A program made the position numbers and the translations under genes. From Phytoamicus setariae (lineage in GTDB: Bacteria > Pseudomonadota > Alphaproteobacteria > Rhizobiales > Rhizobiaceae), in NCBI RefSeq assembly GCF_016722925.1, contig NZ_JAEQNC010000008.1, positions 1 through 64,000 on the forward strand: a DNA stretch of 64,000 nucleotides, given 5' to 3'. The notes under the pieces were generated by a model. It did no database searches and was not told the DNA's origin. It saw only the letters and a list, made by a program, of their open reading frames with translations. Of this stretch, positions 1 through 64,000 are shown one piece after another (the stretch's first letter is position 1; each line of letters opens with the position of its first letter).

Positions 1-193
1 CGGTGGTATAGAGATCCGCAAGGATACGGAGATATCGGTTGTTCGACAGTTTGCCGGCAGCACCGAGAAATCCGAAGACCACCGATACGGCGTAGGAAAC
101 CAACGAGACCTGCAGGGTCATCAACAGACCCCAGGCGAATTCATCGCCCCAGCCCTCTCCTCCCCAGGCAAGCAAGTGCCAGTATGCGTCCAT
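1..193 (-). CDS. Polar amino acid ABC transporter permease, N-terminal part (runs off the window)
   Basis: The reverse strand reads an ATG at 193 followed by 64 codons beginning MDAYWHLLAWGGEGWGDEF, then a hydrophobic stretch typical of the first membrane segment of HisM/HisQ-type permeases. The protein continues past base 1. It would be an inner-membrane channel subunit of a family 3 (polar amino acid or opine) importer. The binding-protein gene immediately upstream on the same strand (351-1151) is its obvious partner. Substrate is not predictable. Confidence 0.8.
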   Translation of the reverse strand, partial: MDAYWHLLAWGGEGWGDEFAWGLLMTLQVSLVSYAVSVVFGFLGAAGKLSNNRYLRILADLYTT

Positions 194-350
194 GCGTTGT
201 TACCTGTCTGGCATTCTGAATAGCGGGCTAGCACGTACGCCAAAACGGGGTACCGTGCATGCTTTCGCTTACGCAAATGAAGCCGCCCGTTTAGCTATGC
301 TGGCGCTGTATTGCGCAACGGCACGGCTGAACGCGCGGCCAACATATGGG

Positions 351-1151
351 CTATTTTTTGCCTTGCACCCATTTCGCGTCGAGCTGCTCAAGCAGCTTTT
401 CGGCCTTCAGGGCAGCAAGCGCGGCGTCGATCCTGCCCAGAGTGACTGCATCCCCTTTGTGAACAGCGTAGGCAATTCCGTTGCCCAAAACCGCGTTTGA
501 GGGAAGTTCGAGCTTGACCTCGAAGTCAGCGCCTTGTGATCCGCTCACCAAAGCTTTGCCAATCACATCGGGCAGAAGAGCATAGTCCAATCGGCCAGCG
601 ACCAGATCCGCTACGGCGTTGTCCGCTGTGTCATACAATTTGACATCCGTTTCGGGCAGGAACTTTGCCAAATAATTCGCTTGTGCGGTGGCAGTTTGCG
701 TGCCGATGATCTTGCCCTCGAAACTCGCGTCGCCAAGTACCTTTCCCGAACCATCCGGGGCGTCGATTGTGGCGATGGGAGCGTCATGACCTTTAGGACC
801 AACAAGGGTCGTTCTTTCTTTGTAGTAGGGCGAACTGAAGTTCACAATTTTCTTGCGTTCAGAAGTGATTGCGAAGCCGGCAATCGCGAAGTCGATCTTA
901 CCTTCCGTAAGCGACGGGATTAGACCATCCCAGGCCATCGACTGAAGTTCACATTCCACATCCATCTTCGCGCAAAGGGCTCGCGAAAGGTCTGCCTCGA
1001 ATCCCTCCCACTGACCGGCAGCGTTCACCTGCGTGAAAGGCATAAACGGCTCCGGCGACATGCCGAGCCGGAGCTTGTCCTTGGCATCGGCATGGCCGGT
1101 TGCTGTAAGCAATGTCAATGCTGCTAACGTAAAGAAACTCAAACCCCTCAT
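351..1151 (-). CDS. Family 3 periplasmic amino acid-binding protein of an ABC importer
   Basis: The 266-residue product has a clear signal peptide (MRGLSFFTLAALTLLTATGHADA, cleavage near residue 23) and the two-lobe SBP_bac_3 pattern: LRLGMSPEPFMPFTQ at the mature N-terminus, WEGFEADLSRALC, then FAIAGFAITSERKKIVNFSSPYY. Length is normal for the family. A GGAGGAG ribosome site lies 6 bases before the ATG. It delivers a polar amino acid, opine or similar ligand to the permease encoded next (1-193). It is clearly paralogous to the binding protein at 1915-2715; the two flank the MarR-type gene. Confidence 0.9.
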   Translation of the reverse strand: MRGLSFFTLAALTLLTATGHADAKDKLRLGMSPEPFMPFTQVNAAGQWEGFEADLSRALCAKMDVECELQSMAWDGLIPSLTEGKIDFAIAGFAITSERKKIVNFSSPYYKERTTLVGPKGHDAPIATIDAPDGSGKVLGDASFEGKIIGTQTATAQANYLAKFLPETDVKLYDTADNAVADLVAGRLDYALLPDVIGKALVSGSQGADFEVKLELPSNAVLGNGIAYAVHKGDAVTLGRIDAALAALKAEKLLEQLDAKWVQGKK

Positions 1152-1352
1152 AAAATTCTCCTCCGAATTGCGTTTGAATTGTTTGTTGGGCGAAGCCAGG
1201 AAACTGCAGTTCGATGCGTTCAGATGATCCGCCAGTTGGCGTCAAACTCCCAATCATCTTCGAACGCTTCAACACTCCTCCTCGCAAGCGTGCTTTCATT
1301 TGTTTGCGTTCGCCACTAGAGCCATTGGATACTTGCCGATTGGCTAGTGGAA

Positions 1353-1384
1353 CAATATGTGCAAAATGCACATATTGCAATATG
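1353..1384. promoter_or_regulatory. Palindromic operator before the MarR-type gene
   Basis: A perfect 10-base inverted repeat (CAATATGTGC at 1353-1362, GCACATATTG at 1368-1377, 5-base spacer) directly abuts a second perfect palindrome (CATATTGCAATATG, 1371-1384). Together they give three alternating CAATATGYGC half-sites. The element ends 21 bases before the chosen MarR start codon and lies between it and the divergent binding-protein gene (ATG at 1151). By analogy with MarR regulators it is probably the autoregulatory operator and may also control the divergent transporter. Confidence 0.7.
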
Positions 1385-1405
1385 CACGAAATTATTGGAG
1401 CGAAA

Positions 1406-1858
1406 ATGAATGCAGTAAAAAGTTCATCCCGCCATTACGTCTCCTACCGTCTGGAATTACTGGCGCGCAGCGTCAATGAGCCTGTCGACAGGATCTACCG
1501 AGAGAAATTTGGATATGACATCCGGCAGTTGCGAGTCCTTCGCGTAATTGACGAATGTCCTGGCCGATCCGTCTTTGTCGTGGTGCAAGAATCCTTTCTG
1601 GAGCGTTCTCTTGTCTCCAGAATCATCAGCTTGTTCGTACGCAAAAAACTTGTCCAACGGACTATTTCCCCCAACGACGCACGGCAGTATCTGCTTGAAA
1701 CGACGCCTGCCGGCAACGAACTGGTGCGCCAAGCCGATATGCTCGGGGAGGCATTAAACAATGACTTTCTCGATGTGTTGGATAGCCACGAGATCGAGGT
1801 GTTCGAACGCTGCCTCGTAAAACTCGCGAACTGGCGCCCAGGCAAACAAGTTGCCTGA
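1406..1858 (+). CDS. MarR-family transcriptional regulator
   Basis: The 150-residue protein shows the MarR winged-helix order: helical N-terminus, DIRQLRVLRVI, a recognition region (FLERSLVSRIISLFVRKKLVQRT), then the wing (SPNDARQYLLETTPAGNEL) and a C-terminal dimerisation helix. I chose ATG 1406 because GGAG sits 5 bases upstream; an in-frame ATG at 1382 lies inside the palindromic operator. Its place between two amino acid binding-protein genes suggests that it controls their uptake or the linked CoA-ester genes. The ligand is unknown. Confidence 0.85.
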   Translation: MNAVKSSSRHYVSYRLELLARSVNEPVDRIYREKFGYDIRQLRVLRVIDECPGRSVFVVVQESFLERSLVSRIISLFVRKKLVQRTISPNDARQYLLETTPAGNELVRQADMLGEALNNDFLDVLDSHEIEVFERCLVKLANWRPGKQVA

Positions 1859-1914
1859 GCTCCACCTTCGGCAGAAGGCGTAACTGCGATCTACGAGATT
1901 CAACGATGAGCTGA

Positions 1915-2715
1915 TTAATTCTTGGCGAGGACCCAGTGGTCGGCCAGCTTTTTCAGCGTGCCATCCTTGTCGAGCTCGGCGAGCGCTGCGTTGATCCTGT
2001 CGAGCATGGACGCATCACCTTTCCGGGCAATATAAGCGATGCCTTCGCCCAATGTGGTGTTTTTCGGAATTTCGATTTTCACCTCATAGTCGGCGCCTGC
2101 ATCCGATTTCAGGAACGTCTGGGTGTAGAGATCCGAGGTCAGGATGTAGTCGACTCGGCCCGAGATAAGGTCGGCAACCGAGTTGTCGCCTGTGTCATAG
2201 CTCTTGACTTCGATCCCCGGCAGGTATTTTTCGACGTATTTTGCCTGCACAGTCCCGGCCTGAACGCCGACGCTCTTGCCGGAAATGGTTGCCGGATCGA
2301 TGGCCTTGCCGCTACCGTCAGGCGCATCGGCCGTGCCGATCTTGGTGTCATCGGACTTGGCGCCGAGAAAGACCGTGCCTTCGGCGTAATACGGTGTGCT
2401 GAAGTCCATGGTCTTGCGACGTTCGGCGGTGATCGAGAAGGCGCCGATGATGAAGTCGACCTTGTTCTCCTTCAGCGACGGGATGAGGCCGTCCCAGGCC
2501 ATCTGCTTGATCTCGCATTTGGCCTGCATCTTGACGCACAGCGCACGCGACAAGTCGGCCTCGAGGCCTTCCCATTCTCCTGCCGTGTTGATCTGCGAGA
2601 AGGGCATGGTGGGCTCGGGTGTCATGCCCAGGCGGATGGTATCCTCGGCATGCGCCAGGCCGACTGACAAAACGAACCCAATGCCAGCTGTAATTGTTGT
2701 TCTAAGGCTGTTCAT
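1915..2715 (-). CDS. Second family 3 amino acid-binding protein, paralogue of 351-1151
   Basis: The 266-residue product starts MNSLRTTITAGIGFVLSVGLAHA (signal peptide), then EDTIRLGMTPEPTMPFSQINTAGEWEGLEADLSRALC. It is co-linear with the protein at 351-1151 and has the same length. The open frame extends upstream to 2886, but ATG 2715 follows GGGAGGAAAAAT, an excellent ribosome site, and places the signal peptide at the start. No permease lies beside it, so it probably shares the permease at the left edge. It precedes the DUF35/thiolase-fold genes on the same strand, so substrate import and CoA-ester chemistry may be linked. Confidence 0.9.
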   Translation of the reverse strand: MNSLRTTITAGIGFVLSVGLAHAEDTIRLGMTPEPTMPFSQINTAGEWEGLEADLSRALCVKMQAKCEIKQMAWDGLIPSLKENKVDFIIGAFSITAERRKTMDFSTPYYAEGTVFLGAKSDDTKIGTADAPDGSGKAIDPATISGKSVGVQAGTVQAKYVEKYLPGIEVKSYDTGDNSVADLISGRVDYILTSDLYTQTFLKSDAGADYEVKIEIPKNTTLGEGIAYIARKGDASMLDRINAALAELDKDGTLKKLADHWVLAKN

Positions 2716-2773
2716 ATTTTTCCTCCCAGTTTTGCCTTTCAGGCGTTTATTGGCTGCTCCGCCAATCGAAGCT

Positions 2774-3343
2774 TCATTCCCCTTGATTATCGAAGTGAAG
2801 TCCCGGCCAAATGTCTGCTGGCTGCTCAATGTTACCGGCAACCTGCTGCAGGGTGATACGGGCGGCTTCCCACTCATCAGGCCCATGGCGGAACGTTTTT
2901 AGTTGCCGGTCGTCAAGCCTATCGGGCAGATCGGCCGCCGGCATGGCGAACATGGCGCCTTGATCTGCCTCATCAAGTTCGATCACAAGCCGGACACGGT
3001 CGTCAGGGTTGCAGTCGCCATGCAAGTGGGCAATGACCGATGGGCCGCAATCCAGTTTAACAATGCCGGTCCGCCAAGGCAGCATTTCCTTGAAGTAGGG
3101 ATCGCCGGTGACACGCGTGATGGTCGCTGCCACCAAGACGCCGTGATTGTCGACATCGTTCCAGACCAGCTGATCGGAAAGGCATTTCCCGCATATGTCG
3201 CGCGGTGGATATTGTACCGTGCTGCACTCCTCACAGACCTGCAGGGCAAAGCGCTCTTGAATCGCTGCAAAACGCAAGCCCTGTGCGGCCAGACTGCGCT
3301 GCTGTGGTGGCAGAGGGTTTCTATTTTCGGATTTTTCCATCAT
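2774..3343 (-). CDS. DUF35 OB-fold protein with rubredoxin-like Zn ribbon, partner of the thiolase-fold protein
   Basis: The 189-residue protein carries four zinc-binding cysteines in the pattern VCEEC (C37, C40) and ICGKC (C51, C54), followed by an OB-fold-like segment (GVLVAATITRVTGDPYF, WRTGIVKLDCGPSVIAHLHG). This is the DUF35/DUF35_N arrangement found in partners of thiolase-like proteins such as the ChsH2 domain of the Ltp2 steroid aldolase. Its ATG at 3343 overlaps the TGA of the thiolase-fold gene (3340-3342), so the two are translationally coupled. Residues after about 130 are less conserved-looking. It probably forms a hetero-oligomer with the upstream protein. Confidence 0.85.
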   Translation of the reverse strand: MMEKSENRNPLPPQQRSLAAQGLRFAAIQERFALQVCEECSTVQYPPRDICGKCLSDQLVWNDVDNHGVLVAATITRVTGDPYFKEMLPWRTGIVKLDCGPSVIAHLHGDCNPDDRVRLVIELDEADQGAMFAMPAADLPDRLDDRQLKTFRHGPDEWEAARITLQQVAGNIEQPADIWPGLHFDNQGE

Positions 3344-4530
3344 GCATCCTGAGCCGCTAGCAAAGCTGCCGCGGAGCAAAGCCCCCGGTCGTAATTGATC
3401 ATGCCAAAACCTGAAACCAGTCCGATTTTTGCGTCGGCAACGGGGGCGCCGAGGGGCGCTCCGGTCAATTGCCGGACCGCTTCGACAAGGCCCAAACTGC
3501 CACCGGCGGCCCCTGCCTGGCCGACGGAAAGCTGGCCACCAGACGTGTTGTGCGGAAAACTGCCGGTGTTGGTAAAACTATGGGAACGGACAAAGCCTGG
3601 TCCTTCTCCCTTTGCACAAAACCCAAGATCCTCAAACTGCATCATCGAAATGACCGGATAATCGTCGTAGGTCTGGACAAAATCGACGTCATCCACGGTA
3701 ATGCCGGCCATTGCCCATAGCTCGTCCTTATCGACAGCCCAGCCGCCACGTTCCTGTATCGGATCGGTTGCATATGCATTGTGACGCTCGATGGCAGACA
3801 GCAGCCTGGCATGGCGAACGCCCAGCGCGGCTGCGGTTTGCGCACGCATCACGGCATAGGCTTCCGCACCCGCACACGGCATCACGCAATCGAAAAGTGT
3901 GATCGGGTCTGAAATCGGCCGTCCAGCCAGATATTGCTCAAGACTGAGCGGTTTTTTCATCAAAGCATGCGGAAAAGCCATCGCATTGTGTCGCTGGGCA
4001 ACGCATAATTTGCCAAAATCTTCCCGTGTCGCGCCATATTTGCGCATGTAATGATCGGTCAAAAGCGCAAAACTGGCATTGGGGCCGCCTGCGCCGTAGG
4101 GGTAGGTGGCGTCTTCCGAAAATCGGCTGAAACGAGCGAGTAGATTTTGAAACGAGCCCGGCTGGTTGGTATCGCCTGCTACGCACACAATGATATCGGC
4201 ATCGCCGCTTTGCACCGCGCGGGCCGCGCGTCGCAGCGCAACCAGACCCGATGCGCCACCAAACGGAATATGATCCAGCCAGCGCGGCGACAGGCCAAAA
4301 TGCTGGGTTAGGGAAACCGCACTGTCCGAACCCAGTGTAAAGCTCGAAACACTCAGGCCATCAATGGCATCCGGCGTAATCCCAAGTTGGTCAATCACGC
4401 CGCGGATCGCTCTGCCAATCCACCAATGCGCCGGTTTGGCAGAGGTTTTTTCATAGGCAACAGTTATGGGAGCAGCAATCGCCACACCATCGTAGGAGGC
4501 CCGGTTGCTGGTGCGATGTCGGTTCATCAT
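3340..4530 (-). CDS. Thiolase-fold protein (SCP2/Ltp2-like), likely not a true thiolase
   Basis: The 396-residue protein has the thiolase fold outline: VAGD near 117-120, PYGAGGPNASFALLTDHYMRKYG, and a C-terminal NTSGGQLSVGQAGAAGG. Catalytic positions differ from degradative thiolases. The usual nucleophile motif is GGASG (91-95) with no cysteine, the C-terminal GHP histidine is replaced in SVGQAGA (Q338), and the final CxG cysteine is absent (SGFGMINY). Tyr288 in TYDDYP and Tyr380 resemble the tyrosines used by Ltp2-type retro-aldolases. Start and stop overlap both neighbours by ATGA. An aldolase or acyl-CoA lyase role is inferred. Confidence 0.8.
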   Translation of the reverse strand: MMNRHRTSNRASYDGVAIAAPITVAYEKTSAKPAHWWIGRAIRGVIDQLGITPDAIDGLSVSSFTLGSDSAVSLTQHFGLSPRWLDHIPFGGASGLVALRRAARAVQSGDADIIVCVAGDTNQPGSFQNLLARFSRFSEDATYPYGAGGPNASFALLTDHYMRKYGATREDFGKLCVAQRHNAMAFPHALMKKPLSLEQYLAGRPISDPITLFDCVMPCAGAEAYAVMRAQTAAALGVRHARLLSAIERHNAYATDPIQERGGWAVDKDELWAMAGITVDDVDFVQTYDDYPVISMMQFEDLGFCAKGEGPGFVRSHSFTNTGSFPHNTSGGQLSVGQAGAAGGSLGLVEAVRQLTGAPLGAPVADAKIGLVSGFGMINYDRGLCSAAALLAAQDA

Positions 4531-6176
4531 CAGCGCGTGACCTTATAGCCGGCAACATCGCGATCCCAAGTATTCTCGGTAACGCCCCGCTCACGCAATT
4601 TGAATTTCTGAACCTTGCCGTTTTCCGTAGTTGGCAGTTCTTCAACGAATTCGACAAAGCGCGGCACGGCAAAATATGGCATACGTGGTTGGCAGAAATC
4701 GAGCAACTCCGCTGCCTGCAAGGCAACGCCTTCCTTCAGTACAATGGCGGCCATCACTTCGTCCTCCGCCAGCTCCGATTGAACCGGAAATACAGCCGCG
4801 TTGCGCACGCTGGGGTGGCCGACCAGCACCTGCTCGACTTCAAACGAAGAGATGTTTTCTCCACGGCGCCTGATGGCGTCCTTCATGCGGTCAATGAACT
4901 GGAAATAGCCGTCTGCGTCTCGCACAACGCGATCACCGGTGTGGAACCACAGGTTTTGCCAGGCCTCGACAGTTTTTTCCGGCATTCCAAAATAGCCGGT
5001 TGCCATGGAAAACGGTTCATCGGCGCGGATGACGAGCTCACCGGGTTGACCATCGGGGACCTGGTTGTCCATCGCATCCACGACACGCGCCTGAAAGCCT
5101 GGCCTTATACGCCCCATGCTTCCGGGCCTTTGTTCGCCGAGCAGAGAGCCGATGGCGAAATTGGTTTCAGTTGAACCGTATCCATCCAGGATCTCAATGC
5201 CGAACCGGTTCGTGAACGCATCATGAAATTGCGCAGGAACGCCGGGGGCCAGCGTTATCCGCGTTTGATGGGCCTGATCATCAGGGCTTGCATCCTTGGA
5301 AAGCAGAATTGGAACCATCGCGCCGAGCAGATAGGTGACCGTTGCCTGATGGCGGGCTAGCGACTTCCAAAAACCGGAGGCCGAGAACCGGGGTTCCACC
5401 ACCAACGTTGCCCCGGTCAGGAGCGCCTGATAAAAAGTATTCAACGCATTTGTGTGAAATAGGGGCAGGCAGGTGAGCAGAATGTCGGTTTCGCCGATAT
5501 CGAGCAGGGTTGCCGTGTTGATGCCCCACCAATAATATTGCGCGTGCGGGCAGCAGACGCCTTTCGACAGTCCTGTCGTGCCGGATGTGTAGAGAATGGC
5601 AACCGTATCGGACGGACGCGATGGATGCGCCGCCCGTTCTTCCGTCCCCAGCGGCATTTCAATACACGGCACGTTGAAGATGGCGCCCGTTTCCGCTTTT
5701 CCAATCGTCCAGATTTTCTCGAACGACAATTGCTTGTCGCCAAGTCCCGTTATCGCCGACAAATATTGGGCTTCGACGACCAGAAGGCGGGCAACGCTGT
5801 TGTTCAGGATGTGCTCTAATTGACTTCCACGTGATGCGACATTGACGGGTACAGCAACGGCGCCAAGCCAAGCGCAGCCCAGATAGATGTCGATGAACTC
5901 AATGCGATTGCTGCAAATGATTGTAACAGCATCACCTGGCCGCACGCCTGCATCATAAAGTGACGCCGCTACTTGCGCCGCAACTTTGCAAGCGTCGTTA
6001 AAACTACGTGCCACCTCATTGACGACGATCAGGCGTTTATCGCCATGGCGCTCTGCTTGCTGTACCAGCAAGGCCGGCAATGTACGCGCTTCGGGCGCAA
6101 AGGATACCGGCAGTTCAGCTGAGAACCCGGAATTGCTTTTCGTCGCTGAGAGGCAGGTCATTCCCGTAGCAGGCAT
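4530..6176 (-). CDS. AMP-forming acyl-CoA synthetase (CaiC-like ATP-dependent acyl-CoA ligase)
   Basis: The 548-residue protein contains the ANL-superfamily motifs in order: VAILYTSGTTGLSKGVCCPH (A3, P-loop), GYGSTETN (A5), GDRVVRDADGYFQFIDRMKDAIRRRGENISSFEVE (A7/A8), and a C-terminal catalytic lysine context, TENGKVQKFKLR (A10). It activates a carboxylic acid to its CoA thioester through an acyl-adenylate. It is first in a coupled run with the thiolase-fold and DUF35 genes (overlap of 1 base at 4530) and is divergent from a LysR gene. Start ATG 6176 has no strong ribosome site; ATG 6161 is the alternative. Confidence 0.88.
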   Translation of the reverse strand: MPATGMTCLSATKSNSGFSAELPVSFAPEARTLPALLVQQAERHGDKRLIVVNEVARSFNDACKVAAQVAASLYDAGVRPGDAVTIICSNRIEFIDIYLGCAWLGAVAVPVNVASRGSQLEHILNNSVARLLVVEAQYLSAITGLGDKQLSFEKIWTIGKAETGAIFNVPCIEMPLGTEERAAHPSRPSDTVAILYTSGTTGLSKGVCCPHAQYYWWGINTATLLDIGETDILLTCLPLFHTNALNTFYQALLTGATLVVEPRFSASGFWKSLARHQATVTYLLGAMVPILLSKDASPDDQAHQTRITLAPGVPAQFHDAFTNRFGIEILDGYGSTETNFAIGSLLGEQRPGSMGRIRPGFQARVVDAMDNQVPDGQPGELVIRADEPFSMATGYFGMPEKTVEAWQNLWFHTGDRVVRDADGYFQFIDRMKDAIRRRGENISSFEVEQVLVGHPSVRNAAVFPVQSELAEDEVMAAIVLKEGVALQAAELLDFCQPRMPYFAVPRFVEFVEELPTTENGKVQKFKLRERGVTENTWDRDVAGYKVTR

Positions 6177-6414
6177 TGTTCATTTCCATAGTTATGAAAA
6201 CCGGACCCAATAACCAAAACGACTTGATATTGGTGACGCCGATAAAGATTGCAGCCGTTGCGATCGCGTGGGCGATAGCCCGGAAATCGTAATGCTGACG
6301 AAACTCCAATGAATTAAGCCCTGGCGGCGTCAATAATCAAACGACTATCATTGCTATGACGATTACTTCTAGTAATATCGATTGTAGCAATGCGGACATA
6401 TCAGGGAGTGGGAT

Positions 6415-7332
6415 ATGGAGCTAAGACAACTTCGGCATCTGGTCGCCGTGGCGCGGTTTTCCGGCTTTGGCGCTGCCGCCAATCACCTCAATCTCACCCA
6501 GCCGGCGCTCAGCAAAAGTGTGCGGACGTTGGAGCATTCGATCGGCGTTCGGCTGCTGGAGCGCGATCCATCTGGAGTGCGGCCTACCATCTACGGCGAA
6601 CGCCTGATCGAATATGGCAAATTGATATTGGCCCTGACGCAAGAGGCGGAGATAGAAATAGACGCCATGCGAGGCTCTCGCCGCGGCACATTGCATATCG
6701 GTGCCTTGACATCGGCTTTGCGGGAAATTGTTCCGCAGTCGCTCAAGCGATTTCTAATCAATTACCCGGACGTAGATATTCGTATCAATGAGGAGTTGAA
6801 TGAAGCGCTCTATTCGGCTTTGCTGAATGGCTCCATCGATCTGGCCATCATGGCGCGCCCTGTCGATCCCAATATGGAGGAAACCGAGTATAAGACGCTG
6901 ATCGAAAGCCCCATTGATGTCATCGCAGACAAGGATCATGCGCTAGCCGGCCGCGTCGATATTTCGCTGGCAGAGTTGGTGCCATACTCTTGGGTCATTC
7001 CGCCTCGTCCGGAGCCAGACAGGCTGAAACTGGATGCATTGTTCGTCGCGGCAGGCCTGCCCAGGCCGAAAGCCATCACCGAAACAACATCAGCGCCGTT
7101 TCAGGCGTCGATGATTGCCGGTTCGCCTTGGCTTAGCTATCTGCCGCGATCGAGCATTGAAAACCAAATTGGAGGCGGACGCTTTATCGCACTCAAACTT
7201 GCTCAAAAAACATGGTCAAGATCCGTTTGCGCTGTATTCAGGCGACGCGGTATTGTGCGCCCGACGGTTCTCTCATTTTTGCAAGAATTAGAGACGACAT
7301 GCAAAAAGATGGAATCCAATATTTCATCATAA
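6415..7332 (+). CDS. LysR-family transcriptional regulator
   Basis: The 305-residue protein has an N-terminal winged helix (MELRQLRHLVAVARFSGFGAAANHLNLTQPALSKSVRTLEHSIGVRLLERD) and a periplasmic-binding-like effector domain from about residue 90. GGGAG lies 6 bases before the ATG. It is transcribed away from the acyl-CoA ligase gene with about 240 bases between them, the classic LysR arrangement. It probably regulates the ligase/thiolase-fold/DUF35 operon in response to a substrate or CoA ester. Confidence 0.92.
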   Translation: MELRQLRHLVAVARFSGFGAAANHLNLTQPALSKSVRTLEHSIGVRLLERDPSGVRPTIYGERLIEYGKLILALTQEAEIEIDAMRGSRRGTLHIGALTSALREIVPQSLKRFLINYPDVDIRINEELNEALYSALLNGSIDLAIMARPVDPNMEETEYKTLIESPIDVIADKDHALAGRVDISLAELVPYSWVIPPRPEPDRLKLDALFVAAGLPRPKAITETTSAPFQASMIAGSPWLSYLPRSSIENQIGGGRFIALKLAQKTWSRSVCAVFRRRGIVRPTVLSFLQELETTCKKMESNISS

Positions 7333-7747
7333 CTGTTTGCTGTGATGGGTGACACTGCGCGATACTTCCGGATGAGGGTATAGCACTATCCGCAGTCGCG
7401 ACGAGCATTATTTCTAATGCAGCCTACTTTCGGCAACGCGGCGTGACGGTGAAATACTCTGCTTCGTGAAGCCTTCCCATGACATCAAACAGGCCCCAGT
7501 ATGACGGCTGAGCTGATCACCCTCAATGAGGCCTGACGCCAAGCTTTGGCCTTCGGACGCGAAGAGAGTGCCGCGTCCGTCCCGGGGCGCGACGCTGCCG
7601 AAGTAACTTGGCAGCTTTGGCGCGAAGCGGAAATTATTTCCGCATTTGGCCCGAAACCGCCATTAGGCTGTCACAAAAGTCGATAGCGAAACGTAGACCC
7701 TTGCGCAGGATGTTGCGACAGCGACGTGCTCCACCTTGTCGTGAAGC
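7333..7747. other. Non-coding stretch with a dispersed palindrome
   Basis: No credible gene is seen here. The stretch contains a palindrome, GCGGAAATTATTTCCGC (7627-7643), inside a longer motif at 7616-7652 that recurs in opposite orientation near 16443-16475. It also carries TGTCACAAAAGTC at 7669-7681, which is matched as an inverted copy on the far side of the HAD gene. Confidence 0.6.
7616..7652 (+). repeat. Dispersed palindromic intergenic repeat, copy 1
   Basis: The core GCGGAAATTATTTCCGC is a perfect palindrome apart from its three-base centre. It is flanked by TTGGCGCGAA on the left and ATTTGGCCC on the right. The reverse complement of 16443-16475 has the same core and a closely similar right flank. 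Confidence 0.6.
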
Positions 7748-8533
7748 TCAGGATTTGCGCGACGTAATCACGGCATTTGCTGCCTCAATGAAGCCGGCAC
7801 CGCCTGGCCCGCGTGTGATCCAACGTGGCGGCTGCGGGAGTTGGTCCAGATAATCTGCCACGGTAGAGACACCTACTGTGTGCAGAAAGAACGAAAACAT
7901 GGGCGCGTCGTTTGTGGAATCCCCGGTATAGAGGACGCTTGAACGGTCGGCATCTATATCGAGGCCGTAGTGGTCGAGAAGCACTCGCCGGGCCATCGCC
8001 AGCTTATCATACCCCCCGAGCCAACCGAGCACCCAAAGGTTGTTGACCGTCGCATCGGCCGAGGCGCGTTGCAATGCATCGAGAATTGCAACGCGCGTTT
8101 CTGCATTCTGGGGCTTCGCAAAGGCAAAGCTGGTGAGCCTGAACGGCTGATCGTCGGCAAAGCGCGCCGAAGGAACAGCACGTTGCACCTGCTGCCCGAT
8201 CTCCGCGAGTTGTTCGGATATGACCGGGCGTTCCTTGTCACCGTGCCAGAAATGCCGCTCGATCCCATGTCCGTCATCACGGCGGCGGAAAAAGAACCCG
8301 CCATTCTCCCCGATCACGCCATCCACCGGCCACATACGGGCCATCTGGTCGCACCAGCCCGCCGGCGCGGCGGTCACCGGAATGACTTTCACCCCTGCCG
8401 CTTGGAGTTGCTCAAGAGCTGCATAGGTTCCGGCAGCGAGCCGCCCCTGATAGGTCAACGTCTCGTCCATGTCAGTGAGGACAAAACGCACATCGCGAAA
8501 CTTAGTAATATCAGCTTGCTCTAGCGGCCGCAC
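7748..8533 (-). CDS. HAD-superfamily hydrolase, class IIB (sugar-phosphatase-like)
   Basis: The 261-residue protein has HAD motif I as FVLTDMDETLTY (DxDxT; both aspartates present), motif II in VIPVTAAPAG, and motif IV as YTGDSTNDAPMF (GDSxND). The cap-like middle and length fit mannosyl-3-phosphoglycerate or sucrose phosphatase relatives. There is no ATG before motif I. I chose GTG 8533 because GGAG lies 6 bases upstream; the frame can extend to TTG 8545. It stands alone, and an almost perfect 13-base inverted repeat (7669-7681, 8590-8602) brackets it. Substrate is unknown. Confidence 0.8.
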   Translation of the reverse strand: MRPLEQADITKFRDVRFVLTDMDETLTYQGRLAAGTYAALEQLQAAGVKVIPVTAAPAGWCDQMARMWPVDGVIGENGGFFFRRRDDGHGIERHFWHGDKERPVISEQLAEIGQQVQRAVPSARFADDQPFRLTSFAFAKPQNAETRVAILDALQRASADATVNNLWVLGWLGGYDKLAMARRVLLDHYGLDIDADRSSVLYTGDSTNDAPMFSFFLHTVGVSTVADYLDQLPQPPRWITRGPGGAGFIEAANAVITSRKS

Positions 8534-8633
8534 ATAGTTCTCCAAAGCATGCTTTCGCGAAAATCTCGATGAATGCGCCCCTTATTCCAGACTTTTGCGA
8601 CATGGTAAGATGGATAATGTCGCGACAGCCGGA

Positions 8634-8655
8634 ATGACCGCTCATGGCGCGAAGC
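8634..8655 (+). repeat. Dispersed short repeat (ATGACCGCT-type)
   Basis: The sequence ATGACCGCTCATGGCGCG and following bases match 19 of 22 positions of a motif also found at 14419-14440 and 16230-16251, all in intergenic DNA and in the same orientation. Confidence 0.5.
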
Positions 8656-8731
8656 TGCTGTGATGAGTCGGCAGCTCTTGGCCGGCCTGAAGGAGACATT
8701 CTGGATGCGGTTTACAACTCAGCCGGTTGAG

Positions 8732-9199
8732 TCATTTCAATAATCCATTGTTTCTGGCGTATTTATCCCGCGCGAGGATGAATTCCCTGCTCCAGACATC
8801 AACGGCATGATAGCCGCGATCCAGCATTTCCTGGAGGGCAGGGTCCGTGTCTATCTTGTCCACCCGTACCCACTGATTGCGAGGATATTCCGGCCCAAAG
8901 GCGTTGATGAGTTGCGTCATGATGGTCGTGTAGTGGCGCAATTCCATTTCTTGAAACGCATCCCGAACAATGGGAGCCAAAACGCCGGATGAGTTCTCAA
9001 AGAACTGATGGAGGCCACCATTGGCGACTTCCCCGTCGAAAATCACCGTAGCATAGAGATAGACATAAGGCTGACCCAGCCGTTCGACCGTCCCCGGAAT
9101 AAGTTCATCTTCAATGTTAATCCCGCGCTCGGCCTGCTCGAGCGCTTGCCTTAGAAGCCAGTCATCGAGCGAGCCTAGATCATTGTAAGACGTCGTCAT
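8732..9199 (-). CDS. DUF4375 (DMP19-like) domain protein
   Basis: The 155-residue acidic protein contains the family signature VIFDGEVANGGLHQFFENSSG (residues about 54-74) and a C-terminal YHAVDVWSREFILARDKYARNNGLLK. Members of this family include DMP19, a reported DNA-mimic protein, but most are uncharacterised. I chose ATG 9199 because GGGAG is 5 bases upstream; ATG 9202 and TTG 9211 are also in frame. It is a single-gene unit with no functional partner nearby, and its role is not predictable. Confidence 0.75.
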   Translation of the reverse strand: MTTSYNDLGSLDDWLLRQALEQAERGINIEDELIPGTVERLGQPYVYLYATVIFDGEVANGGLHQFFENSSGVLAPIVRDAFQEMELRHYTTIMTQLINAFGPEYPRNQWVRVDKIDTDPALQEMLDRGYHAVDVWSREFILARDKYARNNGLLK

Positions 9200-9548
9200 C
9201 ATTACTCCCAACCATCCAAGCCGACCTACACAAGGTTGTTGATACAGTACGGGAAGTCACAAACGGAAAACTGCTCGGAGGGAGCCAGGCCTTGCGTAGA
9301 GAATCGAAGGAAATTTGGATTTTTGGGTTCCGAACCGCCGTGTCTACGGAGCGGCCGCATTGGGGACGCTGATTTGTCGACCATCGCTCTACCCTTTCGC
9401 TTCCTGCCACAACCAGTGAGACATATCGCGGGTTTTTGGGACGTTTTCCCCGCTAGGCTAGATAGCAGATTCATGCAACATTGGCGAGTGGTCGGGACGA
9501 TGGCCAAGCATAATCGGCAGCGATTCGACAGCTTTATTCAGGCATGGA
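9200..9548. other. Intergenic stretch without a recognisable gene
   Basis: A 108-codon open frame here (9236-9562) has no recognisable domain and no credible ribosome site. The stretch leads into a beta-barrel gene that lacks its expected signal peptide, so it may contain the damaged 5-prime end of that gene. Confidence 0.4.
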
Positions 9549-10343
9549 ATGCATTTGCATGAGAAGTATATCAATAGGAATGGGACTTGCGCCCAGGAAC
9601 TCCCATCAAACAATGCGTCTAGTCATGAAGCGGTTAACGAAGCCAATAACCCGCTCACGCCCAAAATCACGATCAACTTCCAAGACTACTTCGTTCCGAG
9701 TATGCATGGAATACCGGACAAAAGTGCGAACCAGTTCCTCTTTCGCGGGTTGATACCAGCCGATCTGTTCGGTGCGCCACAACTTTTCCGGTTCACGCTT
9801 CCGGTCGCAACTTCTCCGGAGTTTCCGCACGGCTCTGTAACAGGCCTGGGTGACTTGACCCTGATGGACCTCTTCGTCTTTCCGAAGGTTGGTGACGTCA
9901 CATTCGCGGGCGGCCCACTGCTCGTGGTGCCCACGGCTACTGACGACGCGCTGGGCGCAGGCAAATGGCAAGCGGGTGCGTCAGGCGTTGTAATGGCACC
10001 CCAGAGCTGGGGCATTCTCGGTGGGCTTTTCACCTACCAGACGTCGTTTGCGGGAGATGATGACCGTGAAGACGTTTCCTTGGCGACGGTGCAACCCATC
10101 GTCAACTTCAATCTTTCCGATGGTTTTTACCTACGTTCAACAGCCGTGTGGAATTTCAACCTTGAAAACGGCAACCATTTCATCCCCGTCGGTCTCGGGC
10201 TAGGCAAGGTCATTCCCGTCAATGACAAGATCACGATGAACGCTTTCATCGAACCCCAATACACCATCGTGAATGAAGGGGCGGGCAATCCCCGGTGGCA
10301 AATTTTTGGCGGGCTGAACTTTCAGTTTGCGCTTGGACAATGA
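9549..10343 (+). CDS. Outer-membrane beta-barrel (transporter-like) protein, N-terminus apparently missing
   Basis: From residue 30 onward the 264-residue product (NEANNPLTPKITINFQDYFVPSMHGIPDKSANQFLFRG ... GLGKVIPVNDKITMNAFIEPQYTI ... GGLNFQFALGQ) shows alternating amphipathic strands and ends in a strand with terminal aromatic residues, typical of small outer-membrane barrels. The first 29 residues contain no hydrophobic signal sequence, and the upstream frame, open back to a TAG at 9459, contains none either. The ribosome site is weak. Either the gene is truncated or frame-shifted at its 5-prime end or the region was rearranged. It lies 16 bases upstream of another barrel gene. Confidence 0.65.
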   Translation: MHLHEKYINRNGTCAQELPSNNASSHEAVNEANNPLTPKITINFQDYFVPSMHGIPDKSANQFLFRGLIPADLFGAPQLFRFTLPVATSPEFPHGSVTGLGDLTLMDLFVFPKVGDVTFAGGPLLVVPTATDDALGAGKWQAGASGVVMAPQSWGILGGLFTYQTSFAGDDDREDVSLATVQPIVNFNLSDGFYLRSTAVWNFNLENGNHFIPVGLGLGKVIPVNDKITMNAFIEPQYTIVNEGAGNPRWQIFGGLNFQFALGQ

Positions 10344-10359
10344 TCGGGGAGAACAGGGC

Positions 10360-11340
10360 ATGTCAAGATTTGGAAACTCTACACTGGTCGTGGCATTGGC
10401 GTTGTCTGCCTTCGCGTCGATACCAGCAAGTGCGGATGAGGGCGGCGTCGCTTTCTGGGTGCCGGGCATCAATGGTAGCTTCGCTGCGGTTCCGGGTGAG
10501 CCCGGTTGGTCGTGGGTAACTGTCTACTACCATACGAGCGTGAGCGCAGGCGGCGACATAGAGTTTCCAAGCGGCGGCGATGTGCAGCTTGGGATACGCG
10601 GCCGGGGCGACCTGGCGATGTTCGGCCCGAGCTACACGTTCGAGGAAACCTATCTCGGTGGGCAGCTTTCGGTAAGCTTGCTCGGAGTTGCCGGGCGCAA
10701 CCAGGCCTCCGTCGATGCCACGCTGACTGGGCCCAATGGGAACTTGATCTCTGGCTCGCGGACCGAAGCGCTAACATCCATCGGCGACGTCGTGCCGCAG
10801 GTCACTATGAAATGGAATGACAGCGTCAATAACTACATGACCTATGTCACGGGCGACATTCCCGTCGGTGACTACAATCCGGATCGCCTGGCAAATCTCG
10901 GCCTAGGTCACGGAGCCGTGGATGCCGGACTGGGCTACACCTATCTCAATCCGGCGACGGGTCGGGAATTCTCCATCGTGGGCGGCATGACCTACAACTT
11001 CGAGAACCCCGATACCGACTACAAGAATGGCATCGACGGTCATATCGACTGGGCTGCGTCGCAATTCCTGAACGAGCAGTGGCATGTCGGTGTGGTCGGT
11101 TATGCCTTCCAGCAGCTGACAGGCGACAGCGGGAATGGCGCGACGTTGGGCGACTTCAAGTCGCGGGTTTTCGGCATAGGACCGCAAGTGGGATACAAGT
11201 TCCCCGTAAGCGAAGCTGCGGCAGGCTATGTCAACCTCAAAGGCTACTACGAGTTCGGCGCGAAGAACCGGCCAGAGGGATGGAATATGTGGCTGACGCT
11301 CGCCTTCTCTCCGGCAGTGCCAAAGGCCGTTGGCCAATAG
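10360..11340 (+). CDS. Outer-membrane barrel protein, meta-pathway (SphA/MetA) type
   Basis: The 326-residue product begins MSRFGNSTLVVALALSAFASIPASADEGG, a clear signal peptide, followed by FWVPGINGSFAAVP and repeated barrel strands (GDLAMFGPSYTFEETYLGGQLSVSLLGVAG, VGDYNPDRLANLGLGHGAVDAGLGYTYLNPATGREFSIVGGMTYNFEN). This matches the phenol_MetA_deg/SphA family of outer-membrane proteins proposed to move hydrophobic compounds. ATG 10360 was preferred to an upstream in-frame start at 10327 because it puts the signal peptide at the N-terminus and has GGGGA upstream. It is part of a run with the DUF1254 genes. Confidence 0.8.
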   Translation: MSRFGNSTLVVALALSAFASIPASADEGGVAFWVPGINGSFAAVPGEPGWSWVTVYYHTSVSAGGDIEFPSGGDVQLGIRGRGDLAMFGPSYTFEETYLGGQLSVSLLGVAGRNQASVDATLTGPNGNLISGSRTEALTSIGDVVPQVTMKWNDSVNNYMTYVTGDIPVGDYNPDRLANLGLGHGAVDAGLGYTYLNPATGREFSIVGGMTYNFENPDTDYKNGIDGHIDWAASQFLNEQWHVGVVGYAFQQLTGDSGNGATLGDFKSRVFGIGPQVGYKFPVSEAAAGYVNLKGYYEFGAKNRPEGWNMWLTLAFSPAVPKAVGQ

Positions 11341-11409
11341 CGATGTTACCGTAACGTACTTGCCATTCCGGCGAGCCCGCCGCACCAAGATGGTATCGTG
11401 GAGGAAAGA

Positions 11410-12807
11410 ATGCGTGCATTTCTTGTGTTTCTTGCGTTGTTGCTAGTGTCGCCAGCCGCATATGGAAAGGATCGTGATGGCGATATCGATCATCAGATTA
11501 TGCGTGGCCGGGCTGCCCAAGCCGTTATCTGGGGCATGGCCGCCGTCAACACTGACCTCATGCTGCAAGCAGCGAAAAAGGCAGGGGCTAAGGAGAACGA
11601 AGTCGTATTCTGGTCCAGGCCGCCCGACTGGCGCAACCAGACCCTGACACCCAATCCCGACGCGGTCTATTTCATGGTGTTCTTCAATACCAAGGATGGC
11701 CCGGTAGTGATCGACGTGCCGCCAGCGGGAGCGGACGGATCGTTCACAGGCAACATCGACGATATCTGGCAAATGGCGCTCGAAGACGTCGGCAAGTTGG
11801 GCGTGGACAAGGGAGCCGGAGGCAAGTTCGTGGTCACCCCTCCGGGCTATTCCGGAAAGGTCCCGGATGGATTTTCCGCACTGCCTGCCCGCACTTATTC
11901 CGGTTACGCATTGATCCGGTCTGAGCCTCCAAGTCACAGCGATGCCGATATCGCCAAAGCCGTCGCGTACGGCAAGAAACTCAAAGTTTATCCACTGGCT
12001 GCAGCCACCAACCCGCCAGCCACGAGATACACGGATGCGACCGACGATATCTTTGAGGCGACGATTCCCTATGACGTCAGATTCTTCCGGTCGCTTGCGA
12101 GGGTGGTTGACGAGCAGCCCTGGCTAGAGCGTGACAAGGCAATGATCGATCCGCTGAAGTCGATTGGCATCGAAAAGGGAAAGCCGTTCAAGCCCGACAG
12201 CAAGCTAGAGGTTGCGCTGTCTGCTGGAGCGGGGGATGCCCATCGGTGGCTCGACCGTAAGCTGCCCACCGCGTTTGAACCCTATTTCCCCAATACGCAT
12301 TGGGCAGTGCCAGCTTCGCCGGACTTGGTGAAGGCTGGATCGAATGGCTATTCCGATGCGGACATCTATCCGACTGACGCGAGGGCCATCACCTATTCAA
12401 TTGGTTATGTCGGCATCAAACGGCTGGGAACCGGTCAATTCTACTTGCTGTCTGCCGCAGACCGGAAAGGCAGAGAACTGGATGGAGGCCGCCGTTATCG
12501 CCTGCATGTTCCTGCCGACGCTCCTGCGCACCAATATTGGTCCGTCACAGCATACAGCCGAAAAACGCACGGACTCATCAAGAACGTCGAGCGAGCAAGC
12601 CGGTCGTCGCAGCTAACGGACCTGGTCAAGAACGCGGACGGTTCGGTCGATATCTACTTTGGGCCGAAGCCGCCTCCAGGCAAGGAGGCCAACTGGGTGC
12701 CGACGAAGAAAGGCGAGAATTTCGAGCTTCTGTTCCGACTGTATGCACCGACGAAAGCCCTGTTTGAAAAGACCTGGACGCTTCCCGATGTTGAAAGGGT
12801 GAAGTGA
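11410..12807 (+). CDS. Exported DUF1254/DUF1214 domain protein
   Basis: The 465-residue product has a signal peptide (MRAFLVFLALLLVSPAAYG), an N-terminal DUF1254 region (TLTPNPDAVYFMVFFNTKDGPVVIDVPPA ... IDDIWQMALEDVG) and a C-terminal DUF1214 region (YRLHVPADAPAHQYWSVTAYSRKTHGLIKN ... VDIYFGPKPPPGKEANWVPTKKGENFELLFRLYAPTKALFEKTW). GTGGAGGAAAG precedes the ATG. The family is common in proteobacteria, often next to barrel proteins, and has no settled biochemical function. A homologue follows directly at 12905. Confidence 0.85.
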   Translation: MRAFLVFLALLLVSPAAYGKDRDGDIDHQIMRGRAAQAVIWGMAAVNTDLMLQAAKKAGAKENEVVFWSRPPDWRNQTLTPNPDAVYFMVFFNTKDGPVVIDVPPAGADGSFTGNIDDIWQMALEDVGKLGVDKGAGGKFVVTPPGYSGKVPDGFSALPARTYSGYALIRSEPPSHSDADIAKAVAYGKKLKVYPLAAATNPPATRYTDATDDIFEATIPYDVRFFRSLARVVDEQPWLERDKAMIDPLKSIGIEKGKPFKPDSKLEVALSAGAGDAHRWLDRKLPTAFEPYFPNTHWAVPASPDLVKAGSNGYSDADIYPTDARAITYSIGYVGIKRLGTGQFYLLSAADRKGRELDGGRRYRLHVPADAPAHQYWSVTAYSRKTHGLIKNVERASRSSQLTDLVKNADGSVDIYFGPKPPPGKEANWVPTKKGENFELLFRLYAPTKALFEKTWTLPDVERVK

Positions 12808-12904
12808 CAGATCGCTCATCACGCTGATCGCCGCAGCTGCAGGTGAAACTGAGTCCAACGAAAAAGCTGTGGCTGGAAAACAGATTCACATGAGGAGAAC
12901 CCCG

Positions 12905-14350
12905 ATGCATTTCGCGACGCTTGCGTTCACCGCTCTTGGATGGCTGGCTGTTTCTGTGCCGATTGCAGGAGCGCAGGATTACGAGTTCAAGGGCGGCTAT
13001 CCGACGGCCGAGACGGCAGCCCATGTTCAGGACGAGCAGGATTACCAGCGGGCGATCCAGACATACCGTTTCTTCTACCCGACCGTTTCCATGGAGGGGA
13101 CCTTTCAGGGAACACGTGAGGCTGGCGTTCTCGACAACAAGGGGGTCCTCGTCCTTGCGGGTGGTCCACGCCACACCCTTTACACGGGAAACTCCGACAC
13201 GCCTTACATGGGCGGCGTGCTGAATCTGAAGGAAAGTGGGCCTTTCGTCATCGAGCTGCCGCCAGGCGCATATCTGGGTATCGTCAACGACCATAATTTC
13301 GGGTGGATCGCGGACATCGGTCTTCCAGGCCCCGATGCGGGCAAAGGTGGCAAACACCTGATTTTGCCTCCTGACTACAAGGGTGAAATTCCGCCGGGCT
13401 ACTTCGTCTCGCAGTCGAAGACCAACATCGTACTGGTTGGGGCACGTGCGCTTCCCCCGAACGGTGACATGAAAGCGGGCGTGGAAGCGCAGAAGAACAT
13501 CAAGCTCTATCCGTTGTCGCAGGCGGACAATCCGTCACCCTATCAGTACGTGGATCGTACCAACGACGAGGTGGATGTCACGCCGCTGCGATGGGAAGAC
13601 AATTTTCAATACTGGGAAAAGCTGAACAAGGTCGTCCAGGAAGAAACCGCCCCTGAAGAGTTCCGGCCGATGTATGGCATGCTCGCCATGCTCGGTATCG
13701 AAAAGGGCAAGCCGTTCCAGCCAGATGACCGCATGAAGGCGATCCTTCAAAAGGCGGCCAAGGCAGGCCGGGACCAGATGCTGGTTGCGGGCTTTGCCAG
13801 CAGCCGTCCCGACCGTTTTGTGTGGCCGGACCGCAAATGGGAATATGCGACCCTTCGCTGGGAAAACGGTGACTTCGAATTGCCGACAGGCATCGATCTT
13901 GAGGCCCGCGACCGGTGGTATTCACAGGCCGTGGGAATGTCTCCCAAAATGGTCCTTCGGGTGGAAGGGGCCGGATCACTTTATTGGTTGGGGCTTCGAG
14001 ATAAGGACAACGCATATCTCGACGGTAGCAAGACCTACAAGCTGAGTATCCCGCTGCCTGTTCCTCAGAAGCTCTTCTGGTCGGTCACCGTCTACGATGC
14101 CATAAGCAGATCGCAGATAAGGACTGATCAGGACAAGGCGGCGCTGCGTTCGCTGGCTGAGCTGAAAGACATACCAAAGGAAGGGACCGTCGATCTCTAT
14201 TTTGGCCCCAACGAGCCGAGCGGCCATGAGGGGCATTGGATCAAGACGATTCCAGGCAAGGGATGGTTCGTCTATCTGCGGCTTTATGGGCCTGAAGGAC
14301 CAGCTTTCAACGGTTTGTGGAAACCGAATGATTTCGAGGAAGTGAAGTGA
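12905..14350 (+). CDS. Exported DUF1254/DUF1214 domain protein, second copy
   Basis: The 481-residue product has a signal peptide (MHFATLAFTALGWLAVSVPIAGA), DUF1254 features (LYTGNSDTPYMGGVLNLKESGPFVIELPPGAYLGIVNDHNFGWIADIG) and a strong DUF1214 C-terminus (YKLSIPLPVPQKLFWSVTVYDAISRSQIRTDQ ... VDLYFGPNEPSGHEGHWIKTIPGKGWFVYLRLYGPEGPAFNGLWK). ATG 12905 follows AGGAG by 7 bases. It is 97 bases downstream of a diverged homologue, so this is an old tandem duplication or a stable pair. Together with the two barrel genes it suggests an envelope-associated module. Confidence 0.85.
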   Translation: MHFATLAFTALGWLAVSVPIAGAQDYEFKGGYPTAETAAHVQDEQDYQRAIQTYRFFYPTVSMEGTFQGTREAGVLDNKGVLVLAGGPRHTLYTGNSDTPYMGGVLNLKESGPFVIELPPGAYLGIVNDHNFGWIADIGLPGPDAGKGGKHLILPPDYKGEIPPGYFVSQSKTNIVLVGARALPPNGDMKAGVEAQKNIKLYPLSQADNPSPYQYVDRTNDEVDVTPLRWEDNFQYWEKLNKVVQEETAPEEFRPMYGMLAMLGIEKGKPFQPDDRMKAILQKAAKAGRDQMLVAGFASSRPDRFVWPDRKWEYATLRWENGDFELPTGIDLEARDRWYSQAVGMSPKMVLRVEGAGSLYWLGLRDKDNAYLDGSKTYKLSIPLPVPQKLFWSVTVYDAISRSQIRTDQDKAALRSLAELKDIPKEGTVDLYFGPNEPSGHEGHWIKTIPGKGWFVYLRLYGPEGPAFNGLWKPNDFEEVK

Positions 14351-14823
14351 CGCTGCGGTAGTAGCGACATGGAAATCTTGCGTTCGACGGCGGCGCACAT
14401 GGTTTGCGCCGCCTTTCCATGACCGCTATTGGCGCAGAGCAGCCGTGAGGTCATGGCAGCTATTGGGTCCACAGCGGACATTTGAGGTTAGATCGACCTA
14501 CGGATGAATTTGGGGTCGGTAGCGGACAGGCAGGTTTCGGGCGGCTCCATTGCGAGAGCAGCCTTCATCAGGCGAATGGGACGCGTCGGTAACGCGCCCC
14601 CAGCGGCACCGCCTTGGAGACTGCATAGGCCCAAATGCGCAAAATGATTGGTTTCGCCATGATCCGGTCAGGATTGTTATCGCTGGCGATTGCGTGCCAT
14701 AACCCTCTTCTGTTCATGTTTCTCTCCGATCCGAGTGCCAGCGAGACTAAACTACGATGTTCCAAGTGACTACGAGGCTGGCCTTATTGGTAAGCTGCCC
14801 TGCACGGGCAAGTGCTGCATCCC
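14351..14823. other. Intergenic stretch with dispersed repeat copies
   Basis: No gene is convincing here. ATGACCGCTATTGGCGCAGA (14419-14438) is followed by a degraded second copy (GCTATTGGGTCCACAGCGGA, about 14459-14478) and a GGGGTCGGTAGCGGACAGG motif (about 14511-14529). The same motifs recur on the other side of the flavoprotein gene at 16192-16255. Confidence 0.5.
14419..14480 (+). repeat. Dispersed short repeat, two adjacent copies
   Basis: Bases 14419-14440 match 16230-16251 at 20 or more of 22 positions. A more divergent copy follows within 40 bases. Confidence 0.55.
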
Positions 14824-16032
14824 ATGCAGCGTGAAACCTTCGACACCGTTATCCTCGGCGCGGGCGCGGCGGGCATGATGTGCGCGATCCATGCCGCTGC
14901 GCGCGGCGGCCGCGTGCTGGTAGTGGATCATGCGAAGGCACCGGGCGAGAAGATCCGCATCTCCGGCGGTGGCCGTTGCAATTTCACCAATATCGGCACG
15001 AGCGCGAAGAACTTCATCTCTGATAACCCGCATTTCTCCAAGTCGGCCCTGGGTCGCTACACGCAGCACGATTTCATCGCGCTCGTCGAAAAACACGGCA
15101 TCGCCTGGCACGAGAAGACGCTCGGCCAGCTCTTCTGCGACACTTCGGCGAAACAGATTATTTCGATGCTTCTAGACGAGATGAACCAGGTCGGTTGCGA
15201 ATTGTGCTTGGGCACCATGCTCGAATCAATCGAGCGCGACGTTAGCGGCTTTACCGTCACCCTCGGCGGCGATCGGGCAGCGATAATCCGCTGCCGGCAT
15301 TTCGTCGTCGCCTGCGGCGGCAAGTCTATTCCAAAAATGGGCGCGACCGGTCTTGGCTACCAGATCGCGGAAAAATTCGCACTCGCCATCACCGAAACGC
15401 GCCCGGCACTCGTACCGCTCACCTTCGGCGAGGACGTCCTCGCCGGATTTAGAGAGATGGCGGGCGTCGCGGCCAACGCGCGCGTGTCCTGCGGCAAAAC
15501 GGCGTTCGAGGAAGCATTGCTCTTCACGCATCGAGGCCTTTCCGGGCCGGCGATCCTGCAAATCTCGTCCTACTGGCGCGAAAGGCAGCCGATCCGCATC
15601 GCTTTTTTGCCCGGCGACAACGTCATTGCCTCGCTTGCCTCGGCCAAGCGAGAAAACGGACGCCGTGCGATCTCGACCGTGCTCAGCGACATCCTGCCCA
15701 AACGCTTGGCCGCCCATCTCGCCGAGACCCATGGCTGGACCGGACCGATCGGCGAGGCGAGCGACAGAAAGCTCACCGCCATCGCCGCGACTCTTCAGAA
15801 CTGGGAGGTTTTTCCGATCGGCTCGGAAGGCTACCGTACAGCCGAGGTGACGCTTGGTGGAGTCGACACGGACGGTCTGATTTCGCGGACGATGGAGGCC
15901 AAAACCGTCGACGGGCTCTATTTCATCGGCGAGGTGGCCGATGTCACCGGCTGGCTCGGCGGCTACAATTTCCAGTGGGCGTGGTCGTCCGGCTGGGCGG
16001 CGGGCACGGCGATTTCGGAACGGGCGGCATGA
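14824..16032 (+). CDS. HI0933-family FAD-dependent oxidoreductase (BaiN/RdsA-like)
   Basis: The 402-residue flavoprotein has an N-terminal dinucleotide-binding motif (DTVILGAGAAGMMCAIHAAARGGRVLVVDHA), the family-typical GEKIRISGGGRCNFTN, VACGGKSIPKMGATGLGYQIAEKFAL, and a C-terminal FAD motif, LYFIGEVADVTGWLGGYNFQWAWSSGWAAG. Length fits the family. Family members include reductases of unsaturated steroids or similar compounds, but most have no known substrate. I chose ATG 14824, since the longer frame needs a GTG at 14812. The gene stands alone and is bracketed by short dispersed repeats of one family. Confidence 0.85.
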   Translation: MQRETFDTVILGAGAAGMMCAIHAAARGGRVLVVDHAKAPGEKIRISGGGRCNFTNIGTSAKNFISDNPHFSKSALGRYTQHDFIALVEKHGIAWHEKTLGQLFCDTSAKQIISMLLDEMNQVGCELCLGTMLESIERDVSGFTVTLGGDRAAIIRCRHFVVACGGKSIPKMGATGLGYQIAEKFALAITETRPALVPLTFGEDVLAGFREMAGVAANARVSCGKTAFEEALLFTHRGLSGPAILQISSYWRERQPIRIAFLPGDNVIASLASAKRENGRRAISTVLSDILPKRLAAHLAETHGWTGPIGEASDRKLTAIAATLQNWEVFPIGSEGYRTAEVTLGGVDTDGLISRTMEAKTVDGLYFIGEVADVTGWLGGYNFQWAWSSGWAAGTAISERAA

Positions 16033-16229
16033 AAAACGCGTTCGCTGAACATCTCGCCATCGCCGTCGGCGGTGTTTGCTCAAGGCAGTCACCCCGCGCG
16101 CTCGAACCGGAGGGTGCCGATGATGGAGGCAGCTTGACGCTCCAAGAACGACGTCTTTTGGGGAACTAACGGTCCCGTTTGAACGACCACAATGGGGTCG
16201 GGAGCGGACCTTCGCGAACGCTTCGTGAT

Positions 16230-16251
16230 ATGACCGCTATTGGCGCAAAGC
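16230..16251 (+). repeat. Dispersed short repeat (ATGACCGCT-type)
   Basis: The sequence ATGACCGCTATTGGCGCAAA and following bases are nearly identical to 14419-14440, and similar to 8634-8655. Confidence 0.55.
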
Positions 16252-16300
16252 GGACAGGCAGAAAGTCGAACCGAAAGCAGAAAAGATTTCCGCTCTTGGC

Positions 16301-16412
16301 TGTGGGTTCAACTGATCGCGGCAACTCAACGAACGTCCCAGAAAGACCTTGCGTTATCAGACCCCAGCAGAGAAGTTCGCACAGTGTGTTGCCGCGATCA
16401 GTTGAATCCACA
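16301..16412. repeat. Small element bounded by a 25-base inverted repeat
   Basis: Bases 16301-16325 and 16388-16412 are inverted copies with a single mismatch, separated by 62 bases. No open frame spans it convincingly. It could be a miniature inverted-repeat element, a relic of an insertion sequence end, or a long RNA hairpin. Confidence 0.6.
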
Positions 16413-16442
16413 ACGCATTCCGGACGGGGCAAACGGCTGTTT

Positions 16443-16475
16443 TTGGCCCAATGCGGAAATCATTTCCGCTTTGCC
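16443..16475 (-). repeat. Dispersed palindromic intergenic repeat, copy 2
   Basis: The palindrome GCGGAAATCATTTCCGC is flanked by GGCCCAAT and TTTGCC. Read as the reverse complement it aligns with 7616-7652. Confidence 0.6.
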
Positions 16476-16534
16476 GGGTGCTATATGTCTGAAATTACAA
16501 GTCTCTGTGTCATCAGGCCCCCGCAACCAAACAT

Positions 16535-16560
16535 AAAGCCTGCTTTTGCAGGCTTTTTTT
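16535..16560 (+). terminator. Rho-independent terminator
   Basis: GCCTGC (16538-16543), a TTTT loop and GCAGGC (16548-16553) are followed by seven T residues. Flanking A and T runs extend the stem. It terminates plus-strand transcription about 500 bases past the flavoprotein gene, so either a long 3-prime region or an unrecognised small RNA ends here. Confidence 0.8.
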
Positions 16561-16920
16561 ATGTAAATAGTTGAATTATTATAGCTTTCGGCTGTCAAAT
16601 TGAATGCGACTGTCAGTCGACGCCGACATTTGTTATTCTACCAAAAGAGTTCCTGTTAGGACTAATTTTATCCCTGTCCTTCTTATTCAGAACCGATTTT
16701 CCCGGAGAAACCCGGAATAATTCGCCGTCAAAGGAATGTTTCTATCCCGGCCTGCGCGAACCGCTCAGAGTATTCATTCGGCCACGCAGCATAGGAATAT
16801 TGGCCAACTCCAGTGGGCCGAAGGTTCGGGCTGATATCAAGAGCAATTCTCGTTGAAGAGTATATCGCTTTAGGACTGGCTATCTGAGTAATATGGCCTC
16901 GACAGCATCGCTTGCAGAAA

Positions 16921-16930
16921 TTATCTATAA
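16921..16930. promoter_or_regulatory. BioR box before bioR
   Basis: TTATCTATAA is an exact match to the published BioR operator consensus and lies 3 bases before the bioR ATG. It occupies the place where a ribosome site would be, so bound BioR would block its own expression. Confidence 0.88.
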
Positions 16931-16933
16931 AAT

Positions 16934-17602
16934 ATGAACATTGCCACAGAAGACACGATTGCCAATCGCATCAGCCGCGTTCTCGCGGACCGGATTATCA
17001 CTGGCGTGCTGGAGCCAGGCAGCAAACTCAGACAGGATCACATTGCCGAGGAGTTCGGTGCCAGCCATGTGCCGGTGCGGGAGGCTTTCCGGCGCCTTGA
17101 AGCTCAGGGGCTTGCCGTCAGCGAGGCGCGCCGTGGCGTGCGGGTCGCATCGTTCTCATTGGCTGAGGTGCAGGAAGTTGCCCGCATGCGCTCGGTTCTG
17201 GAAGGGCTGGCGCTCAGGCACGCGGCGCCGCATTTAACTCCGTTCATTCTGGATAAGGCGGATGCGGCGATGGTGGCAGGCGACGATGCCGCCGACATCA
17301 GGTCATGGGACGAATCGAACCGTCTGTTTCACAGGCTTCTCCTGGTGCCATGCGAGATGCCAAGGCTTTTGGCCGCCATCGACGATCTTCATATGGTTGG
17401 GTCGCGGTTCCTGTTTGCGACCTGGCGCTCCGGATGGGAGCCGAGGGTGGATGCCGACCATCACGCCATTCTCGACTATCTCAGGAAGGGGAAAGTCGAT
17501 CAGGCAGTCGTCGTGCTCGAACGTCACGTTCAGCGAATTGGTCAGAAGCCCATTCAATACGCTTCAGGCGCAACACATGCCGCATTCGCAATCGAGGGAT
17601 AG
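16934..17602 (+). CDS. bioR: BioR, GntR/FadR-type repressor of biotin genes
   Basis: The 222-residue protein has an N-terminal GntR winged helix (ISRVLADRIITGVLEPGSKLRQDHIAEEFGASHVPVREAFRRLEAQGLAV) and a helical FCD domain (VARMRSVLEGLALRHAAP ... WDESNRLFHRLLLVPCEMPRLL ... DADHHAILDYLRKGKVDQAVVVLERHV). Its position before bioB and the exact TTATCTATAA boxes at its own start and before bioB identify it as BioR, the alphaproteobacterial biotin regulator. No ribosome site is visible because the operator abuts the ATG; leaderless translation is possible. Confidence 0.93.
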   Translation: MNIATEDTIANRISRVLADRIITGVLEPGSKLRQDHIAEEFGASHVPVREAFRRLEAQGLAVSEARRGVRVASFSLAEVQEVARMRSVLEGLALRHAAPHLTPFILDKADAAMVAGDDAADIRSWDESNRLFHRLLLVPCEMPRLLAAIDDLHMVGSRFLFATWRSGWEPRVDADHHAILDYLRKGKVDQAVVVLERHVQRIGQKPIQYASGATHAAFAIEG

Positions 17603-17751
17603 GTCTCGGCTCAACCCATTGATTTCCCCCAGGAGTATACCACTTCAGGGGCATCGGCCGGATCCCCTTTGCGACTCTAATCTCCTTCTGGTTGTCTGAC
17701 TCGTCGTTCATTCGCGGAATGGGCGGTTGCCAGTTTGTGTCCTTTGCAAAA

Positions 17752-17761
17752 TTATAGATAA
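17752..17761. promoter_or_regulatory. BioR box before bioB, with a weaker adjacent copy
   Basis: TTATAGATAA is the exact reverse complement of the BioR consensus, 39 bases before the chosen bioB ATG (17801). A degenerate copy, CTATCTATTA (17771-17780, 8 of 10 matches), follows ten bases later and covers an alternative ATG at 17780. Confidence 0.88.
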
Positions 17762-17800
17762 AAATTGATTCTATCTATTATGAAGCAAGGGCGAGATCGC

Positions 17801-18805
17801 ATGTGTCTGAATATTACGGCAAAGAATGATCGTTTTTCCGAAAATCGCGCCTCAAGCCAGACGATCACGCTGGTGGAGGCGCAGATTATCTATAATTCGC
17901 CGTTCAATGATCTTCTCTTCCGTGCACAACAGATTCATCGCCAGCATTTCGATCCGAACGCGGTTCAGATGAGCCGGCTTTTGTCGATCAAGACAGGCGG
18001 CTGTGCGGAAGATTGCGGCTACTGCAGCCAGTCCGCTCATTATCCCACCGGCCTCAAAGCATCGAAGCTGATGGAGGTCGAACGGGTCCTCGACGAGGCG
18101 CGCAAAGCCAGAAAGGGCGGCGCCACCCGCTACTGCATGGGCGCCGCCTGGCGCAATCCCAAGGATCGGGACATGGACGCGTTGGTCGCGATGGTTCAAG
18201 GCGTGCGTTCGCTTGGTCTCGAAACCTGTATGACACTCGGCATGTTGACGCCGGACCAGTCGCTACGTCTCGCGGCTGCGGGGCTCGACTACTACAATCA
18301 CAACATCGATACATCGGAGCGCTATTATTCCGAGATCATTACTACCCGCACATTCGAAGACCGATTGGACACCCTCGCCAATGTTCGCGATGCCGGTATC
18401 AAGGTCTGCGCAGGCGGCATCCTCGGTATGGGCGAAACGGCCGAGGACCGCATTTCCATGCTGGTGACCCTTGCCAATCTGCCAACGCCCCCGGAGAGTG
18501 TGCCGATCAACATGCTGATCCCGATCCCGGGCTCCAGGCTTGAGGATGCTGCCCCGATCGATCCGATTGATTTCGTGCGCGCCATCGCGCTCGCGCGCAT
18601 CCTGATGCCGCGTTCGTATGTGCGTCTGTCCGCCGGCCGCACCGATATGAGCGACGAGACGCAGGCGCTCTGTTTTTTCGCCGGCGCCAATTCGATTTTC
18701 GTCGGCGAGACACTTCTGACAGCGGACAATCCTGGCGAAGATCATGATGCGGCGCTCTTCCGGCGGCTCGGCCTGGTGCCCCTGTCGCTGGAGCCTGCGG
18801 AATGA
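17801..18805 (+). CDS. bioB: Biotin synthase, radical SAM enzyme
   Basis: BioB inserts sulfur into dethiobiotin. The 334-residue protein has the radical SAM cluster motif CAEDCGYC (C68, C72, C75) after the characteristic [14 protein letters not shown], and the internal motifs [26 protein letters not shown] and [13 protein letters not shown] chose ATG 17801, with AGGG upstream; frames from 17765 (TTG) or 17780 run through the operator copies. A further exact BioR box lies inside the coding region at 17886-17895. The gene begins a tightly overlapped operon, bioBFDAZ. Confidence 0.95.
17886..17895. promoter_or_regulatory. Exact BioR-box match inside bioB
   Basis: TTATCTATAA occurs within codons 29-32 (Ile-Ile-Tyr-Asn) of bioB. 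The encoded residues are part of a conserved BioB segment, so the match may be fortuitous, but its 134-base spacing from the upstream box would permit looping. Confidence 0.45.
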
Positions 18806-19950
18806 GCGAGGCGGGGCTCGCCCGCTACGAGGCCACGATCGCGGGGCTGCGCCGCAAGGCCCGGATCCGGACCCTCGTTCCTCAGAACGGAATTGACTTC
18901 ACTTCCAACGACTATCTGGGGCTCGCCAACGCGCCACGTTTGAAGGCGGCGATATCAGCCGCGCTCGACAGGGGTGTGCCTGCGGGTGTCGGCGGCTCAC
19001 GGCTCCTGCGTGGCAATCATCCTGAGCATGAGGCACTTGAGGTGGAAGCTGCGCGCTTCTTTGGGGCGGAAAGGGTGCTTTACTTCTGTAGCGGATATGC
19101 TGCCAATGTCGCGCTTTTCTCGACCTTGCCACAGCGTGAGGACATCATCGTCCACGACGCGCTGATCCATGCAAGCGTGCATGAAGGTATGTCTCAGAGC
19201 AAGGCGAAGGCAATTTCCGTGCAGCACAACGAAGTCGAGGCTATTGACCGGGCGATCCGGCAATGGCGGCACAGCGGCGGCTCGGGTCATCCATGGATCG
19301 CGGTAGAAAGCCTCTATTCGATGGATGGTGACAGGGCGCCGATTTCCGAGCTTGCGGCGTTGGCTGACCGGCATGATGGCTTTCTCGTGATCGACGAGGC
19401 GCATGCGACGGGCGTGTTCGGGCCAGGCGGCCGCGGGTTCGGCGCGGAACTCCAGCATCGCCAGAATATTCTCGCGCTCCACACTTGCGGCAAGGCACTC
19501 GGCGTCTCCGGCGCGCTGTTGAGCACGCCGACTGTCCTATCTGACTATCTCGTCAACCGTGCCCGTAGTTTTATCTATTCGACGGCGCCATCGCCCTTGA
19601 TGGCAGCCGGTGTTCGGGAAGCGCTACGTATTCTGGCCGATGAGCCGGAGCGGCGGGGCAAGCTCGAGAAGCTCAGGGCGTTTGCCAATGCGCAACTCAA
19701 TTCGGCGCTTGGCATGGACGGAAGCGGTTCGCAAATCCTGCCCGTGATGATCGGCGACAATGCCCGTGCGTTGTGGATCGCCGAGCGGATGCGCGCTGAT
19801 GGGTTCGATATCAGGGCGATCAGGCCGCCAACCGTGCCGGAGGGCACCGCGCGCCTTCGCATTGCCATCACGCTTAATGTCGATGAGGGCCAGATTGCCG
19901 ACATGTTCGAGCGGCTTGCCAGGGTGATCGCGGAGGAGGGGCGACCATGA
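18802..19950 (+). CDS. bioF: 8-amino-7-oxononanoate synthase
   Basis: This PLP enzyme condenses pimeloyl-ACP (or -CoA) with L-alanine. The 382-residue protein has [43 protein letters not shown] (D198, H201) and the Schiff-base lysine in [12 protein letters not shown] (K231). Its ATG overlaps the bioB stop by four bases (ATGA), so the two are translationally coupled. Confidence 0.95.
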
Positions 19951-20585
19951 CGCCTCGCTTTGTCGTCTCCGGCACAGATACCGGCATCGGCAAAACGATG
20001 CTGGCCGCAGCGCTCACCGATGCATTGGGCGGCTATTATTGGAAGCCCGTTCAGTCCGGGCTCGACGAGAAAACCGACAGCGAGACGGTCTCGCGGCTCG
20101 GGCGAATCCCGCGGGAACGCATTGTTCCGGAAGCCTATCGTCTCATAACGCCGGCTTCACCGCATCTTTCAGCCCGGATCGATGGCGTTGTCATCGACCC
20201 CGCACGCCTCGTTCCTCCGGTCACGGACGGAGCGCTGGTGATCGAAGGCGCGGGAGGTCTACTGGTGCCGCTTTCGGAGGGGGTGGTCTTCGCCGATATC
20301 TTCGCCCTCTGGCAGATCCCGGTCATCCTATGCGCCAGGACGTCATTGGGGACGATCAACCACACGCTGCTTTCGCTGGAAGCGCTGAGACATCGGGCTA
20401 TTCCGGTGTTCGGCGTCGCCTTCATCGGCGATGAGAACCGCGAGACGCAACGGATCATCACCAAGCTCGGAGGCACCCGCTCGCTTGGTCGTTTGCCCCT
20501 GCTGCAGCCGGTCATTGCCGATACTCTCCGGGATGCCTTCCGGGAGAATTTCGACCTGGCCTGTTTTACGGAGACCTTCGCATGA
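19947..20585 (+). CDS. bioD: Dethiobiotin synthetase
   Basis: The 212-residue protein is an ATP-dependent carboxylase closing the ureido ring. It has the P-loop [13 protein letters not shown] near residues 8-20, [17 protein letters not shown], and [14 protein letters not shown]. Start and stop overlap bioF and bioA by four bases each. Confidence 0.95.
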
Positions 20586-21847
20586 CCCGCTCGCCCGTCT
20601 GGCACCCCTTCACCCAGCATGCGCTGGAGCCGCCGATGAAACGTATCGTCGCGACAGAAGGCGCCTATCTCACCGATGAAAACGGCCATCGCATGCTCGA
20701 TGCCATTTCGTCGTGGTGGGTCATCACGCACGGTCATCGCCATCCTACAATCATGCAGGCAATTCGTACGGCGACTGAAACTTACGACCAGATCATCTTC
20801 GCCGAATACACGCATGCCCCCGCCGAGCAACTCGCCAGGGGCCTGATCGAAATTGCGCCGGCCGGCTTGCAGCATGTGTTCTACTCGGACAGTGGCTCGA
20901 CGGCAGTGGAGGTGGCGCTCAAGATGGCGCTCGGTTACTTCCACAATTCTGGCACGCCACGCAACCGGATCGTGGTGATGGAGCATGGCTATCACGGTGA
21001 TACGATCGGCACCATGTCGACGGGTGCGCGCGGTGTGTTCAATGCTGCCTATGAGCCGTTGCTGTTCGGTGTCGATCAACTGCCATTTCCCGAACCGGGT
21101 GATGAACAAGCGACGCTTGCTGCTTTCGAAACGTACTGTAAATCCGGAGGTGTTGCTGCCTTGCTGATCGAGCCCCTGGTCCTGGGTGCCGGCGGTATGA
21201 AGATGTATGACGCGAAGGTGCTTGCCGGACTGAAAGAGATTGCCAGCCGCTATGGTTGCCTGTTCATCGCCGATGAAGTGATGACGGGCTGGGGCCGGAC
21301 CGGCGCCATGTTTGCCTGCGAGCAGGCGGGAATCTTGCCGGACATAATGTGTACGTCCAAGGGACTCACCGGCGGCGCGTTGCCGCTCGCGGCGACGCTC
21401 TGCACCGGAGAAATATTTGACGCCCACCTTTCCACGGACCGGCGCAAGACCTTCTTTCATTCGAGTTCCTATACGGCAAACCCGATCGCCTGCGCGGCCG
21501 CCGTCGCCAATCTTGAGGTCTGGCGGACGGAACCGGTCGGGGAACGAATTCACGGCATTGGACAATTTCACAGAACGAGACTTTCCAGGTTCGAAGGTGA
21601 CAAACGTTTTGCCAACATCCGACAGGCCGGAACGATCGCTGCACTCGATCTCAAAGTGCCCGCTGGCGGCTATCTCGCCGAAGTCGGGCCGCGGATGAGG
21701 GCTCTGTTCCGGGAACGTGGACTGCTCATCCGTCCACTCGGCAATGTCATCTATCTAATGCCGCCCTATTGCGTGAGTGAGTCCGATCTCGACCGCGCTT
21801 ATGACGCTATCGATGAGGTTGCCTCCACCGTGCTGGGACAGGGCTGA
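20582..21847 (+). CDS. bioA: Adenosylmethionine--8-amino-7-oxononanoate aminotransferase
   Basis: The 421-residue class III aminotransferase has HPFTQHAL at the N-terminus, [33 protein letters not shown] (catalytic Asp in IADEV) and the PLP lysine in CTSKGLTGG (K260). It converts KAPA to DAPA with S-adenosylmethionine as amino donor. It is coupled to bioD upstream and bioZ downstream (TGATG). Confidence 0.95.
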
Positions 21848-22836
21848 TGGTCTCCGCCTGCGCTTCCCGGCTTGTCGGTTTTGGCCATGCTGTTCCTGGC
21901 CGTCGCGTGGAGAATGCGGAGATCGAGAAGCAATTGGGTCTTGAGGATGGCTGGATCGAGCGTAGAACCGGTATCCGGACACGACATTGGGCCGAGGATG
22001 GGGACACGCTGAGCAGTCTGGCCGCAAAGGCCGGGAAGATGGCGCTTGACGATGCGGGAATTGCGCCGCAGGAAATCGCGCTGACGCTGCTCGCAACCTC
22101 GACGCCTGACCACCTGCTGCCGCCGTCGGCGCCGCTTCTGGCACATCGCCTGGGCCTCACGAACGCCGGGGCCATCGATCTGGCCGGCGCCTGTTCAGGT
22201 TTTCTCTACGCACTGACCCTGGCCGATGGCTTCGTCCGTACTCATGGTCGCGCGGTGCTGGTGGTCGCCGCCAATATCCTCAGCCGCCGCATCAATCCCG
22301 CCGAAAGGGCGAGTGCCATCCTTTTTGCGGATGCCGCCGGCGCCGTGGTATTGGCTCCGACGCGTGATCGTGGGAGCGGCGTTCTAGCGGCGGAATTGGC
22401 CGCAGACGGCAGTGGCTATGAACTGATTACCATCCCAGCCGGCGGCAGCAACAGGCCGTTCGCCAGCGACATAGCTGCGGAAGAGTTCCTGATGACAATG
22501 CGGGACGGCCGTGAGGTGTTTTCGCGCGCAGTCGCCCTGATGACAAAAACCTCTCGCAAGGCACTGGAGCAGGCGGGGTTAAATGCCTCAGACGTCACTC
22601 GATTTATTCCGCATCAGGCCAATGCGCGAATGTTCGACGCGGTCTGCGACACCCTTGGCATCGAGCCCACAAGGACAGTTCGCACAATCGAAACTTTTGG
22701 CAATTCTTCCGCTGCAACCATCCCGCTATCGCTGTCCATCGCGAATGGACAGCGGCGGTTGGAGTCTGGAGAAAAACTGTTGCTCACCGCTGCAGGGGCG
22801 GGATTGACAGGTGGTGCGATCGTCCTCGGCACGTAG
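21847..22836 (+). CDS. bioZ: BioZ, KAS III-like enzyme starting the pimeloyl precursor
   Basis: The 329-residue protein has the KAS III (FabH) fold with Cys116 (LAGACSGF), His256 ([10 protein letters not shown]) and Asn286 ([10 protein letters not shown]). In Agrobacterium, BioZ has been shown to condense a glutaryl-CoA unit from lysine breakdown with malonyl-ACP, giving a C7 pimeloyl-ACP precursor without BioC/BioH. Its place as last gene of a BioR-controlled bioBFDA operon supports that role over general fatty acid synthesis. The ATG overlaps the bioA stop by one base. Confidence 0.92.
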
Positions 22837-22927
22837 CTGTCTGCGAAAATGGCGCATTGACTTGTTTTTGTCGCAAAATCTTCGCAGTAGAGAAATGCCG
22901 CCAGACGCTTGCTGATCCGATTGATGA

Positions 22928-23208
22928 GGCCGCGGGGGCTTGCCGAAACGCATCGTCATGGACAAGCTTCGCTCCTACGGTGCGGCACGGCGTCAGCTCA
23001 TGCCTACGGTCGAGCACCGATCACACAAAGGCTTGAATAACCGCGCCGTAAATTCACAACCGACTCTGCGAAAGCGCGAGCGTGCGATGCAAGCGGTCCG
23101 AAATCTCTTCGTCCCGCCACGCTAGAAGCACTCAGCCATTGCCGTCCATCTGCATCGCCTCAGAGCGATCGCACATTGGAAGGCGGTCACCGGGACGGCG
23201 GCCTGATC
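22928..23208 (+). pseudogene. Relic of an IS6-type transposase (C-terminal part)
   Basis: One frame reads LPKRIVMDKLRSYGAARRQLMPTVEHRSHKGLNNRAVNS, followed by a Q/R-rich segment, RERAMQAVRNLFVPPR, an in-frame TAG at 23119-23121 or thereabouts, then KHSAIAVHLHRLRAIAHWKAVTGTAA. This resembles the C-terminal part of rhizobial IS6-family transposases (DKLRSYGAA, VEHR, GLNNRAENS). The N-terminal catalytic part is absent and there is an internal stop, so it is inactive. No intact terminal inverted repeats were seen. Confidence 0.75.
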
Positions 23209-23420
23209 CGAGCAGCAGCGCAGATGTCCCGCGCCTAGAAAGCGGCGCTGACGGTCAGGTGTCCGGAGACGAAGCCACCGGCCGTCAGAATCCGGCCTTC
23301 GAGCGATGTCATGGAAATTATGCTCCACAGTACGATTTACAAACAAAAGATTATGTTGTTATAACCTATCTCGGAAATGCGCACTACCCGATAAATTCAC
23401 AGCACATTCCGAGGGGAAAA
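23209..23420. promoter_or_regulatory. Upstream region of the sugar ABC operon
   Basis: About 210 bases separate the transposase relic from the binding-protein gene. The stretch is AT-rich near 23330-23410 (ACAAACAAAAGATTATG), as expected for a promoter, and ends in a GAGGGG ribosome site. No exact operator palindrome was identified. Confidence 0.35.
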
Positions 23421-24713
23421 ATGAAAACTTTGACCGGAATCACTTTGGCGGGGGCACTTGCAGCGTCCCTATTTGCGCCTTTTGCCGCCAATGCCCAGGA
23501 CATCGAGCTCACGTATCTCACCCACTGGTCGCCCGAAACCGTCGCACTTCTCGAGAAGGCGGCGGGCGCCTACAGTTCCCAGCATCCGGGCGTCACCGTA
23601 TCGGTCCGCGCGGTGCCGTTCGGTGACCTCCTGACGACCATCCGCTCGGGCGGCGCGCCGACTATTGCCAGCATCTACGACCTCTGGCTGCCCGAACTCG
23701 TGCGCGACGGGCTTGTCGCGCAGGCGCCGGAAGCCGTTGCCAAGGATGTCCAGGCCAACTGGTCCGAAGGCATCGCCGCGGCTGCGGGTGTCAAGGGAAC
23801 GATCTACGGCATTCCCAACGAAATCAACGTCTACGCCCTGAACTACAACAAGGCGCTCTTCAAGGAAGCGGGCATCGAAAAGCCTCCGGCGACATGGGCG
23901 GAGTTCAAGGACGCGGCCGCCAAGCTGACCAAGAAAAATGGCGATCAAGTCACCCAGCAGGGTTTTGGCTTCATCAATTCGTGGGCGGCAGGCGTCGTTC
24001 ATCCCTTCGCCTCGCTGCTGGCCTCGAATGGCGGCAACCTGATCGAGGACGGCAAACCCAAGCTCGACAGCCAGGCGGCCAAGGAGACATTCGAGCTCTA
24101 CGATACCTTCGTCAAGGACGGCTATTCGGTTCCCGCCATGGGCACGGCCGACGCCAACACGACGGGTCCGTTCCTCGACAATTTCGTTTCCGGCAAGACC
24201 GGCATGATCATCATGGCCAACTGGTGGGAAAGCGCGCTGAAGGCCGGCATGGGCGACAAGTTCGCCGATATCGGCACGGCGCCCATCCCGGTCGGCCCGA
24301 GCGGCGACAAGGCTCACTCCATCTCCTATTCTTGGATGACCGTCGTCAACGCGTCTGCCAGCGACGCCGAACGCACGGCCGCCTGGGACTTCCTGGCCTG
24401 GCTGAATGGCCAGGGTTCCGGCGAGAAGGGCGCATCGGCGATGGCCGACATCCTGCAGTCCATGGGCATCTTGCCATCGCGGACCTCGGACATCGCCGCC
24501 TACAAGGATGCGCTTGGCCGTCCGTTCCTCGAAGGCTACGTCGCCTCGCTGGCCGATGCGCGCGCCTTCCCGGTGGTGCTCGGCGGGCAGGAATTCTCCG
24601 AGGAAATCCAGCAGACGCTCGAGCAGCTCGAATACGGCAAGCTCTCGGCTGCTGACGCCCAGAAGAACGTGCAGGAAAACGCCACGTCTATCCTCGAACG
24701 CGCAGCCCAGTAA
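23421..24713 (+). CDS. Family 1 (sugar) ABC transporter binding protein
   Basis: The 430-residue protein has a signal peptide (MKTLTGITLAGALAASLFAPFAANAQ) and the UgpB/MalE-like SBP_bac_1 pattern: IELTYLTHWSPETVALLEKAAGAYSSQHPGVTVSVRAVPFGDLLT, IYGIPNEINVYALNYNKALFKEAGIEKPPATWAEF, and MIIMANWWESALKAG. The open frame extends far upstream, but ATG 23421 follows GAGGGGAAAA and begins the signal peptide. It starts an operon with two permeases, a ROK-type kinase, a GntR regulator, a SIS protein and the ATPase at 29119. The substrate is probably a sugar or amino sugar. Confidence 0.92.
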   Translation: MKTLTGITLAGALAASLFAPFAANAQDIELTYLTHWSPETVALLEKAAGAYSSQHPGVTVSVRAVPFGDLLTTIRSGGAPTIASIYDLWLPELVRDGLVAQAPEAVAKDVQANWSEGIAAAAGVKGTIYGIPNEINVYALNYNKALFKEAGIEKPPATWAEFKDAAAKLTKKNGDQVTQQGFGFINSWAAGVVHPFASLLASNGGNLIEDGKPKLDSQAAKETFELYDTFVKDGYSVPAMGTADANTTGPFLDNFVSGKTGMIIMANWWESALKAGMGDKFADIGTAPIPVGPSGDKAHSISYSWMTVVNASASDAERTAAWDFLAWLNGQGSGEKGASAMADILQSMGILPSRTSDIAAYKDALGRPFLEGYVASLADARAFPVVLGGQEFSEEIQQTLEQLEYGKLSAADAQKNVQENATSILERAAQ

Positions 24714-24771
24714 GCGGCAGCGCTCGCGGTGGATTGCGCATGCAGTCCACCGCAATCACCGGAAAGCAGGC

Positions 24772-25665
24772 ATGAACCGCGCATTGAAGCATCCCACCTT
24801 CGTCATGGTATCACCGGCGGTCGTGCTGATCGGGGTGTTCATCTTCATACCGATGGCGCTCACCATATGGTTGTCGTTTCACCAATGGTCGACGCAGACG
24901 AGTTTCGGCACGGCTCGTTTCGTGGGTCTGCGGAATTACGAGGATCTGTTCGGAACGCTTTCGGCGGGCCGCGACTTCCGCGGCGCCTTCATCAACACCG
25001 CGATATATACCGCGCTGTCGGTGGTGGTCATCCTGCCGCTTTCCGTGGCCCTGGGTCTCCTGGTCTACCAGACCCGCGTCGCGGGCGGGCAGCTGCTGCG
25101 CGCTATCCTGTTTTCCACCTACATGGTGCCGATGATTGCCGTGGCTCTGGTCTGGTCCAAGCTCTATTCGCCCACCGAAGGGCCCATAAACCAGATCTTC
25201 GCGTGGTTCGGGCTTGCGCCGCAGCCGTGGCTTTCGTCACCCGATACCGCGCTTGTCTCGATCGTCGTTCTCAATGTCTGGCAGCAGGTCGGTTATTTCA
25301 CAGTGCTGGCCATCGCCGGCATGACCCAGATCCCCTCGACGCTCTATGAAGCGGCAAAGGTGGATGGGGCCAATCCGGTCCAGGAATTCTTCGGCGTGAC
25401 GCTGCCGCTGCTCAAGCGGACCTTGTTGTTCAGCACCGTCATTGCCGTTATTAACGCCGTGCAAGTGTTCGAGCCAGTCGCGCTGATCACGCAGGGCGGG
25501 CCTGCAAACGCAACCAGTGTTCTGACCTTCTATATCCGCCGCGTCGGCATAGAGCGCGCCCAGGGCGGGCTCGGCTCCGCCATGGCGGTCATGCTGATGC
25601 TGTCGCTGATCGTGGTCATCGTCTTCATCTTTACGCTTGCGCGTGAAAAGGGAGAAGAAAAATGA
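24772..25665 (+). CDS. Sugar ABC transporter permease (MalF/UgpA type)
   Basis: The 297-residue inner-membrane protein has six predicted hydrophobic segments, starting with MVSPAVVLIGVFIFIPMALTIWLSF, and the permease EAA-loop motif YEAAKVDGANPVQEFFGVTLPLLKRTL that contacts the ATPase. ATG 24772 is preferred to a far upstream in-frame start that would run through the binding-protein gene. Its stop overlaps the next permease start (25662-25665). Confidence 0.92.
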   Translation: MNRALKHPTFVMVSPAVVLIGVFIFIPMALTIWLSFHQWSTQTSFGTARFVGLRNYEDLFGTLSAGRDFRGAFINTAIYTALSVVVILPLSVALGLLVYQTRVAGGQLLRAILFSTYMVPMIAVALVWSKLYSPTEGPINQIFAWFGLAPQPWLSSPDTALVSIVVLNVWQQVGYFTVLAIAGMTQIPSTLYEAAKVDGANPVQEFFGVTLPLLKRTLLFSTVIAVINAVQVFEPVALITQGGPANATSVLTFYIRRVGIERAQGGLGSAMAVMLMLSLIVVIVFIFTLAREKGEEK

Positions 25666-26531
25666 CCGTGGTTACAGGTCGCACCTTCAAAATTCGCCGT
25701 GCCCGCCGGCGCACGGTCGACGTGCTGCTGTTTGTCCTCATCATCCTCGTTGCCGTCGCATCTGCCTTTCCGCTTGTCTGGATGGTGCTTTCGAGCCTGA
25801 AGACACCGGCAGAAAGTATGCAGACGCCGCCGGTCTGGCTGCCGGGCTCCCCATCGCTGGCCGTCTATGGCGAAGTCGCCTCGGTCATCGATGCCGGCCG
25901 CTCGTTCTGGAATTCCGCCGTCATCGCCACGACCGCGACGGCGGGCATTCTCGTCACCTCGCTGATGGCCGGCTATGCATTTGCGAAATATCGCTTCTTC
26001 GGCCGGGACCTCTTGTTTGCCGTGCTCATCTCGACGATGTTTCTACCGCCGATCGTCACCCTTATCCCGCTCTATCGCATGGTTTCCGCGATGGAGCTGA
26101 ATGCCAGCCTGATCGGGGTCATCCTGCCCAATCTCGCCAATGCATTCGGTATCTTCCTGATGCGGCAGTTCATTGCCGGCATCCCCGACGACCTGATCGA
26201 TGCGGCCCGCGTCGACGGAGCCTCGGAGCTCCGCATCGTCTTCTCGGTCGTGGCGCCTTCGATCATTCCGGCAATCGCGGCGCTGGCGCTGTTCGCCTTC
26301 GTCTATCACTGGAACACCTATCTTTGGCCGCTGACCATCCTGCAGGGCAACACAGAAAACTACCCGATCGTCATCAGCCTCAGCCGCCTGCTGAGCTACA
26401 ATCGCGGAGCGCTGAACACTAACCTGGTCATGGCCGGGGCGACGCTCGCGGTCCTGCCGCCGCTGGTGCTGTTTGTCTTCCTGCAGCGGTTCTTTGTCGA
26501 CAGCATCGTCAGCGCGGGGGTCAAGGGATGA
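25662..26531 (+). CDS. Sugar ABC transporter permease (MalG/UgpE type)
   Basis: The 289-residue protein begins with a basic cytoplasmic segment, then DVLLFVLIILVAVASAFPLVWMVLSSLKTP, and carries the EAA loop IDAARVDGASELRIVFSVVAPSIIPAIAAL. It pairs with the permease upstream, to which it is coupled by an ATGA overlap, and overlaps the kinase gene downstream by four bases. Confidence 0.92.
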   Translation: MTVVTGRTFKIRRARRRTVDVLLFVLIILVAVASAFPLVWMVLSSLKTPAESMQTPPVWLPGSPSLAVYGEVASVIDAGRSFWNSAVIATTATAGILVTSLMAGYAFAKYRFFGRDLLFAVLISTMFLPPIVTLIPLYRMVSAMELNASLIGVILPNLANAFGIFLMRQFIAGIPDDLIDAARVDGASELRIVFSVVAPSIIPAIAALALFAFVYHWNTYLWPLTILQGNTENYPIVISLSRLLSYNRGALNTNLVMAGATLAVLPPLVLFVFLQRFFVDSIVSAGVKG

Positions 26532-27406
26532 GCGCCGTCCTTAGTTTCGATCTCGGGGGTACGAATCTGCGGGCAGGCCTGGCCAAGGCTGGCGATGTGG
26601 TCGCGCCCGTGTCCCTTGGCCACTGGCCGGCACCGCAGGATCTCGCGGAATTTCGCGCTCGCATCTGTGGCCTGATCGAAGAGCATGCAGCAAGCCGGAT
26701 CGGCATCGCCATTCCAGGCCTCGCATCCGGCACGCGCTGCGTCTGGGTGCCGAACCTGCCCTATCTCGACAGTGTAGATCTTGCCAGCCTCTTGCCCGAT
26801 ATCGTGATTGCGCTCGGAAACGATGCGCAGATGGCGCTGCTGGCGGAAGCCGCGCTTGGTGTGGCGCGCGGCCTTTCCGATGCGATCCTGCTTGCGATCG
26901 GAACCGGCATCGGCTCGGCGGTGCTCGCTGACGGGCGGATCGTTCGCGGCCATTCGGGCGGTGCAACGTCGTTCGGCTGGGCGTCGGCCGCTACGGACGA
27001 TCCGGGTGACGAGGTTCACGGATGGCTGGAGCGCGTGGCGTCGGGACGGGCGATGGACGCGCTTGCCCGACAGGCGGGGCTCGCCAATGGCGCCGCCCTG
27101 GTCTCTCGGGCGCGTGGCGGTGACGAAAGCGCCCTCGCCGCACTTGAAGGGCCTGCCACTGCGCTTGGAACGGCACTGGCCGGTGCCGTTGCCCTGCTCG
27201 GTAGTCGCTCAGTGATCATATCGGGGGGTGTCGCCGACAGTCTCGACGTGCTGGCATCGCCGCTGCTGGCGGCGATGCGGCGCAACCTGCCGCCGCATCT
27301 GCGGGACATTCAACTCTTGGCGGGCGGCTTTGGCCCGCGGGCGAGCCTCATCGGCGCGGCCATCGCGGCCCAGGGCAGCCCACTCTGGAAGGAGATTTCG
27401 ACATGA
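26528..27406 (+). CDS. ROK-family sugar kinase or regulator-like protein, atypical
   Basis: The 292-residue protein has the ROK phosphate motif LSFDLGGTNLRAGLAKAG at the N-terminus, GNDAQMALLAEAALG (catalytic Asp in the ALGNDA context), AILLAIGTGIGSAVLADGRIVRGHSGGATSFG and SVIISGGVADSLDVL. It has no N-terminal DNA-binding domain, so a kinase is likelier than a repressor. The CxCGxxGC zinc motif usual in ROK kinases is missing; the corresponding stretch reads ATDDPGDEVHGWLERVASG. Coupling to the permeases suggests that it phosphorylates the imported sugar. Confidence 0.8.
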   Translation: MSAVLSFDLGGTNLRAGLAKAGDVVAPVSLGHWPAPQDLAEFRARICGLIEEHAASRIGIAIPGLASGTRCVWVPNLPYLDSVDLASLLPDIVIALGNDAQMALLAEAALGVARGLSDAILLAIGTGIGSAVLADGRIVRGHSGGATSFGWASAATDDPGDEVHGWLERVASGRAMDALARQAGLANGAALVSRARGGDESALAALEGPATALGTALAGAVALLGSRSVIISGGVADSLDVLASPLLAAMRRNLPPHLRDIQLLAGGFGPRASLIGAAIAAQGSPLWKEIST

Positions 27407-28149
27407 CTGGTCCGGCCACTTTCGCCCGCCCCGACCGCCGGCGACCCGAACCGCTCTGGCATCAGGCCGGCGAAGCGCTCAGGGCGCTGATCGCCGACGG
27501 CACCTGGACCGACGGCACGCAGATACCCAACGAGGCGAAGCTGAGCGAACTCTTGGGCGTCAGCCGCATCACCGTTCGCCACGCACTGCGCAACCTCGAG
27601 GAATCGGGGCTGCTGCGGCGCGAGCATGGCCGGGGCACCTTCGTGCGCAGTTCCACCGTGATCGCCGGAGTCCGCGGGCTGACGAGCTTCACACAGGAAA
27701 TGGCCGAGCGTGGCCTCGTCGTAGGGTCGCGCCTGATCGAGATGGCGGAGATCCCCGCCTCCTCCGAGGTCGCCGATGCACTGGAAATTCCCGCCGGCTC
27801 GCCTGTCTGCATGATCCGCCGCCTGCGCGGGGGCAACGATTTGCCGATCGGCATACAGACGGCCTACCTGCCAGTGAGCCGCGTACCCGGTCTTTCTGCG
27901 ATGACCGGTCCACTGCCGTCACTCTACGAATTGCTGCGCAACCGCTACGGCATCGCCCCGCAGGTCGCGCGCGAAATCTACCGGGTCGGCTCGGTCAGCG
28001 CCGAAGACGCAGAGTTGCTCGATGTGCGCGCCGAAAGCCCTGCTTTCATCGTCCATCGCATCGCCGCCGATAATCACGGCCCCTTTGAATTCACCGTCTC
28101 GATCATGCGGGGCGACCGTTACGAGATCCGCTCCAAACTCTACCTCTAG
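27403..28149 (+). CDS. GntR-family regulator, HutC/UTRA type
   Basis: The 248-residue protein has a winged helix (LWHQAGEALRALIADGTWTDGTQIPNEAKLSELLGVSRITVRHALRNLEESGLLRREHGRGTFV) and a UTRA ligand domain (LTSFTQEMAERGLVVGSRLIEMAEIPASSEVADALEIPAGSPVCMIRRLR). In such regulators the ligand is usually the phosphorylated sugar made by the operon. It lies within the operon, overlapping the kinase stop, and so is likely the operon's own repressor. Confidence 0.92.
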   Translation: MTGPATFARPDRRRPEPLWHQAGEALRALIADGTWTDGTQIPNEAKLSELLGVSRITVRHALRNLEESGLLRREHGRGTFVRSSTVIAGVRGLTSFTQEMAERGLVVGSRLIEMAEIPASSEVADALEIPAGSPVCMIRRLRGGNDLPIGIQTAYLPVSRVPGLSAMTGPLPSLYELLRNRYGIAPQVAREIYRVGSVSAEDAELLDVRAESPAFIVHRIAADNHGPFEFTVSIMRGDRYEIRSKLYL

Positions 28150-28174
28150 AAAGCCAGGGAAAGGCAGAAAATCA

Positions 28175-28969
28175 ATGACAACCATGTATATCAGCCGTCT
28201 GATGAAGCTTGCCGAACAGGCGGGCGAGGCCAACAGCGACGCCTTCGAAGCAGCCGCCAGCAAGCTCTCGGACAGTCTTGCGAACAAGGGCCTCATCCAC
28301 CTCTATGGATCGGGCCATTCGGTGCTGCCGGTGCAGGAGACGTTTCCGCGCTACGGCAGCTATGTCGGCTTCAACCCCCTCACCGACCCGCGCGTCATGT
28401 GGCACAATGTGCTTGGCGCCGGCGGCGTTCGCGAACTTCTGTGGCTCGAACGCACCGAGCATTATGCAGAAAAGTTCCTCGATCATCAGCCGCTCAATCC
28501 GGGCGACAGTATCGTGATTTTCGGCCATAGCGGCCGCAATTCTTCCGGCATCGACACAGCCCTCTATGCCAAGAAGCGCGGCCTGACCGTCGTGGCGATT
28601 ACGGCGAAATCCAATCTCGACAAGCCCGCCACCCACTCCTCCGGCAAACGGCTGGCGGATGCCGCCGATATCGTCATCGATACCTGCGCGCCGATCGAAG
28701 ATGCAATCGTCGATGTCGAGGGCTGGTCGCGCCCCGTGGCCGGTTCGTCCACGGTGCTCGCGATGATCATGATGCATGAACTCGTCGCCCGCGTGGCAAC
28801 GAAACTTGGCGAGCGCGGCATCGAACTGCCGACCTTCGCCTCTCCGACGATCGCCGGCGTGACGTTGCACGATACCGACCAGATCTACGGTATCTATCGC
28901 GAGCGGATGATCGACGCGCAGCAGAAGCACCTTGGTTTCTTCAAGGAGCGGATGGCCGGCGACAAGTAA
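28175..28969 (+). CDS. SIS-domain sugar phosphate-binding protein (UPF0309-like)
   Basis: The 264-residue protein has GLIHLYGSGHSVLPVQETFPRYG and a second SIS motif, DSIVIFGHSGRNSSGIDTALYAKKRGLTVVAITAKSN, followed by THSSGKRLADAADIVIDTCAP. These match the UPF0309 group of single-SIS proteins, often found with amino-sugar uptake genes. It may be an isomerase, an aldose-ketose enzyme or a sugar-phosphate sensor. It is in line with the ROK kinase and GntR gene, which supports an amino-sugar phosphate substrate. An open frame continues upstream to 28022, but ATG 28175 fits the family start. Confidence 0.85.
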   Translation: MTTMYISRLMKLAEQAGEANSDAFEAAASKLSDSLANKGLIHLYGSGHSVLPVQETFPRYGSYVGFNPLTDPRVMWHNVLGAGGVRELLWLERTEHYAEKFLDHQPLNPGDSIVIFGHSGRNSSGIDTALYAKKRGLTVVAITAKSNLDKPATHSSGKRLADAADIVIDTCAPIEDAIVDVEGWSRPVAGSSTVLAMIMMHELVARVATKLGERGIELPTFASPTIAGVTLHDTDQIYGIYRERMIDAQQKHLGFFKERMAGDK

Positions 28970-29026
28970 TCGCCGCCGAGGCAGTTGGCCGCCAGGTAAT
29001 GGCCTGCCTCGCATGGGTTTGGCGGC

Positions 29027-29055
29027 AGGGCGATGGACTAGGCCTCCATCGCCCT
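29027..29055. terminator. Intercistronic hairpin
   Basis: AGGGCGATGGA (29027-29037) and TCCATCGCCCT (29045-29055) form a perfect 11-base stem with a 7-base loop and no U-tract. It lies between the SIS gene and the ATPase gene and may partly separate ATPase expression from the operon or protect the upstream mRNA. Confidence 0.5.
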
Positions 29056-29118
29056 CGCCTGCCCCGCTTTTGTTGAAAAGCCTTCTGAATGCCCGAGCCG
29101 ACAGGAAAAACCAGCGTA

Positions 29119-30216
29119 ATGGCCACTTTGCAACTCGAAAACGTCTCGAAGTCCTATGGCACGGTCAACGTCATCAGGAACGTCGATCTCGACATCGCCG
29201 AGGGCGAGTTCATCGTGTTCGTCGGCCCCTCCGGTTGCGGCAAGTCGACGCTTTTGCGCATGGTGGCCGGTCTCGAGGACATCACCGGCGGCGCGGTGAA
29301 GATCGATGGCGAGATCTGCAACGAGATGACGCCGAAGGAGCGTGGTATCGCCATGGTGTTCCAGAGCTACGCGCTCTACCCGCACAAGACGGTGTACCAG
29401 AACATGGCTTTCAGCCTGAAACTGTCGCGGCGGCCGAAAGAGGAAATTGACGCCCGGATCCGGGAGGCCGCCCGGATCCTGCAGATGGAGCACCTGCTCG
29501 ACCGGCGCCCCAGCCAGCTGTCGGGCGGCCAGCGGCAGCGCGTGGCAATCGGCCGAGCCATCGTCCGCCATCCGAAGGTCTTCCTGTTTGATGAGCCGCT
29601 CTCCAACCTCGATGCTGCGCTGCGGGTCAGCATGCGTCGGGAAATCGCCAAGCTGCACGCCGATCTCAAGGCGACCATGATCTATGTCACCCATGACCAG
29701 GTGGAGGCCATGACGCTCGCCGACCGGATCGTCGTTCTCGACGCCGGCGAGGTTCAGCAGGTCGGTACGCCGCTGGAACTCTATCACAACCCGAAGAACC
29801 TCTTTGTCGCCGGCTTCATCGGCTCGCCGAAAATGAATTTCCTGCCCTGCAAGGTGTTGGGCGCAGACGCTGGCACTATACGGGTTGCGACCGACGCATT
29901 CGGCGAGGTCGCCGTTCCGGTGGCGCTTTCCTTTAAGGCCGAGCCGGGCGCGCTGGCGACATTGGGCGTACGGCCAGAAAATCTTGCTATAAAGCCCAAG
30001 TCGGATGGCCAGGGAGCGTTTACAGTCACACTGGTCGAGCAACTCGGCGACGAGACGCTGATCGAGATTGAAACGAGCGGCGGTGTCCAGTTCGTCGTCA
30101 AGACCGGCCCGATGGACGGAATGCGCGCGGGAGACCGGATAGGACTGAGTTTTGCGCCCGACGGCGCCCATCTTTTCGATGCTCAGGGGCTGGCATTCAA
30201 GCGCCGAACATCCTGA
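29119..30216 (+). CDS. Sugar ABC transporter ATPase (UgpC/MsmK type)
   Basis: The 365-residue protein has Walker A (FVGPSGCGKSTLLRMVAG), Q-loop (MVFQSYALYPHKTVYQN), signature (LSGGQRQRVAIGRAIVRHPKVFLFDEPLSNLDAALR) and the switch histidine (YVTHDQVEAMTLADRIVVL), then the C-terminal MalK-like OB/TOBE region with GVRPENLAIK. ATG 29119 gives the standard family N-terminus; ATG 29089 is possible. It powers the transporter at 23421-26531. The second sugar transporter at 31624-34694 has no ATPase of its own and could share it, as these ATPases often serve several systems. Confidence 0.92.
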   Translation: MATLQLENVSKSYGTVNVIRNVDLDIAEGEFIVFVGPSGCGKSTLLRMVAGLEDITGGAVKIDGEICNEMTPKERGIAMVFQSYALYPHKTVYQNMAFSLKLSRRPKEEIDARIREAARILQMEHLLDRRPSQLSGGQRQRVAIGRAIVRHPKVFLFDEPLSNLDAALRVSMRREIAKLHADLKATMIYVTHDQVEAMTLADRIVVLDAGEVQQVGTPLELYHNPKNLFVAGFIGSPKMNFLPCKVLGADAGTIRVATDAFGEVAVPVALSFKAEPGALATLGVRPENLAIKPKSDGQGAFTVTLVEQLGDETLIEIETSGGVQFVVKTGPMDGMRAGDRIGLSFAPDGAHLFDAQGLAFKRRTS

Positions 30217-30298
30217 TTTGCGCAGGCTCCGGGGCATCCTTACCGGCCCATGGATGGGTCGCCGCCCTGCCCTGCGTCATCGTCTGTCTGACTGTTAA

Positions 30299-30329
30299 CG
30301 TCTTACCACCCTTCGTGGGTGGTGAGACG
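30299..30329. terminator. Bidirectional terminator-like hairpin
   Basis: CGTCTTACCACCC (30299-30311) pairs with GGGTGGTGAGACG (30317-30329), 12 of 13 Watson-Crick pairs plus one G-U, around a TTCGT loop. It sits between the convergent ATPase and PLP-enzyme genes. Confidence 0.7.
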
Positions 30330-30377
30330 TTTGATGCTGATTTCGCCGAGAGGGCGATGACGGCGATTTAGAACGCC

Positions 30378-31580
30378 TTAGAGATCGATGTGCATATTCT
30401 CGATCGCGTGATCCACATCTGCGATGATGTCGTCAATATGCTCGATGCCGACAGAGAAGCGAACGAGGCCGTCGACGACGCCCATCGCCTCACGTTCCTG
30501 GCTTGGGATGTCGAGGAAGGCCATGGTTGCCGGGACCTGCGTGGTGGTTCGCAGACCGCCGAGGCTGGCGGCAAAGCAGCACAGCTTCAGGCGCTTCAGT
30601 AGCCGGACGCCCGACGCTTCGTCATCGACCTGGAAGGAGAGCATCGCTCCGCCGCCCTGTAGCTGCTCCTGCGCAGATGCATAGTTCGGATGCGACGGCA
30701 GGCCGGGATAGAATACCCGCTTGACGCGCGGGTGAGCCTCGAGATGCTTGGCGAGCGCCATCGCATTGGCGCACTGCTTTTCAAGGCGCAGCGACAGTGT
30801 CTGCGCACCGCGCAGCAGCAGCCAAGCGTTGAACGGCGAAAGTGGAGCTCCGAGCTTGTTGAGGGTGTTCCAGCGCACATCCTCCACCCAGTCAGCCGGC
30901 AGGATATCGGATTTCAGCGTGATAACGCCACCCACGGCGTCGTTGTGTCCGCCGATAAACTTGGTGGCGCTTTCAACGACGACATCGACGCCGAATTCGT
31001 GCGGACGGCAGACGGCCGGCGATGCGAACGTGTTGTCGCAGATGACGACGATACCGCGCGCATGTGCAATCTCGACCAGTTTGCGCAGCGGCGGAACCTT
31101 CATTGTCGGATTGGCGATTGCTTCGACATACAGGACCTTCGTCTCGTCAGTGAAGGCGTTTTCGACGGCGCGGACATCGGTGCAGTCGACCAGGCTGACC
31201 TTGAGGCCAAAATCCTGGGCGCGATGGTCGAAGAATTCATGCGTGCTGGAATAGGTCGTCAGGTCGGCAACGACATGGTCGCCTGCCTTGAGAATACCGA
31301 ACAGCGCGTGGGAAATCGCCGCCATTCCGGATGCGGTGGCGAGGCAGGCGGTACCGCCCGTCAACTGGGCGACATGTTCCTCGAGCTTGTATTCGGTCGG
31401 GTTGCCGCAGCGTGAATAGATGTTCACTTCCTTGCGGGCACCACCGACGATCTGGTCATAGATGTCGCCGCCATACTGGAAATTCGCCGACATGTAGATC
31501 GGGTAGCTGATCGACTGGGAATGCTCTTCCGGCTCGTAGAATACGGCGCGGCTGGAAAAGTGGAGATCTTTTGACGTCAT
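30378..31580 (-). CDS. Trans-sulfuration family PLP enzyme (cystathionine gamma-synthase/lyase-like)
   Basis: The 400-residue protein belongs to the Cys/Met metabolism PLP family: YSRCGNPTEYKLEEHVAQLTGGTACLATASGMAAIS, YVEAIANPTMKVPP, CDNTFASPAVCRP, and the PLP lysine in SATKFIGGHNDAVGG (K207). It could be a gamma-synthase, gamma-lyase or methionine gamma-lyase; motifs do not settle which. ATG 31580 follows AGGAG by 8 bases. It lies directly downstream of a sugar ABC transporter on the same strand (43 bases apart), an unusual pairing suggesting a substrate with sulfur or an amino-acid part. Confidence 0.88.
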   Translation of the reverse strand: MTSKDLHFSSRAVFYEPEEHSQSISYPIYMSANFQYGGDIYDQIVGGARKEVNIYSRCGNPTEYKLEEHVAQLTGGTACLATASGMAAISHALFGILKAGDHVVADLTTYSSTHEFFDHRAQDFGLKVSLVDCTDVRAVENAFTDETKVLYVEAIANPTMKVPPLRKLVEIAHARGIVVICDNTFASPAVCRPHEFGVDVVVESATKFIGGHNDAVGGVITLKSDILPADWVEDVRWNTLNKLGAPLSPFNAWLLLRGAQTLSLRLEKQCANAMALAKHLEAHPRVKRVFYPGLPSHPNYASAQEQLQGGGAMLSFQVDDEASGVRLLKRLKLCCFAASLGGLRTTTQVPATMAFLDIPSQEREAMGVVDGLVRFSVGIEHIDDIIADVDHAIENMHIDL

Positions 31581-31623
31581 GGGTGTTTCTCCTGGTATGG
31601 CATTGCCCCGCAAAGGGCATGCG

Positions 31624-32463
31624 TTATTCTTTCACTGCGCCGCCCACGAGGGCTGCAGTGATCTGGCGTTCGAAGATGACGAAGAGGACGAGGGGCGCAA
31701 GCGCTGCGATCAGAATCGCCGCCAGCATCACCGGATAGTTGGTAATGTGCTCTCCGACGAAATCGGTGAGACCGACCGGCAGGGTCTTGCGCGCCGGATT
31801 GTTGATGAAGACAACCGGGAACAGAAAATCGTTCCACACCCAGATCATGTTGACGATCGCAACGGTGAACATCGCAGGCCGAGCGATCGGCAGCGCAATG
31901 CGGAAGAAGATTGTCCACTCGGAGGCCCCGTCGACGCGGCCCGCATCGTAGAGTTCGCGCGGAAGCGTGTTGAAGAAGGCCTGCATGATAAAAATGGAGA
32001 CCGGAACGTTGAAGGCTGCTGTTGGCAGGATCACGCCGAGATGGGTGTCGAGCAGGCCCGCGCCGCGCAGCATGACCACCAGCGGTACAAGCGCCACATA
32101 GGCGGGGATGGCCATGGCGGCCGTCATGCCGAGTTCGACGACCGGCATCCAGCGTGGCCGATAAACAGCCAGCGCATAGCCGGCAGAGGTCGCGACGATC
32201 ACGGTGATCAGGGTAGACCCGGCCATGATGATCAGCGAATTGATCGTGTAGCCACCGAGCGCGCCGCCGCTCCAGGCACTGATGTAGGCATCGAAGGAAA
32301 GGCTGGTCGGGAAGGACCAAACCGAACGCATGAATTCCTTGTTGGTCTTGAAGGTGCTGTAGATCATCCAGATGAACGGGAAGATGACGATCAGCACGTG
32401 CACCGAGAGAAACAGCAGGACGGTGGCGCTGGTGAAGTTGATACGGCGTTCGTCGGACATCAT
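31624..32463 (-). CDS. Sugar ABC transporter permease (MalG type), second system
   Basis: The 279-residue membrane protein begins MMSDERRINFTSATVLLFLSVHVLIVIFPFIWMIYSTFKTNKEF and has the EAA-type loop LYDAGRVDGASEWTIFFRIALPIARPAMF. ATG 32463 overlaps the stop of the upstream permease by ATGA. It is followed 43 bases later by the trans-sulfuration PLP enzyme gene. Confidence 0.92.
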   Translation of the reverse strand: MMSDERRINFTSATVLLFLSVHVLIVIFPFIWMIYSTFKTNKEFMRSVWSFPTSLSFDAYISAWSGGALGGYTINSLIIMAGSTLITVIVATSAGYALAVYRPRWMPVVELGMTAAMAIPAYVALVPLVVMLRGAGLLDTHLGVILPTAAFNVPVSIFIMQAFFNTLPRELYDAGRVDGASEWTIFFRIALPIARPAMFTVAIVNMIWVWNDFLFPVVFINNPARKTLPVGLTDFVGEHITNYPVMLAAILIAALAPLVLFVIFERQITAALVGGAVKE

Positions 32464-33365
32464 GCAGTCCCTCGGGCAAAGCGCGTCCGCGCGAGGTAGC
32501 GGAAGATGATCCAGGCGCCGATTGCCGTCAGCACCATCTGGGCAAAGCCGACAGTAGCCGCATAGCCCATCTCGAAGCTGCCGAAGCCCATCTTGTAGAG
32601 GTAGGTGGAGACCACCTCGCTCGCATGATTGGGCCCGCCATTTGTCAGGACGAAGACAAGCGAGAACGTCTTGAGCGAACCGATGATCGCCAGAAGCGAA
32701 TTGGCGCGTACAGCGTCCCAAACCATGGGGATGGTGATCGATACGAATTTGTGAAAGTGGCCAGCGCCATCCAGCGCTGCCGCCTCGTAGACGCTTTCGG
32801 GGACGCTGCGAACCGCTGCGGTAAACAGCAAGACATAGAGGCCGAGATAGGTGAAGCTCATCACCACCACCACAGCCAGGAACGCCGTGTCGGATTCACC
32901 CAGCCACCCGCGTCGCAGGCTATCGAGACCGATGGCTTTCAGCCCAGCATTCACGAGGCCGAAGTAGGGATTGTACATGAAGCGCCAGAGCAGGCCGATG
33001 CAGATCTCGCTGACCATTACCGGCATCAGGTAGAAAAACAAGAAGATACGGCTGAAGGCAGGAACTATGCGTACCAGGCAATAGGCGATCAGCAGCGCCA
33101 GCAGTACCTGGAATACGATCGCAGAGGCCGCGACGAGAAGGTTCCTCAGCAGCGCGTGCCAGAACAGCGGGTCGCCAGCAAGGCGAATGAAATTGCCGGC
33201 GCCGACAAAGACAGGCGCCGAAGCACCATCCCAGGAAAACATCGAGAGCCAACCCGCATACGCAACGGGATAGGCAACGAAGCCGACGACCATCAACAAT
33301 GCAGGCGCGAGAAAGGTCAGTGCCGCGCGATTGTATCGTCTCGCAAGGCCGGTCTCAGCATTCAT
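32460..33365 (-). CDS. Sugar ABC transporter permease (MalF type), second system
   Basis: The 301-residue membrane protein has AALTFLAPALLMVVGFVAYPVAYAGWLSMFSW at the N-terminus and the coupling loop VYEAAALDGAGHFHKFVSITIPMVWDAV. It is translationally coupled to the MalG-type permease and lies 75 bases downstream of its binding-protein gene. Confidence 0.92.
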   Translation of the reverse strand: MNAETGLARRYNRAALTFLAPALLMVVGFVAYPVAYAGWLSMFSWDGASAPVFVGAGNFIRLAGDPLFWHALLRNLLVAASAIVFQVLLALLIAYCLVRIVPAFSRIFLFFYLMPVMVSEICIGLLWRFMYNPYFGLVNAGLKAIGLDSLRRGWLGESDTAFLAVVVVMSFTYLGLYVLLFTAAVRSVPESVYEAAALDGAGHFHKFVSITIPMVWDAVRANSLLAIIGSLKTFSLVFVLTNGGPNHASEVVSTYLYKMGFGSFEMGYAATVGFAQMVLTAIGAWIIFRYLARTRFARGTA

Positions 33366-33440
33366 GATCGTCGTCGCTTCCCTTCAGGCGCGGGCCGCAT
33401 CCGGTTGGGATGCGGGCCGCGATTTTTATCTTGGACCAGC

Positions 33441-34694
33441 TTACTTGTTGGCCTTCAGTGCTTCTTCGAGGCGCGCGGCGGCATCGGCCGGCTTGACCGA
33501 ACCATCCAGAACACCCTGGAGCGAAGAATAGTAGATGTTTGTTGCCGCCGGCGGCATCGCCGTGTCATAGAACGAGTCGAGATGGCCAGCTTTGTTCATC
33601 AGGTCATTGCTGATGCCGTACAGGACCGGTCCGGCTGCCGCTTCCGTCGTTGCACCCTTGACCGTCACCATCGTCTTGCGAAGCTCGACATACTTGGTCA
33701 TCACTTCGGTCGACGACAGGAACTTGAGCAGCGTTACGGCGTCGACCTTGTTTGCCGCCTTTTCAGAAACCCCGAACGAGGCTGCCACGCCGGCCAGAAC
33801 GTCGGACTGGTCGCCTGCGCCATCCTTGACGGTCGGGAAAGCGAAGAAGCCCAGCTCAAAGCCTTCCGGAGCATCGGCCGAGGCACCGATTTGCCAAGTT
33901 CCGTTGAGAAGCATTGCGGCCTGACCGTTGAGGAAGAGCATATTGGCTTCCTGGTCACTCATGCCGTTGAAGCCGGTCGGGAAGTAATCCTTCTTGGCAA
34001 GTTCTGCGACCATTTCAAAGGCCTTTGCGCCTTCTGTGCCGAGCGTCGCATTTGCATCCTGGTTGACGAAGGATGCAATGACGCCCGAACCCTTCAGGCG
34101 CATTTCCAGATACTGGAACCAGAATGTTGCCGGCCAGGAATCCTTGTTGCCAAGCGAGAAAGGTACGATGCCGTCTGCCTTGATCTTGTCTGCGAGCGCC
34201 AGCATTTCGTCGTAGGTTGCGGGAGCGGTCCAGCCCTTTTCGGCAAACAGTGCCTTGTTGTACCAGAACACGACCGAATCCACGTCGACCGGCACAGCAT
34301 AGGCATGGCCGTCCTTGGTGGTCTGGGCAATCGCGCTTTCGAGGAAGCTGTTGCCCCAGCCATCCTTGGCCAGATCCTGATCCAGCGCATACATCTGCCC
34401 GCCCTTGACGAAGGCGTTCAGGAAGCCGCCCGGCAGGGTGTAGAAGACATCAGGAGGATTGCCGGAGGCCATGGCGGTGTTGAGCTTGGTCTTGTAGGAC
34501 GACTGTTCCGCAGCCACGACGTCCAGCTTGATGTCCGGATGCTTCTTGGCAAATTCGCCCAGTGCGAAATTGATGAAATCGACCTTGTCCTGCTGGCCCG
34601 CATAGGCATGCCAGAAGGAGAGTTCACCGGCCATCGCCGGGAACGCGGACAGCGCAAACGCCGCACCGGCGATGAAAAGATTCTTAAGCCTCAC
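33441..34694 (-). CDS. Family 1 sugar ABC binding protein, second system
   Basis: The 417-residue protein starts at a GTG (34694) after GGGGAGGATATC, with the signal peptide MRLKNLFIAGAAFALSAFPAMA and the SBP_bac_1 pattern ELSFWHAYAGQQDKVDFINFALGEFAKKHPDIKLDVVAAE, VDSVVFWYNKALFAEKGW and FLNGQAAMLLNGTWQIG. It heads the second sugar transporter operon and is divergent from an RpiR-type regulator, with two matching 9-base sites between them. Confidence 0.92.
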   Translation of the reverse strand: MRLKNLFIAGAAFALSAFPAMAGELSFWHAYAGQQDKVDFINFALGEFAKKHPDIKLDVVAAEQSSYKTKLNTAMASGNPPDVFYTLPGGFLNAFVKGGQMYALDQDLAKDGWGNSFLESAIAQTTKDGHAYAVPVDVDSVVFWYNKALFAEKGWTAPATYDEMLALADKIKADGIVPFSLGNKDSWPATFWFQYLEMRLKGSGVIASFVNQDANATLGTEGAKAFEMVAELAKKDYFPTGFNGMSDQEANMLFLNGQAAMLLNGTWQIGASADAPEGFELGFFAFPTVKDGAGDQSDVLAGVAASFGVSEKAANKVDAVTLLKFLSSTEVMTKYVELRKTMVTVKGATTEAAAGPVLYGISNDLMNKAGHLDSFYDTAMPPAATNIYYSSLQGVLDGSVKPADAAARLEEALKANK

Positions 34695-34707
34695 GATATC
34701 CTCCCCA

Positions 34708-34777
34708 ATAGTGTCAGTCAGCTTTGTATAGCTCGCCGCAGTGATGCCACACCAAAAATCTCATGTCTATAGTGACA
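34708..34777. promoter_or_regulatory. Paired sites in the RpiR / binding-protein divergent promoter region
   Basis: ATAGTGTCA (34708-34716) and ATAGTGACA (34769-34777) differ at one base, have the same orientation, and start 61 bases apart, about six helical turns. They lie between the divergent binding-protein and RpiR genes and are candidate operators for the RpiR regulator. Confidence 0.5.
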
Positions 34778-34843
34778 CCACAACGGCCGCATGCTAGTCA
34801 CAGGTTGCTGGCGTCAGCCCGCATCAGCCGCAAAAGAGCCGCC

Positions 34844-35698
34844 ATGAATGTTGATTTGCGTGGTCCATCAAGCCCAGCCAGCAGCCGGCTGCGGAGCGTC
34901 CTGCCGAAATTGTCGGACTCGGAGCGCCGTGTTGCCCTGTGGGTGCTCGACAACGTCGAGAGTTCGATCCGGCAATCCATGTCGGCAATCGCCCAGGCAA
35001 CCGATGTCAGCGACACGACGGTTCTGCGCATGTGCCGCACGGCAGGATTTGAAGGGTTTACGGACCTCAAGCTTGCCTTGGCGCAGGAGCCACGCGAAAG
35101 CCGAGGCGAAGCCGCCGCCGAGCCGCACGCCGGCGATCTGCAAGTCGCAGGCCGGCTTTTCCGCGCGGTGGCGCAGGCGATCCACGACACGCATGGGGTC
35201 CTCGACGAGGCAATATTCGCCAAGGCCTTGGATCTGATCGCGGGCGCGCGCCATATCCTGGTTGGTGGTGTCGGTGGTTCGGGCATCGTCGCTCAAGCTT
35301 TCTACCAGCGCTGCGTTCGTCTGGGTCTGCGCTGTGACGCGCCGATCGATTCCCAGTTGCAGATCATGCATTCGGCATTGACGGGTCCGGGGGATCTCGT
35401 CGTCGCCATTTCCTATTCGGGCATTTCCAGCGATCCGGTCCTGGTGTTGCAGGAGGCGAAGGCACGCGGTGCCGCGACGCTCTGCATCACCGGCAACAGT
35501 GCCTCGCCCCTTGCCCGTCTTGCCGATGTCGTTCTCGTCAGTGTCTCGCACGAGCAGGGCAGTGAACCGATGGCGGCACAGATTGCGCAGATAACTATGG
35601 TCGATGCCCTCTACTCGGCGCTCGTCGCGCGCAATGTCGAGCGTGCGCAGCTCACCGAGGAGCGCATGGTCAATGCGATCCTGCCGAAATCAATGTAG
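34844..35698 (+). CDS. MurR/RpiR-family regulator with SIS domain
   Basis: The 284-residue protein has an N-terminal HTH_6 domain (LRSVLPKLSDSERRVALWVLDNVESSIRQSMSAIAQATDVSDTTVLRMCRTAGFEGFTDLKLAL) and a SIS sugar-phosphate domain (ILVGGVGGSGIVAQAFYQRCVRLG ... DLVVAISYSGISSDPVLVLQEAKARGAATLCITGN). I chose ATG 34844 because an upstream in-frame ATG (34763) lies beside the putative operator and adds non-conserved residues. It is divergent from the second sugar transporter and probably controls it in response to a sugar phosphate. Confidence 0.88.
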   Translation: MNVDLRGPSSPASSRLRSVLPKLSDSERRVALWVLDNVESSIRQSMSAIAQATDVSDTTVLRMCRTAGFEGFTDLKLALAQEPRESRGEAAAEPHAGDLQVAGRLFRAVAQAIHDTHGVLDEAIFAKALDLIAGARHILVGGVGGSGIVAQAFYQRCVRLGLRCDAPIDSQLQIMHSALTGPGDLVVAISYSGISSDPVLVLQEAKARGAATLCITGNSASPLARLADVVLVSVSHEQGSEPMAAQIAQITMVDALYSALVARNVERAQLTEERMVNAILPKSM

Positions 35699-35810
35699 TG
35701 GACCTTGCAGGCCCCGGCGCTGCCGCCTGCCCGCCGGCGCTTGGGATTCCGGCGGGCGTCCTTGAGTTCCTTCACGGCGCTTTCATAGGTCTGCGAGCCA
35801 TTGCCCCAGA

Positions 35811-36314
35811 TCAAGCTTCCTTCTGGTCGCAGCTTTTGGACAACAGCAGGAACGCGATCGTCGCATAGGGTAGAAGTGCCGGCACCGATGCTAGCCGCTC
35901 CGGCGTGTAGTAGCCGGCCTCATCCAGCAGATTGATTGTGCCGATTACTTCTCCGCCGACGACGACGGGAATGTTCGCATTGGATTCGCAGCCGAGGGAC
36001 TGGATCAGTTCCCAGTCAAAGAAGACTTCGGCGATCTCCTCAATCCTCAGGCTGGAAAAGACCTCATGCCGGACCAGGACCTTGTCCCACCACTTGTCTT
36101 CCGAAATCGGCTTGAAGCCTCCAACCGGATAGGCGACCGGATTATCTGAAAACACCCGACGCGATTGCATTGCCTTCATATCGAAGACAGACGCGGTCAG
36201 AAGTTTGGTGCCGATCGTCGCCCGCACCAGTTCCGCCAGTGCCGAAAACGCGACATCCGCCGACTGCTGACGGACGGCATTCATAAATGTCTGGATTAGC
36301 TGTTCTGGCAACAT
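35811..36314 (-). CDS. GAF-domain protein
   Basis: The 167-residue protein is one GAF-like domain: VRATIGTKLLTASVFDMKAMQSRRVFSDNPVAYPVGGFKPISEDKWWDKVLVRHEVFSSLRIEEIAEVFFDWELIQSLGCESNANIPVVVGGEVIGTINLLDEAGYY. ATG 36314 follows AGAGGGGGACAC, a good ribosome site; the open frame extends further upstream without it. GAF proteins of this small size often occur beside amidase or peptidase genes. It is divergent from the M24 peptidase, so it may be a ligand sensor or accessory for it. No catalytic motif is visible. Confidence 0.82.
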   Translation of the reverse strand: MLPEQLIQTFMNAVRQQSADVAFSALAELVRATIGTKLLTASVFDMKAMQSRRVFSDNPVAYPVGGFKPISEDKWWDKVLVRHEVFSSLRIEEIAEVFFDWELIQSLGCESNANIPVVVGGEVIGTINLLDEAGYYTPERLASVPALLPYATIAFLLLSKSCDQKEA

Positions 36315-36718
36315 GTGTCCCCCTCTTCTCATGGGCAAAAATAGTCGGTATTCAGTATGTCGACAAGAGCAAATTTTTAGTATGAGTGAAAAAATGCATG
36401 ACGAGGAGTGGGCTTCATGCCAATGGTCAAGGCTCGTTGCCAGAACAAGGAGCATCCGATGGAGGTACCGGTGGACAACGGAACCAATCGCGCGACTTCA
36501 CAACTGCGGTTGAGGCCCAGGATGCCCTTGCTATGATCGAGGCGAAACGCGAGTTTCTTGTTGCCATCGCGAGTGGGAGCACGAGAACCTGATCCAGGCT
36601 GGCGACGTCAACAACGCCGCTTTCCTTCCCGTCCACAGGCCCTAGTTTTTGCGTTAAATTCATCCTGCGTCAGGGGGCCGTCCCGCGATCCCGGCGCTTT
36701 GTATCAAAAGGAACCAAC
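36315..36718. other. Divergent promoter region between GAF protein and M24 peptidase genes
   Basis: About 400 bases without a recognisable gene; short open frames here have no domain features. AAGGA lies 6 bases before the M24 start. No strong palindrome was noticed. Confidence 0.45.
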
Positions 36719-37864
36719 ATGTCGTCAGCTCCCCGCCCTACCCCCATTTCAGATGCCGAACGCCAGTTGCGGCTCGGCCGACTGCGCGCAAGTATGGATG
36801 CGGCAAACGTGCAAGGCGTGCTGCTTGGTTCGACAGAAAGCCTGCGTTATTTCACCGGCCTGGTGTGGTATCCGAGCGAGCGCCTGCTTGGCGCACTCGT
36901 GACAGCAACGGGCCTCTTCTACATCGTGCCGGGCTTTGAGCTGAGCAAGGTTGACAGCATGCCGAAGCTAGCTGGCGAGATCGTCACCTGGCAGGAGGAC
37001 GAGAGCAACGCCGAACGCATTTCTGCCTTGCTGGGACCGAAGGATCGGCTCGCGCTCGACGACGCATTGCCGCTTTTCGCCTATCATGCGCTGGCAAAAA
37101 GCTTCGGTGCGGACCGGCTGGTTGATGGTGGGCGGTTGATCCGCGATATCAGGCTGCGCAAGTCTGCAGCCGAAATCGACATCATTCAATACGCCATGAA
37201 CCTGACGCTGGAAGTTCAGCGCCGTGCCCATGCCTTCATCAAGCCGGGCATCAAGGCGTCCGAGGTTATCCGCTATATCGACGAGCAGCATCGTGCACTC
37301 GGTGCCGCCGGCGGTTCGAGCTTCTGCATCGTCTCCTTCGGCGAAGCGACATCCTTGCCGCATGGCGCCGAAGGCGAACAGACCTATGCGTCGGGCGACG
37401 TCGTCCTGGTCGATACCGGTTGCCGGATCGACGGTTATCATTCCGACCTGACCCGGACATATGTTCTTGACGAACCCGATGCCGATTTTGCCCGCGCCTG
37501 GGCGATTGAACGCGAAGCCCAACAGGCAGTGTTTGACGCCGCCCGGCTTGGCGCTGCTTGCGGCAGCCTTGACGATGCCGCGCGTGCGACGATTGAGCGG
37601 CACGGATTGGGCCCGGATTATGCGCTTCCCGGCCTGCCCCACCGCGCCGGACACGGTCTCGGTCTCGAGATCCATGAAGAGCCCTACATCGTTCGCGGCA
37701 ATGCTACCAAACTCGATATCGGCATGTGCTTTTCAAACGAACCCATGATTGTCTTCCCGGGTCGCTATGGTATCCGCCTAGAAGATCACATCTACATGAC
37801 CGAATCCGGGGCGGCCAAATGGTTCACATTGCCGGCAAAGGGTCCTGCAGAGCCATTCGCCTGA
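36719..37864 (+). CDS. M24-family metallopeptidase (Xaa-Pro dipeptidase-like)
   Basis: The 381-residue pita-bread enzyme has an N-terminal creatinase-like domain (to about 150) and all five metal ligands: D232 (VVLVDTGCRID), D243 (GYHSDLTRTYV), H312 (PHRAGHGLGLEIHE), E341 (FSNEPMIVFPG) and E355 (IRLEDHI). It may cleave Xaa-Pro bonds, or act on creatine-like or other amide substrates, as family members vary. A terminator hairpin follows at 37884-37918. Confidence 0.9.
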   Translation: MSSAPRPTPISDAERQLRLGRLRASMDAANVQGVLLGSTESLRYFTGLVWYPSERLLGALVTATGLFYIVPGFELSKVDSMPKLAGEIVTWQEDESNAERISALLGPKDRLALDDALPLFAYHALAKSFGADRLVDGGRLIRDIRLRKSAAEIDIIQYAMNLTLEVQRRAHAFIKPGIKASEVIRYIDEQHRALGAAGGSSFCIVSFGEATSLPHGAEGEQTYASGDVVLVDTGCRIDGYHSDLTRTYVLDEPDADFARAWAIEREAQQAVFDAARLGAACGSLDDAARATIERHGLGPDYALPGLPHRAGHGLGLEIHEEPYIVRGNATKLDIGMCFSNEPMIVFPGRYGIRLEDHIYMTESGAAKWFTLPAKGPAEPFA

Positions 37865-37883
37865 TCCGCAGTACTGAATTGTT

Positions 37884-37918
37884 GCGCCCTTTCCACGCCT
37901 TAGGCACGGAAAGGGCGC
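37884..37918 (+). terminator. Terminator hairpin after the M24 peptidase gene
   Basis: GCGCCCTTTCC (37884-37894) and GGAAAGGGCGC (37908-37918) form a perfect 11-base stem with a 13-base loop, 20 bases after the stop codon. The downstream T-run is short (TTCTGG). Confidence 0.65.
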
Positions 37919-38247
37919 TTCTGGCGGCGTCCCATGCATTCGCGCGACGGCCGGCCGAGGCCTTTTCGAGGAAGGCACTCGACAGTCATGAAAGCACTTT
38001 TTTCTTTTTTTTCAGCTATTTGACTTTCACGCTGAACTGTCCCATCATCCCGCAAATGAACAACACGGCCTTTCTCATAGGCACTCTCCAGGTGCGGCTT
38101 CAAATAGGCCCTTAGCCCTGGTTCGAACCGTTGCATTGGCAACGTCGGGCCAGGGGACCTTTCTCACCCACTATTTCTCATAGGCAGATACGGTCCTGTG
38201 TCGCGTTTGACGTGGCAGGGCTTGTGGCTGCCGGAAAGGTACCTGCA
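37919..38247. other. Non-coding stretch before a small basic protein gene
   Basis: No gene recognised. It includes a T-rich run (about 37995-38015) and a nested hairpin near 38115-38155 (outer arms CCCTGG and CCAGGG, inner arms GTTGC and GCAAC around ATTG). Confidence 0.4.
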
Positions 38248-38370
38248 ATGGCCAAACGTATAGGCAATCGCGAAGCTCGCAAGCCAAAGAAACCCAAGGA
38301 AAAGAAGGCGGAATCCGGCTCGGTCTCAGCACTGAGCCCAAGCGGTTCCAACCTGCGCAAGGGTAAGTAA
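38248..38370 (+). CDS. Small basic protein of 40 residues
   Basis: The protein reads MAKRIGNREARKPKKPKEKK, then AESGSVSALSPSGSNLRKGK. It is lysine- and arginine-rich at both ends, with GGAAAGG 8 bases before the ATG. Small proteins with the same start pattern (M-x-K-x-x-GNREAKKPKK) occur in rhizobial genomes as conserved hypotheticals; this is from memory and not checked. The function is unknown; nucleic-acid or ribosome binding is conceivable from the charge alone. Confidence 0.6.
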   Translation: MAKRIGNREARKPKKPKEKKAESGSVSALSPSGSNLRKGK

Positions 38371-38946
38371 GGACGACTTTGTTTCCTTCTCACGCGAAGC
38401 TGGCCGGCATTGCAGACTGCATTGCCGGCCGCCTTCAAGAGAACCGCGAATGCCTTGACTTACCGGCACATTACTTTAGGACAGCGGCATGTTGGCATTG
38501 CATTTCCATATGAGACGGGAGCCTCTGCGTCTCAAAACCGGATCATAGCCCGGGCGCGACGCCTCGTTCGCGGTCGGGAATTATGTTTGCGCCGCAGCCC
38601 TCTCCATACGCTGCGAAGATGAAACCGACATCAGGAGCAATCCACCGCTGCCCTCCCCTTTGCGACCAAGGGTTCTAGACGCATGCTGGATTGGTTCGTC
38701 ACACGGGCCACTATGAGACAAGCAAGCAACTGGTATGCCGACACGCTCCGCAAGCGTGAGCGCGCGCGAGCGTTTGGAAAAGATTTTTCGTCGACGGGGG
38801 GCCTTGTGGATCTTCGTGGGCTTGGACTTTGCGATGTCTCTTCTGCACTGCACGCCATGGATCGACGGATCCCCCGGCGCAATCGGGCCCGCTTCGGCCT
38901 TTTCTGCCCCCTCTTGGAAGACTAGGCCTGCGAGCATCCAGCCTGG
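38371..38946. other. Intergenic stretch without recognisable gene
   Basis: Several short frames cross this stretch on both strands, none with a domain, a credible ribosome site or consistent codon use. It may hold the promoter of the polyamine genes at its right end. Confidence 0.4.
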
Positions 38947-40086
38947 ATGAACGAAAACTCCTTCGGCAATAACGAGATATCAGCCCCCATGATCCAGACC
39001 CCCTACTACCTCATCGATAAGGCAAAGCTGCTCCGCAACATGGAAAAGATTGCCTATGTGCGCGAAAAATCCGGCGCCAAGGCGTTGCTGGCTTTGAAAT
39101 GCTTCGCCACCTGGTCTGTCTTCGACTTCATGCGAGAATACATGGATGGCACTACCTCGTCGTCGCTCTTCGAGGTCCGGCTCGGTCACGAGCGGTTTGG
39201 CGGTGAAACCCATGCCTATAGCGTCGCTTATGGTGATAACGAGATCGAGGAGGTTGTCGCCTGCGCCGACAAGATCATCTTCAACTCGATCGGTCAGCTT
39301 GAAAGATTTGCCGGCAAGGCGGATGGGATTGCCCGTGGCCTGCGCCTGAACCCGCAAGTGAGTTCCTCGAGTTTCGACCTTGCGGACCCCGCACGCCCCT
39401 ACAGCCGGCTTGGAGAATGGGATGTCGCGCGGGTCGAGCCGATCATGGATCGAATCAACGGCTTCATGATCCACAACAACTGCGAGAACAAGGATTTCGC
39501 CTTGTTCGACCGCATGCTGACGCAGATCGAGGACCGGTTCGGGTCGCTGCTCGGCCGGGTTGATTGGCTCAGCCTCGGCGGTGGCATCCACTTCACGGGT
39601 GAAGGCTATCCGGTCGATGCGTTTTGCGACCGCTTGAAGTCATTCTCGGACCGCTATGGGGTTCAGATCTACCTGGAACCTGGCGAAGCTTCCATCACCG
39701 GTAGCACCACGCTCGAAGTCACCGTGCTCGACACGCTGTTCAACGGCAAAAACCTCGCCATCGTCGACAGCTCGATCGAAGCTCACATGCTGGACCTGCT
39801 GATCTACCGCGAATCCGCGAAGGTTTCCCCCAACGAAGGTCCGCACAGCTACATGATCTGCGGGAAGTCCTGCCTTGCAGGCGATATTTTTGGCGAGTTC
39901 CGCTTTGCCGAGGAATTGAAAGTGGGCGACCGCATCTCGTTTCAGGACGCGGCCGGCTACACCATGGTCAAGAAGAACTGGTTCAACGGCGTAAAAATGC
40001 CGGCGATCGCCATCAAGGATCTGGACGGAAGCGTCAGGACAGTCCGCGATTTCACCTACGCGGATTATGAACAGAGCCTCTCATGA
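38947..40086 (+). CDS. nspC: Carboxynorspermidine/carboxyspermidine decarboxylase
   Basis: The 379-residue fold III PLP enzyme has IQTPYYLIDKAKLLRNMEKIAYVREKSGAKALLALKCFATW (PLP lysine K51), NPQVSSSSFDLADPARPYSRLG, WLSLGGGIHFTGEGYPVDAF, YLEPGEASITGSTTLEV and MICGKSCLAGDIFGEF. It decarboxylates carboxyspermidine to spermidine. The gene for the preceding enzyme follows 39 bases downstream. ATG 38989 (MIQTPYYLIDK) is an alternative start that matches the conserved domain better; neither has a strong ribosome site. Confidence 0.9.
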   Translation: MNENSFGNNEISAPMIQTPYYLIDKAKLLRNMEKIAYVREKSGAKALLALKCFATWSVFDFMREYMDGTTSSSLFEVRLGHERFGGETHAYSVAYGDNEIEEVVACADKIIFNSIGQLERFAGKADGIARGLRLNPQVSSSSFDLADPARPYSRLGEWDVARVEPIMDRINGFMIHNNCENKDFALFDRMLTQIEDRFGSLLGRVDWLSLGGGIHFTGEGYPVDAFCDRLKSFSDRYGVQIYLEPGEASITGSTTLEVTVLDTLFNGKNLAIVDSSIEAHMLDLLIYRESAKVSPNEGPHSYMICGKSCLAGDIFGEFRFAEELKVGDRISFQDAAGYTMVKKNWFNGVKMPAIAIKDLDGSVRTVRDFTYADYEQSLS

Positions 40087-40125
40087 GGCTCTGCGATACA
40101 CGGGCATAAGGAGATATCCCCTCAA

Positions 40126-41367
40126 ATGAAAAAGAACGTTCTCATCATCGGCGCCGGTGGCGTAGCACAGGTCGTGGCGCATAAATGCGCCCAGAACAGC
40201 GATGTATTGGGAGATATTCACATTGCATCGCGCACCGTCGGCAAGTGCCGCACGATCGTCGAATCGGTCCTTCAGAAAAAGAGCCTGAAGAGCGATGTGA
40301 AACTGGAAGCACATGCACTGGACGCCATGGATGTCGAGGCCACAAAGGCCCTCATAAAGAGCACCGGCGCCCAGATCGTCATCAATGTCGGCTCTGCATT
40401 CCTCAACATGTCGGTGCTGCGCGCCTGCATGGACACCGGCACGGCCTATCTGGACACGGCCATTCATGAAGACCCGAACAAGATCTGCGAAACGCCGCCG
40501 TGGTACGGAAACTACGAATGGAAGCATGCCCACGAGTGCAAGCAGAAGGGTGTCACCGCCATTCTTGGCGCCGGCTTTGATCCAGGCGTCGTCAACGCTT
40601 ACGCACGTCTTGCCAAGGACGAGTATTTCGACAAGATCTCAGCTGTCGATATCGTCGACATCAACGCCGGCAGTCACGGTCGGTATTTTGCCACCAACTT
40701 CGATCCGGAAATCAATTTCCGGGAGTTCACCGGTGTCGTCTATTCCTGGCAGAACAATCAGTGGCAGACGAACAAGATGTTCGAAGTCGGCAAGGAATTC
40801 GACCTGCCGGTTGTCGGCAAGTGCAAGGCTTACATGACCGGCCACGACGAGGTCCATTCCCTGTCCAAGAATATGGATGGCGCCGACGTGCGTTTCTGGA
40901 TGGGCTTCGGCGACCACTATATCAACGTCTTTACAGTGCTGAACAATCTTGGACTGCTGTCCGAAAAGCCGGTGAAAACCGCCGAAGGTCTTGAAGTCGT
41001 GCCGTTGAAGGTCGTCAAGGCCGTGTTGCCCGATCCGTCATCGCTGGCACCTGATTATCAGGGCAAGACCTGCATCGGTGATTTCGTCCGCGGCACCAAG
41101 GACGGCAAGGAGCGCGAGATCTTCATCTACAATGTGGCTGACCACAAGGAAGCCTATGAGGAAGTAGGCTCCCAGGGCATCTCCTACACTGCCGGGGTGC
41201 CGGCTGTTGCTGCGGCTATGCTAATCGCGACCGGTGAATGGGACGTCAAGCAAATGGCCAATGTCGAAGAACTGCCGCCCCGGCCATTCCTCGCCATTCT
41301 GGACCGGATCGGCCTGCCCACCCGGATCAAGGATTCCGAGGGCGATAGGGCCTTGTCATTCGAATAG
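40126..41367 (+). CDS. Carboxynorspermidine/carboxyspermidine dehydrogenase (saccharopine dehydrogenase family)
   Basis: The 413-residue protein has an N-terminal Rossmann motif (KNVLIIGAGGVAQVVAHKCAQNSDV), IASRTVGKC, VINVGSAFLNMSVLRACMDTGTAYLDTAIHEDP, GAGFDPGVVNAYARLA and DINAGSHGRYFATNFDPEINFREF. It reduces the Schiff base of aspartate semialdehyde and putrescine to carboxyspermidine (or norspermidine form). GGAG lies about 13 bases before the ATG. With nspC it forms the alternative spermidine pathway of many Rhizobiales, which lack the S-adenosylmethionine decarboxylase route. Confidence 0.92.
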   Translation: MKKNVLIIGAGGVAQVVAHKCAQNSDVLGDIHIASRTVGKCRTIVESVLQKKSLKSDVKLEAHALDAMDVEATKALIKSTGAQIVINVGSAFLNMSVLRACMDTGTAYLDTAIHEDPNKICETPPWYGNYEWKHAHECKQKGVTAILGAGFDPGVVNAYARLAKDEYFDKISAVDIVDINAGSHGRYFATNFDPEINFREFTGVVYSWQNNQWQTNKMFEVGKEFDLPVVGKCKAYMTGHDEVHSLSKNMDGADVRFWMGFGDHYINVFTVLNNLGLLSEKPVKTAEGLEVVPLKVVKAVLPDPSSLAPDYQGKTCIGDFVRGTKDGKEREIFIYNVADHKEAYEEVGSQGISYTAGVPAVAAAMLIATGEWDVKQMANVEELPPRPFLAILDRIGLPTRIKDSEGDRALSFE

Positions 41368-41409
41368 AAGGTTTGCGGCCGGTTAGCCGGTGCACTGTCG
41401 AAATCAAGG

Positions 41410-41441
41410 AAGGTCGCGCAGGTTGCTGTCTGCGCGACCTT
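41410..41441. terminator. Bidirectional terminator hairpin
   Basis: AAGGTCGCGCAG (41410-41421) and CTGCGCGACCTT (41430-41441) form a perfect 12-base stem with an 8-base loop between the convergent polyamine and antiporter operons. Confidence 0.75.
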
Positions 41442-41460
41442 TCACACATGAATTTCAGGG

Positions 41461-41820
41461 TCAGTCGCTACGCGCCGGCTTCTTTGGTACGATGTCGTTG
41501 TCTTCCGCCCTGTCTCGATGGAGTGCCGCGCGGGCCAGCAGCATATAGGTGACTGGGGTAGTGACAGTGACAAAGGCCCATATCAGGATTTCGTGAGCTA
41601 CCGGTCGCGACGCGAGTACGCTGAAGAAGATGATCGATGCCACCATCACTCCGCCGGTGCCCAGGCTGGTACCGAGCGTGGCCGGGTGAACACGCTGGTA
41701 GAATGTCTTCATCTGAAGCAAGCCGATCGAGCCGAGCAGCGCGAACCCGGCGCCTCCGATCAGGCAAATCGAGATCAGAACGGCAACCCATGCCGGAATG
41801 TCGGCAGCGGCATTCGTCAT
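41461..41820 (-). CDS. Mrp/Pha cation:proton antiporter subunit G
   Basis: The 119-residue membrane protein has three hydrophobic segments (WVAVLISICLIGGAGFALLGSIGLLQM, LGTSLGTGGVMVASIIFFSVL, ILIWAFVTVTTPVTYMLLARAALHR) and the subunit G pattern RVHPATLG. It is the last gene of the antiporter operon, and its start overlaps the subunit F stop. Confidence 0.92.
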   Translation of the reverse strand: MTNAAADIPAWVAVLISICLIGGAGFALLGSIGLLQMKTFYQRVHPATLGTSLGTGGVMVASIIFFSVLASRPVAHEILIWAFVTVTTPVTYMLLARAALHRDRAEDNDIVPKKPARSD

Positions 41821-42098
41821 TCGACGACCTCCCCGCGCATCAGGAATTTCGCCAGCGCAACCGACGACACGAAGCCGAGCAACGCAATGACGAGAGCGGC
41901 CTCGAAATAGATGGTGCGGCCGCTGCCTATGCCGAACGTCACCAGAAGCAGCATTCCGTTGATATAGAGTGTATCGAGACCCATGATCCGGTCCTGCGCG
42001 CGCGGCCCGCGGATCATCCGTAACGTGGCCGCGGCCATGGCCGCAAGCAGCATCAGTTTGGCGATCGAAACCGAGGCGAACAAAATGGTGGCGCTCAT
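41817..42098 (-). CDS. Mrp/Pha antiporter subunit F
   Basis: The 93-residue protein has the subunit F layout: three membrane spans with MIRGPRAQDRIMGLDTLYINGMLLL and ALLGFVSSVALAKFLMRG. It overlaps subunits E and G by four bases each. Confidence 0.92.
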   Translation of the reverse strand: MSATILFASVSIAKLMLLAAMAAATLRMIRGPRAQDRIMGLDTLYINGMLLLVTFGIGSGRTIYFEAALVIALLGFVSSVALAKFLMRGEVVE

Positions 42099-42571
42099 GC
42101 GAATATCTCCAGCAGCAGCTTTTCGTAGCGGTTCTTGAAGTGATCGCGCCAGTCCGTCGCGTTTTCGAGGCTGGCGACGTGGATAAGTACCGTCCTGTCG
42201 TTGGAGTTATACTCGAGCCATGCCGATCCGGGTGTCCCTGTTACGATCATCGCCATGACCGAGAGTATCACGCCGCTGCCACTCTCCACCGGCAGCGTGA
42301 CGAAGCCGGGCGGGTGGGGGCTTCGCCCGCCCCTCAGGACGGTGCCCGCGACATTCAGATTGGACAGGAGGACATCCCATAGAACGATGCCAAATAGCTT
42401 CGGCAACAGGTACCACTTGGCAAATCTGGGTTTTTCCGGTCGTAGCGCGGCGAGCGACCACGAGGCGAATATACCCACCAGCGTGCCAAGCAGGATATGC
42501 CCTGGCGTGACGCGGTTGAGAAGCAGCCACATCAGAACGATCGACACGGTCAGCAACGGATAGGGCAGCAT
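42095..42571 (-). CDS. Mrp/Pha antiporter subunit E
   Basis: The 158-residue protein begins MLPYPLLTVSIVLMWLLLNRVTPGHILLGTLVG and has PPGFVTLPVESGSGVILSVMAMIVTGTPGSAWLEYNSNDRTVLIHVAS, the family core. ATG 42571 is one base after the subunit D stop; a longer open frame upstream is not the gene. Confidence 0.92.
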   Translation of the reverse strand: MLPYPLLTVSIVLMWLLLNRVTPGHILLGTLVGIFASWSLAALRPEKPRFAKWYLLPKLFGIVLWDVLLSNLNVAGTVLRGGRSPHPPGFVTLPVESGSGVILSVMAMIVTGTPGSAWLEYNSNDRTVLIHVASLENATDWRDHFKNRYEKLLLEIFA

Positions 42572-42572
42572 C

Positions 42573-44201
42573 TCAGTCCGTTTCCTTTCCCGCTTCAAGC
42601 GTTTCCGCTTTCGGCACCGCGGCGGCGTCTCGCACTGCCCCGATATAGTTCGCCGGATTGGACAGGGCATGGATCGTCTTGTCCATATATTCAAGCGCAG
42701 GTCCCGCGCGCAACGTCAGGGCTGTCGTCAACGCAAGCAGGAAGATGATTGGGGCGATCTCGATAATCCGAACGCGCGGCACCGTGCCTTCGATAGAGCC
42801 CCAAAACGTCCGCATGCCTGCGCGGGTCATGGAGATCAACGATGCCACGCCCGAAAGAATGATCAGGATGGCGAGCATCCACACGGCGGGAGTCGGAGAC
42901 ACCCCGGTTGTGCCCGTTCCCATCATCACCGAGAGCATTGCGAACTTGGCGATGAAGCCGGAGAGCGGCGGCAGGCCCGAAAGCAGAATGGCGCAAGCCG
43001 CAAAGCAGGTGCCGAGTACGGCGATCGTGCCTGGCATGCCAGTGCCTTGCTCCTCCTCGGGATCCTCCTCGTCTCCTTCGCCATAGGCCTCCATGGTTAC
43101 GGCAAGCACGTTCGCGCCCGCATCCTGGCCACGTTCGACCAACTCTATCAGCATGAAGAGAGCGCTGATCGCCAAAGTGGAACTGACAAGATAAAGCAGC
43201 GCGCCCGAGGAAATCGTCCCTTCGTTGATGCCAATCACCGTCAGCAGTGTACCGGACGAGACGAGAACGGAAAAACCGGTCAGCCGGGTCAGCGCCTGCG
43301 AGGCAAGCACACCGATGGTCGCATAGACAAGCGTTGCGATTCCGCCGAAGAGCAACACGCTGGAGCCGAATCCCGCAGAGGGCCCATCCGCGAAAAGCAG
43401 CATGGTCAGGCGCAGGATGATGTAGATGCCGAGTTTGGTCATGACTGCGAATATCGCCGCGATGGGGGCGGAAGCTGCACTGTAAGCAGCGGGCAGCCAG
43501 AAGCAGAGCGGCCACATGCCAGCCTTGATGAGAAATGCGACGCCGAGCACTCCGGCTCCCGCTTCCATCAGCATCCGCTTGTCCGCGCTCATCACCGGTA
43601 TGCGTTCTGCGAGATCGGCCATGTTCAGCGTTCCGGCGGTGCCGTAGATCAGGCTGACCCCGATCAGGAAAAGCAACGCCCCCGCGAGGTTGACGGCGAT
43701 ATAGTGCAGTCCCGCCTTTACCCGCAGCGGCCCTGACCCGTGCAGGAGCAACCCGTAAGAGGCAGCCAGCATCACCTCGAAGAAAACGAAGAGGTTGAAG
43801 AGGTCGCCCGTGAGGAATGCTCCGTTGAGCCCCATCAATAGGAGCTGAAACAGAGTGTGGAAATGGGCGCCCACGGCGTGCCAGCGGGCAAGCGAGAAGA
43901 CGAGGACAGGTACCGCGAGCGATGCCGTGAGCAATATCATCAGCGCCGATAGTGGATCGAGAACGAGCACGATGCCGAACGGAGCGATCCAGTTTCCCAG
44001 AAGATAGACGTTCTCGAGATTCTGCTGGCCGCTCTGCATGGCGAAGAGGATCAGTGCAACACAACCCAGCAGGAGCGTCGACCCGAGGCTTATGAATGCC
44101 TTCAGCGTGCGGCGCCGTTCGTCGAAGAACAACAGCAATGCGCCAGAAACCAGGGGAATGAGGATGGGGGCGATGACGAGATGATGAATCCAGCCGATCA
44201 T
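42573..44201 (-). CDS. Mrp/Pha antiporter subunit D (NuoN/NuoM-like)
   Basis: The 542-residue protein has about 14 hydrophobic segments and proton-antiporter motifs related to complex I subunits: FVFFEVMLAASYGLLLHG, FLIKAGMWPLCFWLPAAYSAASAPIAAIFAVMTKLGIYIILR. An acidic insertion (GEGDEEDPEEEQG, about 382-394) lies in a loop. It overlaps subunit C by four bases. Confidence 0.92.
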   Translation of the reverse strand: MIGWIHHLVIAPILIPLVSGALLLFFDERRRTLKAFISLGSTLLLGCVALILFAMQSGQQNLENVYLLGNWIAPFGIVLVLDPLSALMILLTASLAVPVLVFSLARWHAVGAHFHTLFQLLLMGLNGAFLTGDLFNLFVFFEVMLAASYGLLLHGSGPLRVKAGLHYIAVNLAGALLFLIGVSLIYGTAGTLNMADLAERIPVMSADKRMLMEAGAGVLGVAFLIKAGMWPLCFWLPAAYSAASAPIAAIFAVMTKLGIYIILRLTMLLFADGPSAGFGSSVLLFGGIATLVYATIGVLASQALTRLTGFSVLVSSGTLLTVIGINEGTISSGALLYLVSSTLAISALFMLIELVERGQDAGANVLAVTMEAYGEGDEEDPEEEQGTGMPGTIAVLGTCFAACAILLSGLPPLSGFIAKFAMLSVMMGTGTTGVSPTPAVWMLAILIILSGVASLISMTRAGMRTFWGSIEGTVPRVRIIEIAPIIFLLALTTALTLRAGPALEYMDKTIHALSNPANYIGAVRDAAAVPKAETLEAGKETD

Positions 44202-44539
44202 TTCGGGTCTTCCCTTCCATCGACATGATCAGTGCCGGTCAGCCCGCGCGACGCAAGCAGCACCACAAGAAACAGTGCGGTCGTGGCAAAGCCGATGACG
44301 ATGGCAGTCAGGACGAGCGCCTGCGGAACGGGGTCAGTCAATGCGGTATTTGGCACCCCGTCGGTCACGATCGGCGGGACATTGCTCTTCACGCCCCCGA
44401 CCGAAAAGATGAACAGGTTGACGGCGTACGAAAGCAGGGAAAGGCCGATGATGACCTGATAGGTGCGCGGCCGAAGGATAAGCCAGACCCCGCAGGTCGT
44501 CATGACGCCGATAGCAATGGAGAGTACCAGTTCCATCAC
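44198..44539 (-). CDS. Mrp/Pha antiporter subunit C (NuoK-like)
   Basis: The 113-residue protein with three spans has GVWLILRPRTYQVIIGLSLLSYAVNLFIFSVGG and DPVPQALVLTAIVIGFATTALFLVVLLAS, typical of MrpC/NuoK. It overlaps the AB and D genes. Confidence 0.92.
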   Translation of the reverse strand: MMELVLSIAIGVMTTCGVWLILRPRTYQVIIGLSLLSYAVNLFIFSVGGVKSNVPPIVTDGVPNTALTDPVPQALVLTAIVIGFATTALFLVVLLASRGLTGTDHVDGREDPK

Positions 44540-47454
44540 GCTTCCTCCTTCTTGGCGGCGTCGATGGCCTGCAGACGATTGATGCGGATCGACTGATGCG
44601 CCAGGGCAACGAGGATCAGCACCGTTGCCCCGACGACCAGCAAGAACACGCCCAGATCGAACAGTAGCGCCGTAGCGGCCGGTACCTTGCCGATTATCGG
44701 CAGTTCCAGGTATTGGAAATGGGACGTCAGGAAGGGGTAGCCGAACGCCCAGGCGCCTGCGCCTGTCGCCGCCGCGAGCAATAGTCCTCCACCTATCCAG
44801 CGTAGAGGCTGTATTCGTATCCGATCTTCCGCCCAGCGCGTCCCGCCCGCAAGATATTGCAACAAAAAGGCGATCGACAGGGTAATGCCTGCGGCGAAAC
44901 CCCCTCCCGGAAGGTCATGGCCTCGCATGAAGACATGCACCGAAAATGCGATGACGAAGGGAAACAGCCACTGCATCATCACCGAGGGAACGAGCAGATA
45001 GTCGCGGACTGTGTCGCCTTCCGCCCGATCGGGCTGCTCCATATCAAAGCGATTTTGTAGCTGTTGCTGTTCCGGTCGGCTCATGCTGTCGGCCGCCGGG
45101 CGGAACCGACGCAGCAGTCCATAGACCGTCAGCGCCACGATGGCGAGAACGGCCATCTCGCCCATTGTATCGAAGGCGCGGAAATCGACGAGGATGACGT
45201 TAACGACATTGCGTCCCCCACCCTGAGTATAGGCGTTGTCGAGAAAATAGTTCGCGATCGCGTCGGGAACGGGCATCATCATGACGGCATAGGCCATGTA
45301 AGTCATGCCGGCTCCGCAACCGATGGCGAGCAGCAGGTCCCTGAAACGGCGGTAGCGCGATCGCAAATCGACCTCGTCGCCAAGCTTTTCCGTGCGCTTG
45401 GGCAGCCAGCGAAGGCCGAGCAGGATGAGAACCGTCGTGACCACTTCCACCAGCAACTGCGTGATCGCAAGGTCTGGCGCCGAAAGCCAGACGAAGGTAA
45501 TGCAAACCACGAACCCTACCCCGCCCAGCATCACAAGCGCCGCCAGCCGATGATACTTGGCGAGGTATGCAGTGGCACACGCCAGGCATATGCCGACCAG
45601 CCAGAGTGCCACAAACGCGGGATCATATTCCTTTGGCAGCGAGATGGCCGGGTCGAAACCGGAGAAATAGAGTGGCACCAGCGCTGCAAGGAACCCTGCA
45701 GCCACCACAAGTCGAAGCTGCGGCTGGAGGCTGCGCGTGCCGATCCATTTTTCGAGGGACCTGGCCCAGCGCCAGGAGACTTCCACCAGGATGCGCTCGA
45801 AAATGCGTTGACCGCCCAAATGCCGGAAGAACGGAGGGCCGTCGTCGCAGCGTGAGAGGTATCCACTGATGAAGTAATAGAGCACCGCCCCACCGACGAA
45901 GGCGATCGTGCTCATCAGCAGGGGAATCGTGAACCCGTGCCAGATTGCCAGGCTGTACTGCGGCGTCTGGTCGCCCAAGACGCTTTTGACGGCGGTGGCG
46001 AGAAACGGCCCGATGGTCAACCCCGGCAGCACCCCAACGACAAGGCAGATGACGACCAGGAATTCGACCGGGAAGCGCATCCAGCGGGGAGGCTCGTGTG
46101 GATGTGGATTGGGCAGGCTGTCATTCACGCGCCCGAAGAACACCGTATGTATGAGACGCAACGAGTAGACTACGCCGAACGCGCCCGCGAGCACCGCCAG
46201 ATACGGAAGTGCCCGGTCAAGGATGGAATCGGCATGGGTCTCCACGGCCTCGGCGAAGAACATCTCCTTCGACAGAAAGCCGTTCAACAGCGGGACGCCA
46301 GCCATGGCCGCACTTGCCACCATGGCCAGTGTTGCGGTCACCGGAAGAAAACGGAAGAGTCCGCCCAGCTTTCGCAAGTCGCGCGTCCCGGCCTCGTGGT
46401 CGATGATACCGGCCGCCATGAACAACGATGCCTTGAATGTAGCGTGGTTCATCATGTGGAAGATCGCGGCAACCGTGGCCAGTGGGCTGCCGAGGCTGAG
46501 CAAGGTGGTGATCAAACCGAGATGACTGATCGTCGAATAGGCAAGCAGGCCTTTCAGGTCTTGCTGGAACATCGCGAAATAAGCGCCGAGTACGAGCGTC
46601 GCGATGCCCGCCAATCCGAGGATCAAGAACCATTCATAGGTCCCGGAGAGCGCCGGATAGAACCGCGCCAACAGGAAGACGCCCGCCTTGACCATGGTGG
46701 CCGAATGCAGGAAAGCGGAAACCGGGGTCGGGGCCGACATGGCGTTCGGCAGCCAGAAATGGAACGGAAACTGCGCGCTCTTGGCCAGGGCGCCGAGCAA
46801 TATGAATATCAGCGCAGGCAGATAGAGTTTGTCACTGCGGATTGTATCGCCGGACGCGAGGATCGTATCAAGATCGTAGCTCCCGACGATGTTTCCGAGA
46901 AGCAGCAAGCCGATGAGCAGGCAGAAACCGCCGATACCGGTGATCGTCAGCGCCATGCGTGCGCCATCGCGCGCGGCTGAGTTGTGGTTCCAGTAGCTGA
47001 TCAGCAAGAACGAGAATATGCTCGTCAATTCCCAGAAAATCGACAGCAGGATCACGTTGCCCGAAACAACGATGCCCAGCATGGCGCCCATGAAAGCAAG
47101 CAGGAACGAGAAAAAACGCGGAATAGGATCGTCGGGCGACATATAATACCGCGCGTAGATCACGACGAGCAGGCCGATACCTGTGATCAGCGACGCGAAC
47201 AACCAGGCGAAGCCATCCATGCGAAGCGTGAAGTTGAGGCCGAGCTGCGGCAGCCACTCACTCTCGAAGCGGATAATTTCGCCACTCTCGATGGCTGGAT
47301 AGAGCGAGGCGATGATTGCGAACGAAGCGAAGGTTGTGACCCCGGCTACCCAGGCGGGCAACGCGCGCGACCGTGTCTGCAAAAGCAGCACGCCGACCAG
47401 ACTTCCGATGAACGGCAGGACCAAGAGCAATAGGAGGTATGGTCCTGAAGTCAT
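44536..47454 (-). CDS. Mrp/Pha antiporter, fused subunits A and B
   Basis: The 972-residue protein contains the NuoL-like A subunit (FWELTSIFSFLLISYWNHNSAARDGARMALTITGIGG, QFPFHFWLPNAMSAPTPVSAFLHSATMVKAGVFLLARF, residues to about 780) and, after about 830, the B subunit (LLVPSVMMQWLFPFVIAFSVHVFMRGHDLPGGGFAAGITLSIAFLLQYLAGG). The fusion is typical of PhaAB in rhizobia. The six genes form a multisubunit Na+/H+ or K+/H+ antiporter in the inner membrane for pH and salt tolerance; ion choice is not readable. Confidence 0.93.
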   Translation of the reverse strand: MTSGPYLLLLLVLPFIGSLVGVLLLQTRSRALPAWVAGVTTFASFAIIASLYPAIESGEIIRFESEWLPQLGLNFTLRMDGFAWLFASLITGIGLLVVIYARYYMSPDDPIPRFFSFLLAFMGAMLGIVVSGNVILLSIFWELTSIFSFLLISYWNHNSAARDGARMALTITGIGGFCLLIGLLLLGNIVGSYDLDTILASGDTIRSDKLYLPALIFILLGALAKSAQFPFHFWLPNAMSAPTPVSAFLHSATMVKAGVFLLARFYPALSGTYEWFLILGLAGIATLVLGAYFAMFQQDLKGLLAYSTISHLGLITTLLSLGSPLATVAAIFHMMNHATFKASLFMAAGIIDHEAGTRDLRKLGGLFRFLPVTATLAMVASAAMAGVPLLNGFLSKEMFFAEAVETHADSILDRALPYLAVLAGAFGVVYSLRLIHTVFFGRVNDSLPNPHPHEPPRWMRFPVEFLVVICLVVGVLPGLTIGPFLATAVKSVLGDQTPQYSLAIWHGFTIPLLMSTIAFVGGAVLYYFISGYLSRCDDGPPFFRHLGGQRIFERILVEVSWRWARSLEKWIGTRSLQPQLRLVVAAGFLAALVPLYFSGFDPAISLPKEYDPAFVALWLVGICLACATAYLAKYHRLAALVMLGGVGFVVCITFVWLSAPDLAITQLLVEVVTTVLILLGLRWLPKRTEKLGDEVDLRSRYRRFRDLLLAIGCGAGMTYMAYAVMMMPVPDAIANYFLDNAYTQGGGRNVVNVILVDFRAFDTMGEMAVLAIVALTVYGLLRRFRPAADSMSRPEQQQLQNRFDMEQPDRAEGDTVRDYLLVPSVMMQWLFPFVIAFSVHVFMRGHDLPGGGFAAGITLSIAFLLQYLAGGTRWAEDRIRIQPLRWIGGGLLLAAATGAGAWAFGYPFLTSHFQYLELPIIGKVPAATALLFDLGVFLLVVGATVLILVALAHQSIRINRLQAIDAAKKEEA

Positions 47455-47584
47455 CCCAATGTAAACTCTCCCATGGGTTCAATATCTCGAGATTGGCGCT
47501 GGAATGCGACCACAAAACTATCTGGCAATGCAATCAGATTTACGCTATATAGCCGATGTTAACCAATATGGGCGACATTTGGCG

Positions 47585-47854
47585 ATGGGTCAAGTCGAAC
47601 GGCAAATGATTTTGACACCGGCGCTCTGTCGGGCGGCCCGGGGGTTCCTTGACTGGACCCAGTCCGAGTTGGCGGCGCATTCCGGTGTGTCGCGCAGCAC
47701 TATCCGCGACTATGAAGGCTACCGCCATGAGGCGCACCGGGCAACCGAGGCGCAATTGCGCTTGGCGCTGGAGCGCGGCGGGGTGACTTTCATTGGCATG
47801 GAAGATGGCAACCTCGGTCTTTTTGGCGAACCACCCCGTCCGCTGCCCGTTTGA
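47585..47854 (+). CDS. Small XRE-type helix-turn-helix protein
   Basis: The 89-residue protein has an HTH_3-like segment: MILTPALCRAARGFLDWTQSELAAHSGVSRSTIRDYEGYRHEAHRATEAQLRLALERGGVTFIG. This pattern is common in rhizobial small regulators. The start is uncertain: ATG 47585 is taken, ATG 47609 begins the conserved domain, and the frame is open from 47504. It is divergent from the antiporter operon (130 bases), so control of that operon or of itself is possible. Confidence 0.75.
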   Translation: MGQVERQMILTPALCRAARGFLDWTQSELAAHSGVSRSTIRDYEGYRHEAHRATEAQLRLALERGGVTFIGMEDGNLGLFGEPPRPLPV

Positions 47855-48363
47855 ACCTTCAGCCACCTGAGCAGCTCCGACTGTCTTCAAAAAGGGTCGA
47901 CTGTGATGTCGCCCATCCATGAATGCCCCTTGTCGGGTGCGATGTAGGGGCAAGTCATCGCGTCTTCTCTCGGGCACGGCATTCGGACACCTGTGGGCTG
48001 GCGCCTCGTCGGCTGGTTCTAGCTTTGCTCTCCCCTCCCCCACCTCGGCAAGTTAGCGTCGGTGGTTCCGTCCTCAGAGACGATCAAAGCAGCAGGTCGT
48101 TCCTTGTCTGCGCGTAGACATGCAGCTAACTCGGCGAAGTCTCTGGGGTGGTTGAGTACAGAGGCGGTAACCATGTGGTAGGCTTGTAAGCAGGCGTGGG
48201 CGTCAGATGTGGGCCGATCGGTTCCAACCGGAAGCGAGATTCCTGGGGAATACCCCTGGGATCAAACCGCAACCAGTCAGGCGTCCATGTTCAGCTAAGT
48301 GTATGACGTATATTGCTAAAGTGTGAGTGCTGCCCTTGGATTTGTCGTGATCTTAGAATTGCT

Positions 48364-48380
48364 GTTAACCTTTTGTTAAC
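48364..48380. promoter_or_regulatory. Paired GTTAAC boxes upstream of repA
   Basis: GTTAAC at 48364-48369 and 48375-48380, five bases apart, form a symmetrical site about 100 bases before the repA start. It could be a partition-protein binding site or part of the repA promoter. Confidence 0.4.
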
Positions 48381-48417
48381 CCTAATCTTCTTGCCAGATG
48401 CAGGGAATCGGATAACA

Positions 48418-48456
48418 GTGACGATAATTTGCAGGTTTCAACCAAAATATCGTGAC
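48418..48456. promoter_or_regulatory. Inverted repeat before repA (possible RepA operator)
   Basis: GTGACGATA (48418-48426) and TATCGTGAC (48448-48456) are inverted with one mismatch in nine, ending 17 bases before the repA ATG. RepA/RepB of repABC replicons repress their own promoter, and this is the best candidate operator. Confidence 0.5.
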
Positions 48457-48473
48457 TAAGGGCATCTGAGAGA

Positions 48474-49652
48474 ATGAACGTGACAAGGCCAGTTTCAGAG
48501 CGATTACTGAGTTTTGCCGACACAATCCTGGAACAGGGCGGCGAAATTTCAAGCAAGCTCGATATGCTGCGATTCGAAAAATTTCCTCCGAACGCACAGA
48601 AGACGCTGCGTCAATTCTCACTTGGAGAAGTAGCTGAGTTTGTGGGAGTCTCCCAGAGCTATTTGAAAAAGCTCCACCTTCAAGGCAAAGGCGTTGAGCC
48701 GACCGTGACCTCGACGGGTCGGCGCTATTACACCGCTGATCAGATGAACGAGCTGCGGTCGCTTCTCGATCGTGTACCGCACAGAAAATCCGGGGAAAAG
48801 CTCCAGGTCATTGCCGTCGTGAACTTCAAGGGCGGCTCGGGCAAGACAACGACTTCGGCTCATCTTGCTCAGCATCTGGCGCTGAAAGGCTACCGTGTTT
48901 TGGCAGTCGATCTCGACCCGCAGGCATCAATGACTGCCCTGTATGGCATTCAGCCTGAACTGGATGAAAAGCCCTCGTTTTATGAAACCCTTCGGTATGA
49001 CGGCGAACGCAAGTCGATTTTGGAGATCATACAGCCGACGAACTTTCCGAACCTCGATATAATCCCCGCCAATCTGGAGTTGCAGGAATATGAGTATGAA
49101 ACTCCGCTCGCAATGCAGCGTAAAGACTCGACCGAGGGTAAGCTATTCTACACAAGGATCGGCGCGGCGCTGACCGAGGTCGATGACCGCTACGACGTTG
49201 TGGTAGTGGATTGCCCTCCCCAGCTTGGCTATCTGACGTTGACGGCCCTTACTGCGGCAACGTCCGTCCTCATTACCGTTCATCCGCAGATGCTGGACAT
49301 CATGTCGATGTCTCAGTTCCTGTTAATGCTGGGCGATATCCTCAAGAGTATCGAATCCGCAGGCGTTACCGTGAGCCTCGATTGGTTCCGATACCTGGTT
49401 ACGCGCTATGAGCCGATGGATATTCCACAGCAGCAGATGGTCGGCTTCATGCAATCCATGTTTGCCCGGCAGATGATGAAGAACCATATGGTGAAATCAA
49501 CGGCTGTTTCGGATGCCGGTCTGACGAAGCAGACGCTCTACGAAGTGGAGCGCTCGCAATTTACTCCGGCCACCTATGATCGCGCGCGTGAGGCGATGGA
49601 CCTTGTTAATTCTGAGGTTATCGAGTTGGTGCGCCAGGCTTGGGGGCGATAA
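48474..49652 (+). CDS. repA: RepA, ParA-type plasmid partition ATPase and repABC autorepressor
   Basis: The 392-residue protein has an N-terminal HTH region (FSLGEVAEFVGVSQSYLKKLHLQGKG), a deviant Walker A motif (VVNFKGGSGKTTTSAHLAQHLA), Walker A-prime (VDLDPQASMTAL) and Walker B (VVVDCPPQLGYLTLTALTAA). It is the standard first gene of repABC and drives partition with RepB and represses the operon. Confidence 0.96.
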   Translation: MNVTRPVSERLLSFADTILEQGGEISSKLDMLRFEKFPPNAQKTLRQFSLGEVAEFVGVSQSYLKKLHLQGKGVEPTVTSTGRRYYTADQMNELRSLLDRVPHRKSGEKLQVIAVVNFKGGSGKTTTSAHLAQHLALKGYRVLAVDLDPQASMTALYGIQPELDEKPSFYETLRYDGERKSILEIIQPTNFPNLDIIPANLELQEYEYETPLAMQRKDSTEGKLFYTRIGAALTEVDDRYDVVVVDCPPQLGYLTLTALTAATSVLITVHPQMLDIMSMSQFLLMLGDILKSIESAGVTVSLDWFRYLVTRYEPMDIPQQQMVGFMQSMFARQMMKNHMVKSTAVSDAGLTKQTLYEVERSQFTPATYDRAREAMDLVNSEVIELVRQAWGR

Positions 49653-49735
49653 CATGCAGGGAAAATTGTCAGCCGTACATATCGCGTTTTATTGTAACGT
49701 TTTCACTATGTTAAGCGAGAATTGGGGTGGATTGA

Positions 49736-50722
49736 ATGGCTCGTAAGGATGTCTTCCTCAACATAACCAGTGGAGACAGTGCTAGGCCTGAAAGGAAGGC
49801 CACGCCTGGATATGCAAGCCGAGGCGCCTCCCGATCGATGATCAGTTCGCTCGGAGAACTCGCAGAGAAAGCTGCAAAGGCAGAGCAGATCCTGCAAGGT
49901 GAAGCAATCGTCGAGCTGGATCCGAAGGAGATCGACGCTTCGTTTGTTTCCGATCGTCTGGACGACGATGAATTGGCATTCAACGAACTTGTCGAGGCTA
50001 TCCGAGAGCGCGGCCAGGATACGCCGATTCTGGTCCGCCCCCATCCAACTGACGAAGGCCGCTATCAGATCGTTTTTGGTCATCGACGCGTGCGGGCCGC
50101 AAGAATTCTCGGGCGACCCGTTCGAGCAGTTGTGAAAGCGATCGCTGACGTTGATCATGTGATTGCCCAAGGGCAGGAAAACTCGGCGCGCGAGAACTTG
50201 TCGTTCATCGAACGGGCCATGTTTGCTCAGCAGTTGCTGGAGCTCGGCTACGAGCGGCGGACTATTGAGCTGGCGCTGTCGATTGATCCGCCGATGCTTA
50301 CGAGGATGCTGTCCGTCGCGGGCAGGATTCCGACTGAAATCTCGACCGCGATCGGAGCAGCAAAAGGGGTCGGACGTGATAGATGGCTTGAGCTGGTTCA
50401 GTTGCTTGAACAGCCCGGCAACATGGTGTTGATGCGAACGCTCGTGTCTAACGGGGGCTTCGCCCAGGCATCTTCCGACCAACGCTTCGAGCAGGTGTTC
50501 ACCGAACTCAAGAAGGCGAGGAAACCCGCAAAGCGGACCGCTGTGGCGACGGCATGGCAGCCAAACGATGGCGCCCTGACCGCAGAGTTCAAGAACACCG
50601 GCAAGAGCTTCTCGCTTTCCCTGAAGGCGAAGAATGCCGGAAAATTTGGAAAATTTCTCACAGAGAATCTGGATCGCCTCTACGAGGAGTTCCAGACGAG
50701 AGAGAGAGTGCAAGGAGACTGA
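49736..50722 (+). CDS. repB: RepB, ParB-type partition protein
   Basis: The 328-residue protein has the rhizobial RepB N-terminus (ARKDVFLNIT ... SRGASRSMISSLGELAEKA), a ParB nuclease-like domain (ELVEAIRERGQDTPILVRPHPTDEGRYQIVFGHRRVRAARILGRPVRAVVKAI, then QENSARENLSFIERAMFAQQLLELG) and a C-terminal dimerisation region. GGGGTGGA lies before the ATG. It binds parS sites; none matching the usual consensus was spotted nearby. Confidence 0.96.
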   Translation: MARKDVFLNITSGDSARPERKATPGYASRGASRSMISSLGELAEKAAKAEQILQGEAIVELDPKEIDASFVSDRLDDDELAFNELVEAIRERGQDTPILVRPHPTDEGRYQIVFGHRRVRAARILGRPVRAVVKAIADVDHVIAQGQENSARENLSFIERAMFAQQLLELGYERRTIELALSIDPPMLTRMLSVAGRIPTEISTAIGAAKGVGRDRWLELVQLLEQPGNMVLMRTLVSNGGFAQASSDQRFEQVFTELKKARKPAKRTAVATAWQPNDGALTAEFKNTGKSFSLSLKAKNAGKFGKFLTENLDRLYEEFQTRERVQGD

Positions 50723-50733
50723 GAGCCGCAAAA

Positions 50734-50786
50734 GAAAAAAGCCCCCGAACGTCACCGTCGCGGAAGCTTTCCTCATAGTCTAAGCA
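50734..50786 (-). ncRNA. Antisense counter-transcribed RNA (incA/ctRNA) of repABC
   Basis: On the reverse strand a promoter TTGACA (50820-50815), 17-base spacer, GATTCT (50797-50792) precedes a short transcript ending in a hairpin (GCTTCCG at 50767-50761 with CGGGGGC at 50747-50741, with G-U pairs) and a U-rich run (50740-50730). This is the position and layout of the repB-repC antisense RNA that limits RepC synthesis and sets copy number and incompatibility. Ends are approximate. Confidence 0.85.
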
Positions 50787-50791
50787 GCTTG

Positions 50792-50820
50792 AGAATCGCA
50801 TTTCCACGAATCGCTGTCAA
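50792..50820 (-). promoter_or_regulatory. Promoter of the repABC antisense RNA
   Basis: Reverse-strand TTGACA (50820-50815) and GATTCT (50797-50792) are separated by 17 bases, a near-consensus sigma-70 promoter. Confidence 0.85.
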
Positions 50821-50878
50821 GAGTCTTTGGCGTCGTTTTGGCGGGCGGATTTCTTTTGCCTTTTGAAAGGTGAAGAAG

Positions 50879-52198
50879 ATGCAGACTGGAAATGTGACGA
50901 CGCCTTTTGGGCGGCGGCCGATGTCGCTTGCCATGTTGGCAAATCAGACCAAGGCTGGAAATATCGACGTGGCGAAAGCCACCGACAAGTGGCGGCTGTA
51001 TCGTGCGCTCTGCGAGGCACGGCTACGGCTGGGCGTGACCGATCGGGCCATGGCGCTGCTGAATGCGCTTTTGAGTTTTTATCCGCACACCGAGCTTTCG
51101 GTGGAGAACGGCCTGATCGTTTTTCCATCCAACGCCCAGCTGTCTCTGCGCGCCCACGGGATGGCCGAACAGACGATCCGCCGGCATCTCGCCGGGCTGA
51201 TCGACGCCGGGCTGTTGACGCGCAAGGACAGTGCCAACGGCAAGCGCTATGCACGCCGGGATGGGGCAGGGGATGTCAACGAGGCTTTCGGGTTCTCGCT
51301 GGCACCGCTTCTGGCGCGTGCCGAAGAAATCGAGGCGATCGCCAGCCAGGTCGTGGCGGAACGCGTCGAATTCCAGCGGCTCAAAGAGCGACTGACGATC
51401 TGCCGTCGCGATGTGTCCAAACTGATCATGACCGCGCTAGATGAACAGGCGCCGGGTGACTGGCAGGCGATGCATCTGCATTTTCGCGCGCTGGTCGATG
51501 CGCTCCCCCGGTCTCCGTCGATGCATCAGGTTGCCGAAACCCTCGACGAGATGGAACTGTTGCGCGAAGAAGTGGTCAACAGATTGGAAATGCAGATCAA
51601 ATCAGAAAATCATAGCGTCAATCCCCTCCAGAATGAGCGGCACATACAGAATTCAAAACCCGAGTCCATATCTGAACTTGAACCTCGCTTCGACACGAAG
51701 CTGGGGCGCGATCAGCATGTCAAAACCACCGACGCGCCTGAAGCACCTGACGTAATTGTAAATGAATACCCTGGAGGGGAGGGGAGATCGGATCCGGAAC
51801 CTATGCGTCGCAGATGGCGTGAGCCGCAGGACGGGGCTGCCGCGGCGGCGGGGCGGTCGTTCCCACTGGGCATGGTGCTTCAGGCCTGCCCAGATATTGC
51901 CATGTATGCTCCCGGCGGGGCGATCGACGGCTGGCGCGATCTGATGGGCGCTGCGGTCGTGGTACGCTCCATGCTCGGGGTCAGCCCGAGTGCTTACCAG
52001 GAGGCCTGCGAGGTGCTGGGCGCCGAAAATGCGGCAACGGTGATGGCCTGCATTCTCGAAAGGGCAGGGCACATCAATTCGGCCGGCGGTTATCTCAGGA
52101 CGCTGACGGAGCGGGCGCGGAAAGGAGAATTCGGGCTTGGACCGATGCTGATGGCTTCGCTCAAGGCAAATGGCGGCAACGCGCGGAAGGCGGGGTAG
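50879..52198 (+). CDS. repC: RepC, replication initiator of a repABC replicon
   Basis: The 439-residue protein begins MQTGNVTTPFGRRPMSLAMLANQ, as in typical RepC, with the winged-helix segment YPHTELSVENGLIVFPSNAQLSLRAHGMAEQTIRRHLAGLIDAGLLTRKDSANGKRYARR. ATG 50879 has AAAGG 8 bases upstream; GTG 50870 is also in frame. In repABC replicons the origin lies within repC. The 260-330 region is a variable linker (ESISELEPRFDTKLGRD) as usual. Confidence 0.96.
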   Translation: MQTGNVTTPFGRRPMSLAMLANQTKAGNIDVAKATDKWRLYRALCEARLRLGVTDRAMALLNALLSFYPHTELSVENGLIVFPSNAQLSLRAHGMAEQTIRRHLAGLIDAGLLTRKDSANGKRYARRDGAGDVNEAFGFSLAPLLARAEEIEAIASQVVAERVEFQRLKERLTICRRDVSKLIMTALDEQAPGDWQAMHLHFRALVDALPRSPSMHQVAETLDEMELLREEVVNRLEMQIKSENHSVNPLQNERHIQNSKPESISELEPRFDTKLGRDQHVKTTDAPEAPDVIVNEYPGGEGRSDPEPMRRRWREPQDGAAAAAGRSFPLGMVLQACPDIAMYAPGGAIDGWRDLMGAAVVVRSMLGVSPSAYQEACEVLGAENAATVMACILERAGHINSAGGYLRTLTERARKGEFGLGPMLMASLKANGGNARKAG

Positions 52199-52626
52199 GG
52201 CGTCAATCCAATGGCTGCGAGATGTCCGCGCTGACCTGGAATCATAATGCTGCTCGACGGGGCACCAAGCTCGGCTATCTCATCGGCCAGTCCCCAAATT
52301 TTCACGACAGGCATCGTGCGGTGCACGACTGTTTTGGGTTCCTGGAAGGGCACTGCAACGTTAACCGAGCAGCGATCAAACCGGCGATGGTTCGCCAAGC
52401 CGTGTTGATTGATCGGAAACCATCGATATCAGGCATGTTCTTCTTCACCCGAAAATGGTCACTCACGATGCCTTGCTGGAGATTCTTGGTGGCATAGTGG
52501 ACCAGATCTGGATGCAGGAGCCGTTCATCACCCGCCGTTTTAATCGTCGAGGGAAAGGTATTGGCTCCATCGCCAGATTTGGTCATCGATTGAGAAACTT
52601 TGCACCCAGCAAGCGTTGTCGCTTCA
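52199..52626. other. Region after repC holding a transposase relic
   Basis: No intact gene. The middle (52380-52540) encodes, on the reverse strand, a fragment of an IS6-type transposase; the rest shows nothing recognisable. Confidence 0.6.
52380..52540 (-). pseudogene. Relic of a second, different IS6-type transposase
   Basis: The reverse strand reads LLHPDLVHYATKNLQQGIVSDHFRVKKNMPDIDGFRSINTAWRTIAG, resembling the C-terminal DDE region of IS6-type transposases (the ExDH-like LQQGIxSDHFRVKKNMP and the TIAG before the terminal helix). Sequence before and after loses similarity, so only about 50 codons remain. Confidence 0.7.
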
Positions 52627-53772
52627 TCAAGGCAACAAGCGCGCGGCGCGCCCGGTTCGCCGCGTCGCATTGTTGTAGTAGCTGGACGCCTGCTGCACGG
52701 AGCGATGCCGTGACTGTTCCATCGCCTCGGGAAGCGGGACGCCGCGGTTGGCAGCTTCTGTGAGGTAACCGGATCGCAATCCGTGGGCGGAAAACTCCCC
52801 AGCATCCAGCCCGGCCATCGCCACACGCTGCTTGACAATGTCATTGACCGCCTTTGGGTCCAGCGCCCGGCGGGACACATTGCCCCAGCGATCGATCGAT
52901 CGAAACACGCTGCCGCTGTCGATCTTCGACGCCGCCAGCCAAGCGTTTAGGGCGTCGACCGGCCGGCCGGTCAGATAGACGACCTCGTCGTGTTCGGCCC
53001 CACTGGTTTTGGTGCGGCCGAGATGGATCGAAAGAGAGGGCAGGGGAGCGCCACCATCGACAGTGACCGGTGCTTCGATCGTCAACTGCTCTTTGCGCAG
53101 ACCAGCGATTTCGCTCCGCCGGCGGCCGCCCGAGGCAAAGCCGACCATCAGGATGGCCCGATCGCGGAGATCACGAAGGTTATCGCCCGCACAGGTGGCA
53201 AGCAGTTTTGCCAGAACATCGCCGGTCACGGCCTTGGCACTCCTGCGGCGACGTTGGCGTGGTGTCGCGCGGACAGCGAGACGGATCGCCGATTTGAGGG
53301 CGGGGGAGGCGAAAGCGCCTTCGAGACCGCGCCACTTCGTCAGCGTCGACCAGCTGGCGAGCCGCCTGCGCACCGTATCTGGCGCGTGCGGGCCGAATGA
53401 TCTCAAGAAACCGTCTTCACGGAGCGTCTGGTCGATCCCGGATGGCATGCCATGATCAGGATCTGTCTCGCGCCGACGAGGATCCCACAAGTGGTGGGCC
53501 ACGAACTTAAGCAGCAGCGCTTCTGGCGCCGGCCAGGGGAGGGGGGCGCCAATTGCGGCGAGCGACCAGGCTTCCAGGTAGGCGAGGTCCGAGGTCAACG
53601 CCCGCAGCGTGTTTTCGCCCATGCCTTCGTTAACCAGATGGCGCAGCGTCTCGACATCCTGGTCGGTGAGCAGTTCGGCGAGCTTGTCGCGCCGGTCGAT
53701 CGGCAGTACGGCGGCGATCGTGTCGAGGGTCTCAGCCCGAGCCGAAATGTTTGAAGAGCGATCAGTCTCCAT
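52627..53772 (-). CDS. Tyrosine recombinase/integrase
   Basis: The 381-residue protein has a SAM-like N-terminal domain (LPIDRRDKLAELLTDQDVETLRHLVNEGMGENTLRALTSDLAYLEAW) and catalytic residues of phage-type integrases: Arg in GFASGGRRRSEIAGL, HxxR in FSAHGLRSGYLTEA, His in EQSRHRSVQQ and Tyr in SSYYNNATRR. Its ATG (53772) overlaps the vapC stop region by 11 bases, so it may be co-translated with the toxin-antitoxin pair. It may resolve replicon dimers or mark an integrated element; no attachment site was found. Confidence 0.9.
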   Translation of the reverse strand: METDRSSNISARAETLDTIAAVLPIDRRDKLAELLTDQDVETLRHLVNEGMGENTLRALTSDLAYLEAWSLAAIGAPLPWPAPEALLLKFVAHHLWDPRRRETDPDHGMPSGIDQTLREDGFLRSFGPHAPDTVRRRLASWSTLTKWRGLEGAFASPALKSAIRLAVRATPRQRRRRSAKAVTGDVLAKLLATCAGDNLRDLRDRAILMVGFASGGRRRSEIAGLRKEQLTIEAPVTVDGGAPLPSLSIHLGRTKTSGAEHDEVVYLTGRPVDALNAWLAASKIDSGSVFRSIDRWGNVSRRALDPKAVNDIVKQRVAMAGLDAGEFSAHGLRSGYLTEAANRGVPLPEAMEQSRHRSVQQASSYYNNATRRTGRAARLLP

Positions 53773-54178
53773 GGGCAAAAGGCCCCAGTATAGCGACACC
53801 TTCTTTGCGGGCCGCAGCCGCCAGCTTTCTGTCGAGGGTTGCCAGGGGTGCGGTGCGGTTGGTAGCCAGAGCCAGATAGGCTGCGTCGTAGGCGCTCAGC
53901 GCATGATTGGCCGCCAGAAGAAGGATTGCGCCGTCGCTGCCACTGCCTGCGTCGTCAAGCGGCAGGCGCCTGACCCGCTCCATGCCGAGCAGCGCGCTTC
54001 CGGCAGCGATCCGGCCACGCCGCTCGGCCATCGCCAAAATATTGCGGACTTCGAACCAGAAGAGGGATGGGACAGGGCAGGGTTCTGGTATCGACGCGAT
54101 CACCGCCTCGGCGGCTTGGCTATATTCCTCCGGCAACAGCCATGCCGCTACCATGGACGCATCGATGATGAATGCCAT
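53762..54178 (-). CDS. vapC: VapC-like PIN-domain ribonuclease toxin
   Basis: The 138-residue protein is a PIN domain with the acidic set D6 (MAFIIDASM), E43 (LFWFEVRNILAMAERRG), D98 (HALSAYDAAYLALA) and D116 (LATLDRKLA). VapC toxins cut tRNA or rRNA when free of antitoxin. Its ATG overlaps the antitoxin stop (TAATG). Downstream of repABC it probably stabilises the replicon. Confidence 0.92.
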   Translation of the reverse strand: MAFIIDASMVAAWLLPEEYSQAAEAVIASIPEPCPVPSLFWFEVRNILAMAERRGRIAAGSALLGMERVRRLPLDDAGSGSDGAILLLAANHALSAYDAAYLALATNRTAPLATLDRKLAAAARKEGVAILGPFAHGD

Positions 54179-54417
54179 TACCGACGACCTTCGCCCCGCC
54201 AGGACATCAGTTCGTCATGGGAGGAAAGCAGCGCTTTATCGCGGGCCACGCGAACCTCGTTCACAAGCAGTTGCAGATCCGTCTCCTTGCGGATGCGCGA
54301 GAGACGGGCAATGGGATCGTTGCCTCGCGCGATGATCACGTCTTCGCCGGCCTCGACGCGGGCCAACAACTCGGACAGATGGGTTTTGGCTTCGGACACC
54401 TTGACGGTGGTGGTCAT
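54178..54417 (-). CDS. vapB: Antitoxin of the Phd/YefM (VapB-like) type
   Basis: The 79-residue protein has MTTTVKVSEAKTHLSELLARVEAGEDVIIARGNDPIARLSRI, the Phd/YefM DNA-binding fold, and a toxin-binding C-terminus (ETDLQLLVNEVRVARDKALLSSHDELMSWRGEGRR). It neutralises the PIN toxin encoded next and represses the pair. Confidence 0.92.
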   Translation of the reverse strand: MTTTVKVSEAKTHLSELLARVEAGEDVIIARGNDPIARLSRIRKETDLQLLVNEVRVARDKALLSSHDELMSWRGEGRR

Positions 54418-54803
54418 GATACGCTCCTGCGGGCTTTGTTTGGCGGAAGATACGACCGATAAACAGGTTGGTCAATCAGCAAACCATATCACTTCCGATA
54501 AGAGGTACTTATCGGTGATAAGAAACTATTTCGGCGATACCATGCACTGACGTACGGTAACCATCATATAACATTCGTACACTGAATAAATAACAATAAA
54601 AACAAAGTGTTATCACATTAAGAGGATTTCCAATCCGCTGGGTAAGCACTACATCGTCTCGCAGCGCGCAGACCCTTTTTTGCATCGCAGTGATTGGATG
54701 TTTCGATCGGACTGCGGCCTGGAGGATGCCTCCAGACGGGTGAGTTAGGGCTCCACATCTTGCGCCGCCGTTCCGGTGGACCGATAGCGTGACAGCATCC
54801 AAT
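54418..54803. promoter_or_regulatory. Intergenic region upstream of vapBC with an inverted repeat
   Basis: CCGATAAG (54495-54502) and CTTATCGG (54508-54515) form a perfect 8-base inverted repeat with a 5-base spacer; another CCGATAA lies at about 54456 and a further GATAAG follows at 54517. These half-sites, about 80 bases before the vapB start, may be the toxin-antitoxin operator. The remainder to 54803 is AT-rich with no recognised gene. Confidence 0.55.
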
Positions 54804-56423
54804 TCATGTCTGATTTTTTAATCGAAAGCGCTGGATCTTGCCTGACTCGGTTTTTGGTAGCTCCTCGGCGAAGACGATTGAGCGGGGATATTTGTAGGGT
54901 GCGATCATCGCTTTGACGTGATCCTGTAGGTGTTTGACCAGGTCTGGGTCGGCCGTGGCACCGGCCGCGAGCACTACATAGGCTTTGACGATTTCGCCGC
55001 GCGCGTGGTCGGGCGCGCCGATGACGGCACATTCTTGTACTGCCGGGTGAAGCAACAACGCCGCTTCTACTTCCGGACCCGCAATGTTGTATCCTGCAGA
55101 CAGGATGATGTCGTCAGATCGGGCGGCGAAATGGAAGAATCCATCTTCGCTCTGGATGAAGGAATCGCCGGTCAGGTTCCAGCCGTCGCGCGCATAGTCT
55201 TTCTGTCTGATATCATCGAGATAGCGGCATCCGACCGGCCCCCGCACCGCCAATTGTCCTATCGTGCCCCGCGGCACCTCGCGCATGTGTTCATCGACCA
55301 CTCTCGCCTGGTATCCCGACAGCGGCCGGCCTGTGCAGCCGGGCTTTTGCTCGCCGAGCCGATTGGAAATGAAGATGTGGAGCATTTCGGTGGAGCCGAT
55401 GCCGTCGATGATCGGCCGTCCGGTCGTACGCATCCAGTCCTCGAAGACAGGACCGGGTAGCGTCTCGCCCGCCGAGACTGCGACGCGCAGCGACGACAGG
55501 TCGGCGCCCTCGCCGTGTGCAGCAATCATCGCCCGATAGGCGGTCGGTGCGGTAAAGCATATGGTTGCCTGGTATTTCTGGATGATCTCGATGAGGTTCG
55601 GCGGCGTGGCATTCTCGATCAGAACGGCGCTGGCGCCGAAACGTAAGGGGAAGACCGCAAGCCCACCGAGTCCGAACGTAAAGGCGAGCGGCGGCGAGCC
55701 TACGAAGACATCGTCTGTCGTCACTTCAAGCACCTCGCGCGCATAGGCGTCGGCAATGATGAGGATGTCGCGATGGAAATGCATCGTGGCTTTCGGCACG
55801 CCGGTTGAGCCGGACGTGAAGCCCAGGAGTGCGACATCGTCGCGGCCTGTTTTCACGGCGTCGAACTTGACTGGCTTGTCGAGTGCGGCGCGGTCGAGCT
55901 CGGCATCATGATTGGCCGTACCGTCGAAGCCGACCACCGTCCTGAGAAAATGGCTGTCCTTGGCACAGGCCTGCAAGTCGTCCAGTAGCCTGGTGTCGCA
56001 TAGCGCGAGGGTAATCTCGGCCTTGTCCACGATCTTTGCCAGTTCGCCGGCACGCAGCATCGGCATGGTGTTGACCACCACGGCGCCCGCTTTCGTAGCT
56101 GCCAGCCAGCAGGCCACCATTGCCGGATTGTTGGCGGAACGGATCAGCACTCGGTTGCCAGGTTCGAGCCCGAAGTTTTCCACGAGCGCATGCGCGAGCC
56201 GATTGGTCCAGTCGGTCAATTCCTTGTAGGTGCGTTTGCGCCCATTGCCGATGAGCGCAATACGATCGCCAAAACCCCGCTCTACCATCCGGTCGGTCAG
56301 TTCCACTGCGGCGTTGAGCCATTCGGGATAGTTGAAGGTACCAAGATCTATGTCCGGCCATAGTGAAAACGGCGGCAGGTTGTCGCGCGCGAAGCTATCC
56401 GAATGTCCCGTCGGTCCGAGCAT
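54804..56423 (-). CDS. 2-aminobenzoate (anthranilate)-CoA ligase-like enzyme, benzoate-CoA ligase family
   Basis: The 539-residue ANL ligase has the benzoate-type N-terminus HSDSFARDNLPP, the P-loop ALLGFTSGSTGVPKATMHFHRD (about 199-217), GIGSTEMLHIFISNRLGEQKPGCTG, and a C-terminal SGKIQRFRLK with the catalytic lysine. It activates an aromatic acid to its CoA ester. Kynureninase, encoded nearby on the opposite strand, makes anthranilate, so anthranilate is the likely substrate. ATG 56423 has AGGG 8 bases upstream; ATG 56429 is also in frame. It lies 14 bases after the hydrolase gene. Confidence 0.88.
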   Translation of the reverse strand: MLGPTGHSDSFARDNLPPFSLWPDIDLGTFNYPEWLNAAVELTDRMVERGFGDRIALIGNGRKRTYKELTDWTNRLAHALVENFGLEPGNRVLIRSANNPAMVACWLAATKAGAVVVNTMPMLRAGELAKIVDKAEITLALCDTRLLDDLQACAKDSHFLRTVVGFDGTANHDAELDRAALDKPVKFDAVKTGRDDVALLGFTSGSTGVPKATMHFHRDILIIADAYAREVLEVTTDDVFVGSPPLAFTFGLGGLAVFPLRFGASAVLIENATPPNLIEIIQKYQATICFTAPTAYRAMIAAHGEGADLSSLRVAVSAGETLPGPVFEDWMRTTGRPIIDGIGSTEMLHIFISNRLGEQKPGCTGRPLSGYQARVVDEHMREVPRGTIGQLAVRGPVGCRYLDDIRQKDYARDGWNLTGDSFIQSEDGFFHFAARSDDIILSAGYNIAGPEVEAALLLHPAVQECAVIGAPDHARGEIVKAYVVLAAGATADPDLVKHLQDHVKAMIAPYKYPRSIVFAEELPKTESGKIQRFRLKNQT

Positions 56424-56437
56424 GTGCATATCCCTTG

Positions 56438-57505
56438 TTAGCCAGCAGAAGCATTCTCTGCCGCGAAGCAGAGCAGCCTTGCCGGGTTGTCGACCATCAA
56501 ATTGGTGAGCCTGTCCTGTCCGATCCCGGCGGCGCGGAACCGCGGCGCGAGGCTGTCAAGGATATGGGCGAGCCCGTGACCGCCCCAGTTGCGCTTTCCG
56601 GTCTGGTAGCAGACGTCCTGGGAAATCAGCAGTTGCCCGATGTGGCCGCGCTCGATCAGCGTCGCCAGTTCGGCGATCCGCTGGGTGTCGGTGGGCAACT
56701 GGATATAGGCTTCGCCGAAGGCAAAGACACCTTCCGAACCGAACGTATCATATTCGAGCCAGAGTCCCCGGGCGAGCAGCCGCTCCTGATAGGCGAGGTC
56801 GTCGCCGGAACCGTCCTGGTGGCAGAGAACGAGCTTGTCGATCTCGCCGCCCTCCTCAAGGTAGATGGCGATCAACTCGTCGGTGAGCGGGCGGAACGAC
56901 GGCAGGATGCCGGACATAACGTGGAGGAAACAGGGCGCCGATGTGCGCGACTGGGCACGGGCGGCGGCGCGCAGGCATTTCAACTCGAGGTCCGTGGCGG
57001 TCTCGATGGCTATCTCGCCGATCGCGCCGCGTCGGATACCTTCACGCCCGCCGCGCATGATGTCATCGACCAGATGCTGTGCAAGCTCCTCGGTGCTGGC
57101 CTCTCGAACCCAATCCGGCAGGGATGCGTCGATGTAAAGCCCAGTGGCTGCGATGACGTTTACCCCGCTGCGATCGGCCACTTCCTTGAGGCCACTGGCA
57201 TCGGCGCCCAAACCGACACCAGTGAGATCGACGATGGTGCGCCCGCCGGACTTCTTGAACCAAAGTGCCTCTGCAGCAGACTGGTCGAGATCCGTGCCCT
57301 CCAGATTGACCTTGTATCCGGCCGGTGTCCTGAGCAGGCGCCAGCGATCCGCCAGCGCCGGCTGTTGTGCGGACAGCTCGCCTTCATCGGCTGCGGCGAC
57401 ATAGCGGCAGCTGAAGTCGATCAGCAGATGTTCGTGCGGAAGGGTAATGCCCATCTCCGCAGGTCGGATCAATCCGTTCACGGTGATCGCGCATTTTCCA
57501 CACAT
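56438..57505 (-). CDS. Phosphotriesterase-family metal hydrolase (lactonase/amidase-like)
   Basis: The 355-residue TIM-barrel protein has GITLPHEHLLIDF (HxH metal ligands), VDLTGVGLGADASGLKEVADRSGVNVIAATGLYIDASLPDWV, GEIAIETA (bridging acid Glu in place of carbamylated Lys), FLHVMSGI, LVLCHQDGSGDD and QLLISQDVCYQTGKRNWGGHGLAHIL (metal Asp). ATG 57505 follows GGAGG by 6 bases; the open frame runs further upstream through the promoter. Known relatives include lactonases, esterases and amide hydrolases. Its place beside the CoA ligase suggests that it releases an aromatic acid from a conjugate or lactone. Confidence 0.82.
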   Translation of the reverse strand: MCGKCAITVNGLIRPAEMGITLPHEHLLIDFSCRYVAAADEGELSAQQPALADRWRLLRTPAGYKVNLEGTDLDQSAAEALWFKKSGGRTIVDLTGVGLGADASGLKEVADRSGVNVIAATGLYIDASLPDWVREASTEELAQHLVDDIMRGGREGIRRGAIGEIAIETATDLELKCLRAAARAQSRTSAPCFLHVMSGILPSFRPLTDELIAIYLEEGGEIDKLVLCHQDGSGDDLAYQERLLARGLWLEYDTFGSEGVFAFGEAYIQLPTDTQRIAELATLIERGHIGQLLISQDVCYQTGKRNWGGHGLAHILDSLAPRFRAAGIGQDRLTNLMVDNPARLLCFAAENASAG

Positions 57506-57551
57506 GGCAGGCCTCCACCGACGACAATCTGAACTTGCCGCTTGATTATAT

Positions 57552-57568
57552 ATAATGTACTGCATTAT
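57552..57568. promoter_or_regulatory. Palindromic operator in the divergent promoter of the kynureninase island
   Basis: ATAATG (57552-57557) and CATTAT (57563-57568) are perfect inverted arms with a 5-base spacer, centred between the divergent hydrolase (57505) and kynureninase (57629) starts. An overlapping ATTATATATAAT palindrome lies just left. The regulator gene is not in the window. Confidence 0.65.
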
Positions 57569-57628
57569 GCATAGTGCGAAAGCAGACGCAATGGCGATAT
57601 GCAAATGGACGAGTGCAAAGGAGCAGTA

Positions 57629-58861
57629 ATGCGAATGACGAGGGCCGACGTTCAGGCACTGGACAGGGAAGATCTTTTCGCGCCGTTGCGCAACGCGTTC
57701 GAAATACCCGAAGGCGTCATCTATCTCGATGGCAACTCGCTGGGGCCGATGCAGGGCGCCACCCGGCGGCATGTCGCAGATGTGGTCTCGCAACAGTGGG
57801 GGGAAGGCCTGATCCGCAGCTGGAACACGCATGATTGGATCGACCTGCCGACCAAGATCGCGGGAAAAATCGAAGGGTTGATCGGTGTGCCCAAGGGGAC
57901 AGTCGCGGTCTGCGATTCCACATCGATCAATCTTTTCAAGGTTCTTGCCGCGGCCCTTCACGCTCGGCCATCACGGCGTGTTATCCTCTCCGAGCGCAAC
58001 AACTTCCCGACCGACCTGCATATTGCACAGGGCCTGATCGATTTGCTGGCGGACGGCTACGAGCTGAGGACCGTGGCTACCGACGAGCTGGCGGATGCAA
58101 TCAACGACGAGGTTGCCGTAGTTTTGCTGACGGAGGTCAATTATCGCACCGGTCGGCGTCTGGATATGGCAGAATTGACACGTCTGGCCCATGCCGGCGG
58201 GGCTCTCACGATCTGGGACCTCGCACACAGCGCGGGCGCCTTCAAGGTCGAACTTGCCGCGGCCAACGTCGATTTTGCTGTCGGCTGCGGCTACAAGTTC
58301 CTGAATGGCGGCCCCGGCGCTCCGGCCTTTGCCTATGTGGCGCCCCAACATATCAAGGATCTTCGGCAACCAATCACCGGCTGGTTCGGTCATGCGACGC
58401 CGTTCAACTTTGTCGACGACTATGCGCCGGCCCCCTCGATCGAGCGGATGCGGGTAGGCACGCCGCCGATTCTGTCGTTGGCAGCGCTGGATTCGGCACT
58501 CGATATTTTCGACGGCGTCGACATGCTTGCCTTGCGCGCCAAGGCTGATCGGCTGTTCGAGATTTTTTCGTCGGTCGTGGTGCCGGAATGCCCGGAACTC
58601 GAACTGGTAACGCCGCTCGCTCCCAATCAACGTGGCAGCCAGATCGCCTTCCGCTTCGAGGAAGCTTACGCGGGAGTGCAGGCACTGATCGCCCAAAACG
58701 TCATCGGCGATTTTCGTACCCCCGACATCATGCGCTTCGGTTTGACGCCGCTTTATCTCAGCCATGAGGATGTCTGGCAGGCAGCCCACGTGCTGGTGAA
58801 GGTGATGCGGGACAGGCTTTGGGACCAGCCGGCCTACAGGGTCAGGGCAAAAGTCGTTTGA
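57629..58861 (+). CDS. kynU: Kynureninase
   Basis: Kynureninase is a PLP enzyme splitting L-kynurenine into anthranilate and L-alanine. The 410-residue protein has IYLDGNSLGPMQGATRR, DSTSINLFKVLAAAL, SERNNFPTDLHIAQG, TEVNYRTGRRLDM, IWDLAHSAGAFKVEL (D197, H200) and the PLP lysine in CGYKFLNGGPGAPAF (K223), then WFGHATPF and RMRVGTPPILSLAAL. ATG 57629 has GGAG 5 bases upstream; earlier in-frame ATGs lack it. It heads a plus-strand run with two SDR genes. No tryptophan dioxygenase or typical kynurenine formamidase is in the window. Confidence 0.93.
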   Translation: MRMTRADVQALDREDLFAPLRNAFEIPEGVIYLDGNSLGPMQGATRRHVADVVSQQWGEGLIRSWNTHDWIDLPTKIAGKIEGLIGVPKGTVAVCDSTSINLFKVLAAALHARPSRRVILSERNNFPTDLHIAQGLIDLLADGYELRTVATDELADAINDEVAVVLLTEVNYRTGRRLDMAELTRLAHAGGALTIWDLAHSAGAFKVELAAANVDFAVGCGYKFLNGGPGAPAFAYVAPQHIKDLRQPITGWFGHATPFNFVDDYAPAPSIERMRVGTPPILSLAALDSALDIFDGVDMLALRAKADRLFEIFSSVVVPECPELELVTPLAPNQRGSQIAFRFEEAYAGVQALIAQNVIGDFRTPDIMRFGLTPLYLSHEDVWQAAHVLVKVMRDRLWDQPAYRVRAKVV

Positions 58862-58876
58862 ATGGGAGTGACAACG

Positions 58877-59683
58877 ATGACAACAACCGAAGAAGCTGAC
58901 GATCGCACATCCGAAACTACCCGCATGCTGGCCTGGGAGCTTCGCCGGTTCGAGGGTCGAACCGCCTTTGTAACCGGTGGCGCCTCGGGAATCGGCCGCG
59001 CTACTGCACTGCGTCTCGCTGCGGAGGGTGCAAGCGTCTGGATCGTCGACCGCAACGCTCCGCCTGCAGATGATGCCGTGCTTCAGGTCGCCCGTTACCT
59101 GCCGCTTGATGTATCCGACGAAGCGATGGTGGCCAGCACGATCGACAATGTCATCGCAACCGATGGGCGGCTCGATGTGGTGGTCAACGCCGCCGGCATC
59201 GCCATTGCCGGCACCACCCAGGAGACGTTGGTTGCCGACTGGAACAAGACCGTTCTGGTTAACCTCAATGGTACGTTCCACGTCACGGCGGCGGCAATGC
59301 GGGCCATGCGGGGTCACGGTGGTTCGGTGGTCAACATCGCCTCCGACGCCGGTCTCGTCGGCCAGCACGGGCAGGCGGCCTATTGCGCGAGCAAGGGCGG
59401 GGTCGTGCAGTTCACCCGCGCCGCGGCGTTGGACGGTGCAGCCGATGCGATCCGGGTCAACTGCGTCTGCCCTTGTTTTGTGGAAACTCGGCTGGTCCAG
59501 GACTGGATCGCCGCGCAGCCGGATCCGGCAGCGGCACGGGCGGCGGCGGAGGCAGACCAGCCGATCGGGCGCATGGGCAAGCCCTACGAAATAGCTGCGG
59601 CCGTGGCATTCCTCGCCTCGGACGAAGCCAACTTCATCACCGGCATCGCGCTCGCCGTCGATGGCGGCACGACGGCGCGATAG
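58877..59683 (+). CDS. Short-chain dehydrogenase/reductase 1 of the kynureninase island
   Basis: The 268-residue classical SDR has the cofactor motif FVTGGASGIGRATAL (about 31-45), VVNAAGIAIAGT, a Ser in VVNIASDAGLVG, the catalytic YxxxK in YCASKGG and VNCVCPCFVETRLV. It oxidises or reduces a hydroxyl or keto group with NAD(P). GGGAG lies 8 bases before ATG 58877; its mRNA start overlaps the kynU end. Substrate is not readable from sequence. Confidence 0.9.
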   Translation: MTTTEEADDRTSETTRMLAWELRRFEGRTAFVTGGASGIGRATALRLAAEGASVWIVDRNAPPADDAVLQVARYLPLDVSDEAMVASTIDNVIATDGRLDVVVNAAGIAIAGTTQETLVADWNKTVLVNLNGTFHVTAAAMRAMRGHGGSVVNIASDAGLVGQHGQAAYCASKGGVVQFTRAAALDGAADAIRVNCVCPCFVETRLVQDWIAAQPDPAAARAAAEADQPIGRMGKPYEIAAAVAFLASDEANFITGIALAVDGGTTAR

Positions 59684-59699
59684 AACGGAGAAGACGAAA

Positions 59700-60458
59700 A
59701 TGGCCAGACGTCTGCAAAATAGAACAGCCTTCGTGACCGGCGCCGGCCGCGGCATCGGACAGGCAATCGCCGAAAGACTGGCGCAGGAAGGCGCCTTCAT
59801 CATCTGTGCCGACATCGACGGAAGCGCCGCGGCGGCCGTCGCGGCAAGCCTGCCGAATGGCGGAGTGGGGATCAAGGTGGACGTCGCCGACGAGCAGTCC
59901 GTCGAGGCCGCGATGGCCGAGGCGGTTGCTCGTCGCGGCGGCCTCGACATCCTCGTCAACAATGCCGGCATTGCCGGGCCGCAAGAGCCGGCAGGCACGA
60001 CCACGCTCGATGGCTGGCGCCAAACCATAGAGGTCAACCTCACCGGACCGTTCCTTTGCTCGCGGGCGGCACTGCCACATCTCGACAAGAGCGGCGGGGC
60101 GATTGTCAACATCGCCTCGGCACTGGCGCTGGTGGGCTGGACGAACGAATGCGCCTATGGACCAACCAAGGCCGGCGTGGTGCAGCTTACGAAGGGGATG
60201 GCGCTGGATTATGCAGGCCGGATTCGCGTCAATTGCGTCTGCCCCGGCGCGGTGCGGACGCCGATGATCGTCTCAGTGCTGCCAGACAATTCGGATCTCG
60301 AGCCGACGCTGGCTGAGTATGGCAAAATCCACCCCCTGCACCAGCGTCTTGCCAAGCCGCGCGAGATCGCCGACGCCGTTCTCTTCCTGGCATCTGATGA
60401 TGCGTCGCTGATAACCGGCGCCGTACTGGCAGTCGACGCAGGTTTTACGGCCGGTTAA
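59700..60458 (+). CDS. Short-chain dehydrogenase/reductase 2 of the kynureninase island
   Basis: The 252-residue classical SDR has FVTGAGRGIGQAIAERL, ILVNNAGIAGPQEPAG, VNIASALALVGW, YxxxK as YGPTKAG and VNCVCPGAVRTPMI. GGAG precedes ATG 59700 by 9 bases. It is closely related in layout to the SDR upstream and lies 16 bases after it. The two may act on successive steps or different stereoisomers of one intermediate. Confidence 0.9.
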   Translation: MARRLQNRTAFVTGAGRGIGQAIAERLAQEGAFIICADIDGSAAAAVAASLPNGGVGIKVDVADEQSVEAAMAEAVARRGGLDILVNNAGIAGPQEPAGTTTLDGWRQTIEVNLTGPFLCSRAALPHLDKSGGAIVNIASALALVGWTNECAYGPTKAGVVQLTKGMALDYAGRIRVNCVCPGAVRTPMIVSVLPDNSDLEPTLAEYGKIHPLHQRLAKPREIADAVLFLASDDASLITGAVLAVDAGFTAG

Positions 60459-60517
60459 AGCCGCTGCGCATGGAAACTGTTCATACAGCCCTGCCCAGTC
60501 CGGCTTCAACGTCAACA

Positions 60518-60548
60518 AAATGGCCTTTGCAAAGCGCAAAGGCCATTT
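60518..60548. terminator. Bidirectional terminator hairpin
   Basis: AAATGGCCTTTG (60518-60529) and CAAAGGCCATTT (60537-60548) form a perfect 12-base stem with a 7-base loop, between the convergent SDR and hydrolase genes. Confidence 0.75.
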
Positions 60549-60660
60549 CAGTGCGAAGTGGAGCACATTGTTGATAAAGCCCGGAAGGCTTCCAGCGACA
60601 TCAGCGCCATGGACGCATCACCCCAATGCCAAGACTACTTCGCAGCCCTTGGCTTCAAAT

Positions 60661-61455
60661 CTAGGTTCGGCTTCGACGCTTGTAGATGCGGTCGAGAAAG
60701 CCGAGAATTGCATAGTTTACAACCTCGGCGTTTTCGAGGTTCGAGGTGTGTCCGGATTTGGGCACTTTGACCAGCGTGGCATCCGGCAGCTTTTCCAGCA
60801 TGGAGTAGGCGCGCTCGATGGGAACCGGCATGTCGCCCGCGGCATGGATGATCAGCACCGGCTTGTCGATCTCGCGCAGGCGTTCTGTCAAGTCGGGCTT
60901 ATGCACCCAGGATGCGCCTTGCGCCCAGACGGCGCGGGACGGGATTTTTGTCGTCCAGTGATCGATCCAGTGGTCAACCAGGCCGGGATTGTTGGCATAG
61001 GTATATTCGCCGAAGCAGAATGGCGCGGCCCATTCCGCACGTTCGCGGGATACCATTCCGTCGACGTTGAACTTCTCGAATTCGGCGTCAAAGGCGATCT
61101 GCGCATCCTCGGGATAGGCACAAGCCTGGCCCTCGATAATGATGAAGCCATCGGCGCGATCCAGATATTTCAGCCCAAAATCCACAGCCATGAACGCGCC
61201 GGTCGACATGCCCGCGACGACGTAGCTGGAAAGGCCGAGCTTTTCACCGAGGGCCGCCGTATCGTCGGCGAGATCAACCAGCGTGTGCGGCGTCGCCTTT
61301 CCGAGCAGCACGCGGCTGTTCTGGGAGATCGCCCGGTAGCCGTTGGCGGCAAGGAAGGCGAGCTGCGGATCGAACATCGTGTAGTCCATCAGCGTGCCGT
61401 GATTGAAAATCACCGCCGGGCCGGCACCACTTTCCTTGTATTGTTCTGACGTCAT
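60661..61455 (-). CDS. Alpha/beta hydrolase
   Basis: The 264-residue protein has the oxyanion-hole HG motif (VIFNHGTLMDYTMFDPQLAFLAANGYRAISQNSRVL), the nucleophile elbow AGMSTGAFMAVDFGLKYLDRADG (Ser in GMSTG), an acid in IIHAAGDMPVPIERAY and the C-terminal catalytic His in SGHTSNLENAEVVNYAILGFL. Its ATG overlaps the permease stop (ATGA at 61452-61455), so it is coupled to the importer. It may hydrolyse a CoA thioester, ring-opened lactone or formyl-amide intermediate; a formylkynurenine deformylase role is possible but not supported by specific motifs. Confidence 0.85.
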   Translation of the reverse strand: MTSEQYKESGAGPAVIFNHGTLMDYTMFDPQLAFLAANGYRAISQNSRVLLGKATPHTLVDLADDTAALGEKLGLSSYVVAGMSTGAFMAVDFGLKYLDRADGFIIIEGQACAYPEDAQIAFDAEFEKFNVDGMVSRERAEWAAPFCFGEYTYANNPGLVDHWIDHWTTKIPSRAVWAQGASWVHKPDLTERLREIDKPVLIIHAAGDMPVPIERAYSMLEKLPDATLVKVPKSGHTSNLENAEVVNYAILGFLDRIYKRRSRT

Positions 61456-62525
61456 CGGCTTTCGTCTCCCTGCTTCTTGCCGTCCAGTCGCGATGCCGGT
61501 TTTCCGAGCATCAGTTCGAGCGCCCCGAGCAAACCGCCGGGCCGCAGATAGAGCGTCAGCACCAACACCACGCCCAGAGTCAGCTGCGAGGTGCCAAGCG
61601 GCACCGAAAACCCCAGGCCGCCACTTTCCAACCCACGCATGAGCTGTTCCCAGAACGTCAGCAGGATGGTGCCGACGATAGCGCCGGCCACACTGTTGAG
61701 GCCGCCCAATACCGCCATGACCATCATCGGGATGACCAGTGCGGTGTAGAAAGATTTGGGCGAGAACGCGGTGAGGAAAAACGCCATCAGCGCGCCGCCG
61801 CAGCCCATGACGAAGGCGGACAGCACCCACGGCCATAGTCGCGCGGTCACGAGATTGATGCCGGCCGTCTCTGCCGCAAGCGCATCTTCGCGCACCGCCC
61901 GCGCACGTAAGCCTGGCCGGGAGAACTTGAACGCTGCTGCGAGCGCCGCCACCAGGATCACCGCTGTGTACACGCTCCAGAAATCGGCAAGCTTCGGCAC
62001 GCCGAAAAAGGTCTGGTTGCCGCGCGTCAGGGCGTCGGCATTGCGCAGGAGCTCGTTCATGATCACCAAAAAGCCGAACGTCATGATGCCCGCGGCGGCG
62101 CCGGCAAGCCGCATGACGATCGGTCCGATGAGCAGCGCCACGAGTGCCGCCGCCAACCCTCCGAGCAGGATGGCCGGAACCATTCCCAGCTGCGCGGTAG
62201 CCAGAAAGGCCGGTAGATGCGGCAGCGTAGCGGCCTTCATGCCGGCAGGCACCGAGACGAGCCCGGCTGCATAGGCACCGACCGCGACGAAACCGGGATG
62301 TCCGAATGAAACAATGCCAGTGCTGCCGGCGAATATCTGGTAGCCCATGGTCAGCACGATCGAGATGCCGAGGCTGACGATAAGCGCGCTGTACTGACCA
62401 GCGGTTACGATATCCAATACCGCGAGCAGCCCGACAAAGACCCCGGAAAGCAGAACCGCGCCGCCGACTGCGGCGCCATAGCCGGTGCGACCAAGCGGCT
62501 TGTCAATTGACAGGAACGGCATCAT
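61452..62525 (-). CDS. Branched-chain amino acid-type ABC permease LivM
   Basis: The 357-residue membrane protein shows the LivM pattern: ALIVSLGISIVLTMGYQIFAGSTGIVSFGHPGFVAVGAYAAGL, IMTFGFLVIMNELLRNADALTRGNQTFFGVP, RAVREDALAAETAGINLVTARLWPWVLSAFVMGCGGALMAFF and GGLNSVAGAIVGTILL. It forms the channel with LivH. Proteins of this family import amino acids and also aromatic acids. Confidence 0.93.
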   Translation of the reverse strand: MMPFLSIDKPLGRTGYGAAVGGAVLLSGVFVGLLAVLDIVTAGQYSALIVSLGISIVLTMGYQIFAGSTGIVSFGHPGFVAVGAYAAGLVSVPAGMKAATLPHLPAFLATAQLGMVPAILLGGLAAALVALLIGPIVMRLAGAAAGIMTFGFLVIMNELLRNADALTRGNQTFFGVPKLADFWSVYTAVILVAALAAAFKFSRPGLRARAVREDALAAETAGINLVTARLWPWVLSAFVMGCGGALMAFFLTAFSPKSFYTALVIPMMVMAVLGGLNSVAGAIVGTILLTFWEQLMRGLESGGLGFSVPLGTSQLTLGVVLVLTLYLRPGGLLGALELMLGKPASRLDGKKQGDESR

Positions 62526-63406
62526 TTCGACACCTCCAGCGTCTTGCCGGCTATGCCCTGTGGGCGCAGAAGCAGAATGAGAATAACCAGCACGAAGGCC
62601 AGCGTCTGTTGGTAGTTGATCAGCGGCGCATCGAGCGTTGCGGACAGAACGCTTTCGAGCATGCCGAGCGCAAGCCCGCCGATGACGGCGCCGCGCACGG
62701 TCCCTAGACCGCCGAGCACGACGGCGATGAACGCCTTCAGCGTCGGGTTGAAGTCTGCGCGTGGCGTCACAGTACCCGTTTGCGCGAACCAGACGAACGC
62801 CACAATCGCTGCGATGAAGCCGCTGAGCGCGAATACCAGCATCAGCACCCGGGAGGAGCGCACTGCCATCAATCGCGCAGTGGCCGCATCCTCGGCGGCG
62901 GCGCGGATCTCGATGCCGTAGCGGGTCTTGTGGATCAGGAAATCAAGTCCGATCAGCACGGCCGCCCCGAGAGCCAAGGCCACCAGTTGGAGGACAGAGA
63001 CGCGCACGATACCGAGGTCGAGCGAGGTGATCAGCGCCGATGGCGTTGGCACGACGCGGGGACCCTCGCCGAACACCATGACGGCGAGCGCCTGCAGCGC
63101 CATCGCGACACCGAACGAAGCGAGCAGCAACGTCGCGCCTGGCGCGCCGACAAACGGCAGGAAGGCGATCCGGCCCACCGCCATCGACAGCAGCATCGCA
63201 AACACAACCGAACCTGCAAGGCTGATTGGGTAGGGCAGACCCATCGCGTCAAGCAGGTAGAGCGCATAGCCCGACCAGACGATCAGGCCGCCATAGGCGA
63301 AATTGATAAGCCCCATGACGCTGAAGACCAGACTCAGCCCTAGCGCAAGCAGTACATAGAGTGTCCCGCTGCTGAGGCCGTCGACAAACATTTGCAAGAG
63401 GTTCAT
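62522..63406 (-). CDS. Branched-chain amino acid-type ABC permease LivH
   Basis: The 294-residue membrane protein has LFVDGLSSGTLYVLLALGLSLVFSVMGLINFAYGG, the coupling region IRAAAEDAATARLMAVRSSRVLMLVFALSGFIAAI and VLGGLGTVRGAVIGGLALGMLES. It overlaps LivM and LivF genes by four bases. Confidence 0.93.
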   Translation of the reverse strand: MNLLQMFVDGLSSGTLYVLLALGLSLVFSVMGLINFAYGGLIVWSGYALYLLDAMGLPYPISLAGSVVFAMLLSMAVGRIAFLPFVGAPGATLLLASFGVAMALQALAVMVFGEGPRVVPTPSALITSLDLGIVRVSVLQLVALALGAAVLIGLDFLIHKTRYGIEIRAAAEDAATARLMAVRSSRVLMLVFALSGFIAAIVAFVWFAQTGTVTPRADFNPTLKAFIAVVLGGLGTVRGAVIGGLALGMLESVLSATLDAPLINYQQTLAFVLVILILLLRPQGIAGKTLEVSK

Positions 63407-64000
63407 GCAGTTTCCACTCCGAGATAGGCCGAAGCAAGGTTGCCCGATTGCCGAAGTTTTTCGGCACTGTCGCGGCGAACGATGCAGCCGTTGCGCATGA
63501 CGATCGCATCGTCGGCGAGCGCCAGCGGCCGTCCCGCCGCTTCCTCGACGACGATGATCGTCAGCCCCTGCTTTTTGAGCAGGTGGAGCGTCGCATAGAC
63601 ATCGTCGGCCATTTTTGGTGACAGGCCTAGCGAAGGCTCGTCGAGCAAAAGGAGCTTCGGTCGGGCCATAAGCGCGCGGGCAATTGCCAGCATCTGTTGC
63701 TGGCCGCCGGACAGCGCGCCGCCAGAATTTTGCCGACGCTCCTTGAGGATGGGAAAAATCGAGTAGGCGCGCTCAAGGCCGTCCTTGACTGCCCCGGCGA
63801 AGCTTCGGCCGAGCTGGCCGCGCAACGGCGTTGCGCCGAGCATCAGATTTTCCTCGATCGACAGTGATGAGAAGATGCGCCGTCCTTCGGGGCAGAGGAT
63901 AAGTCCGCGCTCGCTGCGTGCTTCGGCCGAAAGCCGTGTGATGTCCGTGCCTTCGTAGAGCACTTGCCCATCCCACAGCGGGACCGAACCGCACATCGCC
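63403..64000 (-). CDS. Branched-chain amino acid-type ABC ATPase LivF (N-terminus beyond the window)
   Basis: The visible 199 codons cover LYEGTDITRLSAEARSERGLILCPEGRRIFSSLSIEENLMLGA, the signature LSGGQQQMLAIARALMARPKLLLLDEPSLGLSPKMADDVYATL and VEEAAGRPLALADDAIVMRNGCIVRRDSAEKLRQ, all typical of LivF. The Walker A region lies beyond base 64000. The operon probably continues with livG and a binding protein outside the window. Confidence 0.92.
   Translation of the reverse strand, partial: AMCGSVPLWDGQVLYEGTDITRLSAEARSERGLILCPEGRRIFSSLSIEENLMLGATPLRGQLGRSFAGAVKDGLERAYSIFPILKERRQNSGGALSGGQQQMLAIARALMARPKLLLLDEPSLGLSPKMADDVYATLHLLKKQGLTIIVVEEAAGRPLALADDAIVMRNGCIVRRDSAEKLRQSGNLASAYLGVETA

Follow-up and report, generated by a model that had tools for sequence, protein, structure and literature searches.

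In Azoarcus evansii, the aerobic abm pathway proceeds via a ligase, a monooxygenase/reductase and then steps of the beta-oxidation type (PMC4539516). The step order predicted here is the same, but the Azoarcus pathway begins at anthranilate, and the available part of that source revealed no linkage to a kynureninase, a phosphotriesterase-family (PTE) hydrolase or SDRs. In Arthrobacter sp. Rue61a, according to the part of the source that was available, the upper pathway from quinaldine to anthranilate is plasmid-borne, as is an anthranilate-CoA ligase, and paralogous lower-pathway genes are located elsewhere in the genome (PMC3534580). The likeness lies in the plasmid-borne upper route to anthranilate together with a ligase; the difference is that Rue61a attacks a quinoline. 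The string “kynurenin” does not occur in the main text on Rue61a (PMC3534580).

In public records for Aminobacter, Thalassospira and Marinovum, genes for a kynureninase, a ligase and ring attack are found together. The ligases in these kyn/abm contexts, i.e., on pMET1 of Aminobacter NyZ550, pCSC3H3 of Thalassospira marina and pMaD4 of Marinovum algicola, are 77.9, 75.7 and 73% identical to the ligase described here (the last over partial sequence), and all three clusters have kynA. On p-2 of Ensifer adhaerens, kynU occurs with a ring-attack operon, the ligase being absent from the stretch read; there, the monooxygenase gene (76% identical) has a GntR regulator gene (51%) and the kynureninase gene no more than about 5 kb away. 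The identity of the GntR regulators is about 50% in the Aminobacter and Ensifer kyn clusters. The locus described here differs from these in two respects: the Aminobacter, Thalassospira, Marinovum and Ensifer stretches contain no PTE relative and only SDRs that are at most 40% identical, and the ring-attack operon is here on a separate contig.

Gene layout and the lower route

The window (the whole stretch of 64,000 nucleotides analysed) ends within the gene cluster of interest. The initial annotation had placed a kynureninase, a ligase, a PTE, two SDRs, an alpha/beta hydrolase and LivMHF together; these are intact open reading frames close to where it had placed them, each with a family match. 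It had also directed attention past position 64,000, where livG and a binding protein gene are indeed found just beyond the window, together with a GntR regulator gene:

54804..56429, minus strand: predicted anthranilate (2-aminobenzoate)-CoA ligase, 541 aa; AMP-binding family match
56438..57505, minus strand: PTE, a phosphotriesterase-family metallohydrolase, 355 aa; PF02126 match
57545..57556, no strand: palindrome ATTATATATAAT, candidate GntR operator; exact match
57629..58861, plus strand: predicted kynureninase (kynU), 410 aa, start 57629 or 57635; TIGR01814 above cut-off
58877..59683, plus strand: SDR1, alternative start 58862; family matches
59700..60458, plus strand: SDR2; family matches
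60661..61455, minus strand: alpha/beta hydrolase; PF00561
61452..62525, minus strand: LivM-type permease; PF02653
62522..63406, minus strand: LivH-type permease; PF02653
63403..64000 and beyond the window (full gene about C36:63403-64134), minus strand: LivF-type ATPase
C36:64121-64894, outside the window: livG
C36:64891-66051, outside the window: binding protein
C36:66248-66988, plus strand, outside the window: GntR/FCD regulator
contig C34, 84791-92760: ring-attack operon; NF006101 monooxygenase/reductase and beta-oxidation-type genes

The PTE gene is 8 bases upstream of the ligase gene in the same direction, and the alpha/beta hydrolase reading frame shares 4 bases with livM. The cluster lies on a plasmid-like stretch.

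The predicted kynureninase, which is the single match in a genome-wide search, scores 304 bits against TIGR01814 (cut-off 246.4) over residues 9-393 of 410, and its best solved-structure match is the kynureninase 1qz9 (423 bits). The columns holding the Trp, FPxD Asp, DLxHxAG Asp, YK, GW, GT and Arg are kept in all 16 kynureninase rows of the alignment; the PLP-lysine and the other key residues, which we take to be those of the active site, are as in 15 other kynureninases and similar in 1qz9. These comparisons support a kynureninase, with hydrolysis of L-kynurenine as the predicted reaction.

The ligase is 77.7% identical to that of the Aminobacter kynU/kynA cluster and 76.4% to that of the Paracoccus anthranilate-CoA operon. 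Its best solved relative is the anthranilate-CoA ligase 4wv3, and it scores 371 bits against TIGR02262 (benzoate/2-aminobenzoate-CoA ligase), just below the cut-off of 375.25. Homology and context thus support its prediction as an anthranilate-CoA ligase. A CoA-ester ring-attack enzyme, which the initial annotation expected somewhere in the genome, was found by homology on contig C34, not beside the window cluster. The operon there comprises a monooxygenase/reductase, an SDR, an enoyl-CoA hydratase, an acyl-CoA dehydrogenase, a thioesterase, RidA and a 3-hydroxyacyl-CoA dehydrogenase, without a ligase gene. The full-length monooxygenase/reductase scores 1354 bits against NF006101 (cut-off 1078), a family which NCBIfam names salicylyl-CoA 5-hydroxylase/oxidoreductase; homology supports an enzyme of the 2-aminobenzoyl-CoA monooxygenase/reductase type, the substrate being predicted. 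This enzyme is present in 232 of 394 genomes of the family, including the genome under study and all seven others of the genus, and also in two distant genomes discussed below (L019 and L020). Since it is so common in the family, its presence in these three genomes is weak evidence of linkage, and we dropped it as proof. None of the four PF00848 ring-hydroxylating alpha subunits of the genome is near the cut-offs for the alpha subunit of anthranilate 1,2-dioxygenase (AntA/AndAc).

The proposed conversion of kynurenine via anthranilate to 2-aminobenzoyl-CoA is therefore supported by the ligase homology, the match to 4wv3 and the ring-attack enzyme on C34; the reported absence of tryptophan dioxygenase and anthranilate dioxygenase holds for the reading frames of the cluster. 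The statement that the gene set was not recognisable as described was too strong for this lower half, as kynU, ligase and ring-attack genes together are already in public records. The lower half (kynureninase, ligase, ring attack) is a known kind of pathway, and by itself adds little to what public genomes show already.

The shared divergent operator suggested for the gap between the PTE gene and kynU exists as a sequence, the palindrome ATTATATATAAT, and is a candidate site. In the gap between the GntR and binding protein genes there are matches to it with one and two mismatches, and the window holds five matches at up to two mismatches (0.21 expected); the motif is thus found at other places than the PTE/kynU locus as well. 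GntR relatives of 44-52% identity lie beside kynU in five other loci (L005, L006, L008, L044, L045), all five of which have ATTATATATAAT-like sites (up to two mismatches) within about 130 bases of the GntR gene. In L040 a GntR relative (38%) lies beside kynU, yet there is no such site, and the C34 operon contains no match at up to two mismatches. The GntR regulator, relatives of which accompany other kynureninase clusters, is the probable controller of the two divergent transcripts, acting via ATTATATATAAT-like sites.

Recurrence of a rare module

Orthologues of the PTE were found in four genomes: that under study; an actinomycete MAG (L019), the assignment of which may be wrong; and two genomes of one Sphingomonas-centred family (L020 and L048). 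In all four, no more than about 10 kb separates the PTE gene from kynU, SDR1, SDR2, an alpha/beta hydrolase gene and an importer, in an order that has been rearranged between the genomes, which are assigned to two phyla. By comparison, a search of 14 other kynureninase/anthranilate loci gave no PTE relative (E 1e-8), and no SDR in them exceeds 40% identity to those of the module. Identities to the orthologues in L019, L020 and L048, respectively, are 73, 64 and 50% for the PTE; 53, 59 and 56% for SDR1; and 59, 72 and 72% for SDR2, for which the orthologous clade has support of 99/100 in the SDR tree. The five importer subunits are 48-54% identical to those of L019 (livM 48%, livH 54%) and about 24-41% to those of L004, L005, L006 and L008; homology and context support an ABC importer of the branched-chain-amino-acid class. 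In searches of plasmids, the best relatives among the matches listed were 34% identical for the PTE, 44-45% for SDR1, 47% for SDR2 and 32% for the binding protein. The set of PTE, two SDRs, alpha/beta hydrolase and importer is a rare module, and is the new part of the locus. In the open-access literature, no title or opening of an abstract described a PTE/SDR/kynureninase module; nothing was found combining kynureninase, phosphotriesterase and anthranilate, or joining 2-aminobenzoyl-CoA and kynureninase, and nothing on dihydrokynurenine.

A specialised kynureninase substrate for the module was considered and rejected, as the kynureninases of the module do not form a clade in a tree of 17 rows. 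Trees constrained to unite the four (or three) module rows were weakly rejected (p-AU 0.040 and 0.042), and the L019 kynureninase is on a long branch; this leads to a reading, to be taken with caution, of generic kynureninases that have been exchanged. The PTE and SDRs are conserved, and the kynureninases seem to have been exchanged.

This recurrence bears on one alternative, ordinary tryptophan/kynurenine catabolism. Plain kynurenine would then be imported or derived from tryptophan, with the PTE, SDRs and hydrolase being passengers or having unrelated functions. Several kynU clusters with a ligase, ring-attack genes or a Liv importer do exist, and a divergent TDO-family protein (246 aa) encoded on C32 could be an endogenous source of kynurenine. 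However, PTE, SDR1 and SDR2 stay with the kynureninase in all four genomes despite the differing gene order, the C32 protein, at 131 bits, falls well short of the cut-off of 391, and the one cyclase-family (PF04199) protein of the genome has no NCBIfam match at E 1e-10. We regard this alternative as unlikely, and an origin from tryptophan likewise, the C32 protein being the sole TDO-family protein found and 26% identical to the TDO of L005 and 34% to part of that of L007. A role of the alpha/beta hydrolase as kynurenine formamidase was also rejected: it is not homologous to the hydrolases in five kyn/abm clusters, those hydrolases being assumed to be formamidases (no match at E 1e-5 in L004, L005 and L007, or at E 1e-3 in L037 and L040). 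Its matches are weak and PcaD/esterase-like; it is 25.6% identical to the hydrolase of L020 and has no match to that of L019.

Proposed pathway and substrate

We consider it somewhat probable that the cluster encodes a peripheral plasmid pathway which imports and unmasks a kynurenine derivative, feeding the kynurenine/anthranilate-CoA route. The branched-chain-amino-acid-type ABC importer would take in the derivative; the binuclear-metal PTE would strip the mask (lactone, ester or acyl-amide), acting ahead of uptake in the case of the L048 enzyme with its export-type signal; the two NAD-dependent SDRs would oxidise an alcohol, most simply at the carbon of the future kynurenine ketone; the kynureninase would yield anthranilate and alanine; the ligase would convert anthranilate to 2-aminobenzoyl-CoA; the monooxygenase/reductase of C34, with enzymes of the beta-oxidation type, would break the ring; and the GntR regulator would control the two divergent transcripts at ATTATATATAAT-like sites. 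The masked-kynurenine nature of the imported compound, the order of steps and the role of each hydrolase and SDR are our inferences. An external conjugate is suggested by the module itself (PTE, two SDRs and importer), by its occurrence beside kynureninases in four genomes and by the export-type signal of one PTE.

The PTE scores 186 bits against PF02126 (cut-off 22.4) and reaches no curated subfamily cut-off in the profile search. Six predicted metal ligands (H24, H26, E164, H195, H229 and D297), assigned by alignment to PTER, are kept in all four orthologues; H195, H229 and D297 are presumed ligands, as is usual for the family. The N-terminus of the L048 PTE, in this one copy, is a predicted twin-arginine-like (Tat-like) export signal, which suggests an early step in the pathway. 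An AlphaFold model from three sequences has a mean pLDDT of 56.

With regard to the nature of the mask, it is possible, though on balance improbable, that the PTE resembles mammalian PTER in being an N-acyl amidase. It would then release kynurenine or anthranilate from N-formyl or N-acetyl derivatives, and the SDRs would handle the acyl or side-chain part. Of the solved structures, the profile is nearer to 3k2g (219 bits), the PTE-related protein 9efa (177 bits; judging by its name, presumably PTER itself) and 3rhg (171 bits) than to parathion hydrolase 4rdy (141 bits) or 1bf6 (124 bits). Sequence and metal ligands place the PTE in the same fold family as the PTER/3k2g-like branch, with Glu at the position of PTER E169. 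In the part of the source that was available, PTER hydrolyses N-acetyltaurine and its substrate-contact positions are named as R204, R233 and H300 (PMC11374699). These, however, correspond in a manual alignment to S198, G232 and C299; a shared mode of head-group recognition is thus not to be expected, and the gene context also differs.

A gamma-hydroxy/lactone or an N-acyl form of kynurenine would fit. The PTE and SDR families are too broad to fix a reaction. SDR1 and SDR2 have an Asp after strand 2, which we take to mark NAD-type enzymes, and they are predicted as such. For the lactone/hydroxy substrate, our proposal in its most specific form, to which we attach a low probability, is a gamma-hydroxylated masked kynurenine, degraded by an undescribed route: the PTE would open 4-(2-aminophenyl)homoserine gamma-lactone (or the ester/amide), the paralogous NAD-SDRs, possibly each specific for one stereoisomer, would convert the benzylic alcohol to the ketone, which is kynurenine, and a freely exchangeable kynureninase would release anthranilate.

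It is quite improbable that the SDRs and hydrolases of the module act downstream instead, on ring-opened intermediates of the CoA pathway. Ring-attack operons do include SDRs, which are among the nearer relatives of the module SDRs (up to about 40%), but these operons, C34 and that of the L020 genome among them, come with an SDR and a hydratase of their own, and in the SDR tree the SDRs of the module are separated from those of the operons, with support at the separating forks of only 82/96 and 89/91. A biosynthetic cluster is far less probable still: antimycin clusters can contain a kynureninase and an anthranilate-activating enzyme (available part of PMC5883857), but no NRPS/PKS-like reading frame was seen by eye in the lists for the C36 cluster and its flanks, and the presence of an importer and a ring-degrading operon also speaks against it.

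If import and unmasking of a kynurenine derivative is correct, the module would open a new way into the kynurenine/anthranilate-CoA network, would point to an environmental kynurenine-type compound eaten by distant bacteria, and would assign functions to orphan phosphotriesterase-family members and to two SDR subfamilies. A point against this reading is that L020 has, some 5 kb away from the module, a gene for a benzoate-type dioxygenase which scores above the anthranilate models; in that genome the product could thus be benzoate. With regard to the proposed lactone/hydroxy substrate, in a second kynU cluster, that of Sulfitobacter (L008), kynU stands with another kind of SDR and a gene annotated as a lactonase of the metallo-beta-lactamase type, under a related regulator.

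The locus and its replicon

The genes named at the locus in the initial annotation, which had read a kynureninase/anthranilate-CoA island with its own importer, are all intact, with families as claimed. In the DNA past 64000, livG and a periplasmic binding protein complete the importer operon. The window corresponds to C36:1-64000, and features of this contig (C36) include:

48474-52198, repA, repB and repC, upstream of the cluster, scores exceeding curated cut-offs
54804-56429 (-), ligase
56438-57505 (-), phosphotriesterase-family metallohydrolase (PTE)
57629-58861 (+), kynureninase gene (kynU)
58877-59683 (+), SDR1
59700-60458 (+), SDR2
60661-61455 (-), alpha/beta hydrolase
66248-66988, divergent, GntR/FCD regulator, beyond the importer operon and past the window end

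The genome comprises 5.6 Mb in 37 contigs. As repA, repB and repC lie upstream of the cluster, the C36 replicon is probably a repABC plasmid. By eye, these genes are followed by an integrase-like ORF (52627-53772) and, immediately ahead of the cluster, a PIN-toxin/antitoxin-like pair (53762-54417); on a Palleronia plasmid (L038), kynU likewise directly follows repABC and a toxin-antitoxin pair.

A rare module beside an apparently exchangeable kynureninase

Scanning the named-genome collection with PTE, which detects close relatives only, gave two loci, in an actinomycete MAG (L019) and in Sphingomonas sp. Y57 (L020). A PTE profile search (E 1e-80) found none besides the own genome among 394 family and 385 class genomes, and one more locus (G953) in 397 genomes of the family of Y57. 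In all four loci, the window included, kynU, SDR1, SDR2, PTE, an alpha/beta hydrolase and an importer lie within ~10 kb, in an order that differs between loci. Identity to the window, for L019, L020 and G953 respectively, is ~74%, ~63-64% and 50% for PTE; 53%, 59% and 56% for SDR1; 59%, 72% and 72% for SDR2; and 43%, 54% and 53% for kynureninase, and in the kynureninase tree the kynureninases do not follow the module. Across the five importer subunits, the window and L019 share 48-54% identity, whereas L020 and G953 have a TonB receptor and an MFS protein in place of the window-type importer. Orthology of the window alpha/beta hydrolase is unsure, since it shares just 25.6% identity with that of L020 and has no match to that of L019. 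Among 14 other loci (L004-L008, L037-L045), which are kynureninase clusters and one anthranilate operon, no PTE relative is present at E 1e-8 and SDR matches reach at most 40% identity. The association of PTE, SDR1, SDR2 and importer beside an apparently exchangeable kynureninase is real, rare and conserved.

The diverged PTE of G953 (L048:10956-12134), inside the module, adjoins a second TonB receptor; by eye, a TPP enzyme gene, an aminotransferase gene and one resembling aldehyde dehydrogenase lie nearby. In Y57, benzoate-1,2-dioxygenase-type genes and a BenD-like SDR (L051:5655-9444) lie ~5 kb from the module.

The six predicted metal ligands of PTE are kept in 4/4 sequences, and its nearest solved structures are 3k2g and 9efa. 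The PTER substrate-contact residues named in PMC11374699 align with Ser, Gly and Cys in PTE, with Leu for Cys in G953. The G953 PTE begins with a twin-arginine-like signal, found in none of the other three, which may be read as marking an early, extracytoplasmic step. Each SDR carries the glycine motif and YxxxK together with an Asp of the kind that usually indicates NAD, so oxidation would be favoured. A chemically coherent chain would run from unmasking through oxidation of an alcohol to the ketone and on to cleavage by kynureninase. In lignin-dimer and ephedrine degradation, pairs of stereo-complementary SDRs act on benzylic alcohols. A possible independent parallel is a Sulfitobacter cluster (L008), in which kynU lies with an SDR that shares only 28-29% identity with the window SDRs and with an annotated N-acyl homoserine lactonase family protein of the metallo-beta-lactamase superfamily.

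The kynU clusters of Shinella (L006) and Sulfitobacter (L008) each carry a related GntR and SDRs; the former adds a TPP enzyme and hydantoinases, the latter an amidase and the annotated lactonase. No tryptophan dioxygenase is annotated within either stretch, and these are possibly other kynurenine-yielding pathways.

The lower pathway

The genome yielded no kynureninase besides this one. Among solved structures it is closest to 1qz9 (423 bits), the kynureninase of Pseudomonas, and at its key residues it agrees with 15 other kynureninases. The ligase is 77.7% identical to that of an Aminobacter kynU/kynA/liv cluster, 76.4% to that of a Paracoccus anthranilate-CoA operon and 75.7-77.9% to two further ligases; its top solved structure is an anthranilate-CoA ligase, and it scores 4 bits under the benzoate-CoA-ligase cut-off. 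Searching the genome with the Paracoccus ring-attack enzyme (2-aminobenzoyl-CoA monooxygenase/reductase type) gave seven matches, none on C36 and one full-length, at C34:90472-92748 (56% identity), in an operon (84791-92760) that has the usual ring-attack neighbours and no ligase. The C34 enzyme passes the NCBIfam bifunctional salicylyl-CoA 5-hydroxylase/oxidoreductase model (1354 bits, cut-off 1078), the name also used for the ring-attack enzymes in the Paracoccus, Thalassospira and Aminobacter records. The genome has four ring-hydroxylating alpha subunits, all scoring far from the anthranilate dioxygenase cut-offs. These results fit a split, with kynureninase and ligase from the plasmid and ring attack from another contig; as a control, the ring-attack enzyme occurs in 232/394 family genomes and is therefore, taken by itself, no proof of linkage.

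The predicted CoA pathway of the initial annotation (kynurenine to anthranilate to 2-aminobenzoyl-CoA) is of a known kind, well supported by homology and context. Aminobacter NyZ550 has ligase, kynA, importer, kynU, GntR and ring-attack operon within ~25 kb; Thalassospira has consecutive ring-attack genes, ligase, kynU and kynA, and Marinovum is arranged similarly; in Ensifer, kynU and GntR accompany a ring-attack operon, and the monooxygenase of that operon shares 76% identity with the C34 enzyme. This lower half is therefore already known in genomes, and PMC8879955 gives abm genes alongside kyn genes in its predicted pathways.

The closest oxygenase genes noticed by eye on C36 beyond the window resemble a soluble di-iron monooxygenase operon (C36:78884-87004; L002:4884-13004) that also includes genes for a reductase, an amidohydrolase, a coupling protein and a dedicated GroEL, flanked on both sides by enhancer-binding regulator genes.

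Regulator and candidate operator

GntR relatives (44-52% identity) adjoin kynU in five loci (L005, L006, L008, L044, L045), and in 5/5 ATTATATATAAT matches with at most two mismatches within ~130 bases of the regulator. At the same tolerance it is absent from L040 (GntR 38% identical), L039 (22%) and the C34 operon. In the window genome it matches exactly in the PTE/kynU gap, and with one and two mismatches in the gap between GntR and binding protein. The window holds 5 matches against 0.21 expected; three of the remaining four lie around a biotin operon and a different GntR gene, so the candidate site resembles other FCD-GntR boxes, and we infer that it belongs to the cluster GntR.

Three TTATCTATAA-like boxes (16920, 17751 and 17885) accompany that other GntR-like gene (16934-17602), which is followed by ORFs resembling bioB, bioF, bioD, bioA and a FabH-like gene; the region 16920-22836 is probably a BioR-regulated biotin operon. 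In the gap preceding the C34 ring-attack operon (L016:10740-10970), GTTTAAAGTA occurs twice, possibly as the operator of another regulator.
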